In this document: positions 1 to 64,000 of the stretch, in pieces
Position numbering within the stretch: position 1 is the stretch's first letter
Layout: each line of letters starts with the position of its first letter
NCBI RefSeq assembly: GCF_004364865.1
Contig: NZ_SOAU01000001.1
Coordinates: 3,628,001 to 3,692,000 of the forward strand
Length of the DNA stretch: 64,000 bases
Direction of reading: 5' to 3'
Source: Ilumatobacter fluminis
GTDB lineage: Bacteria; Actinomycetota; Acidimicrobiia; Acidimicrobiales; Ilumatobacteraceae
Program-made: the position numbers and the translations under genes
Notes under the pieces: model-generated
Seen by the model: only the letters and a program-made list of their open reading frames with translations
Told to the model about the DNA's origin: nothing
The model's database searches: none

Positions 1-799
1 GTTCGAGCCCCTCGATCGTCTTCATGTAGACGAAGTCGTCGTCGCCGACGACGAGGTCGGCACCCTCGACCAGTTCGGCACCCATCCGCTCGGCGAGGAA
101 CGAGTGCTCGAAGTACGCCGAGTTGAAGATGCCGGGCGTCAGCACCGCGATCTGTGGGTCGTCGCAACCGTCGGGCGCCAGCGAGGTGAGGAGCCGGTTG
201 AGTTCGTCGGTGTAGCCGTCGACGGGGCGGATGCGCTGCCGTTCGAACAACTCGGCGAACGCCCGCTTCGCCACGCCGCGGTTCTCGACGACGTAGCTGA
301 CACCGGACGGCACCCGCAGATTGTCCTCGAGCACGTACATCTCACCGTCGTCGTCCCGAACGAGGTCGCTGCCGGAGATGTGGGCCCATACCCCGAACTT
401 CGGGCTGAAGCCACGCAGCTGGGGCCGGTAGTTGACCGACTGGTCGAGCAGGTCGGCGGGGAACACCCCGTCGGCGATGATCCGCTGGTCGTTGTACAGG
501 TCGTCGATGAACCGGTTGAGCGCCACCAGACGCTGCTGCAACCCGAGCGAGATCCGATCCCACTCACTGCCTTCGATGATGCGAGGGATGATGTCGAACG
601 GCCACGACCGGTCGATGTTCTGACCGTCGGAATACACGGTGAACGTGATCCCCATCGTCTGGATGTCGAGTTCGGCCAGCTCCTGGCGGGCGCGGAGTTC
701 GTCCTCGCCGAGGCGGGCGATGAGGTCCATCACCGCACTCGCCAACGGCCGTGGAGCGCCGTTCGGATCGATCAGTTCGTCCATCTGCATTTCGACCAT
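1..799 (-). CDS. Circularly permuted ATP-grasp protein (DUF404/DUF407 type), 3' end outside window
   Basis: Reading from ATG at 799, 266 codons are visible without a stop and the gene runs off the left edge. The protein begins MVEMQMDELIDP and contains GITFTVYSDG, WPFDIIPRII, a long DNLRVPSGVSYV stretch and LTPGIFNSAYFEHSFLA. These are typical of the circularly permuted ATP-grasp family (CP_ATPgrasp_1), proposed by comparative genomics to ligate amino acids or peptides using ATP. In many bacteria the gene sits with an alpha-E (DUF403) protein and a transglutaminase. Here the transglutaminase/DUF2126 gene and a zinc-ribbon metallopeptidase lie directly upstream on the same strand, so an alpha-E gene is expected just beyond the left edge (inference). 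Its upstream region holds the phased CGTCAC repeats at 886-949. The substrate is unknown. Confidence 0.85.
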   Translation of the reverse strand, partial: MVEMQMDELIDPNGAPRPLASAVMDLIARLGEDELRARQELAELDIQTMGITFTVYSDGQNIDRSWPFDIIPRIIEGSEWDRISLGLQQRLVALNRFIDDLYNDQRIIADGVFPADLLDQSVNYRPQLRGFSPKFGVWAHISGSDLVRDDDGEMYVLEDNLRVPSGVSYVVENRGVAKRAFAELFERQRIRPVDGYTDELNRLLTSLAPDGCDDPQIAVLTPGIFNSAYFEHSFLAERMGAELVEGADLVVGDDDFVYMKTIEGLE

Positions 800-885
800 A
801 GGTCAGTCGTCACCTCGCTGTCATCGGGGGCCGTGTTTGTTCACACTGCCGACACACCGCCCCGGGAGCGGCCGGCATCGGGATC

Positions 886-949
886 ACGTCACGTCGACGT
901 CACGCCAACGTCACGTCACATCACGTCACATCACGTCACATCGCGTCAC
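886..949. promoter_or_regulatory. Helically phased CGTCAC direct-repeat array
   Basis: CGTCAC occurs at 887, 898, 909, 914, 924, 934 and 944. The last part is an exact 10-bp tandem repeat of TCACGTCACA. The array lies between the 3' end of the metallopeptidase gene (its stop is inside the array) and the start of the ATP-grasp gene at 799. Spacing near one helical turn suggests a cooperative regulator-binding array for the ATP-grasp gene, but simple slippage of a short repeat is an alternative. Confidence 0.45.
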
Positions 950-1950
950 GCCGCCGTGCCGACGGCACGGTGGACGACGTCGAGCTTCGACACCGCCGTG
1001 GGCGACAGCACGAACGGATACAGGTCGTTCTGGCCGATCGATCGCGACATCGCGTTGAGCGCGAACGTCACGCCGAGCCAGCGTCCGATCATCGGACCGA
1101 TCGACACGCTCGTGGTGCTCGCCCAGGCGCCGGCACCGGCCGAGCGGGCGGGTTCGCCGACGTCGAGACCGAACGCGTCGGCGGTCTCGAGACCACCGAG
1201 GATGTGGAGGTAGTGGGCGAAGGTCTCGGCCCAGTCCTCCCACGGGTGCATGGTCGCGTACTGGCTGACGTGGGTCTCGGCCCAGTCGGCCTGCGGACCG
1301 GCGTCGCCGTAGTGCTGCGACAGCGCGTCCTCGTACGAAGCCCGCTCGTCGCCGAACAGGTCACGGAACTCGTCGAGCATGCCCGACGTCTCGATCAGGG
1401 TCGGCCAGTAGTAGTGGCCGATCTCGTGGCGGAGGTGACCGAGCACCGTGCGGTACGGCTCGCCGAGCTGCTGACGGACGAACTCTCGATGGGCGTCGTC
1501 GGATTCGGACAGGTCGAGGGTGATCACACCGCCCTGGTGTCCGGTCGTGACCGAACGGCCACGCGACGACAGCAACTCGAAGGTGAGTCCGGCGTCGGGG
1601 TCGACGGTGCGTGACACGATCGGCAGTCCGATCGCGTCGAGCTGCGAGATCAGGCGACGCTTGGCGGTCTCGGCGTCGGCGAACGCGACCAGGGCATCGA
1701 GGTCGTCGTCGTTCGGTCGGACCGAGGTGAGCGAGCAGCTGTCGCACAGCGCGTCGGGGCTGGAGGCGTCGATGAGCCAGTTGCAGCGCGCCACCTCGTG
1801 GTTGGCGCAGTAGCGGTAGGTGTCGGTGTCGGTCAGCGTGACGACCGACCGATCACGGCGCAGGTATCCGAGCGACGACCCACACGTCAGGCATTGGGAG
1901 TTGTCGAAGAAGACCAGCGCCCCGCACACCGCACATCGAAAAGCCTCCAC
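946..1950 (-). CDS. Zinc-ribbon putative zinc-dependent metallopeptidase
   Basis: 334 residues from a GTG at 1950; the nearest upstream ATG is out of frame. Residues 6-23 form a zinc ribbon (C6-x2-C9, C20-x2-C23). A second Cys set follows (C48, C56, C69, C72). Around 175-182 is HEIGHYYW, a zincin HExxH motif, followed by acidic and aromatic residues typical of the 'putative zinc-binding metallopeptidase' family with an N-terminal zinc ribbon. The family is often encoded beside the circularly permuted ATP-grasp/transglutaminase system, as it is here, so it may process the peptide product or a protein partner (inference). Cytoplasmic: no signal peptide is visible. The upstream spacer is filled by the 64-bp tandem palindrome array. 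The stop lies in the CGTCAC array. Confidence 0.8.
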   Translation of the reverse strand: MEAFRCAVCGALVFFDNSQCLTCGSSLGYLRRDRSVVTLTDTDTYRYCANHEVARCNWLIDASSPDALCDSCSLTSVRPNDDDLDALVAFADAETAKRRLISQLDAIGLPIVSRTVDPDAGLTFELLSSRGRSVTTGHQGGVITLDLSESDDAHREFVRQQLGEPYRTVLGHLRHEIGHYYWPTLIETSGMLDEFRDLFGDERASYEDALSQHYGDAGPQADWAETHVSQYATMHPWEDWAETFAHYLHILGGLETADAFGLDVGEPARSAGAGAWASTTSVSIGPMIGRWLGVTFALNAMSRSIGQNDLYPFVLSPTAVSKLDVVHRAVGTAA

Positions 1951-1986
1951 GACCGATGACCGTACCCATGGAACACCGAGCCCAAA

Positions 1987-2198
1987 CAGATGAGGTCAGG
2001 CACCTTCTGTTGGAACGGACTCGATGAACCCGAGCGGTTGTCGAACAGAACAGATGGGGTCAGGCACCTTCTGTTGGAACGGACTCGATGAACCCGAGCG
2101 GTTGTCGAACAGAACAGATGGGGTCAGGCACCTTCTGTTGGAACGGACTCGATGAACCCGAGCGGTTGTCGAACAGAAGGTGCCTGACCCCATCTGTT
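1987..2198. repeat. 64-bp tandem array of palindromic repeats closed by an inverted copy
   Basis: Three direct copies start at 1987, 2051 and 2115 (exact 64-bp period). Each contains a palindromic unit built around GGGTCAGGCACC flanked by CAGATG and CTTCTGTT, then a 37-nt filler with GGACTCGATGAACCCGAG. The first copy has GAGG in place of GGGG. The array ends with the same unit inverted at 2172-2198, the exact reverse complement of the unit at 2113-2139. The inverted unit overlaps the last base of the transglutaminase stop codon. Same family as the units at 21189 and 34469. Confidence 0.9.
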
Positions 2199-5100
2199 CA
2201 GTACCTGCGGAGGTCGAGGGTTCTCGGGTACTCCCTCGGCATGGTGGCGAGGAGGCGGTCGATGTGTTCGATGTCGACACGGCCGGGTTGGTGGCCCTGC
2301 CGACGGAAGCGTGCGGCACGGCGCGCCTCTGCTTCGGCGGCGTTGACCGGGAACGTGTCGTAGTTCCGGCCGCCCGGGTGCGACACGTCGTACGTGCACC
2401 CACCGAGCGACCGCTCGCTCCACCGGTCGACGACGTCGAACACGAGCGGTGCGTGCACACCGATGGTCGGGTGCAGCGCCGACCACGGCGCCCACGCCTT
2501 GAACCTGATCCCGGCCACAGCGGTCCCGGGCGTCGTCGTCGGCTGCAGCGGTACCGGCACCCCGTTGCAGGTGATCACGTGGCGTTCGGGCAGCACGTCG
2601 TCGACCCGGAGCTGCAACCGTTCGACCGACGAGTCGACGTAGCGAGCCGTCCCGCCACCCGACACCTCTTCGCCCAACACGTGCCACGGTTCGATCGCAC
2701 GGCGCAGCTCGAGGTGTACGCCCGACACGGTCGCCTCGCCGATGAGTGGGAACCGGAACTCGAGGAACGGGTCGAGCCACGATTCGTCGAACGGCAACCC
2801 GTGCGCCCGGAGGTCGTCGACGACGTCGTGGATGTCGGCGCGCACGAACCAGGGCAGCATGAACCGGTCGTACAGATCGGTCCCCCATCGCACGAGCCGT
2901 CCCCGATACGGGTCACGCCACATGCGTGACACGATCGACCGGACGAGCAGTGACTGCACGAGCGCCATCTGGGGATGTGGCGGCATCTCGAACGCCCGCA
3001 GTTCGAGGATGCCGAGCCGACCTCGTTCGCTGTCGGGACTGAACAGCTTGTCGACACAGAACTCGGCTCGATGGGTGTTGCCGGTGAGGTCGACCAGCAG
3101 GTGACGCACCAACCGGTCGACCATCCACGCCGGCGCCGACCCGCCGGGATCGTCGCTCGGGGTGTCGATCTCGTCGGCGGTCTGCTCGTCGTCCTGGTCG
3201 ATGAGCCGCTGGAGCTCCGCGAAGGCGATCTCCAACTCGTAGATGTTGTCGGCACGCCCCTCGTCGACGCGCGGCGCCTGACTGGTGGGGCCGATGAACT
3301 GGCCCGAGAAGAGGTAGCTGAGCGACGGGTGGTGCTGCCAATAGGTGACCAGGCTGCGCAGCAGGTCGGGGCGGCGGAGCAGCGGGCTGTCGGCCGGGGT
3401 CCGGCCGCCGAGGGTCACGTGGTTACCGCCGCCCGTGCCGGTGTGCGTGCCGTCGAGCGCGAACTTCTCCGTGCCGAGCCGGGTCAGCCGCGCCTCGTCG
3501 TACAGCGTCTCGACGACCTCGGTCAGTTCGTCCCACGACGAACTCGGCTGGACGTTGACCTCGATCACGCCGGGGTCGGGCGTGACCGTGAGCGATCCGA
3601 GGCGCGGGTCGCGGGGCAGTCCATATCCCTGGACGACCACCGGCTGGTCGAGGTCGGCGGCGACGTCCTCGACGACGGCGAGCAGCTCGATCGAGTGCTC
3701 GGCGTGTTCGATCGGCGGCAGGAAGACGGCGACGTGCCCGTCGCGTCGCTCGAACCCGATCGACGTCGGTGGGCACCGGTGGCGTTCGACGTGGCCGGCG
3801 GGCTGCGGGAGTGATCCGGGCGCGGGCAGCTCGTCGCGTTCCTCGAACGGCGACCGTTCGAACGTCGGGGGGTGCGGCGCCCACGACAGCGAGTCGATCG
3901 GGAGCCGGAGTCCGATCGGCGAGTCGCCGGGGATCAGATACAGCCGACCGCGCCGCAGATGCCACGTGGTCGTGCCCCAGCCGTCACCGTCGACCGACTC
4001 GTGCAGCGGCACGACGAATCCCGTCGGTCGACCGGCGTCGCCCGACAGTTGCTCGATCAGGGCGCGCCTCGCGTCGGCCGGATCACTGTCGGTCGCATCG
4101 TCGGCATCGTCGTCGGCGTCGACGTCGACGTCGGCGACGGGCGGGTCACCGGCCGGGAGGCGGGCCTCGGCCCAGGCCTGATCGACCGGATCCTCGTACG
4201 CGGCGACGACCCCGTCGATGCCGAATCGATCGGCGACGGCGTTCGCGAACGCTGCGACGTCGTCGAGCGTGGCCTCGCCGGGCGTGTTCGGGTCGGCGAG
4301 CAGCTCCGGCCGGCGCCACAACGGCTCGCCGTCGTTGCGCCACACGATGTCGATCTGCCACCGCGGCAGCGGCTCGCCGGGGTACCACTTGCCCTGGCCG
4401 TGTTGGATCAGACCACCGAACCCGAACCGTTCGCGCAGCCGCTCGGCCAGGTCGAGCGCCAACGCACGCTTCGCCGTGCCGTCGGCGGCGACGTTCCACT
4501 CGGCGCCGTCCATGTCGTCGATCGACACGAACGTCGGCTCTCCGCCCATGGTGAGGCGGACGTCGTCGGCCGTGAGCCGGGCGTCGACGCGGCGGCCGAG
4601 CCGACCGATGCTCGCCCACTGGTCGGGTGTGTACGGCAGGGTCACCCGCGGGTCTTCACGCACCCGCCGGACGACGTTCGAGAACGAGAACTCGGTCTCG
4701 CACGGGCTGGTCGACCCGGTGATCGGCGCCGCCGAGGACGGGTGGGGTGTGCAGGCGAGCGGGATGTGCCCTTCGCCCGCGAACAGACCGGATGTCGGGT
4801 CGAGACCGATCCAGCCGGCGCCGGGCACGTACACCTCGGCCCACGCATGCAGGTCGGTGAAGTCGGCCGATGGTCCGTCGGGGCCGTCGAGTGCCGCCTG
4901 GTCGGACGTCAGCTGAACGAGATACCCCGAGACGAAGCGGGCGGCGAGTCCGAGGCGGCGCAGCGCTTCGACGAGCAGCCAGCCGGTGTCGCGGCACGAG
5001 CCGATCCCCCGCTCGAGGGTCTGCGTCGGTGATTGGACGCCCGGCTCCATCCGGATCGAGTACTCGATGTCGCCGTACAGGCGCTGGTTGATGTCGACGA

Positions 5101-5542
5101 GGAAGTCGGCAATGCCGGTGCCGTCGTCGCGGTGACGCACCCCGGTCATCCAGCGGTCGAACACCGGGTCGTCGTCGGTGGCCGGGCGGAGATACGGCTC
5201 GAGGTCGCGCCGCACCTCCGGCTCGTACTCGAACGGGTAGTGCTCGGCCGACTCCTCGACGAAGAAGTCGAACGGATTGATCACGGTCATGTCGGCCACG
5301 AGGTCGACCGTGACGTCGAGTTCTCGAGCCGGCTCGGGGAAGACGAACCGGGCGAGATAGTTCCCGAACGGGTCCTGTTGCCAGTTGACGAAGTGATCCT
5401 CGGGTTCGACGCGAAGGCTGTACGAGACGATCGGGGTCCGCGAGTGCGGTGCCGGCCTCAGCCGGAGCACGTGTGGATGGATCGTCGTCAGCCGATCGAA
5501 CCGATAGGTGGTGCGGTGCTCGATGCCGACGTGAATTCCCAT
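2198..5542 (-). CDS. Transglutaminase-like protein fused to DUF2126
   Basis: 1114 residues from ATG 5542. Residues 1-90 match the bacterial transglutaminase N-terminal domain (MGIHVGIEHRTTYRFDR). The transglutaminase core has the catalytic triad in order: Cys183 in GSCRDTGW, His232 in TDLHAWAE and Asp248 in GWIGLDPT. From about 320 to the end is the large DUF2126 region, with a GGEPTFVSIDD motif early in it and FSGQFIGPTSQAPR later. Such fusions are a hallmark of the ATP-grasp/alpha-E/transglutaminase clusters, where the protein is thought to make or cut isopeptide bonds; no substrate is established. No signal peptide is seen, so it is probably cytoplasmic. A low-identity Asp-rich insert lies around 470-490. 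It heads the cluster; the MFS gene 36 bp upstream is probably separate. Confidence 0.9.
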   Translation of the reverse strand: MGIHVGIEHRTTYRFDRLTTIHPHVLRLRPAPHSRTPIVSYSLRVEPEDHFVNWQQDPFGNYLARFVFPEPARELDVTVDLVADMTVINPFDFFVEESAEHYPFEYEPEVRRDLEPYLRPATDDDPVFDRWMTGVRHRDDGTGIADFLVDINQRLYGDIEYSIRMEPGVQSPTQTLERGIGSCRDTGWLLVEALRRLGLAARFVSGYLVQLTSDQAALDGPDGPSADFTDLHAWAEVYVPGAGWIGLDPTSGLFAGEGHIPLACTPHPSSAAPITGSTSPCETEFSFSNVVRRVREDPRVTLPYTPDQWASIGRLGRRVDARLTADDVRLTMGGEPTFVSIDDMDGAEWNVAADGTAKRALALDLAERLRERFGFGGLIQHGQGKWYPGEPLPRWQIDIVWRNDGEPLWRRPELLADPNTPGEATLDDVAAFANAVADRFGIDGVVAAYEDPVDQAWAEARLPAGDPPVADVDVDADDDADDATDSDPADARRALIEQLSGDAGRPTGFVVPLHESVDGDGWGTTTWHLRRGRLYLIPGDSPIGLRLPIDSLSWAPHPPTFERSPFEERDELPAPGSLPQPAGHVERHRCPPTSIGFERRDGHVAVFLPPIEHAEHSIELLAVVEDVAADLDQPVVVQGYGLPRDPRLGSLTVTPDPGVIEVNVQPSSSWDELTEVVETLYDEARLTRLGTEKFALDGTHTGTGGGNHVTLGGRTPADSPLLRRPDLLRSLVTYWQHHPSLSYLFSGQFIGPTSQAPRVDEGRADNIYELEIAFAELQRLIDQDDEQTADEIDTPSDDPGGSAPAWMVDRLVRHLLVDLTGNTHRAEFCVDKLFSPDSERGRLGILELRAFEMPPHPQMALVQSLLVRSIVSRMWRDPYRGRLVRWGTDLYDRFMLPWFVRADIHDVVDDLRAHGLPFDESWLDPFLEFRFPLIGEATVSGVHLELRRAIEPWHVLGEEVSGGGTARYVDSSVERLQLRVDDVLPERHVITCNGVPVPLQPTTTPGTAVAGIRFKAWAPWSALHPTIGVHAPLVFDVVDRWSERSLGGCTYDVSHPGGRNYDTFPVNAAEAEARRAARFRRQGHQPGRVDIEHIDRLLATMPREYPRTLDLRRY

Positions 5543-5578
5543 GTCCGCGCCGAGCGTAGCGGTCCGCCCGCGGAGGCG

Positions 5579-6946
5579 TCAGGCGGTGGTGGGCGCAGCG
5601 ACGGCCTCGACCGTGGGGTCGACGGATGCGTCGCCCGTCGTCGCGTCGGCCCGGTCGAGCGACGCGCCGACGGTCGTGCGCACCCACCAGGCGACACCAC
5701 CCATCGCGATCGCGACCAGGACGAGCACGAGCGCCGGACCGCGTTCGGCGCCGCTGCCGATCACCCGGCCGATCGTGTCGGCACCCCAACCGCCGTCTCG
5801 CATCGCCGGCTCGGCGAGGCGGGTGATGACGACCCCGGACAGGGCCGCGCCGATCGGGTCGAGCGCCCGGCTGACGGCGGCGCGCACGCCGAACACCCGC
5901 CCCTGCATCGACGAGGGCACCCGTTCGTGGTAGATCGTCGCGACGGTCGAGCTGACGAGCGGCACGACGGCGAGGACGCAGGCCGCGCCGACGATCAGCA
6001 CCCCCGCCGAGGGCCGGGCGGCGAGGATCGCACAACCGCCGGCGACGCCACTCAGCCCGAGGAAGAGCGCGCGGCCCCGCCGGTCGGGCACGCCTCGGCG
6101 ACCCAGCACGAGGCTGCCCATGAGCATGGCGACGCCACCGACGGCGAACACGAGACCGGACCGGGCGGCGCCGAACACCGTCGTGGCCAGGCCGATCATG
6201 GCGACGTTGAAGAACGCGAGGAAGAAGTTCGTCGTCGCCATCGCGACGAGCAGCACGAGGAGCGGTCGCCCATCGGTCGAGAGCCAGCGCAGTGCCGGTC
6301 TCCAACTGCCGTCGTCGGTGGCGTCGGGAGCGTTGCGGCGATCGCCGAAGCGGACGGCGAGGGTGCATCCCATGGCGACCAGGAAGGTCGCAACGTCGAC
6401 GATCAGGACGGCGGTGATGCCCTGCCACGCCACCAGCGGCGTGGCGATGATCGGACCGATCACGACGCCGACCGCCGGACCGAGCTGGTTGAGGCCGTTC
6501 GCCCTGCCGAGCGCCTCCGGCACCACCAGCGTCGGCACGGCCGCCTGGAACGCCGGATACTGGAGCGCCGAGCCGACGCCGGCGACGAAGCCGGCAACGG
6601 CGAGGTGCCACACCTGGAGCTGTCCCGTCAGTGCGACCACCAGGGCGATCGACGTGCCGGTGGCGGCGAAGGTGTCGGCGCCGACGATCACGGGTCGTCG
6701 CGGGAACCGGTCGACGAGTGGGAGCAGCGGGCTGGTGAGCAGGGCCGGGAGCGCGGTGAGTGCGGTCAGGAGGCCGAGCCACGTCGCACTGCCGGTCTCG
6801 AGGAACACCCAGACGGCGACACCGACACCCGACACGGTGCTGCCGATCGCCGAGACCGTCTGGCCGAACCACACGATCAGGAATCGGTGTCCGAGCGGCG
6901 GACGTGCCGGCGTGTCGTGTCCGGCCGAGGCGTGCATGCCATCCAT
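5579..6946 (-). CDS. MFS transporter (MFS_3/enterobactin-exporter-like)
   Basis: 455 residues from ATG 6946; reading further upstream would run into the divergent regulator. About twelve hydrophobic segments are visible, with the MFS loop PLVDRFPRRPVIVGAD after TM2 and a QGRVFGVRAAVSRAL segment near the C-terminal third, as in drug or siderophore exporters of the MFS_3 family. It is divergent from an ArsR-type regulator gene and a P450 gene. The shared 96-bp gap carries three inverted repeats (6954-7001), so the exporter is probably controlled by that regulator and may export a substrate or product of the P450 (inference). A second ATG at 6937 is possible. Confidence 0.85.
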   Translation of the reverse strand: MDGMHASAGHDTPARPPLGHRFLIVWFGQTVSAIGSTVSGVGVAVWVFLETGSATWLGLLTALTALPALLTSPLLPLVDRFPRRPVIVGADTFAATGTSIALVVALTGQLQVWHLAVAGFVAGVGSALQYPAFQAAVPTLVVPEALGRANGLNQLGPAVGVVIGPIIATPLVAWQGITAVLIVDVATFLVAMGCTLAVRFGDRRNAPDATDDGSWRPALRWLSTDGRPLLVLLVAMATTNFFLAFFNVAMIGLATTVFGAARSGLVFAVGGVAMLMGSLVLGRRGVPDRRGRALFLGLSGVAGGCAILAARPSAGVLIVGAACVLAVVPLVSSTVATIYHERVPSSMQGRVFGVRAAVSRALDPIGAALSGVVITRLAEPAMRDGGWGADTIGRVIGSGAERGPALVLVLVAIAMGGVAWWVRTTVGASLDRADATTGDASVDPTVEAVAAPTTA

Positions 6947-6953
6947 GTCGTCA

Positions 6954-7001
6954 TTCAACACGATTGAACCATATAATTCAAGTCTCCTGAATGAACATTC
7001 A
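6954..7001. promoter_or_regulatory. Triple inverted-repeat operator between MFS and ArsR-type regulator
   Basis: Three short palindromes abut: TTCAACACGATTGAA (6954-6968), TTCAAGTCTCCTGAA (6977-6991) and TGAATGAACATTCA (6988-7001). A plus-strand TATAAT lies at 6972-6977 between the first two. The region is clearly AT-richer than its surroundings and sits in a divergent promoter, as expected for autoregulation by the adjacent winged-helix protein. Confidence 0.6.
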
Positions 7002-7029
7002 CGGCCGGTGAACGGATCGACGGTCCCAC

Positions 7030-7035
7030 TACCCT
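7030..7035 (+). promoter_or_regulatory. -10 TACCCT, leaderless-type promoter of ArsR-type regulator
   Basis: TACCCT ends 7 nt before the GTG at 7043. GGAGA at 7036 is only 2 nt from the start codon, too close for a normal ribosome site. Confidence 0.4.
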
Positions 7036-7042
7036 GGAGACG

Positions 7043-7657
7043 GTGAGCGACGACGACCTCGACTCGACCTGGGAACCGCAACCCGATGCGGGCGACCCGG
7101 TCGACAAACTCGACCTCGACGACCTCGGCCTGCTGGGCGAGCTCACCCATCCGATGCGGTCGCGCATCCTTCGCTCCCTCAAGCAACCGAGAACCGTCGC
7201 CGAGGTCGCCGAGCAGCTCGACATGCCGGTCACTCGCCTCTATCACCACATCAACCGCCTGGAAGATCTCGGCTTCATCCGCGTCGTCGCGACGCGTCGA
7301 GTCGCCGCCGTGACCGAGCGCCGCTATCAGGTGACCGCCAAGTCGTTCGGCATCGCCGACCACCTGTTCACCTCGGCCGACAAGGCCGAACTCGCCGCAG
7401 CGCTCGGCGCATTGTTCGACGTGGCGAAGCTGCAGTTCCAACGCGAGGTCGAGCACGGCAACTCACTGCGCTCCGACACCAACGACGAACACTCGATCCT
7501 GTCGCTCGGCACCGGCCACTACTCGCCCGAACGTCGCGACGAGCTCCTGTCACGGCTGCGCGAGGTGATCGGCGAGTTCGACTCCGACCTCCCCGACGAC
7601 GACCCCGAAGCGATCCGCACGAGCGTCTTCATCGCCGTGTTCCCCGAAACCACCTGA
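7043..7657 (+). CDS. ArsR-family winged-helix transcriptional regulator
   Basis: 204 residues from GTG 7043. Residues about 25-95 form a winged helix (LTHPMRSRILRSLKQPRT, then AEQLDMPVTRLYHHINRLED and a wing ending ERRYQV), matching ArsR/HTH_20 regulators. The C-terminal half (about 95-204) is acidic and helical with no recognised ligand motif. It lies divergent to an MFS exporter and 5 bp before a P450 gene, so it probably co-transcribes with the P450 and controls both directions through the palindromes at 6954-7001. The inducer is unknown. Confidence 0.85.
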   Translation: MSDDDLDSTWEPQPDAGDPVDKLDLDDLGLLGELTHPMRSRILRSLKQPRTVAEVAEQLDMPVTRLYHHINRLEDLGFIRVVATRRVAAVTERRYQVTAKSFGIADHLFTSADKAELAAALGALFDVAKLQFQREVEHGNSLRSDTNDEHSILSLGTGHYSPERRDELLSRLREVIGEFDSDLPDDDPEAIRTSVFIAVFPETT

Positions 7658-7662
7658 CCGCG

Positions 7663-8898
7663 ATGACGGCGAACCACGACGAGCTGATCGAACGGCACTT
7701 CCGCCCCGACGACCCGGCCTTCATCGCCGACCCGTACCCCGACTTCGCGGCGCTGCGAGCTGCGATGCCGATCGGGCGCGACCCGCGGAGCGGACAGTGG
7801 CTGATCACCCGGTTCGCCGACGTCCATGCGACACTGCGCGACCGGCGGCTCGGCCGGAACTACACCCAGTCGTTCGACCACGCCGAGTTCGGACGCCCCG
7901 AACCCGATCCGCGATGGGCGCGTTTCCACGAGCACGAAGCCTGGTCGCTCCTGGCGCTCGAACCACCCGACCACACTCGTCTGCGTCGCCTCGTCTCGAA
8001 GGTGTTCACCCAACGATCGGTCAACGCGCTCAGGCCGACGATCGAACGACGGGCGACCGAGCTGCTCGACCGCTGCGCCGAACGCGGCACGATCGACCTG
8101 ATCGCCGACTACGCCCAGCCGTATTCGGTCGGGGTGATCTGCGCCATGCTCGGCGTGCCCGACAGTGACACGCAACGACTCCTCGACTGGTCGCACGCGA
8201 TCGTCAAGATGTACGAGCTCCACGCCACCGACGAACAACGTGTCGCGGCGGACGAGGCGGCCGGCGAGTTCATCGAGTACGTACACGCGCTGATCGACCG
8301 CAAGCGCCACGAACCGGACGACCTGCTGCTGTCCGAACTGGTTCGGGTCGAGGACGACGACGACACCCTGACCGTGCCCGAGATCACCTCCACCACGATG
8401 GTGCTGCTCGAAGCCGGGCACGAGGCGACGGTCAACACCCTCGGCAACGGGATGCGGGCGATGCTGCATCACCCCGACCAGTGGCGCCGGGTCACGAGTG
8501 GCGAGGTCGACCCGGCCGACGCGGTCGAGGAGATGCTGCGGTGGGACTCGCCGACCCAGCTGTTCGACCGGTACGTCCTCGACGACGACGTCACGATCGC
8601 CGGCCGGCCACTCGAACGCGGCGACGAGGTGGCGATGCTGTTCGGCTGCGCCCAGCGCGACCCCGACCGATTCGCCGACCCCGACCGTTTCGACGTCGGG
8701 CGGGGCGACACCAAACACATCGGATTCGGCGGCGGCATCCACTTCTGCATCGGCGCCCCGCTCGCCCGCGTCGAGGTGGCGGTGTCGGTCGAGGCCATCG
8801 CCCGCCGCTTCCCCGACGTCGCCCTCGTCGACGACCCGACCTACCACCCCACCTTCGTCATCCGAGGCCTCGAGTCCCTCCACCTCGACGTCGGATGA
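7663..8898 (+). CDS. Cytochrome P450
   Basis: 411 residues from ATG 7663. All class hallmarks are present: the I-helix AGHEAT (251-256), the K-helix ExxR (Glu290-x2-Arg293) and the heme loop FGGGIHFCIG with the proximal Cys362. Length and motifs fit soluble bacterial class I P450s, which need ferredoxin partners; none is adjacent. The family is unassigned and the substrate unknown. It follows its presumed regulator by 5 bp and faces an exporter on the other strand. The stop codon (8896-8898) lies inside the palindromic repeat at 8890-8916, so the last two residues and the stop are repeat-encoded. Confidence 0.95.
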   Translation: MTANHDELIERHFRPDDPAFIADPYPDFAALRAAMPIGRDPRSGQWLITRFADVHATLRDRRLGRNYTQSFDHAEFGRPEPDPRWARFHEHEAWSLLALEPPDHTRLRRLVSKVFTQRSVNALRPTIERRATELLDRCAERGTIDLIADYAQPYSVGVICAMLGVPDSDTQRLLDWSHAIVKMYELHATDEQRVAADEAAGEFIEYVHALIDRKRHEPDDLLLSELVRVEDDDDTLTVPEITSTTMVLLEAGHEATVNTLGNGMRAMLHHPDQWRRVTSGEVDPADAVEEMLRWDSPTQLFDRYVLDDDVTIAGRPLERGDEVAMLFGCAQRDPDRFADPDRFDVGRGDTKHIGFGGGIHFCIGAPLARVEVAVSVEAIARRFPDVALVDDPTYHPTFVIRGLESLHLDVG

Positions 8899-8974
8899 GG
8901 TCAGACCCCATCCGACGAGCAGGCAGGTCAGGTCTCGTTCACGGTCCGTCGGATGGGGTCTGACCTCATCCGAC
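8890..8974. repeat. Inverted pair of 27-nt palindromic units (GTCGGATG..GGTCAGACC type)
   Basis: Unit 1 is 8890-8916 and unit 2 is 8948-8974, exact reverse complements of each other, 31 nt apart. Each is itself an imperfect palindrome (GTCGGATGAGG...CCCATCCGAC, centre GTCAGAC). Located between convergent P450 and ABC permease genes. Confidence 0.9.
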
Positions 8975-8995
8975 TGAACAGGTCCGTGCTGAGCG

Positions 8996-11533
8996 TCAGT
9001 CGCTGCTGATGGCGTCGAGGACGTCGAGGCGGGCGGCTCGACCGGCCGGTCGGAGCGCCGCCACGACACCGGCGACCATCGCCACGACCAGCACGACCAC
9101 CAGCGTGGTGACCGACGGGGCGAACGTGCCGAAACCCTCCGTCGCCGCGATCGCCCGGATCAGACCCCAACAGATCGTGGTGCCGAGTGCGAGGCCGCCG
9201 ACCGTGCCGAACACGGCGATGATGACGCTCTCCCACCGCACGGTCGATCGAACCGCCGCCCGGGTCTGACCGACCGCCCGCAGCAACCCGATCTCCCGAG
9301 TCCGTTCGTGAATGCTCAGTGACAAGGTGTTGGCGATCCCGACGAGGGCGATCACCACGGCCAGCCCGAGCAGGCCGTACACGAGGCCGAGCATCTGGTC
9401 GATCTGTTCGCCCTGTGCCTCGAGGTACTCGTCGCTGTCCTGGAGCAGCGGACTGCCGTACCCGTCGACCACGGTCTGCACGTCGGCGCGCACTGCAGCG
9501 AGCGACGCCCCATCGGCGATGTCGATCATCACCACGATGTCCTCGGGCGTGGCGGCGTGCCGCTCCCACACCCGGGCGTCGACGATGTTGTCGCCCATCA
9601 GATCGTCGTTGGCGTAGACGGCCCCGACCGTGAGCGGCTCGGTCGACCCGTCGAGGAACCGGGCCGTGAGCTCGTCGCCGAGTGCGAGGCCGTACGCCTC
9701 GGCGTAGTCGACACCGACGGCGAACCCACCGTCACCGATCGAGGCGAGGTCGCCCTCGACGACGTCGAGGTCGGCGACCCCGGCGAGTTGTTCGAAATCG
9801 GTGGCGAGCGGTTCGTCGTTGCGACCGTCGATCAGCATCGCCGCGACCGACAGGCGGGCGATCGACTCGACCCCCGGCACCTCGGCGATCTCTGCCGACA
9901 TCGCCGGACTCAGACCGGCGCCGGAGAAGCCTTCGGGTGTGATCACCAGATCGCCGCCGAACGACTCGTCGATCAAGTCGCCGAGCGATGCCTTGATCGA
10001 GGTGCCGAGCGAGGCGAACAGTGCGACGACGGCCGTGCCGATCATCAGCGCGGACGCCGTTCCCGACGTCCGCTTCGGGTTGCGCATCGCGTTCCGTCGC
10101 GCCAGCACCCCGTTCTGCCCGCGCAGCGCAGCGACCGGCGCGCCGATCACGGCGGCGGCGAGACGCGCCACGACCGGGCCGAGCAGGATCACACCGACGA
10201 AGACGCCGAGCCCGCCGAGTGCGGCGATCTGCATCGGCGACGACCCGATGTCGGTGGAGAACACGAGCATGGCTGCACCCGCCAGGGTGACGGCGGCGCC
10301 GGCGATCGCCCGCACGACCGAACTCCCCGACTGGTCGATGGCGGCCTCTCGCAGCGCAGCGATCGGGGCGACCTTGCTGGCCTTGAGCGCCGGAGCGATC
10401 GCCGCGACCAGGGTGACGACGACACCGATCACGAGCGCCGTCAGTGCGACACCCACGGTGAGGCCGAGCCCGGCCGTCGGGATGCCGGCACCGAGGGCGC
10501 CCAGCAGAGCGTTGAGGCCGATCGCCAGCCCGACGCCGACACCCAGGCCGACCACGGCCGAGAGCGTGCCAATCGTGAGCGCCTCGGCTGCGACGCCGGT
10601 GAGCACCTGGCGGCGGGAGGCGCCGATCGCCCGCAGCAAGGCGGTCTCGCGGGTGCGCTGGGCGACCACGATCGCGAACGTGTTGTGGATGCTGAACGTC
10701 GCCACGAGCAGGGCGATGCCGGCGAACGCGAGCAGGAACGTCTTGAAGAAGCCGAGGAAGTCGGCCTCCAACGCCGCCATCTCCTCGTCGATCAGCTCCT
10801 GTCGGGTCAGCGCCTCGAGATCGGCGGGCAGGGAGCCGGCGATCGTCGATCGGAGCTCCTCGGCGGACACGCCGGGCTCGGCCTGCAGATCGACGGCGTA
10901 GAGACCGTCGGGGTCACCGAGGAGCAGCGACTGAGCAGTCGGAGTGTCGAACCATGCGAACGTGACACCACCGAGTTGTTCGCCCGAGCCGAGCTCGGCG
11001 ATCCCGACGACGGTCACCGCCACCGGTTCGGGCACGCGCACGGTCGTGGCGTCGCCGACGGCGAGCTCGCCGGTGTCGGCGGCGCCGCTGTCGATCACGA
11101 CCTCGCCGGGGGCGACCGGGGCGCGCCCGTCGACGACGACGTACGGGTTGCGGTCGGAGTCGACCCAGTTCACGCCCATGGTCGGTGGGCCGTTGCCACC
11201 GATCGGTTCGTCGTCGGATCCGACGATCTGCGCGATGCCCTCGACGACCGGCAGTGCGGCGGCGACTCCGTCCGCTGCCGCCAGTTCGTCGACGAGCGCC
11301 TCGTCGATCGTCGCGGCGATGTCGCGCTCACCGCTCGCGATCACCTCGGTCGAGCGGACCTCGACATCGGTGCCCGAGTACCCCTCGGCGAAGAGATCAT
11401 CGATGCCGCGGGTCATCGCGTTGCCGAGCAGGAGCGTTGCCGTGAGGAACGCGATGCCGATCACGACCGCCACGCCGGCTGCCAGCGCCCGCCGCTTGTG
11501 GGACCGGATGTTGTGGAACACGAGCGAGTGCAT
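8996..11533 (-). CDS. ABC transporter permease, MacB/FtsX type with two FtsX domains
   Basis: 845 residues from ATG 11533. The N-terminus has one membrane helix (about 15-38) followed by a large extracytoplasmic region (MacB-like periplasmic core, about 40-260). A three-helix FtsX block follows (about 270-400), with FSIHNTFAIVVAQRTRE just after its first helix. A central region has more helices and a second extracytoplasmic domain (about 440-700). The second FtsX block (about 710-845) repeats the motif as IANTLSLSIHERTREIGLLR. This duplicated layout is that of lipoprotein-, peptide- or drug-releasing ABC permeases. It is encoded 1 nt after its ATPase, so the two make one transporter. The substrate cannot be read from the sequence. 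Confidence 0.9.
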   Translation of the reverse strand: MHSLVFHNIRSHKRRALAAGVAVVIGIAFLTATLLLGNAMTRGIDDLFAEGYSGTDVEVRSTEVIASGERDIAATIDEALVDELAAADGVAAALPVVEGIAQIVGSDDEPIGGNGPPTMGVNWVDSDRNPYVVVDGRAPVAPGEVVIDSGAADTGELAVGDATTVRVPEPVAVTVVGIAELGSGEQLGGVTFAWFDTPTAQSLLLGDPDGLYAVDLQAEPGVSAEELRSTIAGSLPADLEALTRQELIDEEMAALEADFLGFFKTFLLAFAGIALLVATFSIHNTFAIVVAQRTRETALLRAIGASRRQVLTGVAAEALTIGTLSAVVGLGVGVGLAIGLNALLGALGAGIPTAGLGLTVGVALTALVIGVVVTLVAAIAPALKASKVAPIAALREAAIDQSGSSVVRAIAGAAVTLAGAAMLVFSTDIGSSPMQIAALGGLGVFVGVILLGPVVARLAAAVIGAPVAALRGQNGVLARRNAMRNPKRTSGTASALMIGTAVVALFASLGTSIKASLGDLIDESFGGDLVITPEGFSGAGLSPAMSAEIAEVPGVESIARLSVAAMLIDGRNDEPLATDFEQLAGVADLDVVEGDLASIGDGGFAVGVDYAEAYGLALGDELTARFLDGSTEPLTVGAVYANDDLMGDNIVDARVWERHAATPEDIVVMIDIADGASLAAVRADVQTVVDGYGSPLLQDSDEYLEAQGEQIDQMLGLVYGLLGLAVVIALVGIANTLSLSIHERTREIGLLRAVGQTRAAVRSTVRWESVIIAVFGTVGGLALGTTICWGLIRAIAATEGFGTFAPSVTTLVVVLVVAMVAGVVAALRPAGRAARLDVLDAISSD

Positions 11534-11534
11534 G

Positions 11535-12314
11535 TCAGGCTCCGATCCGCTTCATGTGATCGAGGACTCGCTCCGCGGTGGGTTCGTCGATCGAGTCGAC
11601 GATGCGGCCGTCCGCGAGGAACACGACGGAGTCCGCGTACGACGCCGCCGCAGGATCGTGGGTGACCATCACGATGGTCTGGCCGATGCCGCGCACCGCC
11701 GATCGCATGAACTCGAGGATCTCGGTGCCCGACCGGCTGTCGAGGTTGCCGGTCGGTTCGTCGGCGAACACGACCTCCGGGCGCGACACGAGCGCCCGGG
11801 CGACGGCGACGCGCTGCTGCTGGCCGCCCGACAGTTCGGAGGGTCGATGCCGGAGCCGATCACCGAGGCCGACGGTGCGCACGACCTGCTCGAACCAGTC
11901 GGCGTCGGGCTTGCGCCCCGCAAGGCTCGACGGGAGGACGATGTTCTCCCGAGCCGTCAGGGTCGGCACGAGGTTGAACGACTGGAACACGAAACCGATC
12001 CGTTCCCGTCGGACCCGGGTGAGTTCGCGGTCGCTCAGCGAGCCGAGTTCGACGTCACCGAGGTGGACGCTGCCGGCTGTGAGCGTGTCGAGGCCGGCGA
12101 GGCAGTGCATCAGCGTCGACTTGCCGCTGCCCGACGGCCCCATGACCGCGGTGAAGCGACCGGCAGGGACGTCGAGGTCGACGTGGTCGAGCGCAGTGAC
12201 GGCGGTGTCGCCACGTCCGTAGCGCTTGACGGCGCCGCGAACGCGGGCGGCAGGCGCCCGAGGAGGGACCGGTGACGGAGGATCGAGGAGTGCGGCTGCG
12301 TGCTGGGTGTCCAT
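11535..12314 (-). CDS. ABC transporter ATP-binding protein, LolD/MacB type
   Basis: 259 residues from ATG 12314. Walker A GPSGSGKST (59-67), Q-loop Gln111 in FVFQSFNL, signature LSGGQ (161-165), Walker B VVFADEP (181-187) and an H-loop in VTHDP. The FNLVPTLTARENI segment is typical of the LolD/MacB/FtsE subfamily that pairs with FtsX-fold permeases such as the gene that follows. It has a Pro-rich N-terminal extension of about 20 residues. A TACCGT hexamer lies 7 nt upstream, suggesting a leaderless start. Confidence 0.93.
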   Translation of the reverse strand: MDTQHAAALLDPPSPVPPRAPAARVRGAVKRYGRGDTAVTALDHVDLDVPAGRFTAVMGPSGSGKSTLMHCLAGLDTLTAGSVHLGDVELGSLSDRELTRVRRERIGFVFQSFNLVPTLTARENIVLPSSLAGRKPDADWFEQVVRTVGLGDRLRHRPSELSGGQQQRVAVARALVSRPEVVFADEPTGNLDSRSGTEILEFMRSAVRGIGQTIVMVTHDPAAASYADSVVFLADGRIVDSIDEPTAERVLDHMKRIGA

Positions 12315-12321
12315 ACCGTCG

Positions 12322-12390
12322 ACGGTACGGATGCCCGCTCACCGGGTGAATGGCGTCACCCGGTGCCCCCGAGGTGGGGTTTCCCCCACC
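12322..12390 (-). promoter_or_regulatory. ABC operon promoter with two nearby inverted repeats
   Basis: On the minus strand TACCGT (12322-12327) ends 7 nt before ATG 12314. Upstream are a 10-bp inverted repeat CACCGGGTGA/TCACCCGGTG (arms 12340-12349 and 12356-12365), covering the expected -35, and a second, GGTGGGG/CCCCACC (12373-12379, 12384-12390). The first is a plausible operator. Confidence 0.45.
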
Positions 12391-12400
12391 GTCGACACCG

Positions 12401-12483
12401 GTCGGTTGATGTCTGACATCAACCGACCGATCACGACCTGACAGCACCACCACCGAGTCGGTTGATGTCAGACATCAACCGAC
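12401..12483. repeat. Inverted pair of 27-nt palindromes (GTCGGTTGATGTC type)
   Basis: Units 12401-12427 and 12457-12483, 29 nt apart, are exact reverse complements. Each unit is almost perfectly self-complementary (GTCGGTTGATGTC/GACATCAACCGAC), with only the central base unpaired. It lies between the ABC operon promoter and the acyl-CoA dehydrogenase 3' end. Confidence 0.92.
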
Positions 12484-12512
12484 ATCGTCCGACACCCGAC
12501 CCGGCTGGTCGG

Positions 12513-13748
12513 TCAGGCGGGCTTGGGTTCTTTGGGGAGGCCGAGGACGCGTTCACCGACGATGTTGCGCTGGATCTGGCTGGTGCCACCCCAGATCGTC
12601 TCCGAGCGGGAGAAGAAGAACGCGGACATCATCGGGCTGACCGGGTAGCCGTCGCGCCGCTTGTCGCGTCCGGCACCCGGCCACGACCCCGACTCGGGTC
12701 CGGCATCGACCAGCATCGACTCGGCGCCCCAGATGTCGAGCGCGAGCTCCATCGCTGCCTTGTGCATCTCCGACCAGAACATCTTGTTCGTGGCGCCGAG
12801 CACGACCGTGCCCATGTCCTTCTTGCCCGTGACGGCGGTGGTCAGGTTGCGGAGCCCGTTGATGCGGAGGATCTGGATCTTCGTGTAGTACTGCATCAGG
12901 CGCTGGCGGATGCCGGGATCGTCGATCGTGCCGTTCGCCGTGGCGGCCTCGACCATGAGGCGGTACTCCTCCTCGAAGCGGCGATAGCCGGTCGTGGCCG
13001 ACTGGCCCCGCTCGAACGCCAGCGTCGAGTTGGCGACCTTCCAGCCGTTGTTGACGCCGCCGACTACGTTCTCCTTCGGCGCCTTGGCGTCGGTGAAGAA
13101 GACCTCGCAGAACTCGGCGGTGCCGTCGGGCTGGGTGATGCCGCGGACCTCGACACCCTCCTGCTTCATCGGCACGAGGATGTAGGAGATGCCGGCGTGC
13201 TTCGGGGCGTCGGGATCGGTGCGGGTGAGCAGGAAGCAGTAGTCGGCGTGATGGCCCTGCGTGGTCCACACCTTCTGACCGTTGATGACCCACTGGTCAC
13301 CGTCGAGCACGGCCGTCGTCTTCAGCGACGCGAGGTCGGAGCCCGAGTTGGGCTCGGAGAAGCCCTGGCACCAGCTGGTCTGGCCCTTGAGGATCCCGGG
13401 CAGGAACTCCTGCTTCTGTTCCTCGGTGCCCCACTGCAACAGGGTGGGTCCGACGAGGGTGTCGCCGAAGAAGTCGCCGCGCATCGGGGCCTTGGCACGG
13501 GCGAACTCCTCGGCGAGCGCGACGCCCTGCATCGTGCTGAGGCCCTTGCCGCCGTATTCGCTCGGCCAGGTGGCGCAGATCCAGCCGCCCTCGAAGAGTT
13601 TCTGGGGCCATTCCTGGTTGAACTGCTTGCGTTCCTCGTCGGTCATCTCGAAGCCGTCGTCGAACCAGCCATCGGGCAGGTTCTCCTCGAGCCACGCACG
13701 AATCTCGGTGCGGAATTCCTCGGCCTCGGCGGGGTACGTCAGATCCAT
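12513..13748 (-). CDS. Acyl-CoA dehydrogenase (FadE-type)
   Basis: 411 residues from ATG 13748 (MDLTYPAEAEEFR); a GTG at 13769 would add seven residues but precedes the likely -10. The three-domain ACAD fold is recognisable: helical N-terminus, beta domain with GFSEPNSGSDLASLKT, and C-terminal helices ending GGTSQIQRNIVGERVLGLPKEP. The usual YEGTS motif that carries the catalytic Glu in medium-chain enzymes reads IWGGTSQIQ here, so the base must come from another position, as in isovaleryl-type and several mycobacterial sterol FadEs. The enzyme oxidises an acyl-CoA with FAD, passing electrons to ETF; etfBA is at 28-29.7 kb. Probably under a TetR-type regulator through the palindrome just upstream. 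Confidence 0.92.
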   Translation of the reverse strand: MDLTYPAEAEEFRTEIRAWLEENLPDGWFDDGFEMTDEERKQFNQEWPQKLFEGGWICATWPSEYGGKGLSTMQGVALAEEFARAKAPMRGDFFGDTLVGPTLLQWGTEEQKQEFLPGILKGQTSWCQGFSEPNSGSDLASLKTTAVLDGDQWVINGQKVWTTQGHHADYCFLLTRTDPDAPKHAGISYILVPMKQEGVEVRGITQPDGTAEFCEVFFTDAKAPKENVVGGVNNGWKVANSTLAFERGQSATTGYRRFEEEYRLMVEAATANGTIDDPGIRQRLMQYYTKIQILRINGLRNLTTAVTGKKDMGTVVLGATNKMFWSEMHKAAMELALDIWGAESMLVDAGPESGSWPGAGRDKRRDGYPVSPMMSAFFFSRSETIWGGTSQIQRNIVGERVLGLPKEPKPA

Positions 13749-13754
13749 GTCCCC

Positions 13755-13760
13755 ATTCTG
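13755..13760 (-). promoter_or_regulatory. -10 CAGAAT, leaderless-type promoter of acyl-CoA dehydrogenase
   Basis: On the minus strand CAGAAT is followed by GGGGAC and then ATG 13748, a 6-nt gap. This fixes the start at 13748. Confidence 0.45.
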
Positions 13761-13767
13761 CCACTCC

Positions 13768-13787
13768 ACTTGACCCGCGGGTCAAGT
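13768..13787. promoter_or_regulatory. Perfect 20-bp palindrome, probable operator
   Basis: ACTTGACCCGCGGGTCAAGT is perfectly self-complementary and sits 8 bp upstream of the -10, over the -35 of the acyl-CoA dehydrogenase promoter. This is the size and position expected for a TetR-family (FadR/KstR-like) operator. Confidence 0.6.
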
Positions 13788-13814
13788 CAGGTCGGTGCAC
13801 CGCCCGGCGGCGCC

Positions 13815-13836
13815 GTTCACACGACGTTCACACCGA
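13815..13836 (+). promoter_or_regulatory. PHO-box-like 11-nt direct repeats
   Basis: GTTCAC at 13815 and 13826 are exactly 11 bp apart (GTTCACACGAC then GTTCACACCGA). In Streptomyces, PhoP boxes are 11-nt direct repeats with GTTCACC. It lies 41 bp upstream of the orphan OmpR-type winged helix. OmpR-family proteins bind 11-bp direct repeats, so the site may also serve that protein. Confidence 0.45.
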
Positions 13837-13876
13837 TCGAACCTCGCTGTGACGTTGCGGGAGTTGCATCGTCGTC

Positions 13877-14146
13877 ATGGCACGGCCCGCTCCTGTGAGT
13901 TCACCCGAACGTCGGCAGACGGATCCTCACCCCCTCGAGCATCTGACTCCGCAGGAGCGGGCCGTGTACCAAGTGCTGGAAACCAACGCCGGGCGGGTCC
14001 TGAGTCGGGCCGAGCTGGCCCGCCGGGCCGGGATCGCCGACCTGAGCGCGCGCCGCTGCGACTCCCTGATCGTCGGCATCCGCCGTTCGATCGGCGCCGA
14101 CCGTGTGCGAACCGTGCGGCGACGCGGCTGGATGCTCGTCGCCTGA
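13877..14146 (+). CDS. Orphan OmpR/PhoB-type winged-helix protein without receiver domain
   Basis: 89 residues from ATG 13877. About 25-89 match the effector domain of OmpR-family regulators: LTPQERAVYQVLETNAGRVLSR, a recognition-helix region (RRCDSLIVGIRRSIG) and a terminal wing RTVRRRGWMLVA. There is no receiver domain. The N-terminal 20 residues are Pro/Arg-rich and probably disordered. The next gene downstream is amtB, behind GlnR-like boxes. Since GlnR of actinobacteria is itself an OmpR-type regulator, this may be a minimal nitrogen or phosphate regulator of amtB-glnK (inference). A palindromic repeat pair separates it from amtB, so co-transcription is uncertain. Confidence 0.8.
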   Translation: MARPAPVSSPERRQTDPHPLEHLTPQERAVYQVLETNAGRVLSRAELARRAGIADLSARRCDSLIVGIRRSIGADRVRTVRRRGWMLVA

Positions 14147-14227
14147 CACCACCCGCCTCCCGCCCTCTCACCAGAGAGCGCTCCACCGCCGCAGCCACCC
14201 CCTCGGGCTGCGGCGGTGCCGCGCCCC

Positions 14228-14312
14228 GTCGGATGAGGTCAGACCCCAACCGACTCGCCCCGACGCTCGCGCGCTCGATCGCGCTGTCGGTTGGGGTCTG
14301 ACCTCATCCGTC
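14228..14312. repeat. Inverted pair of 27-nt palindromic units
   Basis: Unit 1 14228-14254 (GTCGGATGAGG...CCCAACCGAC) and unit 2 14286-14312, 31 nt apart. They are inverted copies except for one base near the outer end. Same type as 8890 but with one arm changed from ATCC to AACC. It lies between the winged-helix gene and amtB. Confidence 0.88.
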
Positions 14313-14337
14313 CGACATTGCGCACCCGGACGAACTG

Positions 14338-14375
14338 GTCACACAGACGAAACATTGCTCGGACGTTGCAGAAAT
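14338..14375 (+). promoter_or_regulatory. GlnR-box-like sites upstream of amtB
   Basis: GTCAC (14338-14342), six bases, GAAAC (14349-14353), six bases, CGGAC (14360-14364), six bases, GAAAT (14371-14375). The streptomycete GlnR consensus alternates GTNAC and GAAAC separated by six bases, so spacing is exact and three of the four half-sites are good. A TAACTT at 14386-14391 could be the -10. Confidence 0.55.
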
Positions 14376-14468
14376 GACGCGGTTCTAACTTGCCGACCGA
14401 TCCGGCTGGCAACGAGGCCCTCGCCGGATTGCCCCTATCAATCCCCACCAAACCCCGAGGAGGACCTC

Positions 14469-15836
14469 GTGCGCAACAAACGTGCGCTTCGAATCATCTC
14501 CGGCCTGGGTGGCGTCGCCGCTTTCGTGGCAATCGCTCCCTCGTCGGTCTTTGCCCAGGACGGACCCGACACCCAGGCCTACCTGGACAACATCTGGGTG
14601 TTCATCGCCGGCATCCTGGTGTTCTTCATGCAGGCAGGCTTCGCTCTCGTCGAAGCCGGTCTGACCCGAGCGAAGAACGTCGTCAACATCTTTGCCAAGA
14701 ACATGGCGGACGCCATCGTCGGCATCACCGCATGGTTCGCCGTCGGTTGGGCCTTCGCGTTCGGCCCCGACGGAGGTGACTTCATCGGCTCCGGGCAGTT
14801 CTTCTTGTCCGACGCCGATCTGCTCATCCCCGCCGAGGGCGGCCTGAGCAACGCGACGTCGTTCTTCTTCCAGGCGGTCTTCGCCGCCACGGCCGTGACC
14901 ATCGCCTCCGGCGCCATGGCAGAGCGGACGAAGTTCAGCTCGTACCTCATCTTCTCCACCGTGATGTGCGCCATCATCTACCCCGTCGTCGTCCACTGGA
15001 CCTGGGGTGGCGGCTGGATCGCCGGCATGAGCGTCGGCGACGCGGTCTACTCCGACTTCGCCGGTTCCGGCATCGTCCACATGACCGGTGGCATCGCCGC
15101 CTTCATGGGCGCCCTGTTCCTCGGACCCCGCATCGGCCGCTACGACGCCGACGGCAAGCCTCGTGCGATCCCTGGCCACAACATCCCGTTCGCCATCGTC
15201 GGTGTGTTCATCCTGTGGCTCGGCTGGTTCGGCTTCAACCCCGGCTCGGAGCTCGCTGCTGACGAGTTCGTCATGACCGTCGGTGTGAACACGATGCTCG
15301 CCGCCGTGGCCGGTGGCCTGTTCTGCACGATCACGATCTGGTTGGTCGCCGGCAAGCCCGACGTCGCCATGATCGGCAACGGCGTGCTCGCCGGCCTGGT
15401 CGCCATCACCGCTCCGTGTGGCACGGTCGACCCGCTCCCCGCCTTCATCATCGGCGGCATCGGCGGCGTCCTCGTGGTCTTCTCGGTCTTCTTCTTCGAC
15501 AAGATCAAGATCGACGACCCGGTCGGCGCCATCTCGGTGCACGGCGTGTGCGGCGCCTGGGGCCTGCTGTCGATCGGTCTGTTCGCCAAGTACGACGACG
15601 CCTTCCTCGGCCGCGAGGACGCCGGCCTGCTCTACGGCGGCGGCATCGATCAGCTGCTCATGCAGGCCCTGATGCTCGTCATCATCCTCGTCTGGGTCGC
15701 CGTGACCACGGGCGCCCTGTTCTTCGCCATCAAGTCGACCATCGGTCTCCGGGTCAGCGCCGAGGAAGAGATCGAGGGCCTCGACGTCCTCGAGCACGGC
15801 CTCGCCGGCTACTCGGGCGACACGGTCAGCGTCTGA
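14469..15836 (+). CDS. amtB: Ammonium transporter AmtB
   Basis: 455 residues from GTG 14469, preceded by a good Shine-Dalgarno GAGGAGG. An N-terminal signal-like helix (VRNKRALRIISGLGGVAAF) is followed by about eleven membrane helices. The Amt signature region DFAGSGIVHMTGGIAAFMGA carries the first pore His, and the second is in GAISVHGVCGAWG; this twin-His pair lines the ammonia path. GHNIPFAIVGVFILWLGWFG is also typical. It conducts NH3/NH4+ across the cytoplasmic membrane and is blocked by PII under nitrogen excess. glnK follows 42 bp downstream in the usual operon. GlnR-like boxes and an orphan winged-helix gene lie upstream, pointing to nitrogen control. Confidence 0.96.
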   Translation: MRNKRALRIISGLGGVAAFVAIAPSSVFAQDGPDTQAYLDNIWVFIAGILVFFMQAGFALVEAGLTRAKNVVNIFAKNMADAIVGITAWFAVGWAFAFGPDGGDFIGSGQFFLSDADLLIPAEGGLSNATSFFFQAVFAATAVTIASGAMAERTKFSSYLIFSTVMCAIIYPVVVHWTWGGGWIAGMSVGDAVYSDFAGSGIVHMTGGIAAFMGALFLGPRIGRYDADGKPRAIPGHNIPFAIVGVFILWLGWFGFNPGSELAADEFVMTVGVNTMLAAVAGGLFCTITIWLVAGKPDVAMIGNGVLAGLVAITAPCGTVDPLPAFIIGGIGGVLVVFSVFFFDKIKIDDPVGAISVHGVCGAWGLLSIGLFAKYDDAFLGREDAGLLYGGGIDQLLMQALMLVIILVWVAVTTGALFFAIKSTIGLRVSAEEEIEGLDVLEHGLAGYSGDTVSV

Positions 15837-16217
<381 letters not shown>

Positions 16218-16265
16218 CCGCTTCGCCGTCCGACGCTCGCAGCGTCACCTCGCTGTTGCGGGGTA

Positions 16266-16312
16266 GGGGCACTCCCGGGTCACAGCGATGTGGCCCGGGA
16301 TGTCCCCTTTTT
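16266..16312 (+). terminator. Rho-independent terminator after amtB-glnK
   Basis: Arms 16266-16283 (GGGGCACTCCCGGGTCAC) and 16290-16307 form an 18-bp stem with two mismatches and a 6-nt loop, followed by TTTTT. Confidence 0.88.
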
Positions 16313-16336
16313 CAGGCCCGTTTCGTCAGCGCCGGG

Positions 16337-17803
16337 TCAGCGGCTGCGCGACGAGTTGGCGTTGCGGTTGTTCCGATTGCGGTTCCGGTTGCGGTTCTGG
16401 CCGCCACCCTTGCCGCCGTGGGGGCGCTCGTTGCGGCCGCCCTGATTCGACGGACGACGATCACCCGAGCGCTCCGACGACTCGCCCTGGCGGTCGTCAC
16501 GACGCTGCCGGCTCTCGCCATTCCGGTTCCGGTCATTGCGGCTCTCACCGTTGCGGTTCTGGCCGTTCTGGTTCTTGCGGTTCCGGTTGCGATTGCCGTT
16601 CTTGCCGCCCTTGCCGTTCTTCGAACGGGGCTGCGGCTTCGGCTTGTCGACGCCGGCGAGCGTCGGCACCGAGGCTTGCACGACCTCGGGCTCGTCGGCC
16701 GAGCGTCGGTCGTCGAGCGCCTCGTCGAGACCGACCTTGCGCTGGATCTTGCGGTAGTCGGAGCGCTGGTCGGGCTGCACGAGCGACACGACGAGCCCAC
16801 CGGCACCGGCCCGCGCCGTCCGACCCGAACGGTGGATGTAGGTCTTGTGGTCCTCGGGCGGGTCGTAGTGCACGACCGAGGCGACGCCGTCGACGTGGAT
16901 GCCACGAGCGGCGACGTCGGTGGCGATCAGGGCGTGCACCTTGCCGTCGGTGAAGGCGTCGAGCGCCCGGTTGCGGGCGTTCTGGCTCAACCCACCGTGG
17001 ATCGGGCTGGCGGCGAAGCCCAGCTTGGTCATCTGGCGGGCGAGCCGGTCGGCGCCGTGCCGGGTACGGGTGAACACGATCGAGGGCCATGCCTCGTTCA
17101 CGGTCTCGGCCACGATCGCGTTCCGCTCGAGACGGTCCACCATCACGAAACGGTGTTCGGCCGAGGTGACGTCGGGCGTCTCGTCGCCGACTTCGTGACG
17201 GACCGGGTCGCGCTGGTAGTCGCGGGTCAGCTTGGCGACGTCGCCGTCGAGGGTCGCCGAGAACAGCATGGTGCGGCGATCGTCGGCGGTCTGGTCGAGC
17301 AGTCGACGGACGACGGGCAGGAAGCCCATGTCGGCCATCCGGTCGGCCTCGTCGAGCACGACGTTGTCGACGGCGTCGAGCGAGACGTCGCCACGCTGGA
17401 TCAGGTCTTCGAGGCGGCCGGGGCAGGCGACGAGGATGTCGACGCCACGCCGCAGCGCCGAGACCTGCTTGCCGTAGCCGACGCCGCCGTAGACCGCATC
17501 GACGCGCAAGCGGCCGGAGAACGAACGCAGTTCGGCGGTGATCTGGTCGGCCAGCTCCCGCGTCGGGGCGAGCACGAGGGCGTGGGGTCGGCCCGGCGCG
17601 GCCCGCTCGGTCGTGGCGACGAGCGGCACGCCGAAGGCGATGGTCTTGCCCGAGCCGGTGGGCGCACGGCCGCACACGTCTCGACCGGCGAGCCCGTCGG
17701 CGACGGTGGCCGCCTGGATCTCGAACGGATGGGTGATCCCGCGCGCCGCGAGCGCGTCGGAGATGAAGGAAGGCACGCCGAGATCGGCGAAGGAGGGGGT
17801 CAT
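16337..17803 (-). CDS. DEAD-box RNA helicase with Asn/Arg/Gly-rich tail (RhlE-like)
   Basis: 488 residues from ATG 17803 with GGAAAG upstream. Motifs in order: Q motif (Gln30), APTGSGKT (47-54), PTRELA (80-85), DEAD (151-154), SAT (182-184), VFTRTRHGAD and the HRSGRTARAG motif VI. After about residue 400 the tail is low-complexity, dominated by repeats of N, R, G, Q and K (GNRNRNRKNQNGQNRNGES), as in cold-shock and ribosome-assembly helicases that bind RNA without sequence preference. It is inserted between the two PII genes on the opposite strand. Shares the 267-bp upstream region with the second PII gene. Confidence 0.95.
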   Translation of the reverse strand: MTPSFADLGVPSFISDALAARGITHPFEIQAATVADGLAGRDVCGRAPTGSGKTIAFGVPLVATTERAAPGRPHALVLAPTRELADQITAELRSFSGRLRVDAVYGGVGYGKQVSALRRGVDILVACPGRLEDLIQRGDVSLDAVDNVVLDEADRMADMGFLPVVRRLLDQTADDRRTMLFSATLDGDVAKLTRDYQRDPVRHEVGDETPDVTSAEHRFVMVDRLERNAIVAETVNEAWPSIVFTRTRHGADRLARQMTKLGFAASPIHGGLSQNARNRALDAFTDGKVHALIATDVAARGIHVDGVASVVHYDPPEDHKTYIHRSGRTARAGAGGLVVSLVQPDQRSDYRKIQRKVGLDEALDDRRSADEPEVVQASVPTLAGVDKPKPQPRSKNGKGGKNGNRNRNRKNQNGQNRNGESRNDRNRNGESRQRRDDRQGESSERSGDRRPSNQGGRNERPHGGKGGGQNRNRNRNRNNRNANSSRSR

Positions 17804-17935
17804 GATGTCGCTTTCCACGCCGGCACGTTGCCGGCGTCGATGTGGTCTGGAGGTTGGTGGCTCACCTCGACGAGCAACCACATCGTCTGCGAACCCGACG
17901 AGCGGAACGGGCCGCTCGAAGCGCTGCCACGCTAG

Positions 17936-18409
<474 letters not shown>

Positions 18410-18415
18410 CACCGT

Positions 18416-18444
18416 CGACGACCGGGGTCGGCCCCCGTTCGTCG
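18416..18444 (+). terminator. Hairpin terminator after second PII gene
   Basis: CGACGACCGGGG (18416-18427) pairs with CCCCGTTCGTCG (18433-18444) with one mismatch and a 5-nt loop, 6 bp after the stop. No T-run. Confidence 0.6.
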
Positions 18445-18529
18445 GCTGCTCGAAATTTGTTTGCATCCGCACGCTTGTGGTGCTCCGTAGGGGAGGGCAT
18501 AACTCCCTACCCCCATCCCGGAGGATCTC

Positions 18530-19633
18530 ATGCGTAACCGTTCACTCACCTCGATCGCCGTCGTCGGCGCCCTGGCCTTCACCCTGGCCGCCTGCGGCGA
18601 CGACGGCAACGACGACGCCGCCGACACCACCGAGGTCGCCGACGAGTCGGGCGACATGGCCGACGAGCCCGGCACCATCGTCGACGTCGCCGTCGCCGCC
18701 GACGACTTCAACACCCTGGTCGCCGCCGTGCAGGCCGCCGGCCTGGTCGAGGCCCTGTCCGGCGAGGACGAACTCACCGTCTTCGCCCCGACCGACGAGG
18801 CCTTCGCCGCTGCCCTCGACGCACTCGGCCTCACCGCCGACGAGCTCCTCGCCGATACCGACACCCTGACCGAGATCCTCACGTACCACGTCGTGGCCGG
18901 TGAGGTCATGGCCGCCGACGTCGTCGGTCTCGACGGGCAGTCGGTCGAGACCCTGAACGGCGCCTCGGTCGAGATCAGCGTCGACGGCGAGACCGTCATG
19001 GTCAACGAGGCCACGGTCGTCACCGCCGATGTCGACGCCAGCAACGGCGTCATCCACGTCATCGATGCCGTTCTCCTCCCGCCGGCCGGCGACGACATGG
19101 CCGATGACGAGATGAGCGAAGAAGGCATGTCCGAGGACGAGATGGCCGAGGACGAGATGACCGAGGACGAAATGGCCGAGGACGAGATGGCCGAGGAGTC
19201 GATGGAGGGTGACACGATCGTCGACGTCGCCGTCGCCGCCGATGACTTCAACACCCTGGTCGCCGCCGTCGAGGCCGCCGGCCTGGTCGAGGCCCTGTCC
19301 GGCGAGGACGAGCTGACCGTCTTCGCCCCGACCGACGAGGCCTTCGAGGCCGCCCTCGAGGCGCTCGGCCTCACCGCCGAGGAACTCCTCGCCGACACCG
19401 AGACCCTGACCTCCATCCTCACCTACCACGTCGTGGCCGGTGAGGTCCTCGCCGCCGACGTCGTCGAGCTCGACGGCGAATCGGTCGAGACCCTGAACGG
19501 CGCCACCATCGACATCACCGTCGACGGCGACACCGTCATGGTCAACGACGCCACGGTCGTCACCGTCGACGTCGACGCCAGCAACGGCGTCATCCACGTC
19601 ATCGACACCGTGCTGGTTCCCCCGGCCGGCTGA
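18530..19633 (+). CDS. Lipoprotein with two fasciclin (FAS1) domains
   Basis: 367 residues from ATG 18530 behind CGGAGGATC. Signal peptide with lipobox LAAC (Cys22), so exported and lipid-anchored. Two FAS1 domains (about 48-185 and 228-367), each with [13 protein letters not shown](D/E)TLT(E/S)[11 protein letters not shown] and an SNGVIHVID motif. FAS1 domains mediate adhesion or extracellular binding. The linker (about 190-227) is a run of DEMAEDEM-type repeats rich in Met, Asp and Glu. The two domains are copies at DNA level with an exact 540-bp offset, so the second arose by recent in-frame duplication. A hairpin-like sequence at 18487-18510 lies in the 5' leader. Confidence 0.93.
18677..19625 (+). 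repeat. Internal tandem duplication of the FAS1 domain
   Basis: 18677-19085 and 19217-19625 are near-identical direct copies offset by exactly 540 bp (180 codons), separated by the Met/Glu/Asp linker coding region. Confidence 0.85.
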
Positions 19634-19646
19634 GCCGGCTGGAGAC

Positions 19647-19687
19647 GTGGGGCGGAACCGTTCGCTGGGTTCTCGGTTCCGCCCCAC
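19647..19687 (+). terminator. Strong hairpin terminator after fasciclin gene
   Basis: GTGGGGCGGAACCG (19647-19660) and its exact complement (19674-19687) form a perfect 14-bp stem with a 13-nt loop, 14 bp after the stop. No T-run follows. Confidence 0.7.
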
Positions 19688-19983
19688 GAGGACCGTCCTC
19701 TCGAGGTCGGTCAGTCGTCGCCGGGTCGCCGTTCCCGCCGTGCGGCCCGGCGGCGACGAAGTCGCCAGTCACCTCATCGGGTCCGGCCCGGTGCTCCGAC
19801 CAGGAGCGCCGGGCCGTTCTCGCGTCCGGGGTCCGTCGCCTCGGTTGCACGGCCGAGCTCGCTCCCGGAGCACCCATCGCCTCGGTCGCCCGGCCGTCCC
19901 GCGACCGGACGCCCGTTCTCGTCTGCCGAACGTGCTCGCCTCCCGGCAGCGTTCTCGTCTGCCCCGCCCGAACCCCCGTCGCC
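19688..19983. other. Intergenic stretch with no supported gene
   Basis: About 300 bp of GC-rich sequence between the fasciclin terminator and the next promoter. Open frames on both strands have no start signal or recognisable product. Nothing else seen. Confidence 0.5.
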
Positions 19984-19989
19984 TAAGTT
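19984..19989 (+). promoter_or_regulatory. -10 TAAGTT, leaderless-type promoter
   Basis: TAAGTT ends 6 nt before ATG 19996, so transcription would start at about the start codon. Confidence 0.5.
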
Positions 19990-19995
19990 GAGGAC

Positions 19996-21189
19996 ATGAC
20001 CGACACCGCCGCTGCCCCCGCCAAGAGCGAGCGCTGGACCGCCCAGTGGAGAGAACTCAAGGCCGAGGTGGTCGACACCGGCTTGTGCACCGGGTGTTCG
20101 GCCTGTGTCGTGACCTGCCCGCACGACGTGATCGGGTACGAGCACGAGGAGGGCAAGTATCTGCCGTTCCACCTCGAGGAATCGCTCGGCGCCGACAACT
20201 GCATCCACGGCTTCGGCGAAGAGGGCGGTTGCACCACCTGCACCCGTGCCTGCCCCCGCTTCCGTGCGTGGGAGCCGGCCGCCGACATGCACCTGTTCGG
20301 CAAGGTCCGCGAACCCGACGAGATGGCGGGCATGTGGCGCAAGCTGCTGCTCACCCGGGCCTCCGACACGACCGTCCACGACATCGGCCAGGACGGCGGC
20401 TTCGTGTCGTCGATGCTGATCTGGCTCAAGGAGCACGACTACATCGAGGCCGCGCTGGTGTCGGGCGTCGAGGACGACGACCGCTGGAAGGCCAAGCCGC
20501 AGGTGGTCACGAACCGCGAGGAGATCCTGGCCACGGCGGGGAGCCGCTACACCTATTGCGCGAACCCGTTGGCGCTCCCCGAAGCCCGCGAGCGCGGGTT
20601 CGAGCGCCTGGCATTGGTCGGTATGGGTTGCCAGACGTCGTCGCCGCCCACGATGTGGGACCGCAAGGCCGGCAAGGTCTCGAAGCCGTTCCTGTTCAAC
20701 ATCGGGCTGCTCTGCTCGAAGACGTTCGACGATGCCATCTTCACCGAACTGTTCGAGGCCAAGTACGGCCTCAAGAAGCAGAACATGAAGAAGATGAACA
20801 TCAAGGGCGTGTTCCAGATCTGGATGGACGACGGCTCGTACCACGAGATCGACCTGAAGGAGTGCCACGCCTGGACGCGCAAGGGCTGCATGCACTGCCC
20901 CGACTTTGCTGCCGAGCACGCCGACATCTCCACCGGTGGCATCGGCGAGGACAACGACTGGACGCTCACGATCGTCCGCACCGAACTCGGCGAGGAAGTG
21001 ATCGACCGGATGATCGCCGACGGCTCGATCGAGGCGAAGCCGGCTCAGGAAGACGAGACGGCGATGCGCTTGCTGCGCCTGCTGTCGATCGTCAGCCGCC
21101 GACGCTGGCCGAACGATGCCGACCCGGCCCCCGCCATCGGTGTCCCCCCGCCCAAGAAGAAGAAGGCCGCCGCCGCGCCCAAACCCTGA
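19996..21189 (+). CDS. Coenzyme F420 hydrogenase/dehydrogenase beta-subunit family iron-sulfur protein (FrhB-like)
   Basis: 397 residues from ATG 19996. N-terminal ferredoxin-type cluster C31-x2-C34-x2-C37-x3-C41 and a second set C69...C79-x2-C82-x3-C86. FrhB N-terminal and C-terminal regions follow (DIGQDGGFVSSMLIW; GMGCQTSSPP; HCPDFAAEHADISTGGIG). The family moves electrons between flavin, Fe-S clusters and F420 or other partners; the exact reaction is not known for the actinobacterial branch. The tail is basic (KKKKAAAAPKP). No partner subunit is adjacent, so it acts alone or with distant partners. The TGA shares its last base with a palindromic repeat. Confidence 0.85.
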   Translation: MTDTAAAPAKSERWTAQWRELKAEVVDTGLCTGCSACVVTCPHDVIGYEHEEGKYLPFHLEESLGADNCIHGFGEEGGCTTCTRACPRFRAWEPAADMHLFGKVREPDEMAGMWRKLLLTRASDTTVHDIGQDGGFVSSMLIWLKEHDYIEAALVSGVEDDDRWKAKPQVVTNREEILATAGSRYTYCANPLALPEARERGFERLALVGMGCQTSSPPTMWDRKAGKVSKPFLFNIGLLCSKTFDDAIFTELFEAKYGLKKQNMKKMNIKGVFQIWMDDGSYHEIDLKECHAWTRKGCMHCPDFAAEHADISTGGIGEDNDWTLTIVRTELGEEVIDRMIADGSIEAKPAQEDETAMRLLRLLSIVSRRRWPNDADPAPAIGVPPPKKKKAAAAPKP

Positions 21190-21264
21190 ACAGAAGGGGT
21201 CAGGCACCTTCTGTGCAGCCGGCCATTACGGGCCGGCGCAGAACGGACGAACAGAAGGTGCCTG
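21189..21264. repeat. Palindromic pair, second unit cut by IS30-family insertion
   Basis: Unit 1 is 21189-21214 (AACAGAAGGGGTC...CTTCTGT). Unit 2 starts at 21250 with AACAGAAGGTGCCTG, breaks at 21264 and resumes at 22477. The 35-nt spacer contains GCCGGCC/GGCCGGC. Removing the insertion restores an exact inverted partner of unit 1. Confidence 0.9.
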
Positions 21265-22476
21265 GCTGGATTCCAGTGGTCAGTGCAACACGAGTTGGTC
21301 GAAGACTTCTAATGGTGTCAGGAAGCTGTGGCGTTTGCGTGGCCGGTTGTTGAGTTTGTGAGCGATCGCGTCGAGTTGTTCTTGGCTGAACTGGGACAGG
21401 TCACTGTCTCTGGGTAGGTATTGGCGTAGCAGCCCGTTGATGTTTTCGTTGCTGCCTCGTTGCCAGGGAGCGTGCGGGTCGCAGAAGTACACCTTCATGT
21501 CGGTGGCCATCGTGAACCGGCGGTGAGCAGCCATTTCGGTGCCGCGATCCCAGGTGAGTGTTCCCTGCAGCACGGCCGGCAGGGTTCGGACACGTGCTGC
21601 GATCGCGTCCGCGACGTGATCGGCTTGTTTGGTGCCAAGTTTGGACAGCATCACGAGTCCGGTGGTGCGCTCCACGAGCGTGCCGACCTGGGAGCCGTTG
21701 TTGCGACCCATGATCAGATCGCCTTCCCAATGGCCAGGCACCAGACGGTCCTCGATGTCGTCGGGACGTTCCGCGATCGACACCAGGTCCGGGATCGAGG
21801 ACTGGTCCCGGTTCCGAGCCGTGACCGGGCGGGCCCGGCGATGCTGACGTTGAGTACGTAGACACGCAGCGAGTTCTTTACGGAGCCCGCCCCGACCATG
21901 CACATACAACGCTCGATAGATCGTTTCGGGGGACACTCGCATCGTCTCGTCGTCGGGAAACTCGAGCACCAGCCTGGCACTGATCTGTTCCGGCGACCAC
22001 TGCTCGAGATCAAGCCAGCACGCAACCACCATCGCCAGCAACGGGAACTGCTCGAACTTGAACAACTTCGGTCGCTTCGCACGCTGCTGAGCGGCCAGAT
22101 GCGCAGCAACCGCCCGATACTCGTCGCGGCCACCGTTGTTGTTGATCTCACGGCCCACCGTTGAACGATGCCGATCAATCCGACGCGCGATCTCAGCGTT
22201 GGAAACCCCTTCCACGATCCCACGAGAGATCTCTTCCCGGTCGGTCAACGTCAACCGGCTCACTGATGTGTCACGAACCTGTTTCTCCACCTCGGGATCA
22301 TGAGCAATCCGACGCACCGTTGTCGAAGACAACCCGAACCGTCGAGCCACCCCAGCTTGTGTGTGACCATCGGCCACCAACAACCACACCCAACAACGAA
22401 CCTCATCAGCAACACGCTGTCTCGGCATGAACACCTCCAAAAGATCAAGGTGTTGCAACGACCCTCGGAACCCAGC
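21265..22476. mobile_element. IS30-family insertion sequence, 1212 bp
   Basis: Ends carry imperfect inverted repeats of about 27 bp: left GCTGGATTCCAGTGG... at 21265, right end reading inward GCTGGGTTCCGAGGG... from 22476, with six mismatches; both continue to TGCAACAC. It is flanked by a 3-bp direct repeat CTG (21262-21264 and 22477-22479), the duplication size known for the IS30 family. It contains one transposase gene on the minus strand and looks intact. The insertion point is the centre of a palindromic repeat unit. Confidence 0.93.
21280..22428 (-). CDS. IS30-family transposase
   Basis: 382 residues from ATG 22428, chosen because GGAGG lies 6 nt upstream; a TTG further up would start inside the terminal repeat. 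N-terminal helix-turn-helix regions (QAGVARRFGLSSTTVRRIA; SNAEIARRIDRHRSTVGREI) typical of IS30 transposases are followed by the DDE core: first Asp in GHWEGDLIMG, second in WDRGTEMA and Glu in WQRGSNENINGLLRQYLP. Length and motifs indicate an active enzyme. It cuts and joins the element ends; IS30 relatives favour palindromic targets, consistent with this insertion. Confidence 0.96.
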   Translation of the reverse strand: MPRQRVADEVRCWVWLLVADGHTQAGVARRFGLSSTTVRRIAHDPEVEKQVRDTSVSRLTLTDREEISRGIVEGVSNAEIARRIDRHRSTVGREINNNGGRDEYRAVAAHLAAQQRAKRPKLFKFEQFPLLAMVVACWLDLEQWSPEQISARLVLEFPDDETMRVSPETIYRALYVHGRGGLRKELAACLRTQRQHRRARPVTARNRDQSSIPDLVSIAERPDDIEDRLVPGHWEGDLIMGRNNGSQVGTLVERTTGLVMLSKLGTKQADHVADAIAARVRTLPAVLQGTLTWDRGTEMAAHRRFTMATDMKVYFCDPHAPWQRGSNENINGLLRQYLPRDSDLSQFSQEQLDAIAHKLNNRPRKRHSFLTPLEVFDQLVLH

Positions 22477-22490
22477 CTGACCCCTTCTGT
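22477..22490. repeat. Right half of the palindromic unit split by the IS
   Basis: CTGACCCCTTCTGT completes the unit begun at 21250; the first three bases are the target duplication. Confidence 0.88.
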
Positions 22491-22506
22491 CGGTCTGCGA
22501 GTTGCG

Positions 22507-22830
22507 TCAGCCGAGGCCGCGGCAGCTGGTGAGGTCGGCCTGGAAGCGGGCGACGATCTCCATCGCCGCCTCTTGGCCGTCGGCCGCCTTGTTGAAGACA
22601 TCGTCGAGATCGCCGAAGCCGGCCTGCTCGTCGTCGGTCAACTCGAAGTCGTCGACCTGCTCGTGCATGCAGTCGCGCTCGGCCTCGCTCAACGGCTCAC
22701 CGTCGGGGCCGTTCGCGGCGTCGATCATCTCGTGCGCGAGCTCGTCACTCGGCGGCGGGGCCGTCCCGCAGGCGGTCAGGAACCCGAGCGAGACAACGGC
22801 AACGGCGAGCATCGAACGACGGCGATTCAC
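22507..22830 (-). CDS. Small putative lipoprotein, unknown function
   Basis: 107 residues from GTG 22830. Signal peptide RRRSMLAVAVVSLGFLTAC with lipobox LTAC (Cys21), so probably exported and lipid-anchored. The mature part is acidic and Ala-rich, with two further Cys (in RDCMHEQ and LTSCRG) that could form a disulfide. I do not recognise the family. It lies downstream of UdgB on the same strand but a 30-bp perfect hairpin separates them. The 3' end is 17 bp from the IS-split palindrome. Confidence 0.7.
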   Translation of the reverse strand: MNRRRSMLAVAVVSLGFLTACGTAPPPSDELAHEMIDAANGPDGEPLSEAERDCMHEQVDDFELTDDEQAGFGDLDDVFNKAADGQEAAMEIVARFQADLTSCRGLG

Positions 22831-22847
22831 AGTGGAGCAAGGCTATC

Positions 22848-22909
22848 GACGAATGGGGTCGGATACGTTTCGTCGGGACCGACGAAACGTATCCGACCCC
22901 ATTCGTCGG
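22848..22909. repeat. Perfect 30-bp inverted repeat with 2-nt loop
   Basis: Left arm 22848-22877 (CGACGAATGGGGTCGG...) and right arm 22880-22909 are exact complements around GA. It contains the GGGGTCGGATACGTTTCG type of core, a different sequence class from the other pairs. It lies 9 bp beyond the UdgB stop and probably also terminates transcription. Confidence 0.9.
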
Positions 22910-22918
22910 CGTTTCCGG

Positions 22919-23638
22919 TCAGCCTGCGAGTTCGACGGCTCGGTGGAAGATGTCGTCGAGCATCGGTTCGGTCAGGCGGCCGGTGAAGGTGTTCTGCTGG
23001 CTGGGGTGGAACGAGCACAGCAACGTCGGCCCACCGTCGAGCGCCACCTCGACGCCGTGCCCGAACTTCGGCTTCGGACGCACCCCGAAGTGCCGCACGG
23101 CGGCGTCGTAGCCGAAGCCGCCGAGGCACACGACGACCCGTGCTCGGCGCAGCAACGCCATCTCACGCTCCAGGAACGGGGCGCACGTGTCGCGTTCGTC
23201 GGTCGACGGCTTGTTGGCCGGCGGCGCGCACTTCACCGCGGCGGTCACCCAGGCGTCGGTGAGCGCCAGCCCGTCGTCGGCCGACACCGACGTCGGCTGG
23301 TTGGCGAGGCCGGCCCGGTGCATCGCTCGGAACAGCCAGTCGCCCGAACGGTCGCCGGTGAACACCCGCCCGGTCCGGTTGGCGCCGTGGGCGGCCGGTG
23401 CCAACCCGAGCACGACGATGCGGGCCTTCCCGTCGCCGAATCCCGGAATCGGCTTCCCCCAGTAGTCCTCGTCGCGGTACGCCGCCCGCTTCTCCTCGGC
23501 GACCTGCTCCCGCCACGCGACGAGTCGCGGACAGGCTCGACAGCCCACGACGTCGCGTTCGAGTCGACGCAGCGTGTCGCGCGGCGCGCGTGCCGAGGCC
23601 GAGGTGTCGGAACGGTCGGGGTCGGCAGCGCGTGTCAC
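22919..23638 (-). CDS. udgB: Uracil-DNA glycosylase, family 5 (UdgB type)
   Basis: 239 residues from GTG 23638. Four Cys for a 4Fe-4S cluster (C33, C36, C137, C152), motif A GLAPAAHGANRTGR (78-91) and the second motif HPSQQNTFTGRLT (211-223), diagnostic of UDG families 4/5; Ala rather than acidic residues in motif A points to family 5. Removes uracil and other deaminated bases from DNA. A TACTGT lies 8 nt upstream on the minus strand, back to back with the divergent phosphatase promoter in a 27-bp gap. Confidence 0.92.
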   Translation of the reverse strand: MTRAADPDRSDTSASARAPRDTLRRLERDVVGCRACPRLVAWREQVAEEKRAAYRDEDYWGKPIPGFGDGKARIVVLGLAPAAHGANRTGRVFTGDRSGDWLFRAMHRAGLANQPTSVSADDGLALTDAWVTAAVKCAPPANKPSTDERDTCAPFLEREMALLRRARVVVCLGGFGYDAAVRHFGVRPKPKFGHGVEVALDGGPTLLCSFHPSQQNTFTGRLTEPMLDDIFHRAVELAG

Positions 23639-23665
23639 GTCGAACGACAGTAGGTTGAACGGGAG

Positions 23666-24313
23666 ATGGCGCGAAAGACTCCCCCGGCCAAACCCACCAC
23701 GGTCCTGCTCGTCCGGCACGGCCAGACGCCGACCACCGGCCAGTCGCTCCCGGGGCGCGCCCCCGGGCTGCACTTGGCCGACGCCGGTGTCCGCCAGGCC
23801 GAACGTGCCGCCGAACGCCTCGCCGAGCTGAACAAGGTCGACGCGGTGTACTGCTCGCCGCTCGAACGCACCCGTGAGACGGCGAAGCCGATCGGCAAGG
23901 CGCTCGGCCTCACCCCGAAGGTCCGCAAGGGCCTGCTCGAGTGCGACTTCGGCGAGTGGACCGGCGCCCAGCTGAAGGATCTGTTCAAGCTCCCCGAGTG
24001 GAAGACCGTGCAGCAGGCGCCGTCGCAGTTCCGGTTCCCGGGCGGCGAGAGCTTCACCGAGATGCAGGTGCGCATCGTCACCGCGATCGAACAGCTCGCG
24101 GCCGAGCATCCCGGCGGCACGATCGTGTGCGTCAGCCACGCCGACCCGATCAAGGCGGCGATGGCCCACGCGCTCGGCACCCACATCGACCTGTTCCAGC
24201 GGATCGTGATCTCGACCTGCTCGATCAGCGCCGTGTCGTACACGTCGGGTGGCCCGATCGTCCTGGCGGTGAACTCGACGGGCGGCTCGCTGAAAGACCT
24301 GGCGCCGTCATGA
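23666..24313 (+). CDS. Histidine phosphatase superfamily protein (MSMEG_4193 type)
   Basis: 215 residues from ATG 23666. Phosphoglycerate-mutase fold with RHG (17-19), ERTRETAKPIG and the second catalytic His in CVSHADPI. Matches the actinobacterial MSMEG_4193 subfamily, annotated as a probable phosphomutase or phosphatase of unknown substrate. It is followed by DUF3090 and SCO1664-family genes with overlapping or near-touching ends, the standard three-gene actinobacterial cluster, so the three likely act together. The start follows TAGGTT by 9 nt and GGGAG by 1 nt. Confidence 0.9.
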   Translation: MARKTPPAKPTTVLLVRHGQTPTTGQSLPGRAPGLHLADAGVRQAERAAERLAELNKVDAVYCSPLERTRETAKPIGKALGLTPKVRKGLLECDFGEWTGAQLKDLFKLPEWKTVQQAPSQFRFPGGESFTEMQVRIVTAIEQLAAEHPGGTIVCVSHADPIKAAMAHALGTHIDLFQRIVISTCSISAVSYTSGGPIVLAVNSTGGSLKDLAPS

Positions 24314-24834
24314 GCGTCTTCTACGAGTTCGAGGACGTCGACGCCTTCACGACCGGCACGATCGGCCAACCCGGATCGCGGGTGTTCTACCTGCAGGCCC
24401 GACACGGCAAGCAGCGCGTTGCCGTGAAGTGCGAGAAACAGCAGGTGAGTGCGATCGCCCAGTACCTGCGCACCGTGCTCAACGATCTGCCGCCGCCCGA
24501 CGACCGCCCCGTGGCCGGCGCACTCGAGCTCGTCGAACCCGTGCACGAGGCGTTCGTGCTCGGACCGATCGGCCTCGGATACGACCGCTCGTCCGATCGG
24601 CTGGTCGTGCAACTCGAGGAGTTCCGGGTCGAGGACGACGACGACCTCACCGAGGGCACGATCGACGACGACGACACCGACACCGACGGCCACATCCGGC
24701 TGTACGTGACCCGCGGCCAGGCAGCCTCGTTCTGCGAGCGCGCCGAACAGATCGTGGCGGCCGGCCGGCCCGACTGTCAGTGGTGCGGGCAGCCGATCGA
24801 CCCCGACGGTCATCCGTGCCCGCGGATGAACTGA
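24310..24834 (+). CDS. DUF3090 family protein
   Basis: 174 residues from ATG 24310, overlapping the phosphatase stop by 4 nt (ATGA), so translation is coupled. Conserved opening YEFEDVDAFTTGTIGQPGSR and FYLQARHG, a middle GPIGLGYD, an Asp-rich loop and a C-terminal zinc-binding-like CQWCGQPIDPDGHPCPR. Function is not established. It always travels with the histidine phosphatase before it and the SCO1664-type protein after it. Confidence 0.9.
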   Translation: MSVFYEFEDVDAFTTGTIGQPGSRVFYLQARHGKQRVAVKCEKQQVSAIAQYLRTVLNDLPPPDDRPVAGALELVEPVHEAFVLGPIGLGYDRSSDRLVVQLEEFRVEDDDDLTEGTIDDDDTDTDGHIRLYVTRGQAASFCERAEQIVAAGRPDCQWCGQPIDPDGHPCPRMN

Positions 24835-24839
24835 CGCCC

Positions 24840-25586
24840 ATGGCGCCCGACGAACTCGCCGACCCGCTCGCGTTCCTGACCGAGGCCGAGGTCGAGATCG
24901 AGGGTCGCATGCCATGGAGCTCGAACGCCACGTTCCTGACGACGCTGCGGTGCGACGGACCCGACGGCGCGATCGAGCAGCAGGCGATCTACAAGCCGGT
25001 GCGCGGCGAGCGCCCGCTGTGGGACTTCGAACCGGGCCTCCACAAACGCGAGCGTGCGATGTTTCTGTTGTCGGAGCATCTCGGACTCGGGCTGGTGCCG
25101 CCGACGGTGATCCGTGACGGCCCGCTCGGTGAGGGTTCGCTCCAGTGGTTCGTGCCGGCCGACCACAGCGAGCACTACTTCACCATCTACGAGACCCGTG
25201 GCCACCTCCACGATCGTCTGCGCGAGATGGCGGTGCTCGACATCATCGCCAACAACACCGATCGCAAGTCGGGCCACTGCCTGCTGCAACCGGGCGCCGA
25301 CGACGACCCCTCGCTCGACCGGGTCTGGGCGATCGACAACGGGTTGTGCTTCGCGGCGCCGTACAAGGTCCGCACCGTGATCTGGGAGTTCGCCGGCGAC
25401 ACGATCGACGACGACGTGTTGGCACGTGCAGCGACACTCCTCGACGACGTCCCCGCCGAGATCGCCGAGCTCCTCGACGACGACGAGGTCGTCGCGATGC
25501 AGCATCGTGCCACCAAGCTCGTCACCGAGCGGGCACTCCCCGCCGAGGACGGCGACTACCACCACTACCCGTGGCCGCTGGTCTGA
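24840..25586 (+). CDS. SCO1664 family protein, PI3/PI4-kinase-like fold
   Basis: 248 residues from ATG 24840, 5 nt after the DUF3090 stop; a GTG at 24816 in the same frame is possible. Kinase-like residues: AIYKPVRGERPLWDF (nucleotide-binding Lys), LDIIANNTDRKSGHCLL (catalytic-loop-like Asn/Asp) and VWAIDNGLCF (metal-binding Asp). These match the SCO1664 family, related to phosphatidylinositol 3/4-kinases. Substrate unknown; the genetic link with a phosphatase and DUF3090 suggests a phosphorylation cycle (inference). Confidence 0.88.
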   Translation: MAPDELADPLAFLTEAEVEIEGRMPWSSNATFLTTLRCDGPDGAIEQQAIYKPVRGERPLWDFEPGLHKRERAMFLLSEHLGLGLVPPTVIRDGPLGEGSLQWFVPADHSEHYFTIYETRGHLHDRLREMAVLDIIANNTDRKSGHCLLQPGADDDPSLDRVWAIDNGLCFAAPYKVRTVIWEFAGDTIDDDVLARAATLLDDVPAEIAELLDDDEVVAMQHRATKLVTERALPAEDGDYHHYPWPLV

Positions 25587-25602
25587 GGGAGCGAGACGGC
25601 GG

Positions 25603-26598
25603 ATGGCCGACGACGAACGCCTCGACGCACTGATTCACTCGGTCGACCTGGACGGCCTCGTCCGCATGATCGACGACCGCTGCTCCGACCGCGACTGGGC
25701 AGGCGTGCTCCGCCTCCGGGATCGATGCGCGGCGGCGACCCGCGAGACCGGTCGGCAGCTGTGGCCGGCGGCCACACTGGCCGAGTACCGACTGGCGTTG
25801 CTCGCCCCGCCCGAGTGGGCGGCAACGGTGCTCGACGGTGAGGCGGGACGGTTCACGATCGGACCGCTGTCGGAGGTCGCCGCTCAACACCACACCTGGG
25901 CCGATCTGCGACCGCACCTCGACGCCGTGCCGATCTCGCTCTTCGTCGCCCACGAGCGTGCGATCCGCGGCGAGTCGATCGATCCGTCGTCGCTGGCGCC
26001 GCTGCCGCCGGTGCTCGACATCCCGGCAGCGCTCCAGTCGTGGGAGCCGGCGTACACGGTCGCCACCTATGGCGACGCAGGGGTCGAGCACGAGATGCCG
26101 GCGTCGAGCGGCGTACCGGTCGACACCGAGGTGACGTCATCCGCCGAGGTCGTCGACGACGAGGCGACCGAGCTCGCGCTGCGCCAGCTCGTCGAGACGT
26201 GGACCGCGTCGTCGACCGGTCGCGCCGAGTCGGTGTGCGTCGAAGGCGCCGCCGCCGACGCGGTCGCCGCACTCGGGCTGCACTCGATCCGCATCGTCGA
26301 GATCCCGGCCGATGAGGCGCTCGCCACGCTGGCGTGGGCCGGCGCGTCCGGCGGCGCGCACGGCCGTCGGCGTGGGGCGGCGATGGGCCGCTTCTCGACC
26401 TGGTGGCTGCTCGGTGCGCTCGGCGACCTCCACGACGACTGGCCCCCGACCGTCGACGAGGTCGAGACGCTGCTCGACGAACTCACCTGGTACCGCTGGG
26501 ACGCCCACGAACCCGACGGCGGGTGGCGGGTGCAGCTCGCCGTCGAGAACACGACCGAAGGCGTCGCCTGGGCCTTCAACGCACGCGACGACGCCTGA
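25603..26598 (+). CDS. Hypothetical protein, actinobacterial
   Basis: 331 residues from ATG 25603, 16 bp after the SCO1664-type gene. No signal peptide or membrane segment. The first 80 residues look helical (LVRMIDDRCSDRDWAGVLRL), the middle (about 130-190) is Pro/Ser-rich, and the last third contains GGAHGRRRGAAMGRFSTWWL and a WYRWDAHEPDGGW segment. I do not recognise the family. Position suggests read-through from the three-gene cluster upstream, so a related role is possible. Confidence 0.75.
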   Translation: MADDERLDALIHSVDLDGLVRMIDDRCSDRDWAGVLRLRDRCAAATRETGRQLWPAATLAEYRLALLAPPEWAATVLDGEAGRFTIGPLSEVAAQHHTWADLRPHLDAVPISLFVAHERAIRGESIDPSSLAPLPPVLDIPAALQSWEPAYTVATYGDAGVEHEMPASSGVPVDTEVTSSAEVVDDEATELALRQLVETWTASSTGRAESVCVEGAAADAVAALGLHSIRIVEIPADEALATLAWAGASGGAHGRRRGAAMGRFSTWWLLGALGDLHDDWPPTVDEVETLLDELTWYRWDAHEPDGGWRVQLAVENTTEGVAWAFNARDDA

Positions 26599-26632
26599 TC
26601 TGCGCCACCCGACCCGTGGCCGGCGTTTCGCC

Positions 26633-27862
26633 TCAGGCGTCGAGCAGGTGGCCGAAGCTGCGCCACATCACGGCGAGGATGATCGCCGATCCGGCGAAGC
26701 CGAACCAGAACGGTGCGGTGATCCCCCACACACCGGCGAGCACGCCGCCGAGCGCCGAGCCGACCACGAGGCTGCCGAACACGGCGACGGCGTACACGGC
26801 GCCGACCCGTCCCTGGAACTCGGTGGGGACGACACGGTGCCGGATCGTCGACGCCGTCGTGCCCCACGCCGCTTCGTGGATGCCGAACACGAACATCGTC
26901 GAGAAGGCAACGGCCGGCACCGTGGTGAGCGCGAGGACGAGGTGGGTGCCGGTCTCGATGATCAGCCCCACACGCATGATCCCCGACCGACCGAGCCACG
27001 CCTCGAGGCGCCCGTAGACGATGGTGCCCACGACCGCGCCGACGGCACTGGTGGTGACGAGGAAGCCGTAGCCGACTTCGTCGAGCCCGAGCCGCTCGGC
27101 GGCGTAGAGCACCATGATCCCGTATGTCGCACCGAAGGTGATGTTGAACGCGAAGATCGTGATGACGAGCACGCGAACCGCCGAGTGCGCCCACACGAAT
27201 CGCAGCCCGGCGGCGATGTCGGCACGGGCGGTCGAGTGTTCGTCGCGCGGGATCGGCGGGGTGTGTCCGATCCGCCACACGAGCGCCGCCGACAGCGCCA
27301 GGAGGGTGGCGTCGATCGCGAACGGCGCGGCCATGGCCCCGGCGAACAAGAACGCGCCGAGCGGCGGCCCGGCCAACCGGTTGAGGGTGATCTGCCCGAA
27401 GCGGAGCCGGGCGTTGGCGATGCCCAGATCGTCGCGGTCGACCAGCATCGGCAGCAAGGTGCCGCCGGCGGTGTCGCTGAAGGTCTCGGCGGTGCCGAGC
27501 ACGAACATCGCCGTCAGGACCACGGTGACGTTCACGACGTCGGTCACGATGGTGGCGGCCAGCACCGCCAACACGATCGCCCGGCCCAGGTTCGCCGCGA
27601 CGACCAGCCGTCGCCGGTCGAATCGGTCGGCCGTGACCCCGCCGACGAGTCCGAACAGGAGCCACGGCAGCTGCTGCAACATCGTCGCCGCGGCGACGAG
27701 GAACGGGTCGGTGGTCTGCGAGGCGACGAGCAGCGGCCCGGCCGCCAGCACGACGCCGTCGCCGAGGTTGCTGACCCAGACCGACGACATCAGCCATCGG
27801 AAGCGGCTCCCCAACCGCTCGGGCACGGCGGCCCGCATCACGTATCGGGCCGGCCGCAACAC
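26633..27862 (-). CDS. MFS transporter (MFS_3 type)
   Basis: 409 residues from GTG 27862. About twelve membrane helices; loop [19 protein letters not shown] after TM2 and [18 protein letters not shown] in the C-terminal half, as in MFS_3 exporters. Function unassigned. It is convergent with the hypothetical gene at 25603 and separated from etfA by a terminator, so it is a single-gene unit. No regulator is adjacent. Confidence 0.85.
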
Positions 27863-27895
27863 GCCCGCCGACGCTACCGGCCCGAAAACGACGAA

Positions 27896-27933
27896 ACCGG
27901 CCCGGTTCCTCCGGAGGAGGAGGCCGGGCCGGT
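27896..27933 (-). terminator. Terminator after etfBA
   Basis: ACCGGCCCGG (27896-27905) and CCGGGCCGGT (27924-27933) form a perfect 10-bp stem, with further CCTCC/GGAGG pairing in the loop. On the minus strand it is followed by a T-rich tract. Confidence 0.75.
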
Positions 27934-27959
27934 CTCGACGGTGTACTGGTTCGGGCGGG

Positions 27960-28925
27960 TCAGCGACCCTGCAGCGCCTCGATCAGCTTGGGCATCACCT
28001 TGTGGACGTCGCCCACGATGCCGAGGTCGGCGACACCGAAGATCGGCGCCTCCGCGTCCTTGTTGATCGCGATGATGTTCTTCGAGCCCTTCATGCCCAC
28101 CATGTGCTGGGTGGCGCCCGAGATGCCGGCGGCGATGTAGACGCTCGGCTTCACGACCTTGCCGGTCTGGCCGACCTGCATCGAGTAGGGCACCCAGCCG
28201 GCGTCGACGATCGCACGCGAGGCGCCCGGAGCGCCCTTGAGGATCTTGGCGAGGCTCTCGACCATCTCGAAGCTCTCCGACTGGCCGAGACCGCGACCAC
28301 CGGCCACCACAACAGCGGCCTCGTCGAGCTTCGGACCGGTCGTCTCCTCGACGTGGACGGCGGTGACCTTGGCCCCGCCGGTCGCACCGAGGTCGGGCAC
28401 CGGTGCCGAGACGACCTCACCCGCACCGGCACCGCCGGCCTCGGGCTCGAACGACTTCGGGCGGAACGCAGCGAGGAACGGGCCCTCGCCGGTGAAGGTC
28501 GTGGTGACCAGCTGCTCGCCACCGAACACCGGCGTCGTGACCTTCAGCGAATCGCCGTCGACCTCGATCTGGGTGTTGTTGGTGAGCACCGTGCGGTCGA
28601 GCTTGACCGACAGGCGGCTGACGATGTCACGGCCCTCGTAGTTCTGGGGGAACATGATGAGGTCGGGGCTGTCGCCACCGTCGATGACGGCCTTCATGGC
28701 GGCGGCACCAGCCGCGCCCGGCAGGTCGCCGTCGAGGGCACCGGTGGAGTACACCTTGGCGGCGCCGTATTCACCGAGCGCCGAGGCGATCGGGGCGCCG
28801 TCGCCGACGACGAACGCCGAGACGGTGCCGCCGAGACCACGGGCCTTGGTGAGCAGTTCGAGCGTCGCCGGGGTGGGCGCGCCGTTGGCTTCCTGAGCGA
28901 AGACCCAGATGTTGTTGATTCCCAT
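27960..28925 (-). CDS. etfA: Electron transfer flavoprotein alpha subunit
   Basis: 321 residues from ATG 28925 with AGGAGA upstream. N-terminal ETF domain, then the conserved FAD-binding domain with [20 protein letters not shown] and [17 protein letters not shown]. With EtfB it forms the soluble heterodimer that takes electrons from acyl-CoA dehydrogenases and passes them to ETF-quinone oxidoreductase or another acceptor. Starts 18 bp after etfB. Likely client in this window: the acyl-CoA dehydrogenase at 12513. Confidence 0.96.
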
Positions 28926-28943
28926 GTCTGTTCGTCTCCTTGC

Positions 28944-29720
28944 TCAGATGACCTTGAGTCCCTCGAGGAACTCGACGATCTTGAGGTGCGCTTCGCCCTC
29001 GTCTTCGATGATCTCGCCGGCTTCGCGGGCCGGGGCCTGTGCGACGTCGGTGATCTGCTGGTCGGCGCCGGCCCAACCGACCGGGGTGACACCCAGATCG
29101 GCGGCGGTGACTTCCTCGACCGGCTTCGACTTCGCGGCCATGATGCCCTTGAAGCTCGGGTAGCGGGGCTCGACCACGCCGGCGGTCACGCTGACCAGTG
29201 CGGGGGTCGGGCACTCGACCTCGTCGTAGCCCGCTTCGGTCTGGCGGGCGACCTTCACGGTGCCGCCCTCGACCGCAACGCTCTTGGCGAAGGTGATCGA
29301 CGGCATGCCGAGGACCTCGGCCATCTGCTCGGGCACGGTGCCGGTGTACCCATCGGACGACTCGGTCGCCGCGATGATCAGGTCGGCGTCGCCGAGCTTC
29401 TGGGCTGCGGCCGCCAACACCTTGGCGGTCGTCAGCGCATCGGAACCGGCGAGCTCGGGGTCGGAGACGAGGACGGCCTTGGCCGCACCCATCGCCAGCG
29501 CCGTGCGCAAGCCGGAGACCTCACCGTTGGGCGCCATGGAGATGAGGCTGACTTCGCCCTCACCCGCCTTGTCGACCAACTGAAGGGCCATCTCCACGCC
29601 ATAGCTGTCGGACTCATCGAGGATGAGCTTGCCCTCTCGCTTCAGCGTGTTCGTCGAGGGATCCAGCTCGCCCGGCAGTGCCGGGTCGGGGATCTGCTTC
29701 ACGCACACGATCACGTTCAT
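28944..29720 (-). CDS. etfB: Electron transfer flavoprotein beta subunit
   Basis: 258 residues from ATG 29720 (MNVIVCVKQIPDPALPGE). Adenine-nucleotide alpha-hydrolase-like fold with LILDESDSYGVEMALQL, and the C-terminal VEPRYPSFKGIMAAKSKPVE signature of ETF beta. Binds AMP and partners EtfA in the same operon. On the minus strand TAGCTT lies 8 nt before the ATG, overlapping a small inverted repeat. Confidence 0.96.
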   Translation of the reverse strand: MNVIVCVKQIPDPALPGELDPSTNTLKREGKLILDESDSYGVEMALQLVDKAGEGEVSLISMAPNGEVSGLRTALAMGAAKAVLVSDPELAGSDALTTAKVLAAAAQKLGDADLIIAATESSDGYTGTVPEQMAEVLGMPSITFAKSVAVEGGTVKVARQTEAGYDEVECPTPALVSVTAGVVEPRYPSFKGIMAAKSKPVEEVTAADLGVTPVGWAGADQQITDVAQAPAREAGEIIEDEGEAHLKIVEFLEGLKVI

Positions 29721-29728
29721 GGATTCAC

Positions 29729-29745
29729 AAGCTACCCGTGGGTAG
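29729..29745 (-). promoter_or_regulatory. etfB promoter -10 overlapped by an inverted repeat
   Basis: Minus-strand TAGCTT (29729-29734) is 8 nt from ATG 29720. CTACCC/GGGTAG (29732-29745, 2-nt centre) overlaps it, a possible operator. The gap is shared with the divergent kinase gene. Confidence 0.4.
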
Positions 29746-29787
29746 TTCCCGCGCCCAAAGTCGGAGCGCATCGTTTCGCGCGATGGC

Positions 29788-30759
29788 GTGCCTGCCGGAG
29801 CGATCGGGCGGCACGACCGGAGCGACGCGATACGGTTCGCGTTCTTGCGGATCCTCCTCGTCGTCAACTCGTTCGCGTCGTCCGTGACGGCCCGGAACAC
29901 GGTGATCGTGCACCGGCGGTTGGCGCGCGGCCACGACGTCGAGGTGGTCGAGACCAATCGGCGAGGCCACGCGACCCGATTCGCGCTCGACGCCGCTCGG
30001 CAGGGTTTCGACGTCGTGATCGGCTACGGCGGTGACGGCACGCTCAACGAGGTCGCCACCGGCATCGCCGGCTCCGACACCGCGCTCGGCGTGCTGCCCG
30101 GCGGTTCGACGAACGTGTTCGCCCGGACGCTGGGCCTGCCGAACGATCCGGTCGAGGCCGCCGACCACCTGGCGCGCGGCATCGACGCCGCCGATCTGCG
30201 TCCGATCGGCCTCGGCAAGGTGAACGGTCGCTTCTTCTGCTTCCACACCGGGATCGGCTTCGACGCCGCCGTCGTGCGGGCGGTCGAGCAGCGTGCGTCG
30301 CTGAAACGCTGGCTCGGCCATCCTCTCTTCATCACCGCCGGGCTCACGACGTGGTTGCGCGGCTACGACCGCACGCAGCCGCACTTCAGGCTGTCGTCGG
30401 AGCACGGCGAGATCGACGACGGCTACTTCTCGATCGTGCTCAACACGAATCCGTACACCTTTCTCGGCAACCGCCCACTCGACCTGTCCCCCGACGCCGG
30501 ACTCGATCGTGGTCTCGTCGTGCTGACGTTCCGCACGATGCAGGTCCTGCCGATCCTGCGCGGCCTCGGCGGCGCCCTGAAGGGCGGCGGCGTGACGACG
30601 AGCGAGCAACTCGTCGAATGGACCGACGTGTCACGGATGACGGTGTCGAGTGCCGAGCCGTTCCCCTACCAGCTCGACGGCGACTACCTCGGTGCCGTCG
30701 ACCGGCTCGAGTTCGAACACGTCCCCGACGCGGTCCAACTCGTCTTCCCCGCCGAGTAG
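29788..30759 (+). CDS. Diacylglycerol kinase catalytic-domain (DagK/LCB5-type) lipid kinase
   Basis: 323 residues from GTG 29788. A TTG at 29845 gives a more family-like start (LRILLVVNSFASS) and may be the true one. Catalytic motif GYGGDGTLNEVATG, then VLPGGSTNVFARTLGLP and the C-terminal lipid-binding domain with FPYQLDGDYLG. Phosphorylates diacylglycerol or a related lipid at the membrane surface. It is divergent from etfB, and its 3' end faces a glycerophosphodiester phosphodiesterase 13 bp away, so the two lipid genes are neighbours though on opposite strands. Confidence 0.88.
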   Translation: MPAGAIGRHDRSDAIRFAFLRILLVVNSFASSVTARNTVIVHRRLARGHDVEVVETNRRGHATRFALDAARQGFDVVIGYGGDGTLNEVATGIAGSDTALGVLPGGSTNVFARTLGLPNDPVEAADHLARGIDAADLRPIGLGKVNGRFFCFHTGIGFDAAVVRAVEQRASLKRWLGHPLFITAGLTTWLRGYDRTQPHFRLSSEHGEIDDGYFSIVLNTNPYTFLGNRPLDLSPDAGLDRGLVVLTFRTMQVLPILRGLGGALKGGGVTTSEQLVEWTDVSRMTVSSAEPFPYQLDGDYLGAVDRLEFEHVPDAVQLVFPAE

Positions 30760-30772
30760 CGGACGTGTCCCG

Positions 30773-31444
30773 TCAACGTCGGCGTACGTCGAGGGCGACG
30801 TCGGGCACGTTGGTGCAGATGCCGTCGACGCCCCACGCCATCAGCTCGCGCATCCGGTCCGGGTCGTCGCACGTCCAGACGTTGACCGCGAGCCCGAGCG
30901 AGTGTGCGTGACGAACCGACGCCTCGTCGACGACGCGGTCCCAGGGGTGGATCGCCTCGTGACCGGCGGCTGCCGTGCGCTCGATCGTGGCGGCGTCGAT
31001 CGTCGACGTCAGGAACGCCGTCCGGGCGGTCGGGAACAGCTCCCGGCATCGCGTCACCGTGTCCCAGCGGAACGACGAGAACAGCCAACGCGCCGAGCCG
31101 GGTCCGAGTTCGCTCGCGATCTGCTCCACGGCCCGGTCGGACGGATCGTGGTCGGGGTCGCGTGGGTCGTTCTTGATCTCGATGTTGACGGCGATTCCGG
31201 CACAGGCGTCGAGCGACGCTGCCAGATCGGGGACCTGGTCGGGCAGGTCGGTGCGATTCGTGTCGCAGATGGCCCGGCCGTCGGCGAGGTGGGCGTCGTG
31301 GTGGACGGCCAGGCGGCCGTCGGCGGTGCGACGCACGTCGAGCTCGACGCAGTCGGCACCCATCTCGACGGCACGGGTGAACGCAGCGATCGTGTTCTCG
31401 GGCTCGGCGCGCGAGGCGCCGCGGTGGGCGATGACGAGGGTCAC
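30773..31444 (-). CDS. Glycerophosphodiester phosphodiesterase family protein
   Basis: 223 residues from GTG 31444. HRGASRAEPENT (catalytic His8), ELDVRRTADGRLAVHHD with metal-binding acidic residues and the second His, NVWTCDDPD near the C-terminus, as in UgpQ-type enzymes. Hydrolyses glycerophosphodiesters to glycerol-3-phosphate and an alcohol. No signal peptide, so cytoplasmic. Upstream on the minus strand CAGCAT precedes the GTG by 6 nt. A 10-bp hairpin lies 31 bp upstream. Confidence 0.9.
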   Translation of the reverse strand: MTLVIAHRGASRAEPENTIAAFTRAVEMGADCVELDVRRTADGRLAVHHDAHLADGRAICDTNRTDLPDQVPDLAASLDACAGIAVNIEIKNDPRDPDHDPSDRAVEQIASELGPGSARWLFSSFRWDTVTRCRELFPTARTAFLTSTIDAATIERTAAAGHEAIHPWDRVVDEASVRHAHSLGLAVNVWTCDDPDRMRELMAWGVDGICTNVPDVALDVRRR

Positions 31445-31474
31445 CTCGACATGCTGGCACGTCGCCGTCGGCCG

Positions 31475-31497
31475 CTGGCGCGCCGATGGCGCGCCAG
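31475..31497. repeat. Perfect hairpin CTGGCGCGCC with 3-nt loop
   Basis: Arms 31475-31484 and 31488-31497 are exact complements around GAT. It lies upstream of the phosphodiesterase on one strand and of whiB on the other. A weaker CCATCT/AGATGG repeat follows at 31502-31520. Confidence 0.7.
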
Positions 31498-31543
31498 GAC
31501 TCCATCTGGATAACAGATGGGTGTATGCCTTCTATCTATCTTC

Positions 31544-31572
31544 TTGCCATCGCCGCAGGTGGGATCTACTGT
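31544..31572 (+). promoter_or_regulatory. Two-hexamer promoter of whiB gene
   Basis: TTGCCA (31544-31549), 17-nt spacer, TACTGT (31567-31572). Transcription would start near 31579, giving a leader of about 57 nt before GTG 31636 with AGGAG in it. The best conventional promoter in the window. Confidence 0.7.
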
Positions 31573-31635
31573 GAGCGGCGACTCGGCATGACGCCGATTC
31601 AGGTTCCCGCCCCCCACCGTTTCTCAGGAGTTCAT

Positions 31636-31941
31636 GTGTCGAACCTCGCGTCCGCCCTCGCTCTCGCCGCCGCCGACGACGTGTGGCGCGATCACGCTCT
31701 GTGCCGCGACACCGACCCCGAACTCTTCTTCCCGGTCGGCACGACCGGCCAGGCGCTCGTCTCGCAAGACCACGCCAAGCAGGTCTGCCAGGAGTGCACG
31801 GTCCAGCAGGAGTGCCTCGACTACGCACTCGACACCAACCAGGACTCCGGCATCTGGGGCGGCCTCACCGAGGAGGAGCGTCGCTCCATCCGTCGCCAGC
31901 GCGCCGCAGCCGCTCGCGCGGCACGCCAGCAGGCCAGCTGA
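31636..31941 (+). CDS. WhiB-family iron-sulfur transcriptional regulator
   Basis: 101 residues from GTG 31636 with CAGGAG upstream. The four cluster ligands are Cys23, Cys51, Cys54 and Cys60 (C-x2-C-x5-C), followed by the G-loop GIWGGLTEEERR and a basic tail (RRQRAAAARAARQQ) for DNA binding. WhiB proteins bind a 4Fe-4S cluster and region 4 of the primary sigma factor. The length and one-domain layout fit the WhiB1/WhiB2 group; the exact orthologue is not assigned. Single-gene unit with its own promoter at 31544. Confidence 0.95.
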   Translation: MSNLASALALAAADDVWRDHALCRDTDPELFFPVGTTGQALVSQDHAKQVCQECTVQQECLDYALDTNQDSGIWGGLTEEERRSIRRQRAAAARAARQQAS

Positions 31942-31962
31942 GCAACCCATCGGGCGCGGCCC

Positions 31963-32802
31963 TCACGGGTACAGCGCACTCTCGGCACGCTGCACCAGTT
32001 CTGCTCGACGCCGGTCGTCGAGTCCGGCGGCCGTCGCCGCCCGAACCCGGATCTCCCCGGCCTCGTCACGGTCGGCGTCGAGATCACCGACGAACACGAC
32101 GTCGGTGAGCCCGTCGGTCCCGGCGAGCCGCTTCAGCATCGCTGCCACGTCCTGAGCGTCGGCGTCGTCGGGAGCCTTCACGTTGAGCTCGACCGACGTC
32201 GGCTCCTGTGAGAGGTTGCGGATGTTGACCAGGGCGTTGTTGGGCAGGTGCATCGTGCTGTCGGCAGCACGGATGCGGGTGCTGAACAGGCCGACGTGAT
32301 CGACGACGCCGCGGATCGGCAGGTTCCAGCCGATGTCGGCTTCGACGAGGTCGCCGACGCCGTACCGGTCCTCGAAGTGGACCGACAGACCCGTCAGGTA
32401 GTCGTTCACCTTGTGCTGGCCACCGATCGCCAGCCCGGCGCCGATGAAGCCGGCGCTCGACAGGAAGAACGCCGGGTCGACGTCGAGCACGTTGAACATC
32501 ACGATCGTGGCGACGAGCCAGATCGCCACCGAGGCGAGGTGGCTGACCATCCGTGAGGCGGCGTCGATGCGTTGCCGGCGACGCTGTTCGCCGGCTTCGG
32601 TCGTCTCACCACCGATCCGTCGGGCCCGGGTCCGCCACAGGCCGTGGCCGGGGCGGCTGTGGACGGCGAGCCGCTTGATGACCCGCCGGGACACGACCCG
32701 GGCGAGTCGCGACGCGATGATCGCCGAGGCGACGATGATCACGACGGTGCCGGGGCGGGTGACCGCATGCCCGGCGAGGAAGTCGAGGAGTTCGTGGAGC
32801 AC
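31963..32802 (-). CDS. MscS-type mechanosensitive ion channel
   Basis: 279 residues from GTG 32802. Two N-terminal helices (about 15-35 and 88-108), then the pore-lining TM3 with small residues SAGFIGAGLAIGGQHKVNDY and the beta domain FEDRYGVGDLVEADIG, followed by the mixed alpha/beta C-terminal domain. Length and motifs fit a small MscS channel that opens on membrane tension to release solutes under osmotic downshock. Convergent with whiB; no operon partners. Confidence 0.93.
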   Translation of the reverse strand: MLHELLDFLAGHAVTRPGTVVIIVASAIIASRLARVVSRRVIKRLAVHSRPGHGLWRTRARRIGGETTEAGEQRRRQRIDAASRMVSHLASVAIWLVATIVMFNVLDVDPAFFLSSAGFIGAGLAIGGQHKVNDYLTGLSVHFEDRYGVGDLVEADIGWNLPIRGVVDHVGLFSTRIRAADSTMHLPNNALVNIRNLSQEPTSVELNVKAPDDADAQDVAAMLKRLAGTDGLTDVVFVGDLDADRDEAGEIRVRAATAAGLDDRRRAELVQRAESALYP

Positions 32803-32927
32803 CAGCGCAGTGTGTCACCGAATCCGGCGACATGACAGTCAGGTGACGAATGTTACAGAACCGTTTCAGTCGACGTGATCTGATGTGATCTCCAGGATGG
32901 TCCGCTGCCGGCCGGTGCCGGGCGGCG

Positions 32928-34424
32928 TCACTCCTCGTCGTGGACCGGGACCGAGAGTTCGACCACCGTGCCGCGCTTGGTCGTCTCGACATCGAGCCCG
33001 GCCGCCGCGGCGTCGGCGGGAGCGAGGGGCCGCATGTCGATCGTGCCGTTCAGTTCGGTCGTGACGAGGGTGCGCACGATCGACAGGCCGAGGCCGGTCG
33101 CATCGTCGAGCTTGAAGTTGCCGTCGACGCCGCGTCCGTCGTCGATCACCTGGACGTGCATGGCATCGCCGTCGTTCGACAGGCGGACGACGACGGAGCC
33201 GCCGCCCGACCCCTCGGGGAAGCCGTGGTCGACCGCGTTCTGGAGGAGTTCGGTGAGCACGACCGACAGCGGGGTGGCGATCGCTGCGGGGATGCGGCCA
33301 CCGTCACCCTGGACCGTGAACCGGACCGGGCGGTCGGGCGACTGCAAGCCTTCTTCGGCGAGGCGGAGCAGCGGTCGCACGATCTCCATGAACGTGACGT
33401 CGTCGCCCGGCTCGCGTGAGAGTGCCTCGTGCACGAGCGCAATCGTGCGGATACGGCGAACCGACTCGCCGACGGCGGCGATCGCCTCGGGGTGGGTGAG
33501 CCGTCGGGCCTGGAGCCGCAGCAGTGACGAGATCGTCTGCAGGTTGTTCTTCACCCGGTGGTGGATCTCGCGGATCGTGGCGTCCTTGCTGAGCAGCAGG
33601 CGATCGCGCTTGCGGAGTTCGGTGACGTCGCGGATCAGCAGGACGGCGCCGGGCACGTCGTCGCCGTCGAGGAACGGGACGGCGCGACACAGCAGCGTGA
33701 TCTGGGGCGCCTGTTCGAACTCCTCGATGACGGGCTCGTGGCGCTCGAACGCCTGGCGCACCGGACCGTCGTGGAAGCCGAGCTCGGAGAGCCGCATCCC
33801 GATCGCGCTCGCCTGGATGCCGACGCGGTGCAGCGCCGAGTTGGCGTTCGGCGAGACGTACTGCACCTCGGCGTTGCCGTCGAGCAGCATCACGCCGTCG
33901 CCGACACGCGGCGCGGCGCTCGAGTCGCCCGCACGCTGCGGGAACGGGAACACCCCGTCGACGACCATCTTCTCGAACCGCTCGAAGATCGACCAGTAGG
34001 CGCGCTCGAGTTCGCCTTGGCGGCGGCCGCCCTGCTCGATCCACTCGCGGCTCAGGACCGCGATCGGCTTGCCCTCGTAGGCGACGGGGATCGCCAGCAG
34101 GTGGGTGTCGGGCGGCACCTCGTCGGAGGTGATCTCGCCCTCGACCGGCTGCCCGGACGACAACGCCTTGTCGAGCAACGCGGTCTCGGACTCGCTCGCC
34201 CACGCGCCGACGAAGTCGGTGTGATACATCGTCTGGCCGGTGGCGGGGCGCACCTGTGCGACCACCCCCCATCGACCGTCGGTGGTGGGCACGTAGAGCA
34301 TCAAGTCGCTGAAGCAGAAGTCGGCCAGCATCCCCCACTCCGAGACCAGGCGATTGAGGTGGCCCACCTGGTCACGGTCGAGGGTCGTGTGCTCGCGAAG
34401 CAGTTCGGAGAGCTTTGCCATCAC
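32928..34424 (-). CDS. pdtaS: PdtaS-type sensor histidine kinase (GAF-PAS-HisKA_2-HATPase)
   Basis: 498 residues from GTG 34424; ATG 34421 is equally possible. N-terminal domain (about 1-150) opens with AKLSELLREHTTLD and HLNRLVSEWGMLADF, closely like mycobacterial PdtaS. A PAS domain follows (about 165-270), then the HisKA_2 helix REIHHRVKNNLQTIS with phospho-acceptor His289, and an HATPase domain with LTELLQNAVDHGF, DDGRGVD and GLGLSIV. In mycobacteria PdtaS phosphorylates PdtaR, an ANTAR-domain RNA-binding antiterminator; no such partner is adjacent. No membrane segments, so a cytosolic sensor. Confidence 0.92.
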   Translation of the reverse strand: MMAKLSELLREHTTLDRDQVGHLNRLVSEWGMLADFCFSDLMLYVPTTDGRWGVVAQVRPATGQTMYHTDFVGAWASESETALLDKALSSGQPVEGEITSDEVPPDTHLLAIPVAYEGKPIAVLSREWIEQGGRRQGELERAYWSIFERFEKMVVDGVFPFPQRAGDSSAAPRVGDGVMLLDGNAEVQYVSPNANSALHRVGIQASAIGMRLSELGFHDGPVRQAFERHEPVIEEFEQAPQITLLCRAVPFLDGDDVPGAVLLIRDVTELRKRDRLLLSKDATIREIHHRVKNNLQTISSLLRLQARRLTHPEAIAAVGESVRRIRTIALVHEALSREPGDDVTFMEIVRPLLRLAEEGLQSPDRPVRFTVQGDGGRIPAAIATPLSVVLTELLQNAVDHGFPEGSGGGSVVVRLSNDGDAMHVQVIDDGRGVDGNFKLDDATGLGLSIVRTLVTTELNGTIDMRPLAPADAAAAGLDVETTKRGTVVELSVPVHDEE

Positions 34425-34468
34425 CCCCGAGTCTTACCGATCCCCACCCCGCCCACCGACATCTCCCG

Positions 34469-34552
34469 AACAGAAGGGGTCAGGCACCTTCTGTTCCCCG
34501 ACCTGCCGGTACCCACGGTCAGCTGAACGGAAGGTGCCTGACCCCTTCTGTT
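34469..34552. repeat. Inverted pair of palindromic units in a divergent gap
   Basis: Unit 1 34469-34495 (AACAGAAGGGGTC...CTTCTGTT) and unit 2 34526-34552, 30 nt apart, inverted copies with one mismatch. Same family as 1987 and 21189. It lies between the 5' ends of pdtaS and the HD gene, so here it cannot be a simple terminator. Confidence 0.9.
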
Positions 34553-34581
34553 CCGGTCGGACGTCGGTTGCGGGGGTGGCG

Positions 34582-34587
34582 TACGCT
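34582..34587 (+). promoter_or_regulatory. -10 TACGCT, leaderless-type promoter
   Basis: TACGCT ends 6 nt before ATG 34594. Confidence 0.5.
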
Positions 34588-34593
34588 CGGGAC

Positions 34594-35196
34594 ATGAGCG
34601 ACACCTTGCACCAGGCCGCTGCGGCCGCACCGCGCGCCGCGTTCACCAGCTTCGAGGGATCGACCGCCGACGACTGGCAGCTGATCGCGTCGCAGCTCCC
34701 GGTCACGCAGGCCATGGCGGGCGAGAACGTCATCACCCAGCTCCGGATGCTCGAACGCGACCACGGTGGGTTCCCCGTCTCGCGTCTCGAGCACTCGCTC
34801 CAGACGGCCGCCCGTGCCGAGGAGGACGGACGCGACGAGGAGTACGTCCTGTGCGCGCTGCTGCACGACATCGGCGACACCCTCGCCCCGTACAACCATC
34901 CCGCCGTCGCCGCCGGCATCGTCAAGCCGTTCGTCTCGGAGGCCAACCACTGGATGGTCGAGCACCACGGCATCTTCCAGGGCTACTACTTCTGGCACCA
35001 CATCGGCATGGACCGCAACACGCGCGACAAGTACACCGACAGCCCGTACTACGAGTACACCGAGGAGTTCTGCGCCAAGTACGACCAGACGGCGTTCGAC
35101 CCCGACTACACGAGCCCCACGCTCGATCACTACGAACCGCTGATCCGGAAGTTCTTCGTGCCGGACGGACTGGCGGGCTACCAGGCCGACACCTGA
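34594..35196 (+). CDS. HD-domain protein (PhnZ/MIOX-like branch possible)
   Basis: 200 residues from ATG 34594; the start is fixed by the TACGCT at 34582. HD motif His67 in RLEHSLQ, His91-Asp92 in LLHDIGD, further His at 102, 119, 124 and 125 (MVEHHGIFQGYYFWHH). The spacing from the first His to HD (24 residues) and the HSLQ motif recall the diiron oxygenase branch of the HD fold (PhnZ, inositol oxygenase) rather than nucleotide phosphohydrolases. That assignment is inference. No signal peptide. Transcribed alone, convergent with the methyltransferase gene. Confidence 0.8.
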   Translation: MSDTLHQAAAAAPRAAFTSFEGSTADDWQLIASQLPVTQAMAGENVITQLRMLERDHGGFPVSRLEHSLQTAARAEEDGRDEEYVLCALLHDIGDTLAPYNHPAVAAGIVKPFVSEANHWMVEHHGIFQGYYFWHHIGMDRNTRDKYTDSPYYEYTEEFCAKYDQTAFDPDYTSPTLDHYEPLIRKFFVPDGLAGYQADT

Positions 35197-35230
35197 CCCG
35201 GCCCCGGTCGCTCCGACGACCCGGCGTCGG

Positions 35231-36466
35231 TCAGCGGTCGACGCGGAGGTACACCGCTTTCAGGTAGGCGCCGAACTCGAAGCCGATCGGATGGTCGACC
35301 GCGTGTTCGGTGCGGCGCGTGAGATGGACCTCGCGATGCGCCGACGCTGCGGCGTCGAGCACCGTCTGCACGAAGTCGTCGGTGGTGACCCGGCTCGAGC
35401 ACGACGCCTGCACCAGGGTGCCGCCGCGTTCGGTCACCGCCAGCGCCAGCCGGGTGAGCCGGGCGTACGCCGCCAGTGCCCGGTCGACCGCTGCCTGGTT
35501 CGAGGCGAACGAGGGCGGATCGACGATGACGAGGTCGAAACGCTCGTCGCGCTTGGCGAGCGTCGTCAACACGTCGAATGCATCGCCGACGGTCGTGTGC
35601 ACGGCGCAGCGACGCACCTCACCGAGCTGCCGGTTGTGGGCGATGTTACGTTCGGCGGTCTCGAGCGCCGGGGCCGACTGGTCGACGAGGTGCACCGACG
35701 TCGCGCCGCCGGCGGCCGCCGACAGCGCGAAGCCGCCCGTCGACGAGAACACGTCGAGCACGTCGAGTCCGGCGGCCATGCCGCGGACGAGCGCCCGGTT
35801 GTCGCGCTGGTCGAGGAAGTGGCCGGTCTTCTGACCGTGTACCACGTCGGCTTCCATCGTCAGGCCGCGTTCGACGAAGGTGACCGGCCCGTCGACGGGG
35901 GGCCCGACGATCACGTCACCGTCGGAGAGGCCGAACGTCTCCCCCGACGCCACCGAGCGCCCGAGTCGGAGGACGACACGGTCGTGTCGCTGCGTCGCCG
36001 CGAGCGCGTCGACGATCCGTCGGAGGTGCGGGAACCACGCCGGGGTGTAGAGCTTGACGACGAGGGTGCCGGCGTAGCGGTCGACGACGAGACCCGGGAG
36101 CCCGTCGTTCTCGCCGTGCACCATCCGGTACGCGTTCGTCTCGGGATCGTCGGCGAGACCCGAGCGGCGATCGAGCGCAGCGGCGATGCGCTCGCGCCAG
36201 AAATCGTCGTCGATCTGCCGCGGCGACCCCTGATGCAGGATCTTCACGCGGATCGGCGACGTCGGGTCGTACAGGCCGATCGCAGCGAACTTGCGGTCGT
36301 GATCGAACACGACGGCCAGGTCGCCGATGGCACCGTCGTGGCTGATCGACTCGATCGAGCCGTCGTAGAGCCAGGGGCTCCCACCCCGGATCTGACGCAG
36401 TGCGTCACGGGTGACGCGCACGGCCATGCGCTTGTCGGACGGTGTCGGCAGGTGGTCGAGGTTCAT
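35231..36466 (-). CDS. SAM-dependent 23S rRNA (cytosine-C5)-methyltransferase-like protein (RlmI family)
   Basis: 411 residues from ATG 36466, overlapping the upstream ATPase stop by 4 nt (ATGA). N-terminal PUA-like RNA-binding domain (about 15-95), then a Rossmann methyltransferase with the SAM loop VLDVFSSTGGFALSAA, acidic VHLVDQS and the catalytic-site motif LVIVDPPSFA; Cys in ASCSSRV near the end. These match RlmI/RlmK-type enzymes that methylate large-subunit rRNA. The tight coupling to two ArsA/Get3-like ATPase genes is unusual for this enzyme. Confidence 0.9.
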   Translation of the reverse strand: MNLDHLPTPSDKRMAVRVTRDALRQIRGGSPWLYDGSIESISHDGAIGDLAVVFDHDRKFAAIGLYDPTSPIRVKILHQGSPRQIDDDFWRERIAAALDRRSGLADDPETNAYRMVHGENDGLPGLVVDRYAGTLVVKLYTPAWFPHLRRIVDALAATQRHDRVVLRLGRSVASGETFGLSDGDVIVGPPVDGPVTFVERGLTMEADVVHGQKTGHFLDQRDNRALVRGMAAGLDVLDVFSSTGGFALSAAAGGATSVHLVDQSAPALETAERNIAHNRQLGEVRRCAVHTTVGDAFDVLTTLAKRDERFDLVIVDPPSFASNQAAVDRALAAYARLTRLALAVTERGGTLVQASCSSRVTTDDFVQTVLDAAASAHREVHLTRRTEHAVDHPIGFEFGAYLKAVYLRVDR

Positions 36467-37608
36467 GCTCCGAAGCTTCCGGTCAGTTCGACGAGATCGG
36501 TCAGGTCGTCGACGTCGCGGTCGAGCACGGGCACCGACACGACGAGCGACGACATCGAGGAGAGTTCGGACGAGCGCTCGGTTTCGCGCTTCGCCACGAC
36601 GGCGACGTCGTCGAATCGTCGCCCCATCTCGGCGAGCACGCGGGACACCTCGTCGGCGTCGGCGTCGATGTCGAGCGCCTCGGCCCACTCGTCGGATCGT
36701 TTCACGAGCTTGCGGGCCGCCTGCTTGGCCGACTTCGTGGTGAACGACTTCGGCAGGACCCGGTTGGCGATGATCGCGCCGAGGTGCAGGTCGCGGCGGC
36801 GCAGTGCGCGGGCCAGATAGGTGGCCTCGTGCGTCGGGGCCGCCTCGAGGGTCGAGACGACGACGAACGTGGTTCGCGGATCGCTGAGGATCTTCTCGAC
36901 CTCGGTGGCGTGACGCACGAAGCCGCGCTCCATGGCCTGGAAGAGGATGAAGAACTCGGCGATGTCCTGCAGGAAGCGGCTGCCGAGCACGCGATCGGCG
37001 ACTTGGTAGAACGGCTTCGACGCCATGGTGAAGAGCCGCGATCGGTACGGCACGGTGAGCCACTTGAGCAGTGTCGACCCGAAGAACTCCTTCATGCGGC
37101 CCGGGGCGTCGAGGAAGGCGATCGCGTTCCGTGACGGCGGCGTGTCGACGATGATCAGGTCGTACTCGCCCGAGGTGTGGAGTTCGTGGAGCCGTTCCAT
37201 CGCGAGGTAGTCGTGGCTGTGCACGAACCGGCTCGTGATGTTCTGGTAGAGCGGGTTCGCGAGCACCGAGTCACGGACCTTGGCGTCGGGAGCGTGGCGA
37301 CGGATCAGTTCGTCCCACCCGGCTTTCGTGTCGAGCATCGCCGCCCAGAGTTCACCGCGCGGCTCGACGCCGGCGTCGGCGAACGCGTCGTCGGGCACCC
37401 GGGTCGCCTCGTTGCCGAGCGCTCCGATACCGAGCGCATCGGCGAGGCGCCGTGCCGGGTCGATCGTGAGCACGAGCACCCGACCCTTCGTGTTGATCGC
37501 CGCTGCAACGCCCATCGCAGCAGCGGTCGTGGTCTTGCCCACACCACCCGAGCCGCACACGAGCACCATCTCCTTCGCCGCCAGGAGGGCAACGAGATCG
37601 GCGGCCAT
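36463..37608 (-). CDS. ArsA/Get3-like ATPase, partner 2 (Rv3680-like)
   Basis: 381 residues from ATG 37608, which overlaps the preceding stop by 1 nt (TGATG). P-loop CGSGGVGKTT near residue 20, IDPARRLADALG, switch motif LIIVDTPPSRNAI and an ArsA-type C-terminal region. The first Lys of the usual GKGGVGKT is Ser here, as in one member of the mycobacterial Rv3679/Rv3680 pair (BagA/BagB), an ATPase complex linked to stress tolerance and membrane-protein handling. Likely forms a heteromer with the next-upstream gene product. Confidence 0.9.
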   Translation of the reverse strand: MAADLVALLAAKEMVLVCGSGGVGKTTTAAAMGVAAAINTKGRVLVLTIDPARRLADALGIGALGNEATRVPDDAFADAGVEPRGELWAAMLDTKAGWDELIRRHAPDAKVRDSVLANPLYQNITSRFVHSHDYLAMERLHELHTSGEYDLIIVDTPPSRNAIAFLDAPGRMKEFFGSTLLKWLTVPYRSRLFTMASKPFYQVADRVLGSRFLQDIAEFFILFQAMERGFVRHATEVEKILSDPRTTFVVVSTLEAAPTHEATYLARALRRRDLHLGAIIANRVLPKSFTTKSAKQAARKLVKRSDEWAEALDIDADADEVSRVLAEMGRRFDDVAVVAKRETERSSELSSMSSLVVSVPVLDRDVDDLTDLVELTGSFGA

Positions 37609-38555
37609 CAGATGCGCCCCTCGAGAGCGTCGGCGACGAGCGCGACCACGCGCCGGCCGGTCGCCCGGGTGAACAACTCGGGCACGGTCACGATCGGGAC
37701 GTCGATCGAGTCACGCAACCGATCGAGATGACCGTCACCGATCGCCCGACGCGCCTCGGCGACGCGGGCTGCGTCGAGGACGGCGCCGGCACCACGACCG
37801 ACCTGATCGACGAGTTCGGCCCGATGGTCGACGAGTTGCTCGACGACCCGGCACGACTCGTCGTCGCCGAACCACGGTTCGAGCACCCGGTTCGCGACCA
37901 CGGTCGTCGGTGCGACGCCGGTCTCGTCCTCGAGTCGCCCGACGAGTTCGAGCGTCTCGGTGACCGGCATCTCCTCGGGCGTCGTCACGATCGCGACGCC
38001 CGTGACGACCGGGTCGTGGAGGATGTCGAGCATCCAGTCGGTCTGGTCGCGGACCATGCCGACCTGGACCAGATCGCGGATCACCTTGGGGGCGCCGATC
38101 TGGGCGACGATGTGCCCGGTCGCCTCGGCGTCGACCACGACGAGGTCGTAGCTGCGGATCTTGACCTCGTGGCAGATCTTGCCGACGGCGAGGATCTCCT
38201 TCACCCCGGGGGCGGCGTCGGCGACGAAGTCGAACGTGCGCGCCAACGGACCGATCTTGCCGATCAGGGGCACCTTGACGAACAGGCGGAGGTACTCGCG
38301 CAGCGAGTCCTCGGTGTTCATCGCCATGGCGAACAGATCGGGTTCGACCTCGACGGGGTCGAACCTCAGTTGTGAGGCACCGAGCGCGTCGGCGAGTGCG
38401 CCTTTGGCGTCCATCTCGCACACCAGGGTGCGACGCCCGCTGCGTGCGGCCAGTTCGGCGATCGCAGCGGCGGTCGATGTCTTGCCGACGCCACCCTTGC
38501 CGGTGACGAAGACGAGGCGTCGGTCGAGGAGCGAGTCCTCGACCTGGTCGGGCAT
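37608..38555 (-). CDS. ArsA/Get3-like ATPase, partner 1 (Rv3679-like)
   Basis: 315 residues from ATG 38555. P-loop VTGKGGVGKTSTAAA with the intermolecular Lys present, CEMDAKGALADALG, and the switch II region LVVVDAEATGHIVAQIG. It lacks the long C-terminal segment of arsenite pumps, fitting the Rv3679-type protein that pairs with the next gene. The two genes and the methyltransferase overlap end to end, so they form one operon. DUF3107 lies 7 bp upstream and may start it. Confidence 0.9.
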   Translation of the reverse strand: MPDQVEDSLLDRRLVFVTGKGGVGKTSTAAAIAELAARSGRRTLVCEMDAKGALADALGASQLRFDPVEVEPDLFAMAMNTEDSLREYLRLFVKVPLIGKIGPLARTFDFVADAAPGVKEILAVGKICHEVKIRSYDLVVVDAEATGHIVAQIGAPKVIRDLVQVGMVRDQTDWMLDILHDPVVTGVAIVTTPEEMPVTETLELVGRLEDETGVAPTTVVANRVLEPWFGDDESCRVVEQLVDHRAELVDQVGRGAGAVLDAARVAEARRAIGDGHLDRLRDSIDVPIVTVPELFTRATGRRVVALVADALEGRI

Positions 38556-38562
38556 GGCCCGA

Positions 38563-38793
38563 TCAGCCGCCGAAGCCGATGCGGCGGTCGCCGTCGGCCG
38601 AGCCGACCTCGACGTAGGCGATCTTGGCGGCGGGGACGCCGACGTCGCGGCCGCGCTTGTCGGTCACCCACAGCACGTCGGTCGCGCCCGACAGCGCGGC
38701 TTCGACCTTCGCCTTGAGATCGTCGCGTTCGTCGTCGGCGACCTCGACCGTGATCTCACGAGGGGCCTGCGTCACACCAATCCGTACGTCCAC
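38563..38793 (-). CDS. DUF3107 family protein
   Basis: 76 residues from GTG 38793 (VDVRIGVTQAPREITVE). Small alpha/beta protein with VEVADDERDDLKAKVEAAL and KIAYVEVG, matching the actinobacterial DUF3107 family of unknown function. The 7-bp gap to the downstream ATPase gene implies co-transcription. Its promoter appears leaderless: minus-strand TACCGT lies 7 nt before the GTG. Confidence 0.88.
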   Translation of the reverse strand: MDVRIGVTQAPREITVEVADDERDDLKAKVEAALSGATDVLWVTDKRGRDVGVPAAKIAYVEVGSADGDRRIGFGG

Positions 38794-38800
38794 GCCTCGA

Positions 38801-38806
38801 ACGGTA
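38801..38806 (-). promoter_or_regulatory. -10 TACCGT, leaderless-type promoter of DUF3107 operon
   Basis: Minus-strand TACCGT ends 7 nt before GTG 38793. Confidence 0.5.
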
Positions 38807-38911
38807 CCGGCTGGACGGACACAGCGGCACCTCGACCACAGCGGAGGTGATGGCACGAATCGTGGGTTCTGTGTCATTGACGCCACGCGACCGTGCGGTC
38901 AAGGTGGAGCC

Positions 38912-39898
38912 ATGACCCCGACCGCCACGCCGCACCGCGTCGCCCTGCTCGCCTACGACGGCATCCAGGGTCTCGACCTGGTCGGGCCGCTCGAGGTCTT
39001 CGCCGGTGCCAACACGGTGCTGCGCCACGACCACCCGGGTCGGCGCGGGTACGAGACGATCGTGGTGAGCGCAGCGGGCGGAGCGCTCGAGACCGAGAGC
39101 CATCTGTCGATCAACACCGAGCCGGTCGCCGGGCTCGACGCCGTCGACACACTCGTGATCCCGGGCGGCATCGCAGCACCCGCCGCCGCGGACGACCCCG
39201 ACGTCCTGGCCGCCGCGCGAGCGCTGGTCGATGGGTCCACCCGGGTCGTCACCGTGTGCACGGGCACATTCGTCGCTGCGGCGGCCGGTCTGCTCGACGG
39301 AGCGCGCGTGTCGACGCACTGGGCCCGAGCCGAGGCGCTCCGACGTCGCTTCCCCGACCTCGAGGTCGACGCCGATCCGATCTTCATCCACGACGGCCGC
39401 GTGTGGTCGTCCGCCGGGGTGACCGCCGGGATCGACCTGGCGCTCGCGATCGTCGAACACGACCACGGTGCCGATGTCGCTCAGATCGTCGCACGCTGGC
39501 TCGTGATGTTCCTCCGTCGCCCCGGCGGCCAGACCCAGTTCGCCACCTCGGTGTGGAGCGATCGCGCCGACCACGGCCCGATCCGCGCCGCACAGGACGC
39601 GATCGATGCATCGCCGGGCGACGACCATCGTGTCGCACTGCTCGCCGCTCGTGTGGGGATGAGCGAGCGACACTTCGTCCGCCGCTTCACCGACGACGTC
39701 GGCGTCAGCCCAGCCCGCTACGTCGCCGCCGTCCGACTCGAAGCCGCCAAACGGTCACTCGAGACGAGCACCGACACCGTCGAGTCGATCGCCCGACACT
39801 GCGGGTTCGGCACCGCCGAGACGATGCGGCGCACCTTCCACCGCCGGCTCGGTGCCAGCCCCGACCAGTACCGGCAACGGTTCCGCGTCGCCACCTGA
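38912..39898 (+). CDS. GlxA-family AraC-type regulator with DJ-1/PfpI domain
   Basis: 328 residues from ATG 38912 with GGTGGAG upstream. Residues 8-180 form a DJ-1/PfpI domain with nucleophile-elbow Cys116 in VTVCTGTF and LVIPGG earlier. About 220-325 is the AraC double helix-turn-helix (LAARVGMSERHFVRRF; IARHCGFGTAETMRRTFHR). GlxA-type regulators sense small metabolites through the DJ-1 domain. The next gene, 50 bp on, encodes a DJ-1-family enzyme, so the regulator probably controls it. Confidence 0.93.
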   Translation: MTPTATPHRVALLAYDGIQGLDLVGPLEVFAGANTVLRHDHPGRRGYETIVVSAAGGALETESHLSINTEPVAGLDAVDTLVIPGGIAAPAAADDPDVLAAARALVDGSTRVVTVCTGTFVAAAAGLLDGARVSTHWARAEALRRRFPDLEVDADPIFIHDGRVWSSAGVTAGIDLALAIVEHDHGADVAQIVARWLVMFLRRPGGQTQFATSVWSDRADHGPIRAAQDAIDASPGDDHRVALLAARVGMSERHFVRRFTDDVGVSPARYVAAVRLEAAKRSLETSTDTVESIARHCGFGTAETMRRTFHRRLGASPDQYRQRFRVAT

Positions 39899-39948
39899 TC
39901 CGCGCCGGTCCTCCACCGCTCACCCAACCTCCACCCGAAAGGCACCCC

Positions 39949-40593
39949 ATGGCACTCCAGGCCGTCATCCCCCTCTTCCCGAAGTTCACCGCCCTCGACG
40001 GCATCGGGCCGTACGAGGTGCTGCAGCGCACACCCGACATCGACGTGACGTTCATCGGCCACGAACGCGGCGAGATCCGCTCGGAGAACGGCTTCCTCGG
40101 CATCACCCGTGACGCCACCTTCGAGGAGATCCCGCACCCCGATCTGATCGTGTTCCCCGGCGGCGTCGGGACCCGTCCCCTGGTGCACGACGACCGAGTC
40201 CTCGACTGGGTTCGCACCGCCCACGAGACGACACGCTTCACGACGTCGGTGTGCACCGGGTCGATCGTGCTCGGCGCCGCCGGTCTGCTCGACGGCCTGA
40301 CCGCGACGACCCACTGGGGCGCCTACGACGCGCTCGAGGCCACCGGCGCGACGCCGGTGTCGGATCGGGTCGTCGAACATCTCGACCGTCGCATCATCAC
40401 CGCGGCGGGCGTGTCGTCCGGCATCGACATGGCGCTGCGGTTGATGGAGTTGCTGTTCGACCGCGTCGCCGCCGAGGCCAGCCAGCTGATGATCGAGTAC
40501 GACCCCCAGCCGCCGTTCGACGCCGGCGCCGTCGCCAAAGCCGGCCCCGACGTCATGCCCCGCGTCGTCGAGTGGGCCGCCGCCCGCGAGTAA
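39949..40593 (+). CDS. DJ-1/PfpI family protein, isonitrile-hydratase-like
   Basis: 214 residues from ATG 39949 with GAAAGG upstream. Single DJ-1 domain: PLFPKFTALDGIGPYEVL with Asp17 and Glu23, IVFPGGVGTR and nucleophile Cys102 in SVCTGSIVLGAAGLL. Asp17 plus this Cys matches the catalytic pair of isonitrile hydratase (InhA), which turns isonitriles into N-formamides. That activity is inferred. It follows a GlxA-type regulator in the same direction. The stop is 2 bp before a palindromic repeat pair. Confidence 0.88.
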   Translation: MALQAVIPLFPKFTALDGIGPYEVLQRTPDIDVTFIGHERGEIRSENGFLGITRDATFEEIPHPDLIVFPGGVGTRPLVHDDRVLDWVRTAHETTRFTTSVCTGSIVLGAAGLLDGLTATTHWGAYDALEATGATPVSDRVVEHLDRRIITAAGVSSGIDMALRLMELLFDRVAAEASQLMIEYDPQPPFDAGAVAKAGPDVMPRVVEWAAARE

Positions 40594-40595
40594 CG

Positions 40596-40678
40596 GTCGG
40601 TTGATGTCAGACATCAACCGACCGTCCCGAACGGTTGGCCTCCCAGACCTGGTCGGTTGATGTCTGACATCAACCGAC
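40596..40678. repeat. Inverted pair of 27-nt palindromes (GTCGGTTGATGTC type)
   Basis: Units 40596-40622 and 40652-40678, 29 nt apart, exact reverse complements and same sequence as the 12401 locus, in the opposite order (CAG-centred unit first). Spacer unrelated to that of 12401. Confidence 0.92.
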
Positions 40679-40697
40679 ATCGACCGACATCGGCCGT

Positions 40698-40703
40698 CAG
40701 AAT
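40698..40703 (+). promoter_or_regulatory. -10 CAGAAT, leaderless-type promoter
   Basis: CAGAAT ends 6 nt before ATG 40710. Confidence 0.45.
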
Positions 40704-40709
40704 GGGTCG

Positions 40710-41924
40710 ATGACGACGGGGGCGCTACGGCGGCGGTTGTATGCGCTCGCCTTCGTCGACGAGTTCGGTCCCGTCTACGCCGTCTGGACGCTGTGGTTCA
40801 ACGACAACGACGTGTCGACCGGGCAGATCTCGACGGCGTTCCTGATCTGGGCCCTGATCGTGCTCGTCCTCGAGATCCCGAGCGGCGCCCTCGCGGATCG
40901 CGTCGACCGACGTCGCCTGCTCGCGGCCGCCTTCGCGGTTCGAGCAGCCGCTCTGTCGGTGTGGCTGATCTGGCCGACCGTCGGCGGGCTGCTCGTCGGC
41001 ACGACCCTGTGGGCCCTGCACGACGCACTCGCCAGCGGGACGTGGGAGGCGATGATCCACGACCAGCTGACCGCGGTCGACGACGAGCGGAGCTATCCGA
41101 CCGTGATGGCGCGGATCAGTCAGTTCAGCAATCTGGGCGTCGCCGCCGGCACCCTGCTCGGCGCCGTCCTCCTCAGCGAGCGCGTCGGGATCGTCGTCGG
41201 GCTGGCGACGCTCGGCTGGCTCACCGTCGCCGCACACGCCGGTTCGATCTCGCTCGTCACGACGATGCCAGACGTGCGTTGGGTCACCGACACCGGCGAA
41301 CCCACGTCCTTCCGGGCGTACGTCGGCACCCTGCGCGCCGGCGTCGGGGAGGCGAAGCGGGTCCCGGTGATCGGCAAACTCGTCGTGCTCGGCGCCCTCC
41401 TCGAGGGCCTGTTCCTGTTCGACGAGTACGTGCCGCTGTTGTCACGGACTCGTGGCGGGTCCGACGGCGCCGCACCCTTGATCGTGTTCGTCGTCTGGGT
41501 CGCCCTGTTGGTGGGCGGCGAGATCGCCGCACGCCGTCCGGACGTGCGCGGCGTGACGGTCGGCTCGGCGCTGATCCTCGGCACCGGCATCACCGCGACG
41601 GCGTTGCTCACCGAACCGGTCTGGACGCTCGCGCTGGTGGCGGTCGGGTACGGGATCCAGGAAGTCGCGTGGATCCCGACCGACGCCCGGCTGCAGGAAC
41701 GAGCGTCGCCTCGGGTGCGGGCGACGGTCACGAGCGTTCGCGGGTTCGGGAGCGGCGTGGTGAGCATGACCTTCTTCGCCGTCGTCGCCGTCATGTCGGA
41801 CGGTGACGACCCGACACCCGGCCTCCTCGCCGCCCTCGTCCTCCTCGCCATCGCCGGCACGCTGGTGATCGCCTGGCTCCCCGGTCGGATGGGGTCAGAC
41901 CCCAACCGACCCTCCGTCGGGTGA
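40710..41924 (+). CDS. MFS transporter with repeat-derived C-terminus
   Basis: 404 residues from ATG 40710. Around twelve membrane helices; ALADRVDRRRLLAAAFAVRA is the MFS loop after TM2; short cytoplasmic loop around 180-200. Distant similarity to tetracycline- or sugar-type exporters; substrate not assignable. The last residues (from about GRMGSDPNRP) are encoded by the palindromic unit at 41884-41910, so an insertion has replaced or extended the original C-terminus by about 13 residues. Confidence 0.85.
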   Translation: MTTGALRRRLYALAFVDEFGPVYAVWTLWFNDNDVSTGQISTAFLIWALIVLVLEIPSGALADRVDRRRLLAAAFAVRAAALSVWLIWPTVGGLLVGTTLWALHDALASGTWEAMIHDQLTAVDDERSYPTVMARISQFSNLGVAAGTLLGAVLLSERVGIVVGLATLGWLTVAAHAGSISLVTTMPDVRWVTDTGEPTSFRAYVGTLRAGVGEAKRVPVIGKLVVLGALLEGLFLFDEYVPLLSRTRGGSDGAAPLIVFVVWVALLVGGEIAARRPDVRGVTVGSALILGTGITATALLTEPVWTLALVAVGYGIQEVAWIPTDARLQERASPRVRATVTSVRGFGSGVVSMTFFAVVAVMSDGDDPTPGLLAALVLLAIAGTLVIAWLPGRMGSDPNRPSVG

Positions 41925-41967
41925 GCGTCCGAGCATGCTGGTCGGTTGGGGTCTGACCCCATCCGAC
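41884..41967. repeat. Inverted pair of palindromic units, first inside MFS coding region
   Basis: Unit 1 41884-41910 (GTCGGATGGGG...CCAACCGAC) lies in the MFS reading frame; unit 2 41941-41967 is its exact reverse complement, 30 nt away. Convergent gap with the SufR-like gene. Confidence 0.9.
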
Positions 41968-41984
41968 ATCAACCGACCGGGCGT

Positions 41985-42710
41985 TCAGACGGCGGTGGTG
42001 CAGAAGGTGTCGCCGGCGGCGAGGCTCGACTGGGTGGTGACGTCGAGGTCGCCGTCGGTGAGTTCGCTCAGCATGCCGCGCACCATGCCACGGTCGACTG
42101 CGCAGATGACCGGATGCTCCGTCGCGACGTCGCCGAACGGGCAGTGGTCGTTGATGATGCGCAGCTGATCGTTGCGGCTCTCGGCGTGGGCGGCGAACCC
42201 GTGCGCCGTCAACGCGTCGGCGACCGCCTGGATCGCCGAGCGCAACGATCGGTGACCGGCTTCGAGTTGCTCGCCGCGCAGACCGGCCGCCATCGCCCGG
42301 CCGTATTCGGCGCCGACCTCTTCGGCCATCGCCTCGGCGTCGGCCGGCGACATCCGTGTGAGCGCCCGACCGAGCAGTGACAGCAGCAGATCATCGGACC
42401 GGACCGGGAAGTCGGTCACGGCATCGGCGACGGCGACGTACCGCTTCGACGGACGGCCCGCTCCCCCGCCGGCGACCTTGCCAGTCTGGACCTCGAGGTA
42501 GCCGCCGGCGGCGAGCTTGTCGAGATGGTGGCGAGCCACGTTCGGGTGCACGCCGACGTGACCGGCGACCGCCGAGGTCGTGGCACCCAGGTCGCCACCG
42601 CGATCGCGGACGTACAGGTAGATCGCCCGTCGCGTCGGGTCGCCGAACGCGTCGGTGATCGCCGACACGGTGGCGTTGAACGACGCAGAACTGGACGCAG
42701 AACCGGGCAC
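41985..42710 (-). CDS. SufR-like winged-helix regulator with C-terminal Cys cluster
   Basis: 241 residues from GTG 42710. N-terminal winged helix (FGDPTRRAIYLYVRDRGG; HPNVARHHLDKLAAGGYLE; a Gly-rich wing GGGAGRPSKRY). C-terminal domain has Cys190 in NDHCPFG, Cys203 in VICAVDRG and Cys237 in DTFCTT; the C-x12-C spacing followed by a later Cys is that of Fe-S sensing SufR-type repressors. It is divergent from mrp, an Fe-S carrier gene, which supports Fe-S control. Minus-strand TAGAAT lies 7 nt before the GTG. Confidence 0.88.
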   Translation of the reverse strand: MPGSASSSASFNATVSAITDAFGDPTRRAIYLYVRDRGGDLGATTSAVAGHVGVHPNVARHHLDKLAAGGYLEVQTGKVAGGGAGRPSKRYVAVADAVTDFPVRSDDLLLSLLGRALTRMSPADAEAMAEEVGAEYGRAMAAGLRGEQLEAGHRSLRSAIQAVADALTAHGFAAHAESRNDQLRIINDHCPFGDVATEHPVICAVDRGMVRGMLSELTDGDLDVTTQSSLAAGDTFCTTAV

Positions 42711-42717
42711 GGTCGAG

Positions 42718-42723
42718 ATTCTA
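42718..42723 (-). promoter_or_regulatory. -10 TAGAAT, leaderless-type promoter of SufR-like gene
   Basis: Minus-strand TAGAAT ends 7 nt before GTG 42710. A weak ACTA-n6-TAGT repeat (42723-42736) overlaps it. Confidence 0.5.
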
Positions 42724-42758
42724 CTATCCGCGTAGTGCAAATGCCGGGCGGTCGCCGC

Positions 42759-42764
42759 CAGAAT
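42759..42764 (+). promoter_or_regulatory. -10 CAGAAT, leaderless-type promoter of mrp
   Basis: CAGAAT ends 7 nt before GTG 42772; it overlaps an in-frame ATG at 42763, which argues against that ATG as start. Confidence 0.45.
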
Positions 42765-42771
42765 GGACGCC

Positions 42772-43920
42772 GTGTCCGAGCAGATGAACCCGCAGTTGGT
42801 CGACGCGCTCCGCCCCGTCGAGGATCCCGAACTCCACCGATCGATCGTCGACCTCGGCATGCTCCGGCGTGCCGAACTCGGCGCCGACGGCACGGCGCAC
42901 ATCCTGGTGGCACTCACCGTCGCCGGGTGCCCGCTGCGCAACGAGATCCAGAACCGGGTGTCGAGCGCGGCGACCGAGGTCGACGGTGTCACCGACGTCG
43001 CCCTCGAGTTCACCGTCATGACCGACGACGAACGCGAAGAACTCCGCAAGATGCTGCACGGCGACGCCGCGTCGACCGCCGGCCACTCGCACGCCCACGG
43101 GCACGCCGAGGGTCGTGCCATCCCGTTTGCCGATCCCGGTTCGAAGACCCGTCCGTTGCTCATCTCGTCCGGCAAGGGCGGCGTCGGCAAGTCGAGCGTC
43201 ACCACCAACCTCGCCGTCGCGCTGGCCCAGCTCGGCCACTCCGTCGGGGTCGTCGACGCCGACATCTACGGCTACTCGATCCCGCGGATGCTCGGCACCG
43301 ATCGTCCGCCGACCGTCATCGACCAGATGCTCGTGCCGCCCGAGAAGTGGGGCGTGCGCTGCATCTCGATGGGCTACTTCGCTCCCCCCGGCGAGGCCGT
43401 CATCTGGCGAGGTCCGATGCTGCACAAGGCGCTCGAGCAGTTCCTCACCGACGTGTACTGGGACGAGCCCGACTTCCTGCTCATCGACATGCCACCGGGC
43501 ACCGGCGACATCGCGCTCAGCCTGAGCCAGTACCTGCCGCGCGGCGAGGTCTACGTCGTCACGACCCCGCAGCCCGCCGCACAGAAGGTGGCGGCGATGT
43601 CGGCGGCGATGGCCAAGAAGGTCAACCTGCCGGTGATGGGCATCATCGAGAACATGTCGTGGTTCACCGGCGACGACGGCAAGCAGTACGAGCTGTTCGG
43701 TGCCGGTGGCGGCCAGGAGCTGGCCGACGACCTCGGCGTGCCGCTGCTCGGTCAGCTGCCGCTCGTGCCGGCGCTGCGCGAGGGCTCCGACGCAGGTGCC
43801 CCCATCACGGCCGTCGACCCCGAGTCCGAGGCTGCGCAGGCGTTCCGCACGATGGCCCAGACGATCGCCGTCGATCTGCAGCCGAAGAAGCGGTTCAACG
43901 CCGAACTCAAGGTCCTCTGA
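42772..43920 (+). CDS. mrp: Mrp/ApbC/NBP35-family Fe-S carrier ATPase
   Basis: 382 residues from GTG 42772. N-terminal MIP18 (DUF59) domain (about 5-95) with Cys53 in AGCPLRNEI, a His-rich linker GHSHAHGHAEG (105-114), then the deviant P-loop SGKGGVGKSS (133-142), DADIYGYSIPRMLG, GYFAPPGEAVIWRGPM and LLIDMPPGTGD. The usual CxxC cluster site after ENMS is absent: the segment reads ENMSWFTGDDGKQYELFG. It would assemble or hand on Fe-S clusters as a dimer, perhaps with ligands elsewhere. Divergent from a SufR-like regulator and followed 19 bp later by a small zincin. Confidence 0.93.
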   Translation: MSEQMNPQLVDALRPVEDPELHRSIVDLGMLRRAELGADGTAHILVALTVAGCPLRNEIQNRVSSAATEVDGVTDVALEFTVMTDDEREELRKMLHGDAASTAGHSHAHGHAEGRAIPFADPGSKTRPLLISSGKGGVGKSSVTTNLAVALAQLGHSVGVVDADIYGYSIPRMLGTDRPPTVIDQMLVPPEKWGVRCISMGYFAPPGEAVIWRGPMLHKALEQFLTDVYWDEPDFLLIDMPPGTGDIALSLSQYLPRGEVYVVTTPQPAAQKVAAMSAAMAKKVNLPVMGIIENMSWFTGDDGKQYELFGAGGGQELADDLGVPLLGQLPLVPALREGSDAGAPITAVDPESEAAQAFRTMAQTIAVDLQPKKRFNAELKVL

Positions 43921-43939
43921 CCTTCGGCCGGCGGTCACC

Positions 43940-44278
43940 GTGGAGATCGTGCCGCGCTACAAGTTCGAGCAGATGGTCGTCGACGCGCTCGACGACCTGC
44001 CCGACGAACTCGTCCCGGTGCTCGACAACGTCGTCGTCCAGATCCACGACCGGAACCCGGACGAGCCCGATCTGCTGGGTTTGTACGAGGGCACGCCGCA
44101 CACCGAACGGATCGGTGACGAGGCACCCGACGTCGTGTCGATCTATCGCGTACCGCTGTGCGAGATGTGCGACGACCTCGACGACCTGAACGAGGAGATC
44201 TTCGTCACGGTGATCCACGAGATCGCCCACGCCGCCGGCATCGACGACGACCGCCTCCACGAGCTCGGCTGGGCCTGA
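43940..44278 (+). CDS. Small zincin-type metallopeptidase family protein
   Basis: 112 residues from GTG 43940. Zinc motif HEIAHAAGIDDDRLHELG (93-110) with HExxH plus a third His107. Two Cys in LCEMC precede it. Matches the short actinobacterial 'metallopeptidase family' (MinI-like) proteins of unknown substrate. It lies 19 bp behind mrp and is probably co-transcribed with it. An ATG at 43973 would cut the first 11 residues. Confidence 0.85.
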   Translation: MEIVPRYKFEQMVVDALDDLPDELVPVLDNVVVQIHDRNPDEPDLLGLYEGTPHTERIGDEAPDVVSIYRVPLCEMCDDLDDLNEEIFVTVIHEIAHAAGIDDDRLHELGWA

Positions 44279-44303
44279 CCCACCCGGCCCCGCCGGAACC
44301 AAC

Positions 44304-44443
44304 CGGGTCGGGTGTCGTACGGAACGACGAGGCGCAGCCGAGGCGTTTCGGGAGATCACCCGACCCGTGCCAAGCAGCGTTCCCGGGTCGGGTGATCTCC
44401 GGAAACGTCGACTCCGCCGCCGTTCCCTCCGACACCCGACCCG
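44304..44443. repeat. Nested double inverted repeat filling an intergenic gap
   Basis: Outer arms CGGGTCGGGTGTCG (44304-44317) and its exact complement (44430-44443), with weaker pairing continuing inward through GGAACG. Inner arms 44344-44367 and 44384-44407 form a 24-bp repeat with one mismatch, including CACCCGACCCG/CGGGTCGGGTG. All four arms contain the same CGGGTCGGGTG element in forward-reverse-forward-reverse order. A different sequence class from the GTCAGAC units. Confidence 0.85.
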
Positions 44444-44471
44444 AGGTGACGTCGGAGTGCCGTGGAAGCGG

Positions 44472-44477
44472 TACCGT
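44472..44477 (+). promoter_or_regulatory. -10 TACCGT, leaderless-type promoter
   Basis: TACCGT ends 7 nt before GTG 44485. Confidence 0.5.
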
Positions 44478-44484
44478 TGTCCGG

Positions 44485-45288
44485 GTGACCGACGTGCCAC
44501 CGCCGCCTCCGAGCGGCGGGTTCAACCCTCCGCCGCCACCACCTCCTCCCCCACCTCCGACCCCGGGCGCACAACTCGCTGCGCCGTCCGGGTACGTCGG
44601 GTACTCGGGCTCACCGATGTCGTCGATGCAGCTCAAGCGCGTCGGCGCCGTCGCCAGGGCGGCGATGATCCTCGTCGGGATCGCCGGCGGGTTCGCGCTG
44701 CTCACCGCGCTCCTCAACTACCCGCTCGTCGACGACGCCGAGGCGTTCCTCGACGGCGAGTCCTCGTCCGACGACTTCGCACGGTCGATGGCGCCCTATG
44801 GCGTCGTCACCCTCGTCCAAGCCGTCGCGACGCTGGCCTCGGTCGTGCTCGTCATGATCTGGATGTACCGCCTCGCCGCGAACCTCAAGGCCATGCACCG
44901 CAACGGCCGCTGGGCACCGGGCTGGGCGATCGGTGGCTGGTTCCTGCCGCCGCTGCTGTACGTGATCCCGTTCCTGATGTTCCGCGAGCTGTGGAAGGCG
45001 TCCGACCCCGAGGTGCCCGTCGGTGGCGAGTGGAAGTCCCGGCCGGTGTCGTGGGTGGTGACGGCGTGGTTCGTCGTCTACGGACCGATCTCGATCGTCG
45101 TCCAGATCGTCTCGGCCAGCGCCGGGTTCAACATGGGCGGCACCGAACGCGATCTCGCACAGCAAGTGATCGACGCGCAGGACACGGCGGCTCTGGCGGG
45201 CGTCGTGGGTGCGGTCGCAGCCGTCCTGTTCATCCTCATGGCCCGCCAGTTGACCGAGCGTCATCGGCGGTTGATCGGAGAGGCCTGA
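44485..45288 (+). CDS. DUF4328 membrane protein with poly-proline N-terminus
   Basis: 267 residues from GTG 44485. N-terminus is almost pure Pro/Gly (PPPPPSGGFNPPPPPPPPPP), then about five membrane helices. The conserved DUF4328 block runs from MIWMYRLAANLKAMHR through WAPGWAIGGWFLPP to FRELWKASDP. Function unknown; Pro-rich tails of this kind often face the cytoplasm and may bind other proteins. The next gene, sixA, starts 1 nt after its stop, so they are one operon. Confidence 0.88.
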   Translation: MTDVPPPPPSGGFNPPPPPPPPPPPTPGAQLAAPSGYVGYSGSPMSSMQLKRVGAVARAAMILVGIAGGFALLTALLNYPLVDDAEAFLDGESSSDDFARSMAPYGVVTLVQAVATLASVVLVMIWMYRLAANLKAMHRNGRWAPGWAIGGWFLPPLLYVIPFLMFRELWKASDPEVPVGGEWKSRPVSWVVTAWFVVYGPISIVVQIVSASAGFNMGGTERDLAQQVIDAQDTAALAGVVGAVAAVLFILMARQLTERHRRLIGEA

Positions 45289-45289
45289 C

Positions 45290-45757
45290 ATGGCCCAGCT
45301 GTACCTCGTCCGACACGCCAAGGCGGGCGAGCGGCGCCTCTGGAACGCGGACGACATCGAGCGTCCGCTCAGCAAGAAGGGCTGGAAGCAGGCCGAGCTG
45401 GTCGGCAAGCGCCTCGCCAAGCACGATCCGAGCGTGCTGTTGTCGAGTGCGTATGTGCGCTGCATCCAGACCCTCGAACCGCTGGGCGAACGACTCGATC
45501 TGCAGGTCGAGGTCGACGAGCGCCTCACCGAACACGAACCGGTCGAGCCGCTCCTCGAACTCATCCGGGAAGCGCCGAAGGGCGCTGTCATGTGCAGCCA
45601 CGGCGATCTCATCCCGGCGGCGCTCCAGCGCCTGAAGAAGGCGGGTGCGAAGATCGCCACCCAGCCCGACTGGCGCAAGTCGTCGGTGTGGGTCCTCCAG
45701 CGCAGCAAGCACGGCCACATCGTCAAGGCAACCGCCTGGCCACCCCCCGTCCTCTAA
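45290..45757 (+). CDS. sixA: Phosphohistidine phosphatase SixA-type
   Basis: 155 residues from ATG 45290. Histidine-phosphatase fold with LVRHAKAGE (His9), SSAYVRCIQTLEPL and the second His in VMCSHGDLIP. Short length and RHA rather than RHG motif fit SixA, which removes phosphate from protein histidines. Translationally linked to the DUF4328 gene. The stop is followed at once by a palindromic repeat that probably terminates both this gene and the convergent beta-propeller gene. Confidence 0.9.
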   Translation: MAQLYLVRHAKAGERRLWNADDIERPLSKKGWKQAELVGKRLAKHDPSVLLSSAYVRCIQTLEPLGERLDLQVEVDERLTEHEPVEPLLELIREAPKGAVMCSHGDLIPAALQRLKKAGAKIATQPDWRKSSVWVLQRSKHGHIVKATAWPPPVL

Positions 45758-45788
45758 CCGTCGGTCGATGTCAGACATCAACCGACGG
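45758..45788. repeat. Single palindromic unit between convergent genes
   Basis: CCGTCGGTCGATGTC and its complement (one mismatch) flank a central base, exactly filling the gap between the sixA stop (45755-45757) and the beta-propeller stop (45789-45791). The only locus with one unit instead of two. Probably a bidirectional terminator. Confidence 0.85.
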
Positions 45789-48626
45789 TCAGGAGCAGGA
45801 ACCGATGGTGGTGATCGGGGCGAGCGTCGTCAGATCGACGATCTGCACCGGGCCGCTGCCGACGGCGATCAACCGGTCACCGACGACGACCCCGCGAGTG
45901 AAGTTCGAACAGCTCGGCGCATACACGGCGCCGGCGTAGATCAGCCGCTGACCGACGTACCGACCGACGTGGAGTACCGAACCGCCCGTGCTGTCGATAT
46001 AGCCCGGCAGCACCACGGTGGAGGCTGCCGGCCACACGAGCACGGCCCGGTGGTCGTGGATCTCCGTCCAGCCCGGGAGTTCGATCTGCGATGTGCGCGT
46101 CGGCCGGTCGGGATCGGCGACGTCGAACAGCGACAACTGCGACCCGATCACCTCTCCGGTGTCCGGGTCGGCGTCGCGGCCGACACCCAGCAGTCGCCCG
46201 TTGCCGAGCGGGTGGAGGTAGGTCGAGAACCCCGGGATCTTCAGCTCACCGCGTAGCACCGGCCGCAGCGGATCGGCGAAGTCGACAACATAGAGCGGGT
46301 CGGTCTCGCGGAACGTGACCACGTACGACAACTCGCCGACGTGTCGCACCGCGTAGATCCGTTCACCCGGCCCCAGCTCGCCGACGGCGGAGATCCGTTC
46401 GAAGGAGTCGCCGGACCGCCGGAGGGCGAACACGGCCGACGAACTCTCGTTCCACCATCCGGACGTCACGGCGACCCGGAGGATCCCGTCGTACTCGCTC
46501 ATCGAGAACTGATTCAGCACCCGGCCCGGCACATCCGTGGACGCCTCGTACGTGGCCGAGGCGCCGTCGAGGTCGAACAGATGGATACCGGTCACGAAGG
46601 AGCCGTTCCCCCACCAGTCCCACCACTCGAAATTCTGTGTGGACACGTACAGCCGATCGGCCGTCGCCATCACCGAGGTGGTCCCGGTTTTCGTCATCAC
46701 GGCGGTACCCGATTGGCCCGCGGAGGGGCGTGCCAGATCGATGCTCGACACCCACAGCAGCTCCCCGCCCGCGGACGCGGCGGGGAGGCCGACCCGCTCG
46801 CACGGCATCGCCGGCCGCTCGGCGGTGTACGCGCCGTCGCGGATGTCGTACTGCAGCGGCAGCCAGTCGTCGATCGTGGACGCGGCGATCTGGCCGAGTG
46901 GGACCTCGACGTCGTCCCAATACCGCTGGTACGGAATCCGGTACGACTTGAGGACGAGATGGACCCGCCCGTCGATCCCGCGCATCGCCTCACGAACGCC
47001 GGTGACGCCGTAGCGCTCGAGCACGGTCGGATTCGACGGATCGGTGACGTCTGCCACCAGGACGTTCGTGGTGGACGTGTCGGCCGAGTAGCCCGTCGTC
47101 GTGACCATCAGCCGATCGCCGTACAGGATCATCTCGGCATGGTCGCCGTCGAGTGCGACCGTCGACGCGACCCGGTTGCGTTGGAGGTCGATGATCTCGA
47201 GCGTTCCCGGCTCGGACTCGCGGTAGAGGTATCGCCCGTCGGTCTCGACGAAGTCTCCCTCGTCGACCCCGTCGACCTGGGTGTTCGTCTCGGAGTGGTC
47301 GGGTACCGTCGTCGCCCCGTTGCCGTTCGTCGCCGGCAGTGTCGGGTAGGAGTACGCAGTCAGATCGCCCAGGTGGGCGTCGACGAATGCGTCGTAGATC
47401 GCATCGCACGACGCGCCGAACGTCAGATCGGACGCCGCCAACCGTCCGGGGATCCGCTCGATCCGGCGGGTGTCGATCAGCCGGTCACCGACCGGGTTGA
47501 TCGTGGCGGTGTGATCGGGAGCGATCACGGCGACCAGGTCGATGACGACGTGTGACGGGTTCACGAACGCCGAAACGCAAAGTCGCCCGGAGTCACCGAG
47601 TCGTGTCACCGTGAGGTTCGCCCAACTGGTCGAGGCGGTGTAGTTGTGGGTCGACGAACCGTCGCTCGCCTGCTCGAGCGCATGCGTGTTCAGGTGGCCG
47701 GGACCCGACGCGTTGGCGGCGGTGACGTTTGCGACGACGGCGGCGCCCGGCGTGCCGACCGGATCGGTCGTACACACCGTGCCGCCTGCCGCGACCCGTC
47801 GACCGGCCGTGCCTGCGTCGGGTTCACGCGTGTCGAGCAATCGGCCCCCGGCATCGGTCCGTTCGAACAGCGTCGAGTCGAGGACCGCGACGGCGTCGAT
47901 CACGACGTTGGCGGACGCGTGCGTGGACAGCGTGACGCAGATCGACGAGTCGGCCCCGAGCTCGACGACGGTCAGGTTGGCGCGGTTCGCGCCGGCGACA
48001 TAGTTCAGCGTCGACGTCGAGGTGGTGTCGGCGGCGCCCCTCGGGTGGGCGACCAAGTGTCCGGCTGACGATGGGTTCGCCGCCGTGACGTTCGCGAGCA
48101 CGACGGCGCCCGGGCCGGCCTCGACGGGCTCGCTGCACACCGTCTCACCCGGCTCGACCCGCGACGAAGGGCCGCGTCGCGAGTCGAAGACACGTGTCGA
48201 TCCGGTGAACGACCCGTCGACGGCGGCCCCGGGAAGGAGCCCGGCCAGATCGACGACCACGTGCGCGGCGGCGTGGATCGAGTTGGTGACGCACGCGACC
48301 CGATGCTCCCCGATCGCCACTGCAGCGAGCGCGGGAACCGTCGCATCCGCCTGGAAGTTCACGGTGGAGGTGGCGCTCGGGTCGGCGAGTTCGTGATGGG
48401 CGGTGAGGTGACCGCTCGCGGTCGGACGCACCGCGGTCACGTTCATCAGCGCGAGATCGCCGATCTCGGCGTCGGGCACCGGGATGCACGATGTCTCGAG
48501 TGGCCCGAGCCGGATCCCCCCGCCGGCCGACTCGGTGGGCGGTGCCGCCGACGTCGCTCCGACCGTGATCGACGTCGCCGCGACGACGAGCGCGATCAAT
48601 CCTGCAGTCCCCGGTCCCACCCGCAT
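45789..48626 (-). CDS. Secreted protein: three repeat domains plus C-terminal beta-propeller
   Basis: 945 residues from ATG 48626; reading on to 48740 would translate a palindromic repeat. Signal peptide (GLIALVVAATSITVGATSAA). Residues about 35-400 hold three copies of a domain of about 120 residues, each with NVTA, a GHL(T/V/N)(A/T)H motif, ST(V/L/H)NY or NF, a Cys pair and a VVIDL ending. About 430-945 match the COG4880/Beta_propel family (TQVDGVDEGDFVETDGRYLY; RYLY and VVTFRETDPLYVVDFADP). Probably cell-surface or extracellular; the N-terminal repeats resemble cell-surface modules common in Acidimicrobiia. Minus-strand TAGCGT lies 7 nt before the ATG. Confidence 0.9.
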   Translation of the reverse strand: MRVGPGTAGLIALVVAATSITVGATSAAPPTESAGGGIRLGPLETSCIPVPDAEIGDLALMNVTAVRPTASGHLTAHHELADPSATSTVNFQADATVPALAAVAIGEHRVACVTNSIHAAAHVVVDLAGLLPGAAVDGSFTGSTRVFDSRRGPSSRVEPGETVCSEPVEAGPGAVVLANVTAANPSSAGHLVAHPRGAADTTSTSTLNYVAGANRANLTVVELGADSSICVTLSTHASANVVIDAVAVLDSTLFERTDAGGRLLDTREPDAGTAGRRVAAGGTVCTTDPVGTPGAAVVANVTAANASGPGHLNTHALEQASDGSSTHNYTASTSWANLTVTRLGDSGRLCVSAFVNPSHVVIDLVAVIAPDHTATINPVGDRLIDTRRIERIPGRLAASDLTFGASCDAIYDAFVDAHLGDLTAYSYPTLPATNGNGATTVPDHSETNTQVDGVDEGDFVETDGRYLYRESEPGTLEIIDLQRNRVASTVALDGDHAEMILYGDRLMVTTTGYSADTSTTNVLVADVTDPSNPTVLERYGVTGVREAMRGIDGRVHLVLKSYRIPYQRYWDDVEVPLGQIAASTIDDWLPLQYDIRDGAYTAERPAMPCERVGLPAASAGGELLWVSSIDLARPSAGQSGTAVMTKTGTTSVMATADRLYVSTQNFEWWDWWGNGSFVTGIHLFDLDGASATYEASTDVPGRVLNQFSMSEYDGILRVAVTSGWWNESSSAVFALRRSGDSFERISAVGELGPGERIYAVRHVGELSYVVTFRETDPLYVVDFADPLRPVLRGELKIPGFSTYLHPLGNGRLLGVGRDADPDTGEVIGSQLSLFDVADPDRPTRTSQIELPGWTEIHDHRAVLVWPAASTVVLPGYIDSTGGSVLHVGRYVGQRLIYAGAVYAPSCSNFTRGVVVGDRLIAVGSGPVQIVDLTTLAPITTIGSCS

Positions 48627-48633
48627 CGCCGAG

Positions 48634-48639
48634 ACGCTA
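48634..48639 (-). promoter_or_regulatory. -10 TAGCGT, leaderless-type promoter of beta-propeller gene
   Basis: Minus-strand TAGCGT ends 7 nt before ATG 48626, supporting that start. Confidence 0.5.
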
Positions 48640-48694
48640 CATCGCCGGACGACCCGCCGATGGATAACGTCCGTCCTCCCAGGAAGTCGCGATG

Positions 48695-48777
48695 GTCGGT
48701 CGATGTCAGACATCAACCGACGGTCGTGACCGTCCGGCATCGCAGACCTGGTCGGTTGATGTCTGACATCAACCGAC
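48695..48777. repeat. Inverted pair of 27-nt palindromes (GTCGGTCGATGTC / GTCGGTTGATGTC)
   Basis: Units 48695-48721 and 48751-48777, 29 nt apart, reverse complements except one C/T change. The spacer ends CAGACCTG like the 40623 spacer. It ends 3 bp before the ccmI-like stop codon. Confidence 0.92.
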
Positions 48778-48780
48778 AGG

Positions 48781-49533
48781 TCAGGGGGCGTCGGCTCGGG
48801 CTTCGTCGAGGAGGGGTTCGACGAGCGTGCGGACGTCGGCCGGGGGGTTGTACTCGAGGCAACGCTCGAGGTACGGGACCGCGTTCGTCGGCGACTGCAG
48901 GAACCGGATCTGGACGATGCCGATGAAGCAGTGCGCGTCGGGGTACTCGGGATCGAGTTCGACGGCGCGGCCCAGCGAGTCGATCGATGTCTTCAATGCG
49001 TCGGTGACGTCGGTCGAGTCCTCCATCGCCCGGGTCGACAGTGCGAGCGTCCATCCCCGGTAGGTGAGCGACTCAACGTCGTCGGGTTCGTTCTCGAGTG
49101 CCTCGGCGTACAACGCGGCAGCGGCGCCGGGCTGCTCGAACATCAGCGCTCGGGCCTGAGCGACGAGCACCGTCTGTTCGTCACGCGGATCGAGACCGGT
49201 CGCCGTCTGCCCGGGCAGGCGTTGCGCCGACCAGGCGGCGAGCGCCCACCACACCACGCCGAACAGTGCGACGACGGCGACACCCGTGACGATCCGTCGC
49301 TTCCAGTCGACCGGCGGCTTGGTCGGCAGTGCCGCCTTGCGGTCCTCGATCGCACGGAGCGTTGCCGCGGCGCGCACCGTGTAGCCGTCCTTCAGTTCCT
49401 GATAGTCGACCTCGTCGATGTCACCGGCGCGGAACTCGCGCTCGAGATCGTTCAGCGACCGCAGGAGGAACCGACGTTCCTCCTCGAGCTCGGCCAACCG
49501 ATCGGGATCGACTCCGTTACGCGTCGTCGGCAT
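48781..49533 (-). CDS. ccmI: CcmI-like TPR protein of cytochrome c maturation
   Basis: 250 residues from ATG 49533. N-terminal part with LAELEEERRFLLRSLNDLEREFRAGDI (the CcmI hallmark helix), one membrane helix (about 78-98), then TPR-like helices (ARALMFEQPGAAAALYAEAL; LGRAVELDPEYPDAHCFIG). CcmI presents apocytochrome c to the haem ligase. Last gene of the ccm operon; its start overlaps the ccmH 3' end by 17 bp. Annotated as ccmI on position and layout, since sequence conservation is weak. Confidence 0.82.
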   Translation of the reverse strand: MPTTRNGVDPDRLAELEEERRFLLRSLNDLEREFRAGDIDEVDYQELKDGYTVRAAATLRAIEDRKAALPTKPPVDWKRRIVTGVAVVALFGVVWWALAAWSAQRLPGQTATGLDPRDEQTVLVAQARALMFEQPGAAAALYAEALENEPDDVESLTYRGWTLALSTRAMEDSTDVTDALKTSIDSLGRAVELDPEYPDAHCFIGIVQIRFLQSPTNAVPYLERCLEYNPPADVRTLVEPLLDEARADAP

Positions 49534-50062
49534 CGTCGCTCGCCTCGGCGCGCACCGGCACCGGTTCGTCCTCGTGCTCGTCGAAGTTGGCCATGGCGTC
49601 GGCGACGAGCGCGTAGTCGTCGTCGGTCGCCTCCCCCAGGGCACGGGCGCTCTGCTGCCAACGGCGGAACGCGAACCCGAGCCCGGTCGCGCCGATGACG
49701 AACGCCGCGGCCGGCAGGGCCCACGCAAGCGCCTCGACGCCGTCGGCTGTCGGGACGAGGAGTTCCTCGCCCTCGTACGCCACGACGATGTCCTGGATGA
49801 TCTGTTCGTCCGACTTGATGCCGTCGTTCACGTCCTGCTTGATCGCCTCGCGGATCTGCACGGACGCCGTGTTGCGCGACTCGTACACGCTCTCGCCCTG
49901 GCAGATCGGGCAGGCGAGCCGTTTCGAGATCGCCTCGATCCGTTCGTCGGGGGTACGTGGCCCGGTGTCGCGGGTAGCGCCGACGGCGAGCAGGGCGACG
50001 ACCGCGAGTCCGAGCAGCACCCACCCCGGCCACCGCTTGAGCTTCCGGTTGACGCTCGTCAT
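49517..50062 (-). CDS. ccmH: Cytochrome c maturation protein CcmH (CycL-type)
   Basis: 181 residues from ATG 50062, overlapping the ccmG stop by 4 nt. Membrane helix (about 11-29), then the conserved ISKRLACPICQGESV with redox Cys51 and Cys54, and a second helix (about 105-125). CcmH reduces the haem-binding cysteines of apocytochrome c outside the membrane. The C-terminal tail is acidic and specific to this lineage. Confidence 0.92.
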   Translation of the reverse strand: MTSVNRKLKRWPGWVLLGLAVVALLAVGATRDTGPRTPDERIEAISKRLACPICQGESVYESRNTASVQIREAIKQDVNDGIKSDEQIIQDIVVAYEGEELLVPTADGVEALAWALPAAAFVIGATGLGFAFRRWQQSARALGEATDDDYALVADAMANFDEHEDEPVPVRAEASDDADDA

Positions 50063-50688
50063 GCTGCGCCCTCTCGCATCGCCTGGAGCGTCGCGCTCAG
50101 CCCGTCGGAGGTGACCTGGCCGATGTAGCGACGTCGCACGAAGCCGTTCGGGTCGACGATCCACGTCTCGGGCACCTGGGCAACACCGAAGCCGTTCACG
50201 AACTCGTAGTCGGTGTCGTAGACGATCGTCCAGTCGCCGCCGCGTTCGGCGAAGAACGCCTCGACCTGCTCGTTCGTCGAGTCGCGCACGACCGAGTAGA
50301 ACTCGGCCCCCTCGGCACCGAGGGCCTGCTGCTGGTCGACGAACTCGATCAGTTCGGGGTGTTCCCGGATGCAGGGCACGCAGTCGTGGGTGAAGAAGTT
50401 GAGCACGACCCAGCTGCCCTTGCGACGCGACAGCTCGAACGTCGACCCGTCCTCGTTCGTGGCGGTGACGTCGGGCGCGAGATTGCCGAGCAGCGGCGAG
50501 CCCGCCGTCGAGTCCTGCGACGAGTCGGCCATGAGCAGGATCGCGAACAGCCCGACGACCACGAGCGCGACGAGGCCGGCGGCGATCGGCGCAACCCGAC
50601 GGCGGCCGCTCCCGTTCGTCTGGGCGGTCTCGGCGGTGTCGCCGGGCGCGCCCGGTGCGGTGGCGGGTGCGTCGGTCAGGTCAGACAC
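50059..50688 (-). CDS. ccmG: Thioredoxin-like thiol-disulfide protein CcmG/ResA
   Basis: 209 residues from GTG 50688, chosen because AAGGAGGT lies 5 nt upstream; it overlaps the ccmF 3' end by 8 nt. Signal-anchor helix (about 33-53), thioredoxin fold with FFTHDCVPCIREHPE (Cys103-x2-Cys106). Keeps CcmH or apocytochrome c reduced on the outer face of the membrane. Confidence 0.93.
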   Translation of the reverse strand: MSDLTDAPATAPGAPGDTAETAQTNGSGRRRVAPIAAGLVALVVVGLFAILLMADSSQDSTAGSPLLGNLAPDVTATNEDGSTFELSRRKGSWVVLNFFTHDCVPCIREHPELIEFVDQQQALGAEGAEFYSVVRDSTNEQVEAFFAERGGDWTIVYDTDYEFVNGFGVAQVPETWIVDPNGFVRRRYIGQVTSDGLSATLQAMREGAA

Positions 50689-52723
50689 CGGCGACCTCCT
50701 TCGGATCGGACTGACCCGACTCGTCATCGGCAGGCGCGTCGAGTTCGGCGTCGTCGGTCGGGATCGGGGACGACACCGGATCGATCGGTCGGCGGCGCCG
50801 GCCGGGGAAGGCGGCGAGGATCGTGCCGACCGCCATCATCACGCCACCGATCCACAACCAGATGATGAGCGGCTTCGAGAAGACCTCGAGGCGCACCTCG
50901 GTCGCACCAGGCTGCGGCGCCTGTGTGCCGGCGATGGTCAGGTAGACGTCGTTGGTCAGGCTGGTGGCGACGCTCGGGGTGCCGATCGACTGCCCCATGT
51001 TGAGGTACGTCGTGATCGCCGGGCCGCGCTCGACCCCGTCGACGAGCACGTTGGCGACGATCGCATCGGCACGGGCGTCGGTCTCGGCGACCACCTCGAC
51101 CAACTCGAAGGTGTGACCGTTCCACTCGACTTCCTCGCCTTGGGTGAGCAAGAGGTCGGTCGAACTCGTGTAGGCGTTCGAGGCGACGATCGCGACCGCG
51201 ATCATGATCACGCCGAGGTGGACGATCATCCCGCCGTTGGCGCGGCCCACGAGGCCCCGCCATCCCTGGCGTCGGGTGGCCAACACGATCTGGCGCATGG
51301 CGGCGCCACCGGCGAAACCGCCAAGACCGAATCCGATCAGCGGCCAGAGACCGTCGGCGCCGGCGGCCAGCGCGACGACGATCGCGCCGACCCCGCACCA
51401 CGCCGGCCAGAACAAGCGCTCGCGGAGCAGTTCGCCGGATGCCTTGCGCCACGGCAGCACCGGGGCCACGGCCATCAGGAAGAGCAGGGCGATCCCGATC
51501 GGGATCGACAACCGGTCGAAGTAGGGGGCGCCGACGACGGTGCGACGGTCCTGCAACGCCTCGACGATGAGCGGGAACACCGTCCCGAGCAGCACGATGA
51601 AGGCGAACACCGAGAAGATCACGTTGTTGGCGAGGAACGCACCTTCACGCGACACCGGCGAGTCCATGACGCCGGGCGCCCGGAGACGATCGCCGCGCCA
51701 GGCGATCAGGCCGAGCGACACGACCACGACCACGGCGAAGAATCCGAGGAAGTAGCCGTCGACCTGGCCGGCGGCGAAGGCGTGAACGCTGTTGATGACG
51801 CCGGAACGGGTGAGGAACGTGCCGAGGATCGTCAGCGCGAAGGTCGCGATCAGCAGGCTCAGGTTCCAGACCCGCAACATGCCACGGCGCTGCTGCACGA
51901 GCACCGAGTGGATGTAGGCGGTGCCGGTCAGCCACGGCAGCAACGACGCGTTCTCGACCGGGTCCCAGGCCCAGACGCCACCCCAGCCGAGCACCTCGTA
52001 GCTCCACCAACCACCGAGCAGGATGCCGATCGTGAGGCAGCCCCAGGCAAAGAGCGCCCATCGACGGGTCTCCATGAGCCAGCCCTCGCCGACCCGGCCC
52101 GTGATCAGCGCGGCGATCGCGAACGCGAACGGTACCGAGAAACCGACGTAGCCGAGGTAGAGGATCGGCGGGTGGAACAGGACGAGGATGTGATCCTGGA
52201 GCAACGGGTTCGGGCCGGGGCCGTCTTGGCCGACGGGCCAGGGCGGGCCGGCGGCGAACGGGTTGGCGGGGCCGAACGCCACGATCGCGAAGAACGTGCA
52301 GATCACGAACATGACGACCATCGCCCACCCGACGAGTTCGTCGTCGAACCGGTCGCGGAAGCGCCACGCCATCGCGGCGGTGAACCCGGCGAGCACCAGC
52401 ACCCACAGCAGGATCGAGCCCTCGAGGGCGCTCCACATCGCGGCGACGTTGTAGATGCCCGGCGTGTTGTACGAGCCGACCTGCTGGACGAACGCGAGCG
52501 AGAAGTCGCGCACCTCGAGCGCCCGCTGCATCGCCACCGTCGACACGAGCGCCCCGGCGAGGATCAGCCACGCGTAGACCGGGGTCTGGCGCAACCCGAC
52601 CCGGTTGCCGGTGCGGATCGCGAACCCGGTCGACAGTGCGCCGACGAGCGACGCGCCGAGCACCAGGAGCAGACCGGCGTGGCCGAGCGCACCGTTGAAG
52701 CTGACCGCGAGCATGGTGGTCAT
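50681..52723 (-). CDS. ccmF: Haem lyase subunit CcmF
   Basis: 680 residues from ATG 52723. About 15 membrane helices with the tryptophan-rich haem-binding motif GWWSYEVLGWGGVWAWDP around 240-260, plus conserved His in the HILVLFHPP and IHSV loops. Core of the CcmFGHI complex that attaches haem to apocytochrome c. Starts 1 nt within the ccmE stop (TGATG). The C-terminal 40 residues are acidic and not conserved. Confidence 0.96.
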   Translation of the reverse strand: MTTMLAVSFNGALGHAGLLLVLGASLVGALSTGFAIRTGNRVGLRQTPVYAWLILAGALVSTVAMQRALEVRDFSLAFVQQVGSYNTPGIYNVAAMWSALEGSILLWVLVLAGFTAAMAWRFRDRFDDELVGWAMVVMFVICTFFAIVAFGPANPFAAGPPWPVGQDGPGPNPLLQDHILVLFHPPILYLGYVGFSVPFAFAIAALITGRVGEGWLMETRRWALFAWGCLTIGILLGGWWSYEVLGWGGVWAWDPVENASLLPWLTGTAYIHSVLVQQRRGMLRVWNLSLLIATFALTILGTFLTRSGVINSVHAFAAGQVDGYFLGFFAVVVVVSLGLIAWRGDRLRAPGVMDSPVSREGAFLANNVIFSVFAFIVLLGTVFPLIVEALQDRRTVVGAPYFDRLSIPIGIALLFLMAVAPVLPWRKASGELLRERLFWPAWCGVGAIVVALAAGADGLWPLIGFGLGGFAGGAAMRQIVLATRRQGWRGLVGRANGGMIVHLGVIMIAVAIVASNAYTSSTDLLLTQGEEVEWNGHTFELVEVVAETDARADAIVANVLVDGVERGPAITTYLNMGQSIGTPSVATSLTNDVYLTIAGTQAPQPGATEVRLEVFSKPLIIWLWIGGVMMAVGTILAAFPGRRRRPIDPVSSPIPTDDAELDAPADDESGQSDPKEVAGV

Positions 52724-53211
52724 CAGGTCGCGCAGTCGACGGCGAGGTCGTCGGCTTCGTCGAGCCGCTCGTCGTTGACCGAGACGTACTCGTCGGAGTG
52801 CTTGACCTCGACGCGGTCACCGAGGAACGTGGTGCCGGCCTCGTCGAAGGTGCCGTGCACGACGACGGGGATGCACTCCTTGAAGATGCCGCCCGGGTCG
52901 CCGTCGTAGTAGACGGCGACGGTCGCCTCGTTGAACGAGATGTCGAAGTTGGTGTCGCCACCCGCCGACTCGACCGAGCCCTTGTCGACGACACCCTGGA
53001 TGCGGAGCCGGCTGTCGGTGTCGCACCCCGACCGCTCGCCGATCTCGTCGACGTTGCAGTAGTAGTCGATCGCCGAGCGGAGGAACTGGGTGACGATCAC
53101 GCCGCCGGCGACGAGCACCGCGGCGATCAGCACCATCGGGAGCCACTTGCGTCGCGGCTTGGCGGTCGGGCCGGCGCCGTCGGGCTGGGTGCGGGGGGTG
53201 AGGTCGGTCAC
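52723..53211 (-). CDS. ccmE: Haem chaperone CcmE
   Basis: 162 residues from GTG 53211. N-terminal anchor helix (about 24-42), beta-barrel OB fold (RLRIQGVVDKGSV; ATVAVYYDG), and the haem-attachment motif KHSDEY with His138 and Tyr142 in the canonical H-x3-Y spacing. Carries haem covalently from CcmC to CcmF. An insert of about 15 residues with two Cys (YYCNVDEIGERSGCD) between the anchor and the barrel is unusual. Confidence 0.92.
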   Translation of the reverse strand: MTDLTPRTQPDGAGPTAKPRRKWLPMVLIAAVLVAGGVIVTQFLRSAIDYYCNVDEIGERSGCDTDSRLRIQGVVDKGSVESAGGDTNFDISFNEATVAVYYDGDPGGIFKECIPVVVHGTFDEAGTTFLGDRVEVKHSDEYVSVNDERLDEADDLAVDCAT

Positions 53212-53212
53212 G

Positions 53213-53368
53213 TCAGGTCCAGTACTTCTGGTCGTCGTCGACCTGGTCGGCGAGACGTCGGCCCTGGCGGAGCACTCGCCACGTGAAACCGCCGATCACG
53301 GCGAACGTGATCGCATAGCTCCCGAGGATCTCGAAGGCGTTCTCCATTCCGATCAAGACGGCGATCAT
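53213..53368 (-). CDS. ccmD: CcmD-like small membrane protein
   Basis: 51 residues from ATG 53368 with AAGGAG upstream. One membrane helix (about 11-28, EILGSYAITFAVIGGFTWRV) then a charged cytoplasmic tail RQGRRLADQVDDDQKYW, as in CcmD, which helps release holo-CcmE from the CcmABC complex. Lies between ccmC and ccmE with end overlaps, in the usual place. Confidence 0.85.
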   Translation of the reverse strand: MIAVLIGMENAFEILGSYAITFAVIGGFTWRVLRQGRRLADQVDDDQKYWT

Positions 53369-54135
53369 GACGATGCTCCTTCGGCGCGGCGGTCGGCGAG
53401 GGCCTGGTCGAGCCCGACGTCGTCGAGCAGATCGGCCATCGCCATCGAACGGGTTCGGTGCAGCAACAGCCACACGTACAGCAGCGTGAACGCGATCACG
53501 CCGACGAACAGCGAGAACAGCATCAGCCCGTCGATGCTGACGTCGCCGTCGGTGTCGAGCACCGACGGTTCCTGGTGCAGGCTGTTCCACAGCCGGACCG
53601 ACCAGTGCACGAGCGGGATCTCGAGCACGACGAGCAGGCCGACGATCGCGCTGCGCTTGGCTCGCTGCTGGTGCGAACCGCCGAGGCTCCGCACCGCGAG
53701 ATAGCCGATCGTGCTGATGAACAGCAGGGCGAACGAGGTGAGCCGGGCGTCCCAAGCCCAGTAGACGCCCCACGTGATCTTGCCCCACAACATGCCCGAC
53801 ACCAGGGTGAGGGCCATGAAGACGACGGCGATCTCGGCGCTGGCACCGGCCCAGCGGTCGAAGCCGAGCGAGTGCTTCTTCGTGAAGAGGTACAGCGCCG
53901 AGCAGAGCGCCGTCACGCCGAGGGCCACGTACGCGACCCAGACGGTGGGCACGTGGACGTACATGATGCGGACCGCTTCGTCCTGGTCGCGGTCGGCGGG
54001 CGAGAACCCGAGTCCGAACGCCACCAGCCAGGCGAGCATCACGATCGTGGCGATGCCCAGCGCTCGCGTGGCCGTCGTGCCGGTGCCGCGGGTTCTCGAG
54101 GCCGTCGTGTCGGTGGCGGGGGTCGTGGTCGTCAT
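53365..54135 (-). CDS. ccmC: Haem transfer membrane protein CcmC
   Basis: 256 residues from ATG 54135. Six membrane helices; conserved His in YVHVPTVW; WWD-type motif WGVYWAWDARLTS; second His in VHWSVRLWNSLHQ. CcmC loads haem onto CcmE at the outer face. A Thr-rich N-terminus of about 25 residues precedes the first helix. The start is 11 bp after ccmB. Confidence 0.95.
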   Translation of the reverse strand: MTTTTPATDTTASRTRGTGTTATRALGIATIVMLAWLVAFGLGFSPADRDQDEAVRIMYVHVPTVWVAYVALGVTALCSALYLFTKKHSLGFDRWAGASAEIAVVFMALTLVSGMLWGKITWGVYWAWDARLTSFALLFISTIGYLAVRSLGGSHQQRAKRSAIVGLLVVLEIPLVHWSVRLWNSLHQEPSVLDTDGDVSIDGLMLFSLFVGVIAFTLLYVWLLLHRTRSMAMADLLDDVGLDQALADRRAEGASS

Positions 54136-54146
54136 CGCATCTCGTC

Positions 54147-54863
54147 TCAGGTCGCTTCGTCGATCAGGGGTCCGAACGCCAGTGCGCCTCCGACGCCGAA
54201 GGCGATGGCGAACACGGTGAGCAGGCCGATCCACGGCCAGCCCTCCGAGAGCGCCACCCCGCCGGTGCCGAGCGCCGATTCGACCGCTCGCGTCGCCCCG
54301 ATCAGGACGGGCGCCACCACGGGGAGCACCAGCAGCGGGAGCAATGTCTCGCGTCCGCTGAACCCGGCGGTGAGGCCGCCGTACAGCGTACCGACGCAAG
54401 CGAGTCCACACGTCGCGACGACCAAGGTCACCACGAGCAGGACGAGGCCGCCGGCGGGCACGTCGGCGCCGTAGAGCAGCACGGCGGCGCCGAGCAGGAT
54501 CACGTCGAGCACGGCGAGTTGGACGGCGAGCGCCGCCGACTTGCCCCAGAAGATGGCGACGGGGTCGACCCCGGCCACCCGCAGCGCGTCGAGTGCACCG
54601 TCGTCGGCCTCGATGGCGAACGCCCGCTGCACGAGCAGGAGCAGGCTGAACAGGGCGGCGAGCCAGACGAGCCCCGGCGCGACGAGTTCGAGCAGGGGGA
54701 CGAAACCGTCCTCGGTGCGTGCCGACTTGGCGTCGAGCGCGAACGCGAAGATCACCATCGTCACCCCCGCGAACGGGATGACCTGGTTCGTGAGCACCTT
54801 GCTGCGACGCTCGATCCGGAGGTCCTTGGCGGCGACGAGACGGGCGATCGACCAGCGGCTCAT
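54147..54863 (-). CDS. ccmB: ABC-type haem exporter permease CcmB
   Basis: 238 residues from ATG 54863, overlapping ccmA by 4 nt (ATGA). N-terminal cytoplasmic segment AARLVAAKDLRIERRSKVL, then six membrane helices including ALRVAGVDPVAIFWGKSAA after helix 2, as in CcmB. With CcmA it powers release of haem-CcmE from CcmC. Confidence 0.94.
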   Translation of the reverse strand: MSRWSIARLVAAKDLRIERRSKVLTNQVIPFAGVTMVIFAFALDAKSARTEDGFVPLLELVAPGLVWLAALFSLLLLVQRAFAIEADDGALDALRVAGVDPVAIFWGKSAALAVQLAVLDVILLGAAVLLYGADVPAGGLVLLVVTLVVATCGLACVGTLYGGLTAGFSGRETLLPLLVLPVVAPVLIGATRAVESALGTGGVALSEGWPWIGLLTVFAIAFGVGGALAFGPLIDEAT

Positions 54864-55510
54864 GCGGCCACCTGCCCGCCGACGACATCGACCTGGCGAG
54901 TGGCGAGGGCGGCAGCGCGCTCGAGTTCGTGGCTCGACACCACGATCGTGGCGCCGGCCGCGGCGGCCTCTCGAAGCGTCGCGTCGAGTTCGTCCCGGCC
55001 TGCTGCGTCGAGGCCGGCGTGCGGCTCGTCGAGCAGCCAGAGTTCGGCGCGGCGGGCGACCAGACACGCCAGGGCCGTGCGTCGCTTCTGTCCGGCCGAC
55101 AGCCGGGCCACGCCGACGTCGGCCAGGCGACCTCGCACCCCGAGTCGTTCCATGGCGGCGTCGACCTCGTCGTCGGTGGCGCCGACGGTGGCACCCCAGA
55201 AGCGCACGTTCTGGGCGACGGTGAGGTCGCGGTACAGGCCGTTGTGGTGGCCGAGCAGCCCGACTCGCGGCCGGATCGCCACCTGGTGGCTGGCCAGGTC
55301 GAGGCCGAACACGCGCCCCTCACCGCGTTCGAGCGGGAGCAGTCCTGCGCACAGCCGCAGCAAGCTCGTCTTGCCGGCGCCGTTCGGGCCGTGCAGCAGG
55401 ACGATCTCACCCCGGTCGACCGTCAGGGTCGCGCCGGCGAGGACCGGGAAGCCACCGAGGACGGCGACGGCGTCGCGGAGCTCGACGACGGGCGAAGTGG
55501 GCGCGGACAT
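54860..55510 (-). CDS. ccmA: ABC transporter ATPase CcmA
   Basis: 216 residues from ATG 55510. Walker A HGPNGAGKTSLLRL, signature RLSAGQKRRTAL (Ala in place of the first Gly), Walker B LWLLDEPHAGLD, SSHE H-loop. LSAGQ is the usual CcmA form. First gene of the nine-gene operon ccmABCDEFGH-ccmI. Minus-strand TAGCGT lies 9 nt upstream of the start. Confidence 0.95.
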   Translation of the reverse strand: MSAPTSPVVELRDAVAVLGGFPVLAGATLTVDRGEIVLLHGPNGAGKTSLLRLCAGLLPLERGEGRVFGLDLASHQVAIRPRVGLLGHHNGLYRDLTVAQNVRFWGATVGATDDEVDAAMERLGVRGRLADVGVARLSAGQKRRTALACLVARRAELWLLDEPHAGLDAAGRDELDATLREAAAAGATIVVSSHELERAAALATRQVDVVGGQVAA

Positions 55511-55638
55511 GTCCCTGACACGCTATTCGGCCACCCTGATCACCGAGAACTGCCGACGGCGCCGTCGGACGGCGACTATCAGCGGATTCTCAGGTGTTCC
55601 GTCGGCGACGCTGACGGTGCTCGGACCCGACCGGCCAG

Positions 55639-55644
55639 TAACGT
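55639..55644 (+). promoter_or_regulatory. -10 TAACGT, leaderless-type promoter of sortase
   Basis: TAACGT ends 7 nt before GTG 55652. Confidence 0.5.
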
Positions 55645-55651
55645 GACGCAG

Positions 55652-57343
55652 GTGACGGACGACCTGCTCGGCAACGACACCGACGAATCCGACGTCGGCG
55701 CTGCGCCGACGGAGTCAGGCGACGACGCACGCCTCGACGAACGACCCGCCGATGACGAGCAGGCTGCCGACGAACGCGCCGACGATGCAACCACGTCCGC
55801 ATCGCCGACCGCGACGTCGGCCTGGGGCCGCTGGCGCGATGGGCGCCGCAACCGGGTGAGCAAGTGGGACCGTCCCCCCGACCCGAAGGACTGGCGGTTC
55901 TTCGTCGGCACCCTCGGCAAGGTCCTGATCGCCACCGGCATCTTGATGTTCGGCTTCGTGGCGTACCAGCTGTGGGGCACCGGCATCGAGACCGCCCGGG
56001 CGCAGAACGCGCTCGAAGACACCTTCGAGGCCGCGGTCGCGGCCAACCAGGCCGCCGACGACGAGGACGACGAGGCCGAGAGCGACGATCCGGTCGTCAC
56101 GACACCGATCGACGACGAGGCCGACGACATCGACGATGCCGACGAGTCGGCCGACGAGCCCGAACCGGCCGACGGTGTGGGCGGCGGAACGCCGAGCGAG
56201 GTCGTCCCCGGCGGTGTCGACCTCTCCGACGAAGCGGTCGTGCAGAACGTGCCGATCGTCCCGCCGGGCGACGCGATCGCGAAGATGGAGATCCCCCGGA
56301 TCGGGATCGACGACCTGTTCGTCGTCCAGGGTGTCAAGCTCGACGACCTCAAGAAGGGGCCCGGCCACTACCCCGACACCCCGCTCCCCGGCCAGCTCGG
56401 CAATGCGTCGATCGCCGGGCACCGCACCACCTACGGCGCCCCGTTCTTCGACGTCGACCAACTCCAGGCGGGCGATGAGATCATCGTCACGATGATCACC
56501 GGCGACCAGTTCGTCTACAGCGTCACCGGCTCGCAGGTGGTCACCGCTGCCGACTCGTGGGTGATCGGCACCCGCGATCCCAACGTCGCCGAGCTCACCC
56601 TCACGACCTGCCATCCGAAGTACACCGCACGCGACCGGCTCGTCATCCACAGTGTGCTCGTGCCCGAGAAGTCGGCCCAGGTCGGCCAGGCCGAGTTCTG
56701 GGACGCCGGCACCCGCGAGGTCGTCGTCGAGGCGGACGACGACGAGGATGTCGATGCTGGTGACGTCGATGCTGGTGACGTCGATGGCGGCGACGAGTCG
56801 GCCGATGCCGACCGCCCCGCCGGCGACGACCCCACATTCGACACCGGCGGCGACGACCCGACGTTCGACGGCGACGAGGAGACGGTCGACGGCGACGGCG
56901 CGACGGGTGCCAAGTCCCAAGACGACGAGAGCGATGATCGCACCGACGCCGTCTTCCTCGATCCGACCCCCGACTCCGACGACGATGCCGCCGATGCGGA
57001 GTCCCCCGTCGCTGCCGACGAGTCGGAGAGCGACGCCGACGACGAGGCCGAGACGGCGGCTGCCGACGTCGAGTCGGAGAGCGACGCCGAACCGGTCGCC
57101 GTGGTCGACCCCGACGACGCCGAGATCGACGCCTTCAGCGAGGGCTGGTTCGACGACGACGAGGCCTGGCCACAGATCGCCCTGTGGGGATCGATCCTGA
57201 CGATCATCTCACTGCTCGCCTATCAGCTGAGCAAGAAGACGCGCCACGACTCGATCGGGTTCATGGTCGGCATCTTCCCGTTCCTGATCGCCCTCTACTT
57301 CTTCTTCCAGAACGTCAACCGGCTGCTGCCCCCGGGCCTCTGA
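55652..57343 (+). CDS. Class E sortase with long acidic tail and two C-terminal membrane helices
   Basis: 563 residues from GTG 55652. Cytoplasmic acidic N-terminus (1-75), membrane helix (about 84-108), Asp/Glu-rich spacer, then the sortase core (200-345) with catalytic His257 in AGHRTTYG, Cys320 in TLTTCHPKY and Arg329 in TARDRLV. The TLTTC motif marks class E, which anchors LAXTG-type proteins in high-GC Gram-positives. From 355 to 500 is a very acidic low-complexity region with a 15-bp tandem repeat in its DNA, then two helices (about 507-525, 535-553). Ordinary class E sortases lack this second membrane anchor. No substrate gene is adjacent. Confidence 0.92.
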   Translation: MTDDLLGNDTDESDVGAAPTESGDDARLDERPADDEQAADERADDATTSASPTATSAWGRWRDGRRNRVSKWDRPPDPKDWRFFVGTLGKVLIATGILMFGFVAYQLWGTGIETARAQNALEDTFEAAVAANQAADDEDDEAESDDPVVTTPIDDEADDIDDADESADEPEPADGVGGGTPSEVVPGGVDLSDEAVVQNVPIVPPGDAIAKMEIPRIGIDDLFVVQGVKLDDLKKGPGHYPDTPLPGQLGNASIAGHRTTYGAPFFDVDQLQAGDEIIVTMITGDQFVYSVTGSQVVTAADSWVIGTRDPNVAELTLTTCHPKYTARDRLVIHSVLVPEKSAQVGQAEFWDAGTREVVVEADDDEDVDAGDVDAGDVDGGDESADADRPAGDDPTFDTGGDDPTFDGDEETVDGDGATGAKSQDDESDDRTDAVFLDPTPDSDDDAADAESPVAADESESDADDEAETAAADVESESDAEPVAVVDPDDAEIDAFSEGWFDDDEAWPQIALWGSILTIISLLAYQLSKKTRHDSIGFMVGIFPFLIALYFFFQNVNRLLPPGL

Positions 57344-57352
57344 GCCACGGGC

Positions 57353-57435
57353 GTCGGATGATGTCAGACATCATCCGACGGACCCAGGTAGCCGGACGCC
57401 GGCAGCTGGTCGGATGATGTCTGACATCATCCGAC
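57353..57435. repeat. Inverted pair of 27-nt palindromes (GTCGGATGATGTC type)
   Basis: Units 57353-57379 and 57409-57435, 29 nt apart, exact reverse complements. Differs from the 12401 type by A for T in both arms (GGATGATG for GGTTGATG), so all four quarter-arms carry the change. Between convergent sortase and DUF6886-like genes. Confidence 0.92.
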
Positions 57436-57445
57436 GGGTGCGGCG

Positions 57446-58042
57446 TCAGCGGCGGGCGTCGCGGATGCGGACGAAGCTGAAGGGCAGGCCGGACGCGAGC
57501 ACCTGGTCCATCAGGCGCCCGAGCTTCGGGGTGAACCGCAGTTCGACCTCGGCGTCGGCATGCAGCGCGAGCAGGTCGTCGAGCATCACGACCTCGTCGG
57601 GGTAGACCGCCTCGCCGGCGATGTACTGGCCGTCGGCGTCGGTCCACGGCGCGAAGCGACTGCCGTCGAACCGGTACTCGTACAGCCGGGCCGCCCGCAT
57701 CGGGTCGATCCAGATCGTCTCGGTCGCACAGATGCGCGACGCCTCGGTCTCGAACAACTCCGACAGCCGACCCTGCTGCTCGTCGTCGTACGCCCACACG
57801 CTGATGCGCGGGCAGTGTCGCGGGAACCAGTAGAGCGGCGCGTGCTCGGCGTCGATGGTCCACACCGCCGGCGGATGACTCGGGTTGGAGGGCGGTCGGT
57901 GCGGCGCGAACCGCTTGATCGACCCGTCCTCGCTGTAGTGGAACACGACGTCGGGCCGGCTGTGCGTCTTCGGCACCGCCGCTGCTCGTCGGACGAGCTC
58001 GTCGCGCTCCGCGTCGCTGATCACGTCGTGATTCTCGCGCAC
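57446..58042 (-). CDS. DUF6886-like protein
   Basis: 198 residues from GTG 58042; a GTG at 58024 is a possible later start. VFHYSEDGSIKRFAPHRPP, VWTIDAEHAPLYWFPRHCPR and YEYRFDGSRFAPW recall the DUF6886 family, small proteins with an RNA-ligase/ADP-ribosyltransferase-like look but no proven activity. No signal peptide. The start lies 15 bp after the enoyl-CoA hydratase stop, so the two may be co-transcribed. Confidence 0.75.
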   Translation of the reverse strand: MRENHDVISDAERDELVRRAAAVPKTHSRPDVVFHYSEDGSIKRFAPHRPPSNPSHPPAVWTIDAEHAPLYWFPRHCPRISVWAYDDEQQGRLSELFETEASRICATETIWIDPMRAARLYEYRFDGSRFAPWTDADGQYIAGEAVYPDEVVMLDDLLALHADAEVELRFTPKLGRLMDQVLASGLPFSFVRIRDARR

Positions 58043-58056
58043 GGTGAACGAAACCG

Positions 58057-58791
58057 CTACCGGCCGCGGAACACGGCCGGTCGCTTCTCGAGGAACGCCC
58101 GGCGCCCTTCGGCCGCATCCTCGCTCGCCCAGGCCGCGGCTTTCGCCGCCGCCGCATCGGCATCGTCGACCCGACCTGCGGCGATCGCCTCGAGTGCGAT
58201 CTTGTGCCCCGAGAGGCTGAGCGGCGCCAGCCGCGCCAACTCGCCGGCCCACGCCAGCGCATCGTCGAGATGACCGAGGCGGTGGATCGCCCCCATCGCA
58301 TGCAACCGTTCGCCCCGGTAGACCTCGGCGCCGACGAACATGCCCCTCGCGACCGAGGCTCCGAACTCGCGGGCGATCCGGTCGATCGTCCACTGCTCGA
58401 CGACGAGGCCGAGCTTGGCAGCCGGGATCCCGACGACCGAGCCCGGTGTCGACATGCGGAGGTCGGCGACCGCGACGAGTTGGGCGCCGGCGCCGAGCGC
58501 CGGCCCGTCGATCGACGCGACGACCGGGCACGCCATCTCCGTGAACCCCTGCAGCACACGCCGGAGATCGGCCGAGAAGACATCCTCGCGAACACCCTGC
58601 AGATCAGCACCGGCGCAGAAGGCGGGCGGCGCACCGGTCAGCACGACGACGCGGGCGTCGGCGTGTTGCCGCTGCGCGTCCACCAGCGCGAGCAGCGTCT
58701 CGTGGTCGACGGCGTTGCGTCGGTCGGGGCGATCGAGCGTGATCAACACCACGCCGTCGCCGATGTCGTCTCGCTGCTCGACCCGTACCAT
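58057..58791 (-). CDS. Enoyl-CoA hydratase/isomerase family protein
   Basis: 244 residues from ATG 58791. Crotonase fold: LDRPDRRNAVDHETL, oxyanion-hole residues in PPAFCAGADLQGV and SIDGPALGAGAQLVAVADLRM, then PAAKLGLV. The first catalytic Glu position reads Ala/Gly (ALGAGAQL), and the second VEQWTI region has no clear acid in the usual place, so it may not be a classical hydratase. Probably acts on an acyl-CoA. Minus-strand TAGTGT lies 7 nt before the ATG. Confidence 0.9.
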   Translation of the reverse strand: MVRVEQRDDIGDGVVLITLDRPDRRNAVDHETLLALVDAQRQHADARVVVLTGAPPAFCAGADLQGVREDVFSADLRRVLQGFTEMACPVVASIDGPALGAGAQLVAVADLRMSTPGSVVGIPAAKLGLVVEQWTIDRIAREFGASVARGMFVGAEVYRGERLHAMGAIHRLGHLDDALAWAGELARLAPLSLSGHKIALEAIAAGRVDDADAAAAKAAAWASEDAAEGRRAFLEKRPAVFRGR

Positions 58792-58798
58792 GTGGCGA

Positions 58799-58804
58799 AC
58801 ACTA
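58799..58804 (-). promoter_or_regulatory. -10 TAGTGT, leaderless-type promoter
   Basis: Minus-strand TAGTGT ends 7 nt before ATG 58791. Confidence 0.5.
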
Positions 58805-58863
58805 TGAGCAGCCGCCCGTCGACACCCGCATCGAACCCGATTCTCGGCTCGGTCGCCCCGTGA
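58804..58863 (+). CDS. Possible 19-codon upstream ORF coupled to membrane protein gene
   Basis: ATG 58804 opens MSSRPSTPASNPILGSVAP and stops at 58861-58863, overlapping the GTG start of the next gene (GTGA). It could be a leader peptide that couples translation. No ribosome site is evident, and it may be chance. Confidence 0.25.
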   Translation: MSSRPSTPASNPILGSVAP

Positions 58864-59123
58864 GCAATCGACACGACGACCCGGTGCGCCGCAAGCGGGC
58901 CCAGGTCGCCAAGTGGACGCTGATCGCCAACCGGGTCGGCTACCTGCTCCTGGCGCTGGCGATGGCACTGTTCGTGATCGCGTTCGCGTTCGGGTTCAGC
59001 CCGACGATGGCGTCGCTGATCATAGGGTCGCTCGTCGTGTCGTTCATCCTGTTGGCACCGAGCATCGTGCTCGGCTATGCCGTCAAGGCCGCCGAACGCG
59101 ACGATGTCGAACGCGGACTGTGA
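58860..59123 (+). CDS. Small membrane protein, unknown function
   Basis: 87 residues from GTG 58860. Basic N-terminus (RRKRAQVAKWTLIANR), two membrane helices (about 27-45 and 50-75) and a charged tail KAAERDDVERGL. Conserved-looking small actinobacterial protein; no family recognised. Divergent from the enoyl-CoA hydratase gene and 58 bp before a TetR regulator gene. Confidence 0.7.
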   Translation: MSNRHDDPVRRKRAQVAKWTLIANRVGYLLLALAMALFVIAFAFGFSPTMASLIIGSLVVSFILLAPSIVLGYAVKAAERDDVERGL

Positions 59124-59163
59124 GATGCCGCCGTACGGAGCCGTCCGCTGTGACGACCGATCG

Positions 59164-59179
59164 GTTACCCTTCGGTAAC
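59164..59179. promoter_or_regulatory. Inverted repeat upstream of TetR gene, likely operator
   Basis: GTTACCCTTCGGTAAC: 6-bp arms around CTTC, 2 bp before the ATG at 59182. It includes a TACCCT -10 candidate (59166-59171). Position suggests autoregulation. Confidence 0.5.
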
Positions 59180-59181
59180 TC

Positions 59182-59775
59182 ATGAGTTCGCCCCGCCTTT
59201 CCGCTGACGCACGCCGGCAACAGATCCTCGACGTCGCCATCGACGAGTTCGGGCGGTCGGGGTACTTCGGCACGTCGATGAACGACATCGCCGAGGCCGC
59301 CGGCGTCACCAAACCGGTGCTATACCAGCACTTCGACAGCAAGGCCGATCTCTACCGAGCCCTGCTCGACGAGGTCGGCACACGCCTGATCGAGACGATC
59401 GCCAAGGCGACCACCGAAGCAGCCGACGGGCGCGAACGAACCGAACGCGGCTTCGGCGCCTACTTCGGTTGGGTCGCCGATCACCACCAGGAGTTCACCC
59501 TGCTGTTCGGCGGCAGCGCCCGCCAGGAGGGCGAGTTCGCCGCCCAGGTCCGCCGGATCAACGACGCAGCGGCCACCGCGATCGCCGGGCTGATCGACGT
59601 CGATCTCGACCCCGCCCACCGCGAGACCATCGCGCACGGGTTGGTCGGCCTCGCCGAAGGTGCCAGTCGTCGTCTCGTCGGATCCGGCGAGCGTTTCGAC
59701 CCCGACGAGATCGCCCGCGTCGTCAGCCAACTCGCCTGGGCCGGACTCCGAGCCGTCGATCGCAAGAGTCGCTGA
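59182..59775 (+). CDS. TetR-family transcriptional regulator
   Basis: 197 residues from ATG 59182. N-terminal helix-turn-helix: RQQILDVAIDEFGRSGYFGTSM, DIAEAAGVTKPVLYQHFDSKADLYRALLDE. Helical ligand-binding C-terminal domain of normal length. The neighbouring palindrome is its probable operator. Neighbours give no clear ligand; enoyl-CoA hydratase nearby would fit a lipid-related role (inference). Confidence 0.93.
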   Translation: MSSPRLSADARRQQILDVAIDEFGRSGYFGTSMNDIAEAAGVTKPVLYQHFDSKADLYRALLDEVGTRLIETIAKATTEAADGRERTERGFGAYFGWVADHHQEFTLLFGGSARQEGEFAAQVRRINDAAATAIAGLIDVDLDPAHRETIAHGLVGLAEGASRRLVGSGERFDPDEIARVVSQLAWAGLRAVDRKSR

Positions 59776-59860
59776 CACCCAACTTCTGGATTGCGTCAAG
59801 GCCTGCTCACAGGTCGTCAATCCGCTCAAGGCGAATCGCCGCGGGGCCGATGCAATCAGC

Positions 59861-60868
59861 GTGAAGATGTTCCGAACCGCACTCATTGCCACGGCGCTGG
59901 CGGTCGTTGCCACGCCGTCCACGGTCGCCGCCGGCGCCGAGGACGACGCGGTGCGCGAACTCGCCGACGCAGCAGCCGAACTGGTCGCCGAAGAGCAGAC
60001 GCTCGTCGCGACTGCCGCCACCGACCCGACCGCCTCGACCGCTCGCCTGCGGGTCGTCGACGGCACCGGCTCGATGGTGCTCGAACAGTTCGACGAGCTC
60101 GGGGTCCAGCTGACCGCAGCGTCCCGCGCCGTGCTCAGCCCGCTCCCCGCTCAGGGGCAGGGATTCGCTCCTCCGTCGCAGGTGTACGACGCTGCGCTCG
60201 ACGACCTGATGCGCATCTCGGCCACGCCTGCCGCTGCGCTGCCGACCGAGACTGGCTCGAACGGCCCGGCGCTCGGGCTGCTCGCCGTCGCCGCCATGTC
60301 CCTGCTCGTGCTCGGGGCCGCCGCTCTCGCCAACTCGCTGCGTCGCCGTGAGTCGGACGACGAGCTGGCCGCCATGGCCTGGAGCGACGGCCTCACCGGC
60401 CTCGCCAACCGACGCCGCCTCGACCACGACATCGCCTCGCACGACATCGACGATCCCGTCGCCGTGATCATGGTCGACGTCGACAACTTCAAGTCGGTCA
60501 ACGACCGGTTCGGTCACCAGGAGGGCGACGAGATCCTCCGCCGGGTCGCCTCGATGCTCTCGGCCCACGTCCGCTACGACGACGTCGTCTACCGCTACGG
60601 CGGCGAAGAGTTCTGCATCATGCTCCCCGGCGCCACCGAGGACGACGCCCGAGGCGTCGCCGACCGTGTGCTCGAGGCTGCTCGTACCATCGTGCTGCCC
60701 GACCAGACGAACCTCACCATCTCGGTCGGGGTCGCCCGCACCGACGACGTCGAGGCCACCGACGTCGCCACGACCGTCGAGACCGCCGACAAGGCGCTGA
60801 TCGCCGCCAAGACCGCAGGCCGCGACCGCATCGTCGACGCCACCTCGATCGAACTCAGCCCCGCCTGA
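59861..60868 (+). CDS. Exported-then-anchored diguanylate cyclase (GGDEF)
   Basis: 335 residues from GTG 59861 (ATG 59867 also possible). N-terminal signal-like helix (MFRTALIATALAVVATPS), a small extracytoplasmic helical region (about 27-135), a membrane helix (136-158), then the GGDEF domain: SDGLTGLANRR, VDVDNFKSVND, active site GGEEF (247-251). The inhibitory I-site RxxD (Arg238-Asp241) lies five residues before it, so the enzyme is predicted active and feedback-inhibited by cyclic di-GMP. The short external region may sense a surface signal. Confidence 0.92.
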   Translation: MKMFRTALIATALAVVATPSTVAAGAEDDAVRELADAAAELVAEEQTLVATAATDPTASTARLRVVDGTGSMVLEQFDELGVQLTAASRAVLSPLPAQGQGFAPPSQVYDAALDDLMRISATPAAALPTETGSNGPALGLLAVAAMSLLVLGAAALANSLRRRESDDELAAMAWSDGLTGLANRRRLDHDIASHDIDDPVAVIMVDVDNFKSVNDRFGHQEGDEILRRVASMLSAHVRYDDVVYRYGGEEFCIMLPGATEDDARGVADRVLEAARTIVLPDQTNLTISVGVARTDDVEATDVATTVETADKALIAAKTAGRDRIVDATSIELSPA

Positions 60869-60881
60869 GCAACACCGACTT

Positions 60882-60926
60882 CCACGACGAAGGCCGGACC
60901 TCGAGGGGGTCCGGCCTTCGTCGTGG
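60882..60926. terminator. Perfect 19-bp bidirectional terminator hairpin
   Basis: CCACGACGAAGGCCGGACC (60882-60900) and its exact complement (60908-60926) with a 7-nt loop, between the convergent GGDEF and lhr genes. Confidence 0.85.
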
Positions 60927-60937
60927 TACGGGGCCGC

Positions 60938-63900
60938 TCAGCGGCGGCGGGCGCGTTCGTTGCGCAGGACGGGGCCCCGGTAGCCCTGCGTGAATCCCCG
61001 CTCGACCAGCGCCTCGGCCACGTCGGTCGGCGTCGGCTCACCGTTCACCTTGCGCACCTCGACACTGTCCTGTCGACCGCCGGACACGATCTGGGCGAGA
61101 CCGTCGGCCCACCGCTGCTCCGCTTCGGTGTGCGGGAAGGTGACGAGGTGATGGCTGGCCCGGTCGAACCAGCCGACGAGCTCGCCACGGTGCAGGATCA
61201 CGACCGCCGAACCCGTGCGGGCAGGTCGTCCGTTGCTGTCCGGCCACGCCAAGGCGGCTCCGTACGGTTGCGCCGGGTCCGTGGCCGCGATCACGACCGG
61301 AGCCTCGCCGTCGTGGTCGGCGCCGTCGTCGCGCTCGGCGCGGAGACGGTCGATGGCACCGGGCACGGCGAACTGTGCGGCGCCGAGGCCGGCGACGAAG
61401 TAGCCGCGTCGCGACCGACCGCGTTCTTCGAGCACCTTGAGCACCGGGTACACCGAGGCGTACCCACCGACGACGCCCTCGGCCAGCACGGTCTCGCGGG
61501 TGACGACCCCGTACCGCTCGAGCAGCTGCATCGCCGACGCATGCGCTGCCTCGGTGGAGGTGGGTGCCGGCTCGAGGAGCGGCGCGACCAGGCTCCACCG
61601 CCCGGCCGCGGCCGGCGGGCCGAGACGGGTCAGGCGGGTGGGCCGTGGCCGACCCGAGCGCATCGACCGACGCTTCTGCACCTTCACCCCACCACCGCTC
61701 AGCAGGTGGCGGAGGGGCGCCAGCGAGTCGTTCGTGACCTCACCGGCCCACACCAGATCCCAGAGCGCGACGAGCAACTCCTGATCGGTGGCATCGGGAT
61801 CGGCGGCACGGAGGCCGTTCCAGAAACTCGCGCCCTGGGCGGCGAGATGCGCTCGGATGGCGTCGTGCAGCGGACCGTCGGGCGCGTCGGGCCGATCCCA
61901 GCCCGGAGCGAGTTGGGCGAGCTGGTCGGCGAAGCACAACCGGATGCGGCCGTCGCGACTGCCGATCGCACCGGCACCGGTCCAGACGACCTCGCCGGCG
62001 GTGCAGAGTTCGTCGAGCATGGCCGGGGTGAAGTCGCGCACCCGGCCGGCGAGGACGTCGCGTTCGACCGTCGAGGCCACCAGCGGCGCACCGGCCAGCT
62101 GGCCGATCGACTCGACGAGCCCGTCGAGGCCCCGTCGGACACCGCCCCAGCCGTGCCAGGCAGGCAGGAACCGAGCCAACGCATCGGGTTCGACCGGCTC
62201 GACCTCGCGCCGCAGCATCGCCAGCGAACGCCGGCGGAGCTGCCGGAGCACGTCGACGTCGCACCACTCGCGCTGCACGCCACCCGGGCGGAACTCACCG
62301 CGCACGACACGCTCGTCGGCGGCCAACGCCGCGATCGCGCCCTCGACACGCTCGACCGGGGCGGCGAACCGGCGGGCTACGTCGGCGGCGAGGAACGGGC
62401 CGTGGGTGCGGGCGAACCGACCGACGAGCGACTCGAGCGGGTGCGGCACCGGGTCGGTGAACGCGACCGGCAAACCGACCGGGATCGAACAGCCGAAGGC
62501 GTCTCGGTAGCGCGCCGCGTCTTCGGCGGCGGCGTAGCGCACGTCGTCACCGATACCGATCTCGATGACGCGCCGTTCGCGGACCAGATCGTCGACCCAC
62601 GCCCCACCCGTGTCGCCCTCGCACCGGGCGTCGACCTCGGCGAGGGTCAGGTCGCCGACGCGACGGAAGACGTCGTGGAGTTCGTCGGCGGTGCGGGCCC
62701 GCCGACCGTCGGCGAGGTGTTGGAGCTCGAGTTCGACGTCGGCCAGGACGCCGGGGTCGAGCAGCTCGCGCAACTCTTCGGCACCGAGCAGCTCGCGCAG
62801 GAGATCTCGGTCGAGCGCCAGCGCGGCGGCCCGTCGTTCGGCCAGCGGCGCATCGCCCTCGTACATGTACTGGGCGATCCAGTTGAACAGCAGGCTCGAC
62901 GCCATCGGACTCGATGACGCGGTGTCGACCTGCACGAGGCGCACCTGCCGCGACTGCAGCTGGCCGAGCACCTCCTTGAGCGCCGGCACGTCGAAGACGT
63001 CTTGGAGGCACTCGCGTGACGTCTCGAGCAGGATCGGGAACGTCGGGTACTTGGAGGCGACGGTGAGCAGGTCGGCGGCACGCTGACGTTGCTGCCAGAG
63101 TGGCGTCCGCTGGTCGGGACGGCGGCGTGGCAGGAGCAGCGCTCGACCGGCGCACTCGCGGAAACGGGCCGAGAACAACGAGGTCTGCGGCAGCGACGAC
63201 ATCACCAGCTCATCGATCTCGTCGGGATCGATGCGGAACACCTCGGCGTCGATCTGGTCGGCCGCCTCGGGCAACCGGATGACGATGCCGTCGTCGCCGT
63301 ACATCGTCTCGACCGGCAGATCGAACTGGTCGACCAGACGTCGTTCGATCGCCATCGCCCACGGCGCGTGGACCGGGGTGCCGAACGGGCTGAGCACGCA
63401 CACGCGCCAGTCGCCGATCTCGTCGCGGAACCGCTCGACGACGATCGTGCGCTCGTCGGGCACCACGCCGGTCGCCGCCGCCTGCTCGGCCAGGTACGAC
63501 AGCACGTTCTGGGCGGCGAGCGGATCGAGGGCATAGTCGGTCTGGAGCCGCTCCATCGCCTCGCCGTCGGGCAGTTCACGGACGTCGCGCAGGAAGCGCC
63601 CGAGGGCACGGCCGAGTTCGAGGGGCCGACCCGGTCGGTCGCCGTGCCAGAACGGCATCTTGCCGGGCTCGCCCGGTGCCGGGGTGACCGTGACCCGCTC
63701 GAACGAGATGTCTTCGATCCGCCAGGTGGTGGCGCCGAGGAGGAACGTCTCGCCCGGGCGGCTCTCGTAGACCATCTCCTCGTCGAGTTCGCCGACCCGG
63801 GTGCCGTCGGGGAGGAACACCCCGAACAGGCCGCGATCGGGGATGGTGCCGCCGCTGGTGACCGCCAGGCGCTTCGAGCCGTCGCGGGCCCTGACCACAT

Positions 63901-64000
63901 CGTTGACGCGATCCCACACCAGGCGGGGCCGGAGCTCGGAGAACTCCTCACTCGGGTAGCGGCCGGCCAGCAGGTCGAGCACGTTGTGGAGCAGGTCGTC
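60938..64000 (-). CDS. lhr: Lhr-type large helicase, C-terminal part (5' end outside window)
   Basis: At least 1020 codons are visible, open to the right edge. The N-terminal helicase motifs are beyond the window. Visible are the winged-helix and beta-sheet module (VTSGGTIPDRGLFGVFLPDG; VYESRPGETFLLGATTWRI; PGEPGKMPFWHGDRPGRP), then the long Lhr-CTD. FLPAWHGWG and a final GAALAWPDSNGRPARTGSAV region belong to the CTD, which in other bacteria shows uracil-DNA glycosylase activity. Lhr translocates 3' to 5' on single-stranded DNA and is induced by DNA damage in mycobacteria. Confidence 0.93.
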   Translation of the reverse strand, partial: DDLLHNVLDLLAGRYPSEEFSELRPRLVWDRVNDVVRARDGSKRLAVTSGGTIPDRGLFGVFLPDGTRVGELDEEMVYESRPGETFLLGATTWRIEDISFERVTVTPAPGEPGKMPFWHGDRPGRPLELGRALGRFLRDVRELPDGEAMERLQTDYALDPLAAQNVLSYLAEQAAATGVVPDERTIVVERFRDEIGDWRVCVLSPFGTPVHAPWAMAIERRLVDQFDLPVETMYGDDGIVIRLPEAADQIDAEVFRIDPDEIDELVMSSLPQTSLFSARFRECAGRALLLPRRRPDQRTPLWQQRQRAADLLTVASKYPTFPILLETSRECLQDVFDVPALKEVLGQLQSRQVRLVQVDTASSSPMASSLLFNWIAQYMYEGDAPLAERRAAALALDRDLLRELLGAEELRELLDPGVLADVELELQHLADGRRARTADELHDVFRRVGDLTLAEVDARCEGDTGGAWVDDLVRERRVIEIGIGDDVRYAAAEDAARYRDAFGCSIPVGLPVAFTDPVPHPLESLVGRFARTHGPFLAADVARRFAAPVERVEGAIAALAADERVVRGEFRPGGVQREWCDVDVLRQLRRRSLAMLRREVEPVEPDALARFLPAWHGWGGVRRGLDGLVESIGQLAGAPLVASTVERDVLAGRVRDFTPAMLDELCTAGEVVWTGAGAIGSRDGRIRLCFADQLAQLAPGWDRPDAPDGPLHDAIRAHLAAQGASFWNGLRAADPDATDQELLVALWDLVWAGEVTNDSLAPLRHLLSGGGVKVQKRRSMRSGRPRPTRLTRLGPPAAAGRWSLVAPLLEPAPTSTEAAHASAMQLLERYGVVTRETVLAEGVVGGYASVYPVLKVLEERGRSRRGYFVAGLGAAQFAVPGAIDRLRAERDDGADHDGEAPVVIAATDPAQPYGAALAWPDSNGRPARTGSAVVILHRGELVGWFDRASHHLVTFPHTEAEQRWADGLAQIVSGGRQDSVEVRKVNGEPTPTDVAEALVERGFTQGYRGPVLRNERARRR

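Follow-up and report, generated by a model that had tools for sequence, protein, structure and literature searches.

Palindromic repeats at gene ends of the window

The window (the whole stretch of 64,000 nucleotides of Ilumatobacter fluminis DNA analysed here) contains two families of REP-type palindromes, named A (GTCGGWTGRKGTCWGAC..) and B (GAMCAGAWGGGGTCAGGCACCTTCTG..), which are mostly arranged as inverted pairs (REPINs). The family A unit is a 27-bp near-perfect palindrome present in 15 copies, as seven pairs and one single unit, while the family B palindrome, centred on CAGAAGGGGTCAGGCACCTTCTG, occurs as an array of four units, one single unit and one pair. Their positions with respect to the neighboring genes are the following.

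40710..41924 (+): MFS transporter (PF07690 and orthologues); its last 12 residues come from a repeat unit and spacer
41884-41910 and 41941-41967 (41884..41967): family A inverted pair; first unit within the MFS ORF 40710-41924, at its 3' end
8890..8974: family A inverted pair; the TGA of the P450 ORF 7663-8898 (stop 8896-8898) is bases 7-9 of unit 8890-8916
40596..40678: inverted pair of family A; the gene ending at 40593 has its stop 2 nt before it
45760..45786: single family A unit between the convergent stops 45757 and 45789, 2 nt to each
48695..48777: inverted pair of family A; the stop of 48781-49533(-) lies 3 nt away
57353..57435: inverted pair of family A, flanked by convergent stops at 9 and 10 nt
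12401..12483: inverted pair of family A; distance to the stop of 12513-13769(-), 29 nt
14228..14312: inverted pair of family A; nearest called stop 81 nt away
1985..2198: four family B units in an array; the final one abuts TGA 2198-2200, the stop of the 1114-aa gene 2198-5542(-)
21187..21214: lone family B unit; gene 19996-21189 stops at TGA 21187-21189, with which the GA foot coincides
34469..34552: inverted pair of family B in a divergent gap, away from any stop

The unit at 41884-41910 lies inside the transporter ORF and codes most of GRMGSDPNRP, the C-terminus of this protein; the stop of the gene 41985-42710(-) is found 17 nt from the far end of the same pair. The P450 ORF matches PF00067. 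A first-pass annotation had described the unit-coded end of the transporter, the P450 stop inside a unit, the stops at 2198 and 21187 overlapping units by one base, and units 2-3 bp away from the stops at 40593, 45757, 45789 and 48781. These positions were all recovered, the distances being 2, 2, 2 and 3 nt, and the single shared base at 2198 and 21187-21189 refers to the family B core, more bases being shared when the GA foot is counted.

Repeat anatomy and RAYT transposases

REPs are widespread repeats of bacterial genomes and, to our knowledge, the manner in which they choose their sites is not settled. In the host genome, a single contig of 4,775,416 bp, one exact degenerate pattern detects family A in 159 places, and its backward-read control in none. 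The spacing of neighboring family A units is 54-58 bp (about 56) in 38 of 45 pairs, and 18 of these 45 pairs are exact reverse complements, as compared with a mean of 2.9 and a maximum of 9 in shuffles. It is this regular spacing of inverted pairs, together with the exact complementarity, that gives family A the anatomy of a REPIN. The units of both families are also short, palindromic, present in high copy number and mainly extragenic, with 33 clusters in gaps and one in coding sequence for family A, and 19 and none for family B. The GTAG/GTGG or CGTC foot of REPs is practically missing from the 6 nt outside the units: GTAG stands at 1/158 and CGTC at 3/158 family A edges, GTAG at 0/80 and GTGG at 2/80 family B edges. 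Another tetranucleotide, CnGA, is found at a fixed place directly outside the family B core (31/80 edges), and at any place within 6 nt of family A units at 8/158 edges. The n of the family B motif is T in 8/9 cases at stops, in 0/6 other outer edges and in 5/16 inner edges.

The transposases of such elements were searched for with the Y1_Tnp domain PF01797. A single match over the cut-off was obtained in the host genome (L001:1275-2422), and this RAYT is flanked by a third family, C (GGGTCAGGTGCCAGAGGTGACG..), with three units upstream and four downstream; none of the host matches over the cut-off is flanked by A or B. In the sister genome G004, a RAYT (L263 / G004:C46:18449-19255) has family A units on both sides and contains one in-frame TAG, and in the sister genome G003 a RAYT with an intact frame (L264:1441-2370) has family B pairs on both sides. 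The frame of the latter enters the downstream B pair, so that its C-terminus is repeat-coded. The host RAYT is 33% identical to that of G003, and the RAYTs of the other sisters 40-52%. The two RAYTs tested score 30.7 and 37 bits for PF01797 (cut-off 23); REP_Tyr_transpos is their best and only NCBIfam family, yet with 53.4 and 46.5 bits they remain below its cut-off of 80. As read by eye, they show YVALNP and YIHRNP and lack the Y----Q motif of class 3 TnpA-Y1 proteins. The exact family A pattern is present 113 times in G004, once in G003 and not at all in the other seven of the nine congeners. Since the sole RAYT detected in the host carries another repeat, A and B look orphaned there, their cognate RAYTs being detected in sister genomes only.

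Accumulation of the units at the 3' ends of genes

The distribution of the units was analysed in a contiguous 1.2 Mb of the host genome plus the window (1.26 Mb in total), where 1094 genes were called by an in-house codon model rather than by a standard annotator. The null consisted of a random point placed in the real gaps, after the units had been cut out, and of its distance to the stop. Clusters located within 13 nt of a stop amount to 26/33 for family A (null 0.083, P = 2e-22) and 15/19 for family B (about 8% expected, P = 2e-13); within 3 nt, they still amount to 16/33 and 13/19 (null about 0.03). The preference for 3' ends suggested by the first-pass annotation is borne out by these figures. 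Convergent gaps hold 16/33 family A clusters (null 0.15) and 5/19 family B clusters and, in tandem gaps, the cluster is nearer to the stop than to the start in 14/15 and 10/12 cases, respectively. Among the stop-facing edges under 40 nt, 12/20 of family B fall at -2..0 and 7/45 of family A at exactly -9, which places a TGA at unit bases 7-9; TGA is the stop of 963 of the 1094 called genes in this sample.

In the 330 kb sampled from G004, the excess of family A within 13 nt is weaker (5/15, P = 0.016); an excess is also present for family B (4/5) and for another family, D (4/7), three edges of the latter directly following a TGA. Family C lies near stops at 0/28 within 3 nt, 5/28 within 13 nt (P = 0.08) and 11/28 within 30 nt (P = 0.003), while families H (13/36) and E (8/16) show within 13 nt an excess weaker than that of A and B.

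The explanation considered here as probable is that A and B are REP/REPIN elements, non-autonomous products of transposition by a RAYT (Y1, IS200/IS605-like), which gather at the 3' ends of genes, family B sparing the stops by means of its foot and family A supplying protein tails. The distribution might also arise by tolerance only, the units inserting anywhere and surviving just 3' of stops because coding sequences and promoters are protected. The rarity of clusters in coding sequences and in divergent gaps (2/33 for A, 2/19 for B) agrees with such a process, and the free space of convergent gaps, often under 5 nt, would force closeness in any case. In tandem gaps, where the observed class includes stop-overlapping edges, which the null cannot produce, family A is within 3 nt in 4/15 cases, with P = 0.055 for a tolerated zone of 40 nt, 0.32 for 20 nt and 0.003 for the whole gap, whereas family B is within 3 nt of the stop or over it in 9/12, where the 40-nt zone predicts a mean of 2.9 (P = 5e-5; 4e-4 for 20 nt). 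The first-pass annotation had left the choice between preferential insertion and tolerance; for family A, tolerance of the 3' flanks over 20-40 nt suffices to account for the distances seen in tandem gaps, but it is not enough for family B. Tolerance as the only cause is rather unlikely.

At several 3' ends where the host has A or B, G003 or G004 carries other families (D, E). The existence of hot spots at 3' ends was tried as a candidate on eight G004 contigs, chosen for length after the orthologue ends had been viewed, and was rejected. The gene-level test gave 8/25 against 7/167 (P = 1e-4) but counted the partners of the chosen cases, of which 7/12 are occupied in G004; the test by region with these cases removed gave 3/15 against 6/145 (P = 0.04), significance being reached in none of four matched strata, and P rose to 0.15 without same-family pairs. 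The lack of significant co-occupation of orthologous G004 gaps in strata matched for gap or orientation is a further point compatible with tolerance.

A role of the units in mRNA is possible, and the hairpins could have been kept beside stops as 3' stabilisers, as terminators or as a means of slowing terminating ribosomes. When folded as RNA, four pairs gave -58 to -69 kcal/mol (z about -10), a very high stability, and passages of PMC12306157 repeat that ribosomes stall at E. coli REPs located within 15 nt of a stop. However, pattern-matched family A has no copy in seven of the nine congeners, where the compared genes end normally, and terminator-like sites are absent from the scanned 10-kb stretch 40000-50000, in which 0 intrinsic terminators (hairpin plus T-run) were found against a mean of 2.4 in shuffles. 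Conservation for such a function is an improbable origin for the pattern, and the gathering of REP/REPIN units at 3' ends remains the probable explanation.

Comparison of the C-termini with those of orthologues

For 22 genes having a unit on or close to their stop, the C-termini were searched in nine congeners; 98 places, hand-picked among the matches listed, were fetched and the protein ends compared. The comparisons counted were 74, the 28 rows of G003 and G004 being left out since both genomes carry many such repeats; the rows of G002 were kept, although two of these stops are followed there by another repeat and a third by a diverged copy. Two of the seven family A genes with an edge at -9 (cases 26 and 43) were dropped for want of a usable orthologue. 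A unit of family A or B was found near the stop of the relatives in 0/74 counted comparisons.

For the 12 family B genes, the relatives are of equal length in 26/43 comparisons and within 3 residues in 38/43, with ends such as ..AADGI* in 5/5 or ..TQYIATSW*, identical or one residue off, in 5/5. For 9/12 genes, one relative or more has the same length and no unit at the site; the figure is 10/12 if the sisters of case 0 (G003 and G004, B-free and of equal length) are counted. The comparison thus indicates that family B mostly sits on pre-existing stops. In cases 0, 13 and 48, all the relatives compared, G003 and G004 apart, are longer by 1-5 residues; in cases 13 and 48 the compared sisters (G003; G003 and G004) also carry B, and family B may have caused a small truncation in these two cases.

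Family A behaves differently: either the protein ends at the TGA of the unit itself (unit bases 7-9), or the unit is read through. In the six genes whose stop lies in a whole or half unit, the last 2-5 residues have no homology in 18/21 comparisons, and the length is within 3 residues in 18/21. The MFS transporter of the host ends WLPGRMGSDPNRPSVG, and its relatives end WLPPASSADADA, WLPDHQGAHPTPPPK, WLPERRASTTTEA and WLPGRERAQMNT; after WLP, the tail counts 13 residues in the host and 9-12 in the four relatives, all with other tails. To judge from these ends, the tail is fast-changing in all the proteins compared and unit-coded in that of the host. The gene ending at 40593, 2 nt before its pair, has an end unchanged with respect to 3/3 compared relatives devoid of family A. 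The idea put forward at first pass, that some insertions have altered C-termini, holds for family A (MFS, P450 and others) and fails for most family B genes, for which the refuting observation named at first pass was made, 9/12 having a relative of equal length with no unit at the site.

In the rows left out, the family B genes have equal length in 16/18; for family A, the unit's end recurs in G004 in case 47, and the two ends agree in case 63. As a baseline, 107/160 repeat-free pairs of the host (G000) and G004 share their stop, and the stop is shared for 6/7 exact-B genes and 2/3 genes overlapped by A.

These results also bear on the idea that units of both families truncate genes by making new stops. 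The idea is true in form for family A, where seven edges bring a TGA at unit bases 7-9, and conceivable for family B in cases 13 and 48; nevertheless, the unit-free relatives of equal length contradict it for most family B genes, and family A lengths differ by 3 residues at most in 18/21 comparisons, which makes it very improbable as a general account. Chance coincidence between abundant repeats and short intergenic gaps (the genes called cover about 90% of the 1.2-Mb sample) can be practically dismissed, as the null with real gap lengths and units removed still gives P = 2e-22 for A and 2e-13 for B at the 13-nt limit. The reading that best fits these data is still that of REP/REPIN units which gather at 3' ends, B leaving the stops intact and A adding tails.

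Proposed mechanism of insertion

On the basis of this reading, A and B would be inserted by a RAYT. Where family B has a CnGA foot outside its hairpin, this foot is usually CTGA at stops, and an element joined at an existing TGA would leave the stop intact and the protein unchanged. Family B would thus target CTGA, joining at or in this tetranucleotide with its own foot replacing the bases used. A target choice based on the foot is plausible, since enzymes of the IS200/IS605 group, according to passages of PMC6006769, pick their sites by interactions between a foot tetranucleotide and a target tetranucleotide. Family A, for which no fixed CTGA offset was found, would settle without fixed offset in the tolerant zone round stops. 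Over the last codons and in one frame, its own TGA (GTCGGWTGA) terminates the protein, mostly as ..VG*; in the MFS gene, the unit lies in another frame and is read through. No insertion event or empty site was observed in the sequences compared. A general targeting of TGA by family B was considered and abandoned, as a TGA stands at the junction of 2/20 edges only away from stops, one of them at the same offset.

A more specific proposal, made tentatively, is that the foot/target tetranucleotide of a RAYT may also serve as a stop codon; for family B this would be CTGA, made up of TGA and the base that closes the final codon, in the same way as GTAG holds TAG elsewhere. If true, these would be stop-codon-seeking transposons whose joining regenerates the stop, rendering insertion at gene ends harmless, and repeat families would be expected to track the main stop codon of their host. 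With B on pre-existing stops and its foot over the TGA, site choice and survival can be directly tested against each other. For annotation, a warning is that the last residues of some proteins would derive from mobile DNA.

Comparison with known systems

The GTAG- and CGTC-tagged REPs are, in the passages of PMC3733652 (Di Nocera 2013) that concern them, high-copy short palindromes, single or in inverted pairs, located mostly in convergent or tandem gaps and often under 20 bp from 3' ends, with GTAG termini giving TAG stops. The present units share the abundance, the arrangement and the location of these REPs, but their outer motif is not GTAG (1/158 edges for A, 0/80 for B); the motif of family B is CnGA, and the stops concerned are TGA. 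The main text of this paper contains no mention of Ilumatobacter or Actinobacteria, and its passages on 3' ends hold no orthologue test of the age of the stops. In the relevant passages of PMC6006769, class 3 TnpA-Y1 proteins have the 5' foot CnGA, and their elements may resemble family B, in which CnGA stands at 31/80 edges, by this foot outside the hairpin, as well as by the high copy number they can reach; the RAYTs described here, however, display Y---NP, the class 2 signature of the same source, and not Y----Q. According to a table of PMC12306157, REPs are predicted in three Actinomycetota, one of them Acidimicrobium ferrooxidans, and REPs as such are therefore not new to this phylum.

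As far as the literature was searched, families A and B, the provision of TGA by a CnGA foot where the RAYTs have the class 2 motif, and the orthologue evidence that parts the stop-preserving B from the stop-supplying A all seem to be new. A study of Pseudomonas reportedly described REPINs as two inverted REPs with a spacer and a RAYT flanked by REPINs; the inverted pairs are alike here, but no cognate RAYT of A or B was detected in the host genome. Liang, Rudd and Deutscher are said to have reported in 2015 that E. coli REPs near stops stall ribosomes. The units studied here are likewise hairpins within 15 nt of stops.

Additional repeats

Other repeats were noticed in the course of this work. 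The 36-bp repeat of G002 (C180:10097-10132 and C180:17707-17742), located shortly after the stops of two orthologues and as a diverged copy after a third, is present in at least 26 places at up to 3 mismatches and has no match in G000 and G008. Family H forms composite arrays (CCCTCCGACACCCGACCCGG with GAGATCACCCGACCCGG) at G000:C1:460632-461040 and 11746-11970, and its core units number 36 in 1.2 Mb. In the window, two family E units form a pair at 22855-22900; the 1.2-Mb sample contains 30 units of this family. The window also contains two pairs of 300-nt stretches, 18634-18933 with 19174-19473 and 15874-16173 with 18066-18365, which are 86% and 84% identical and apparently correspond to an internal duplication in one gene and to two paralogous small genes. 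Finally, a 15-bp tandem repeat at 19086-19205 would code, as read by eye, for an acidic EDEMA-like linker.
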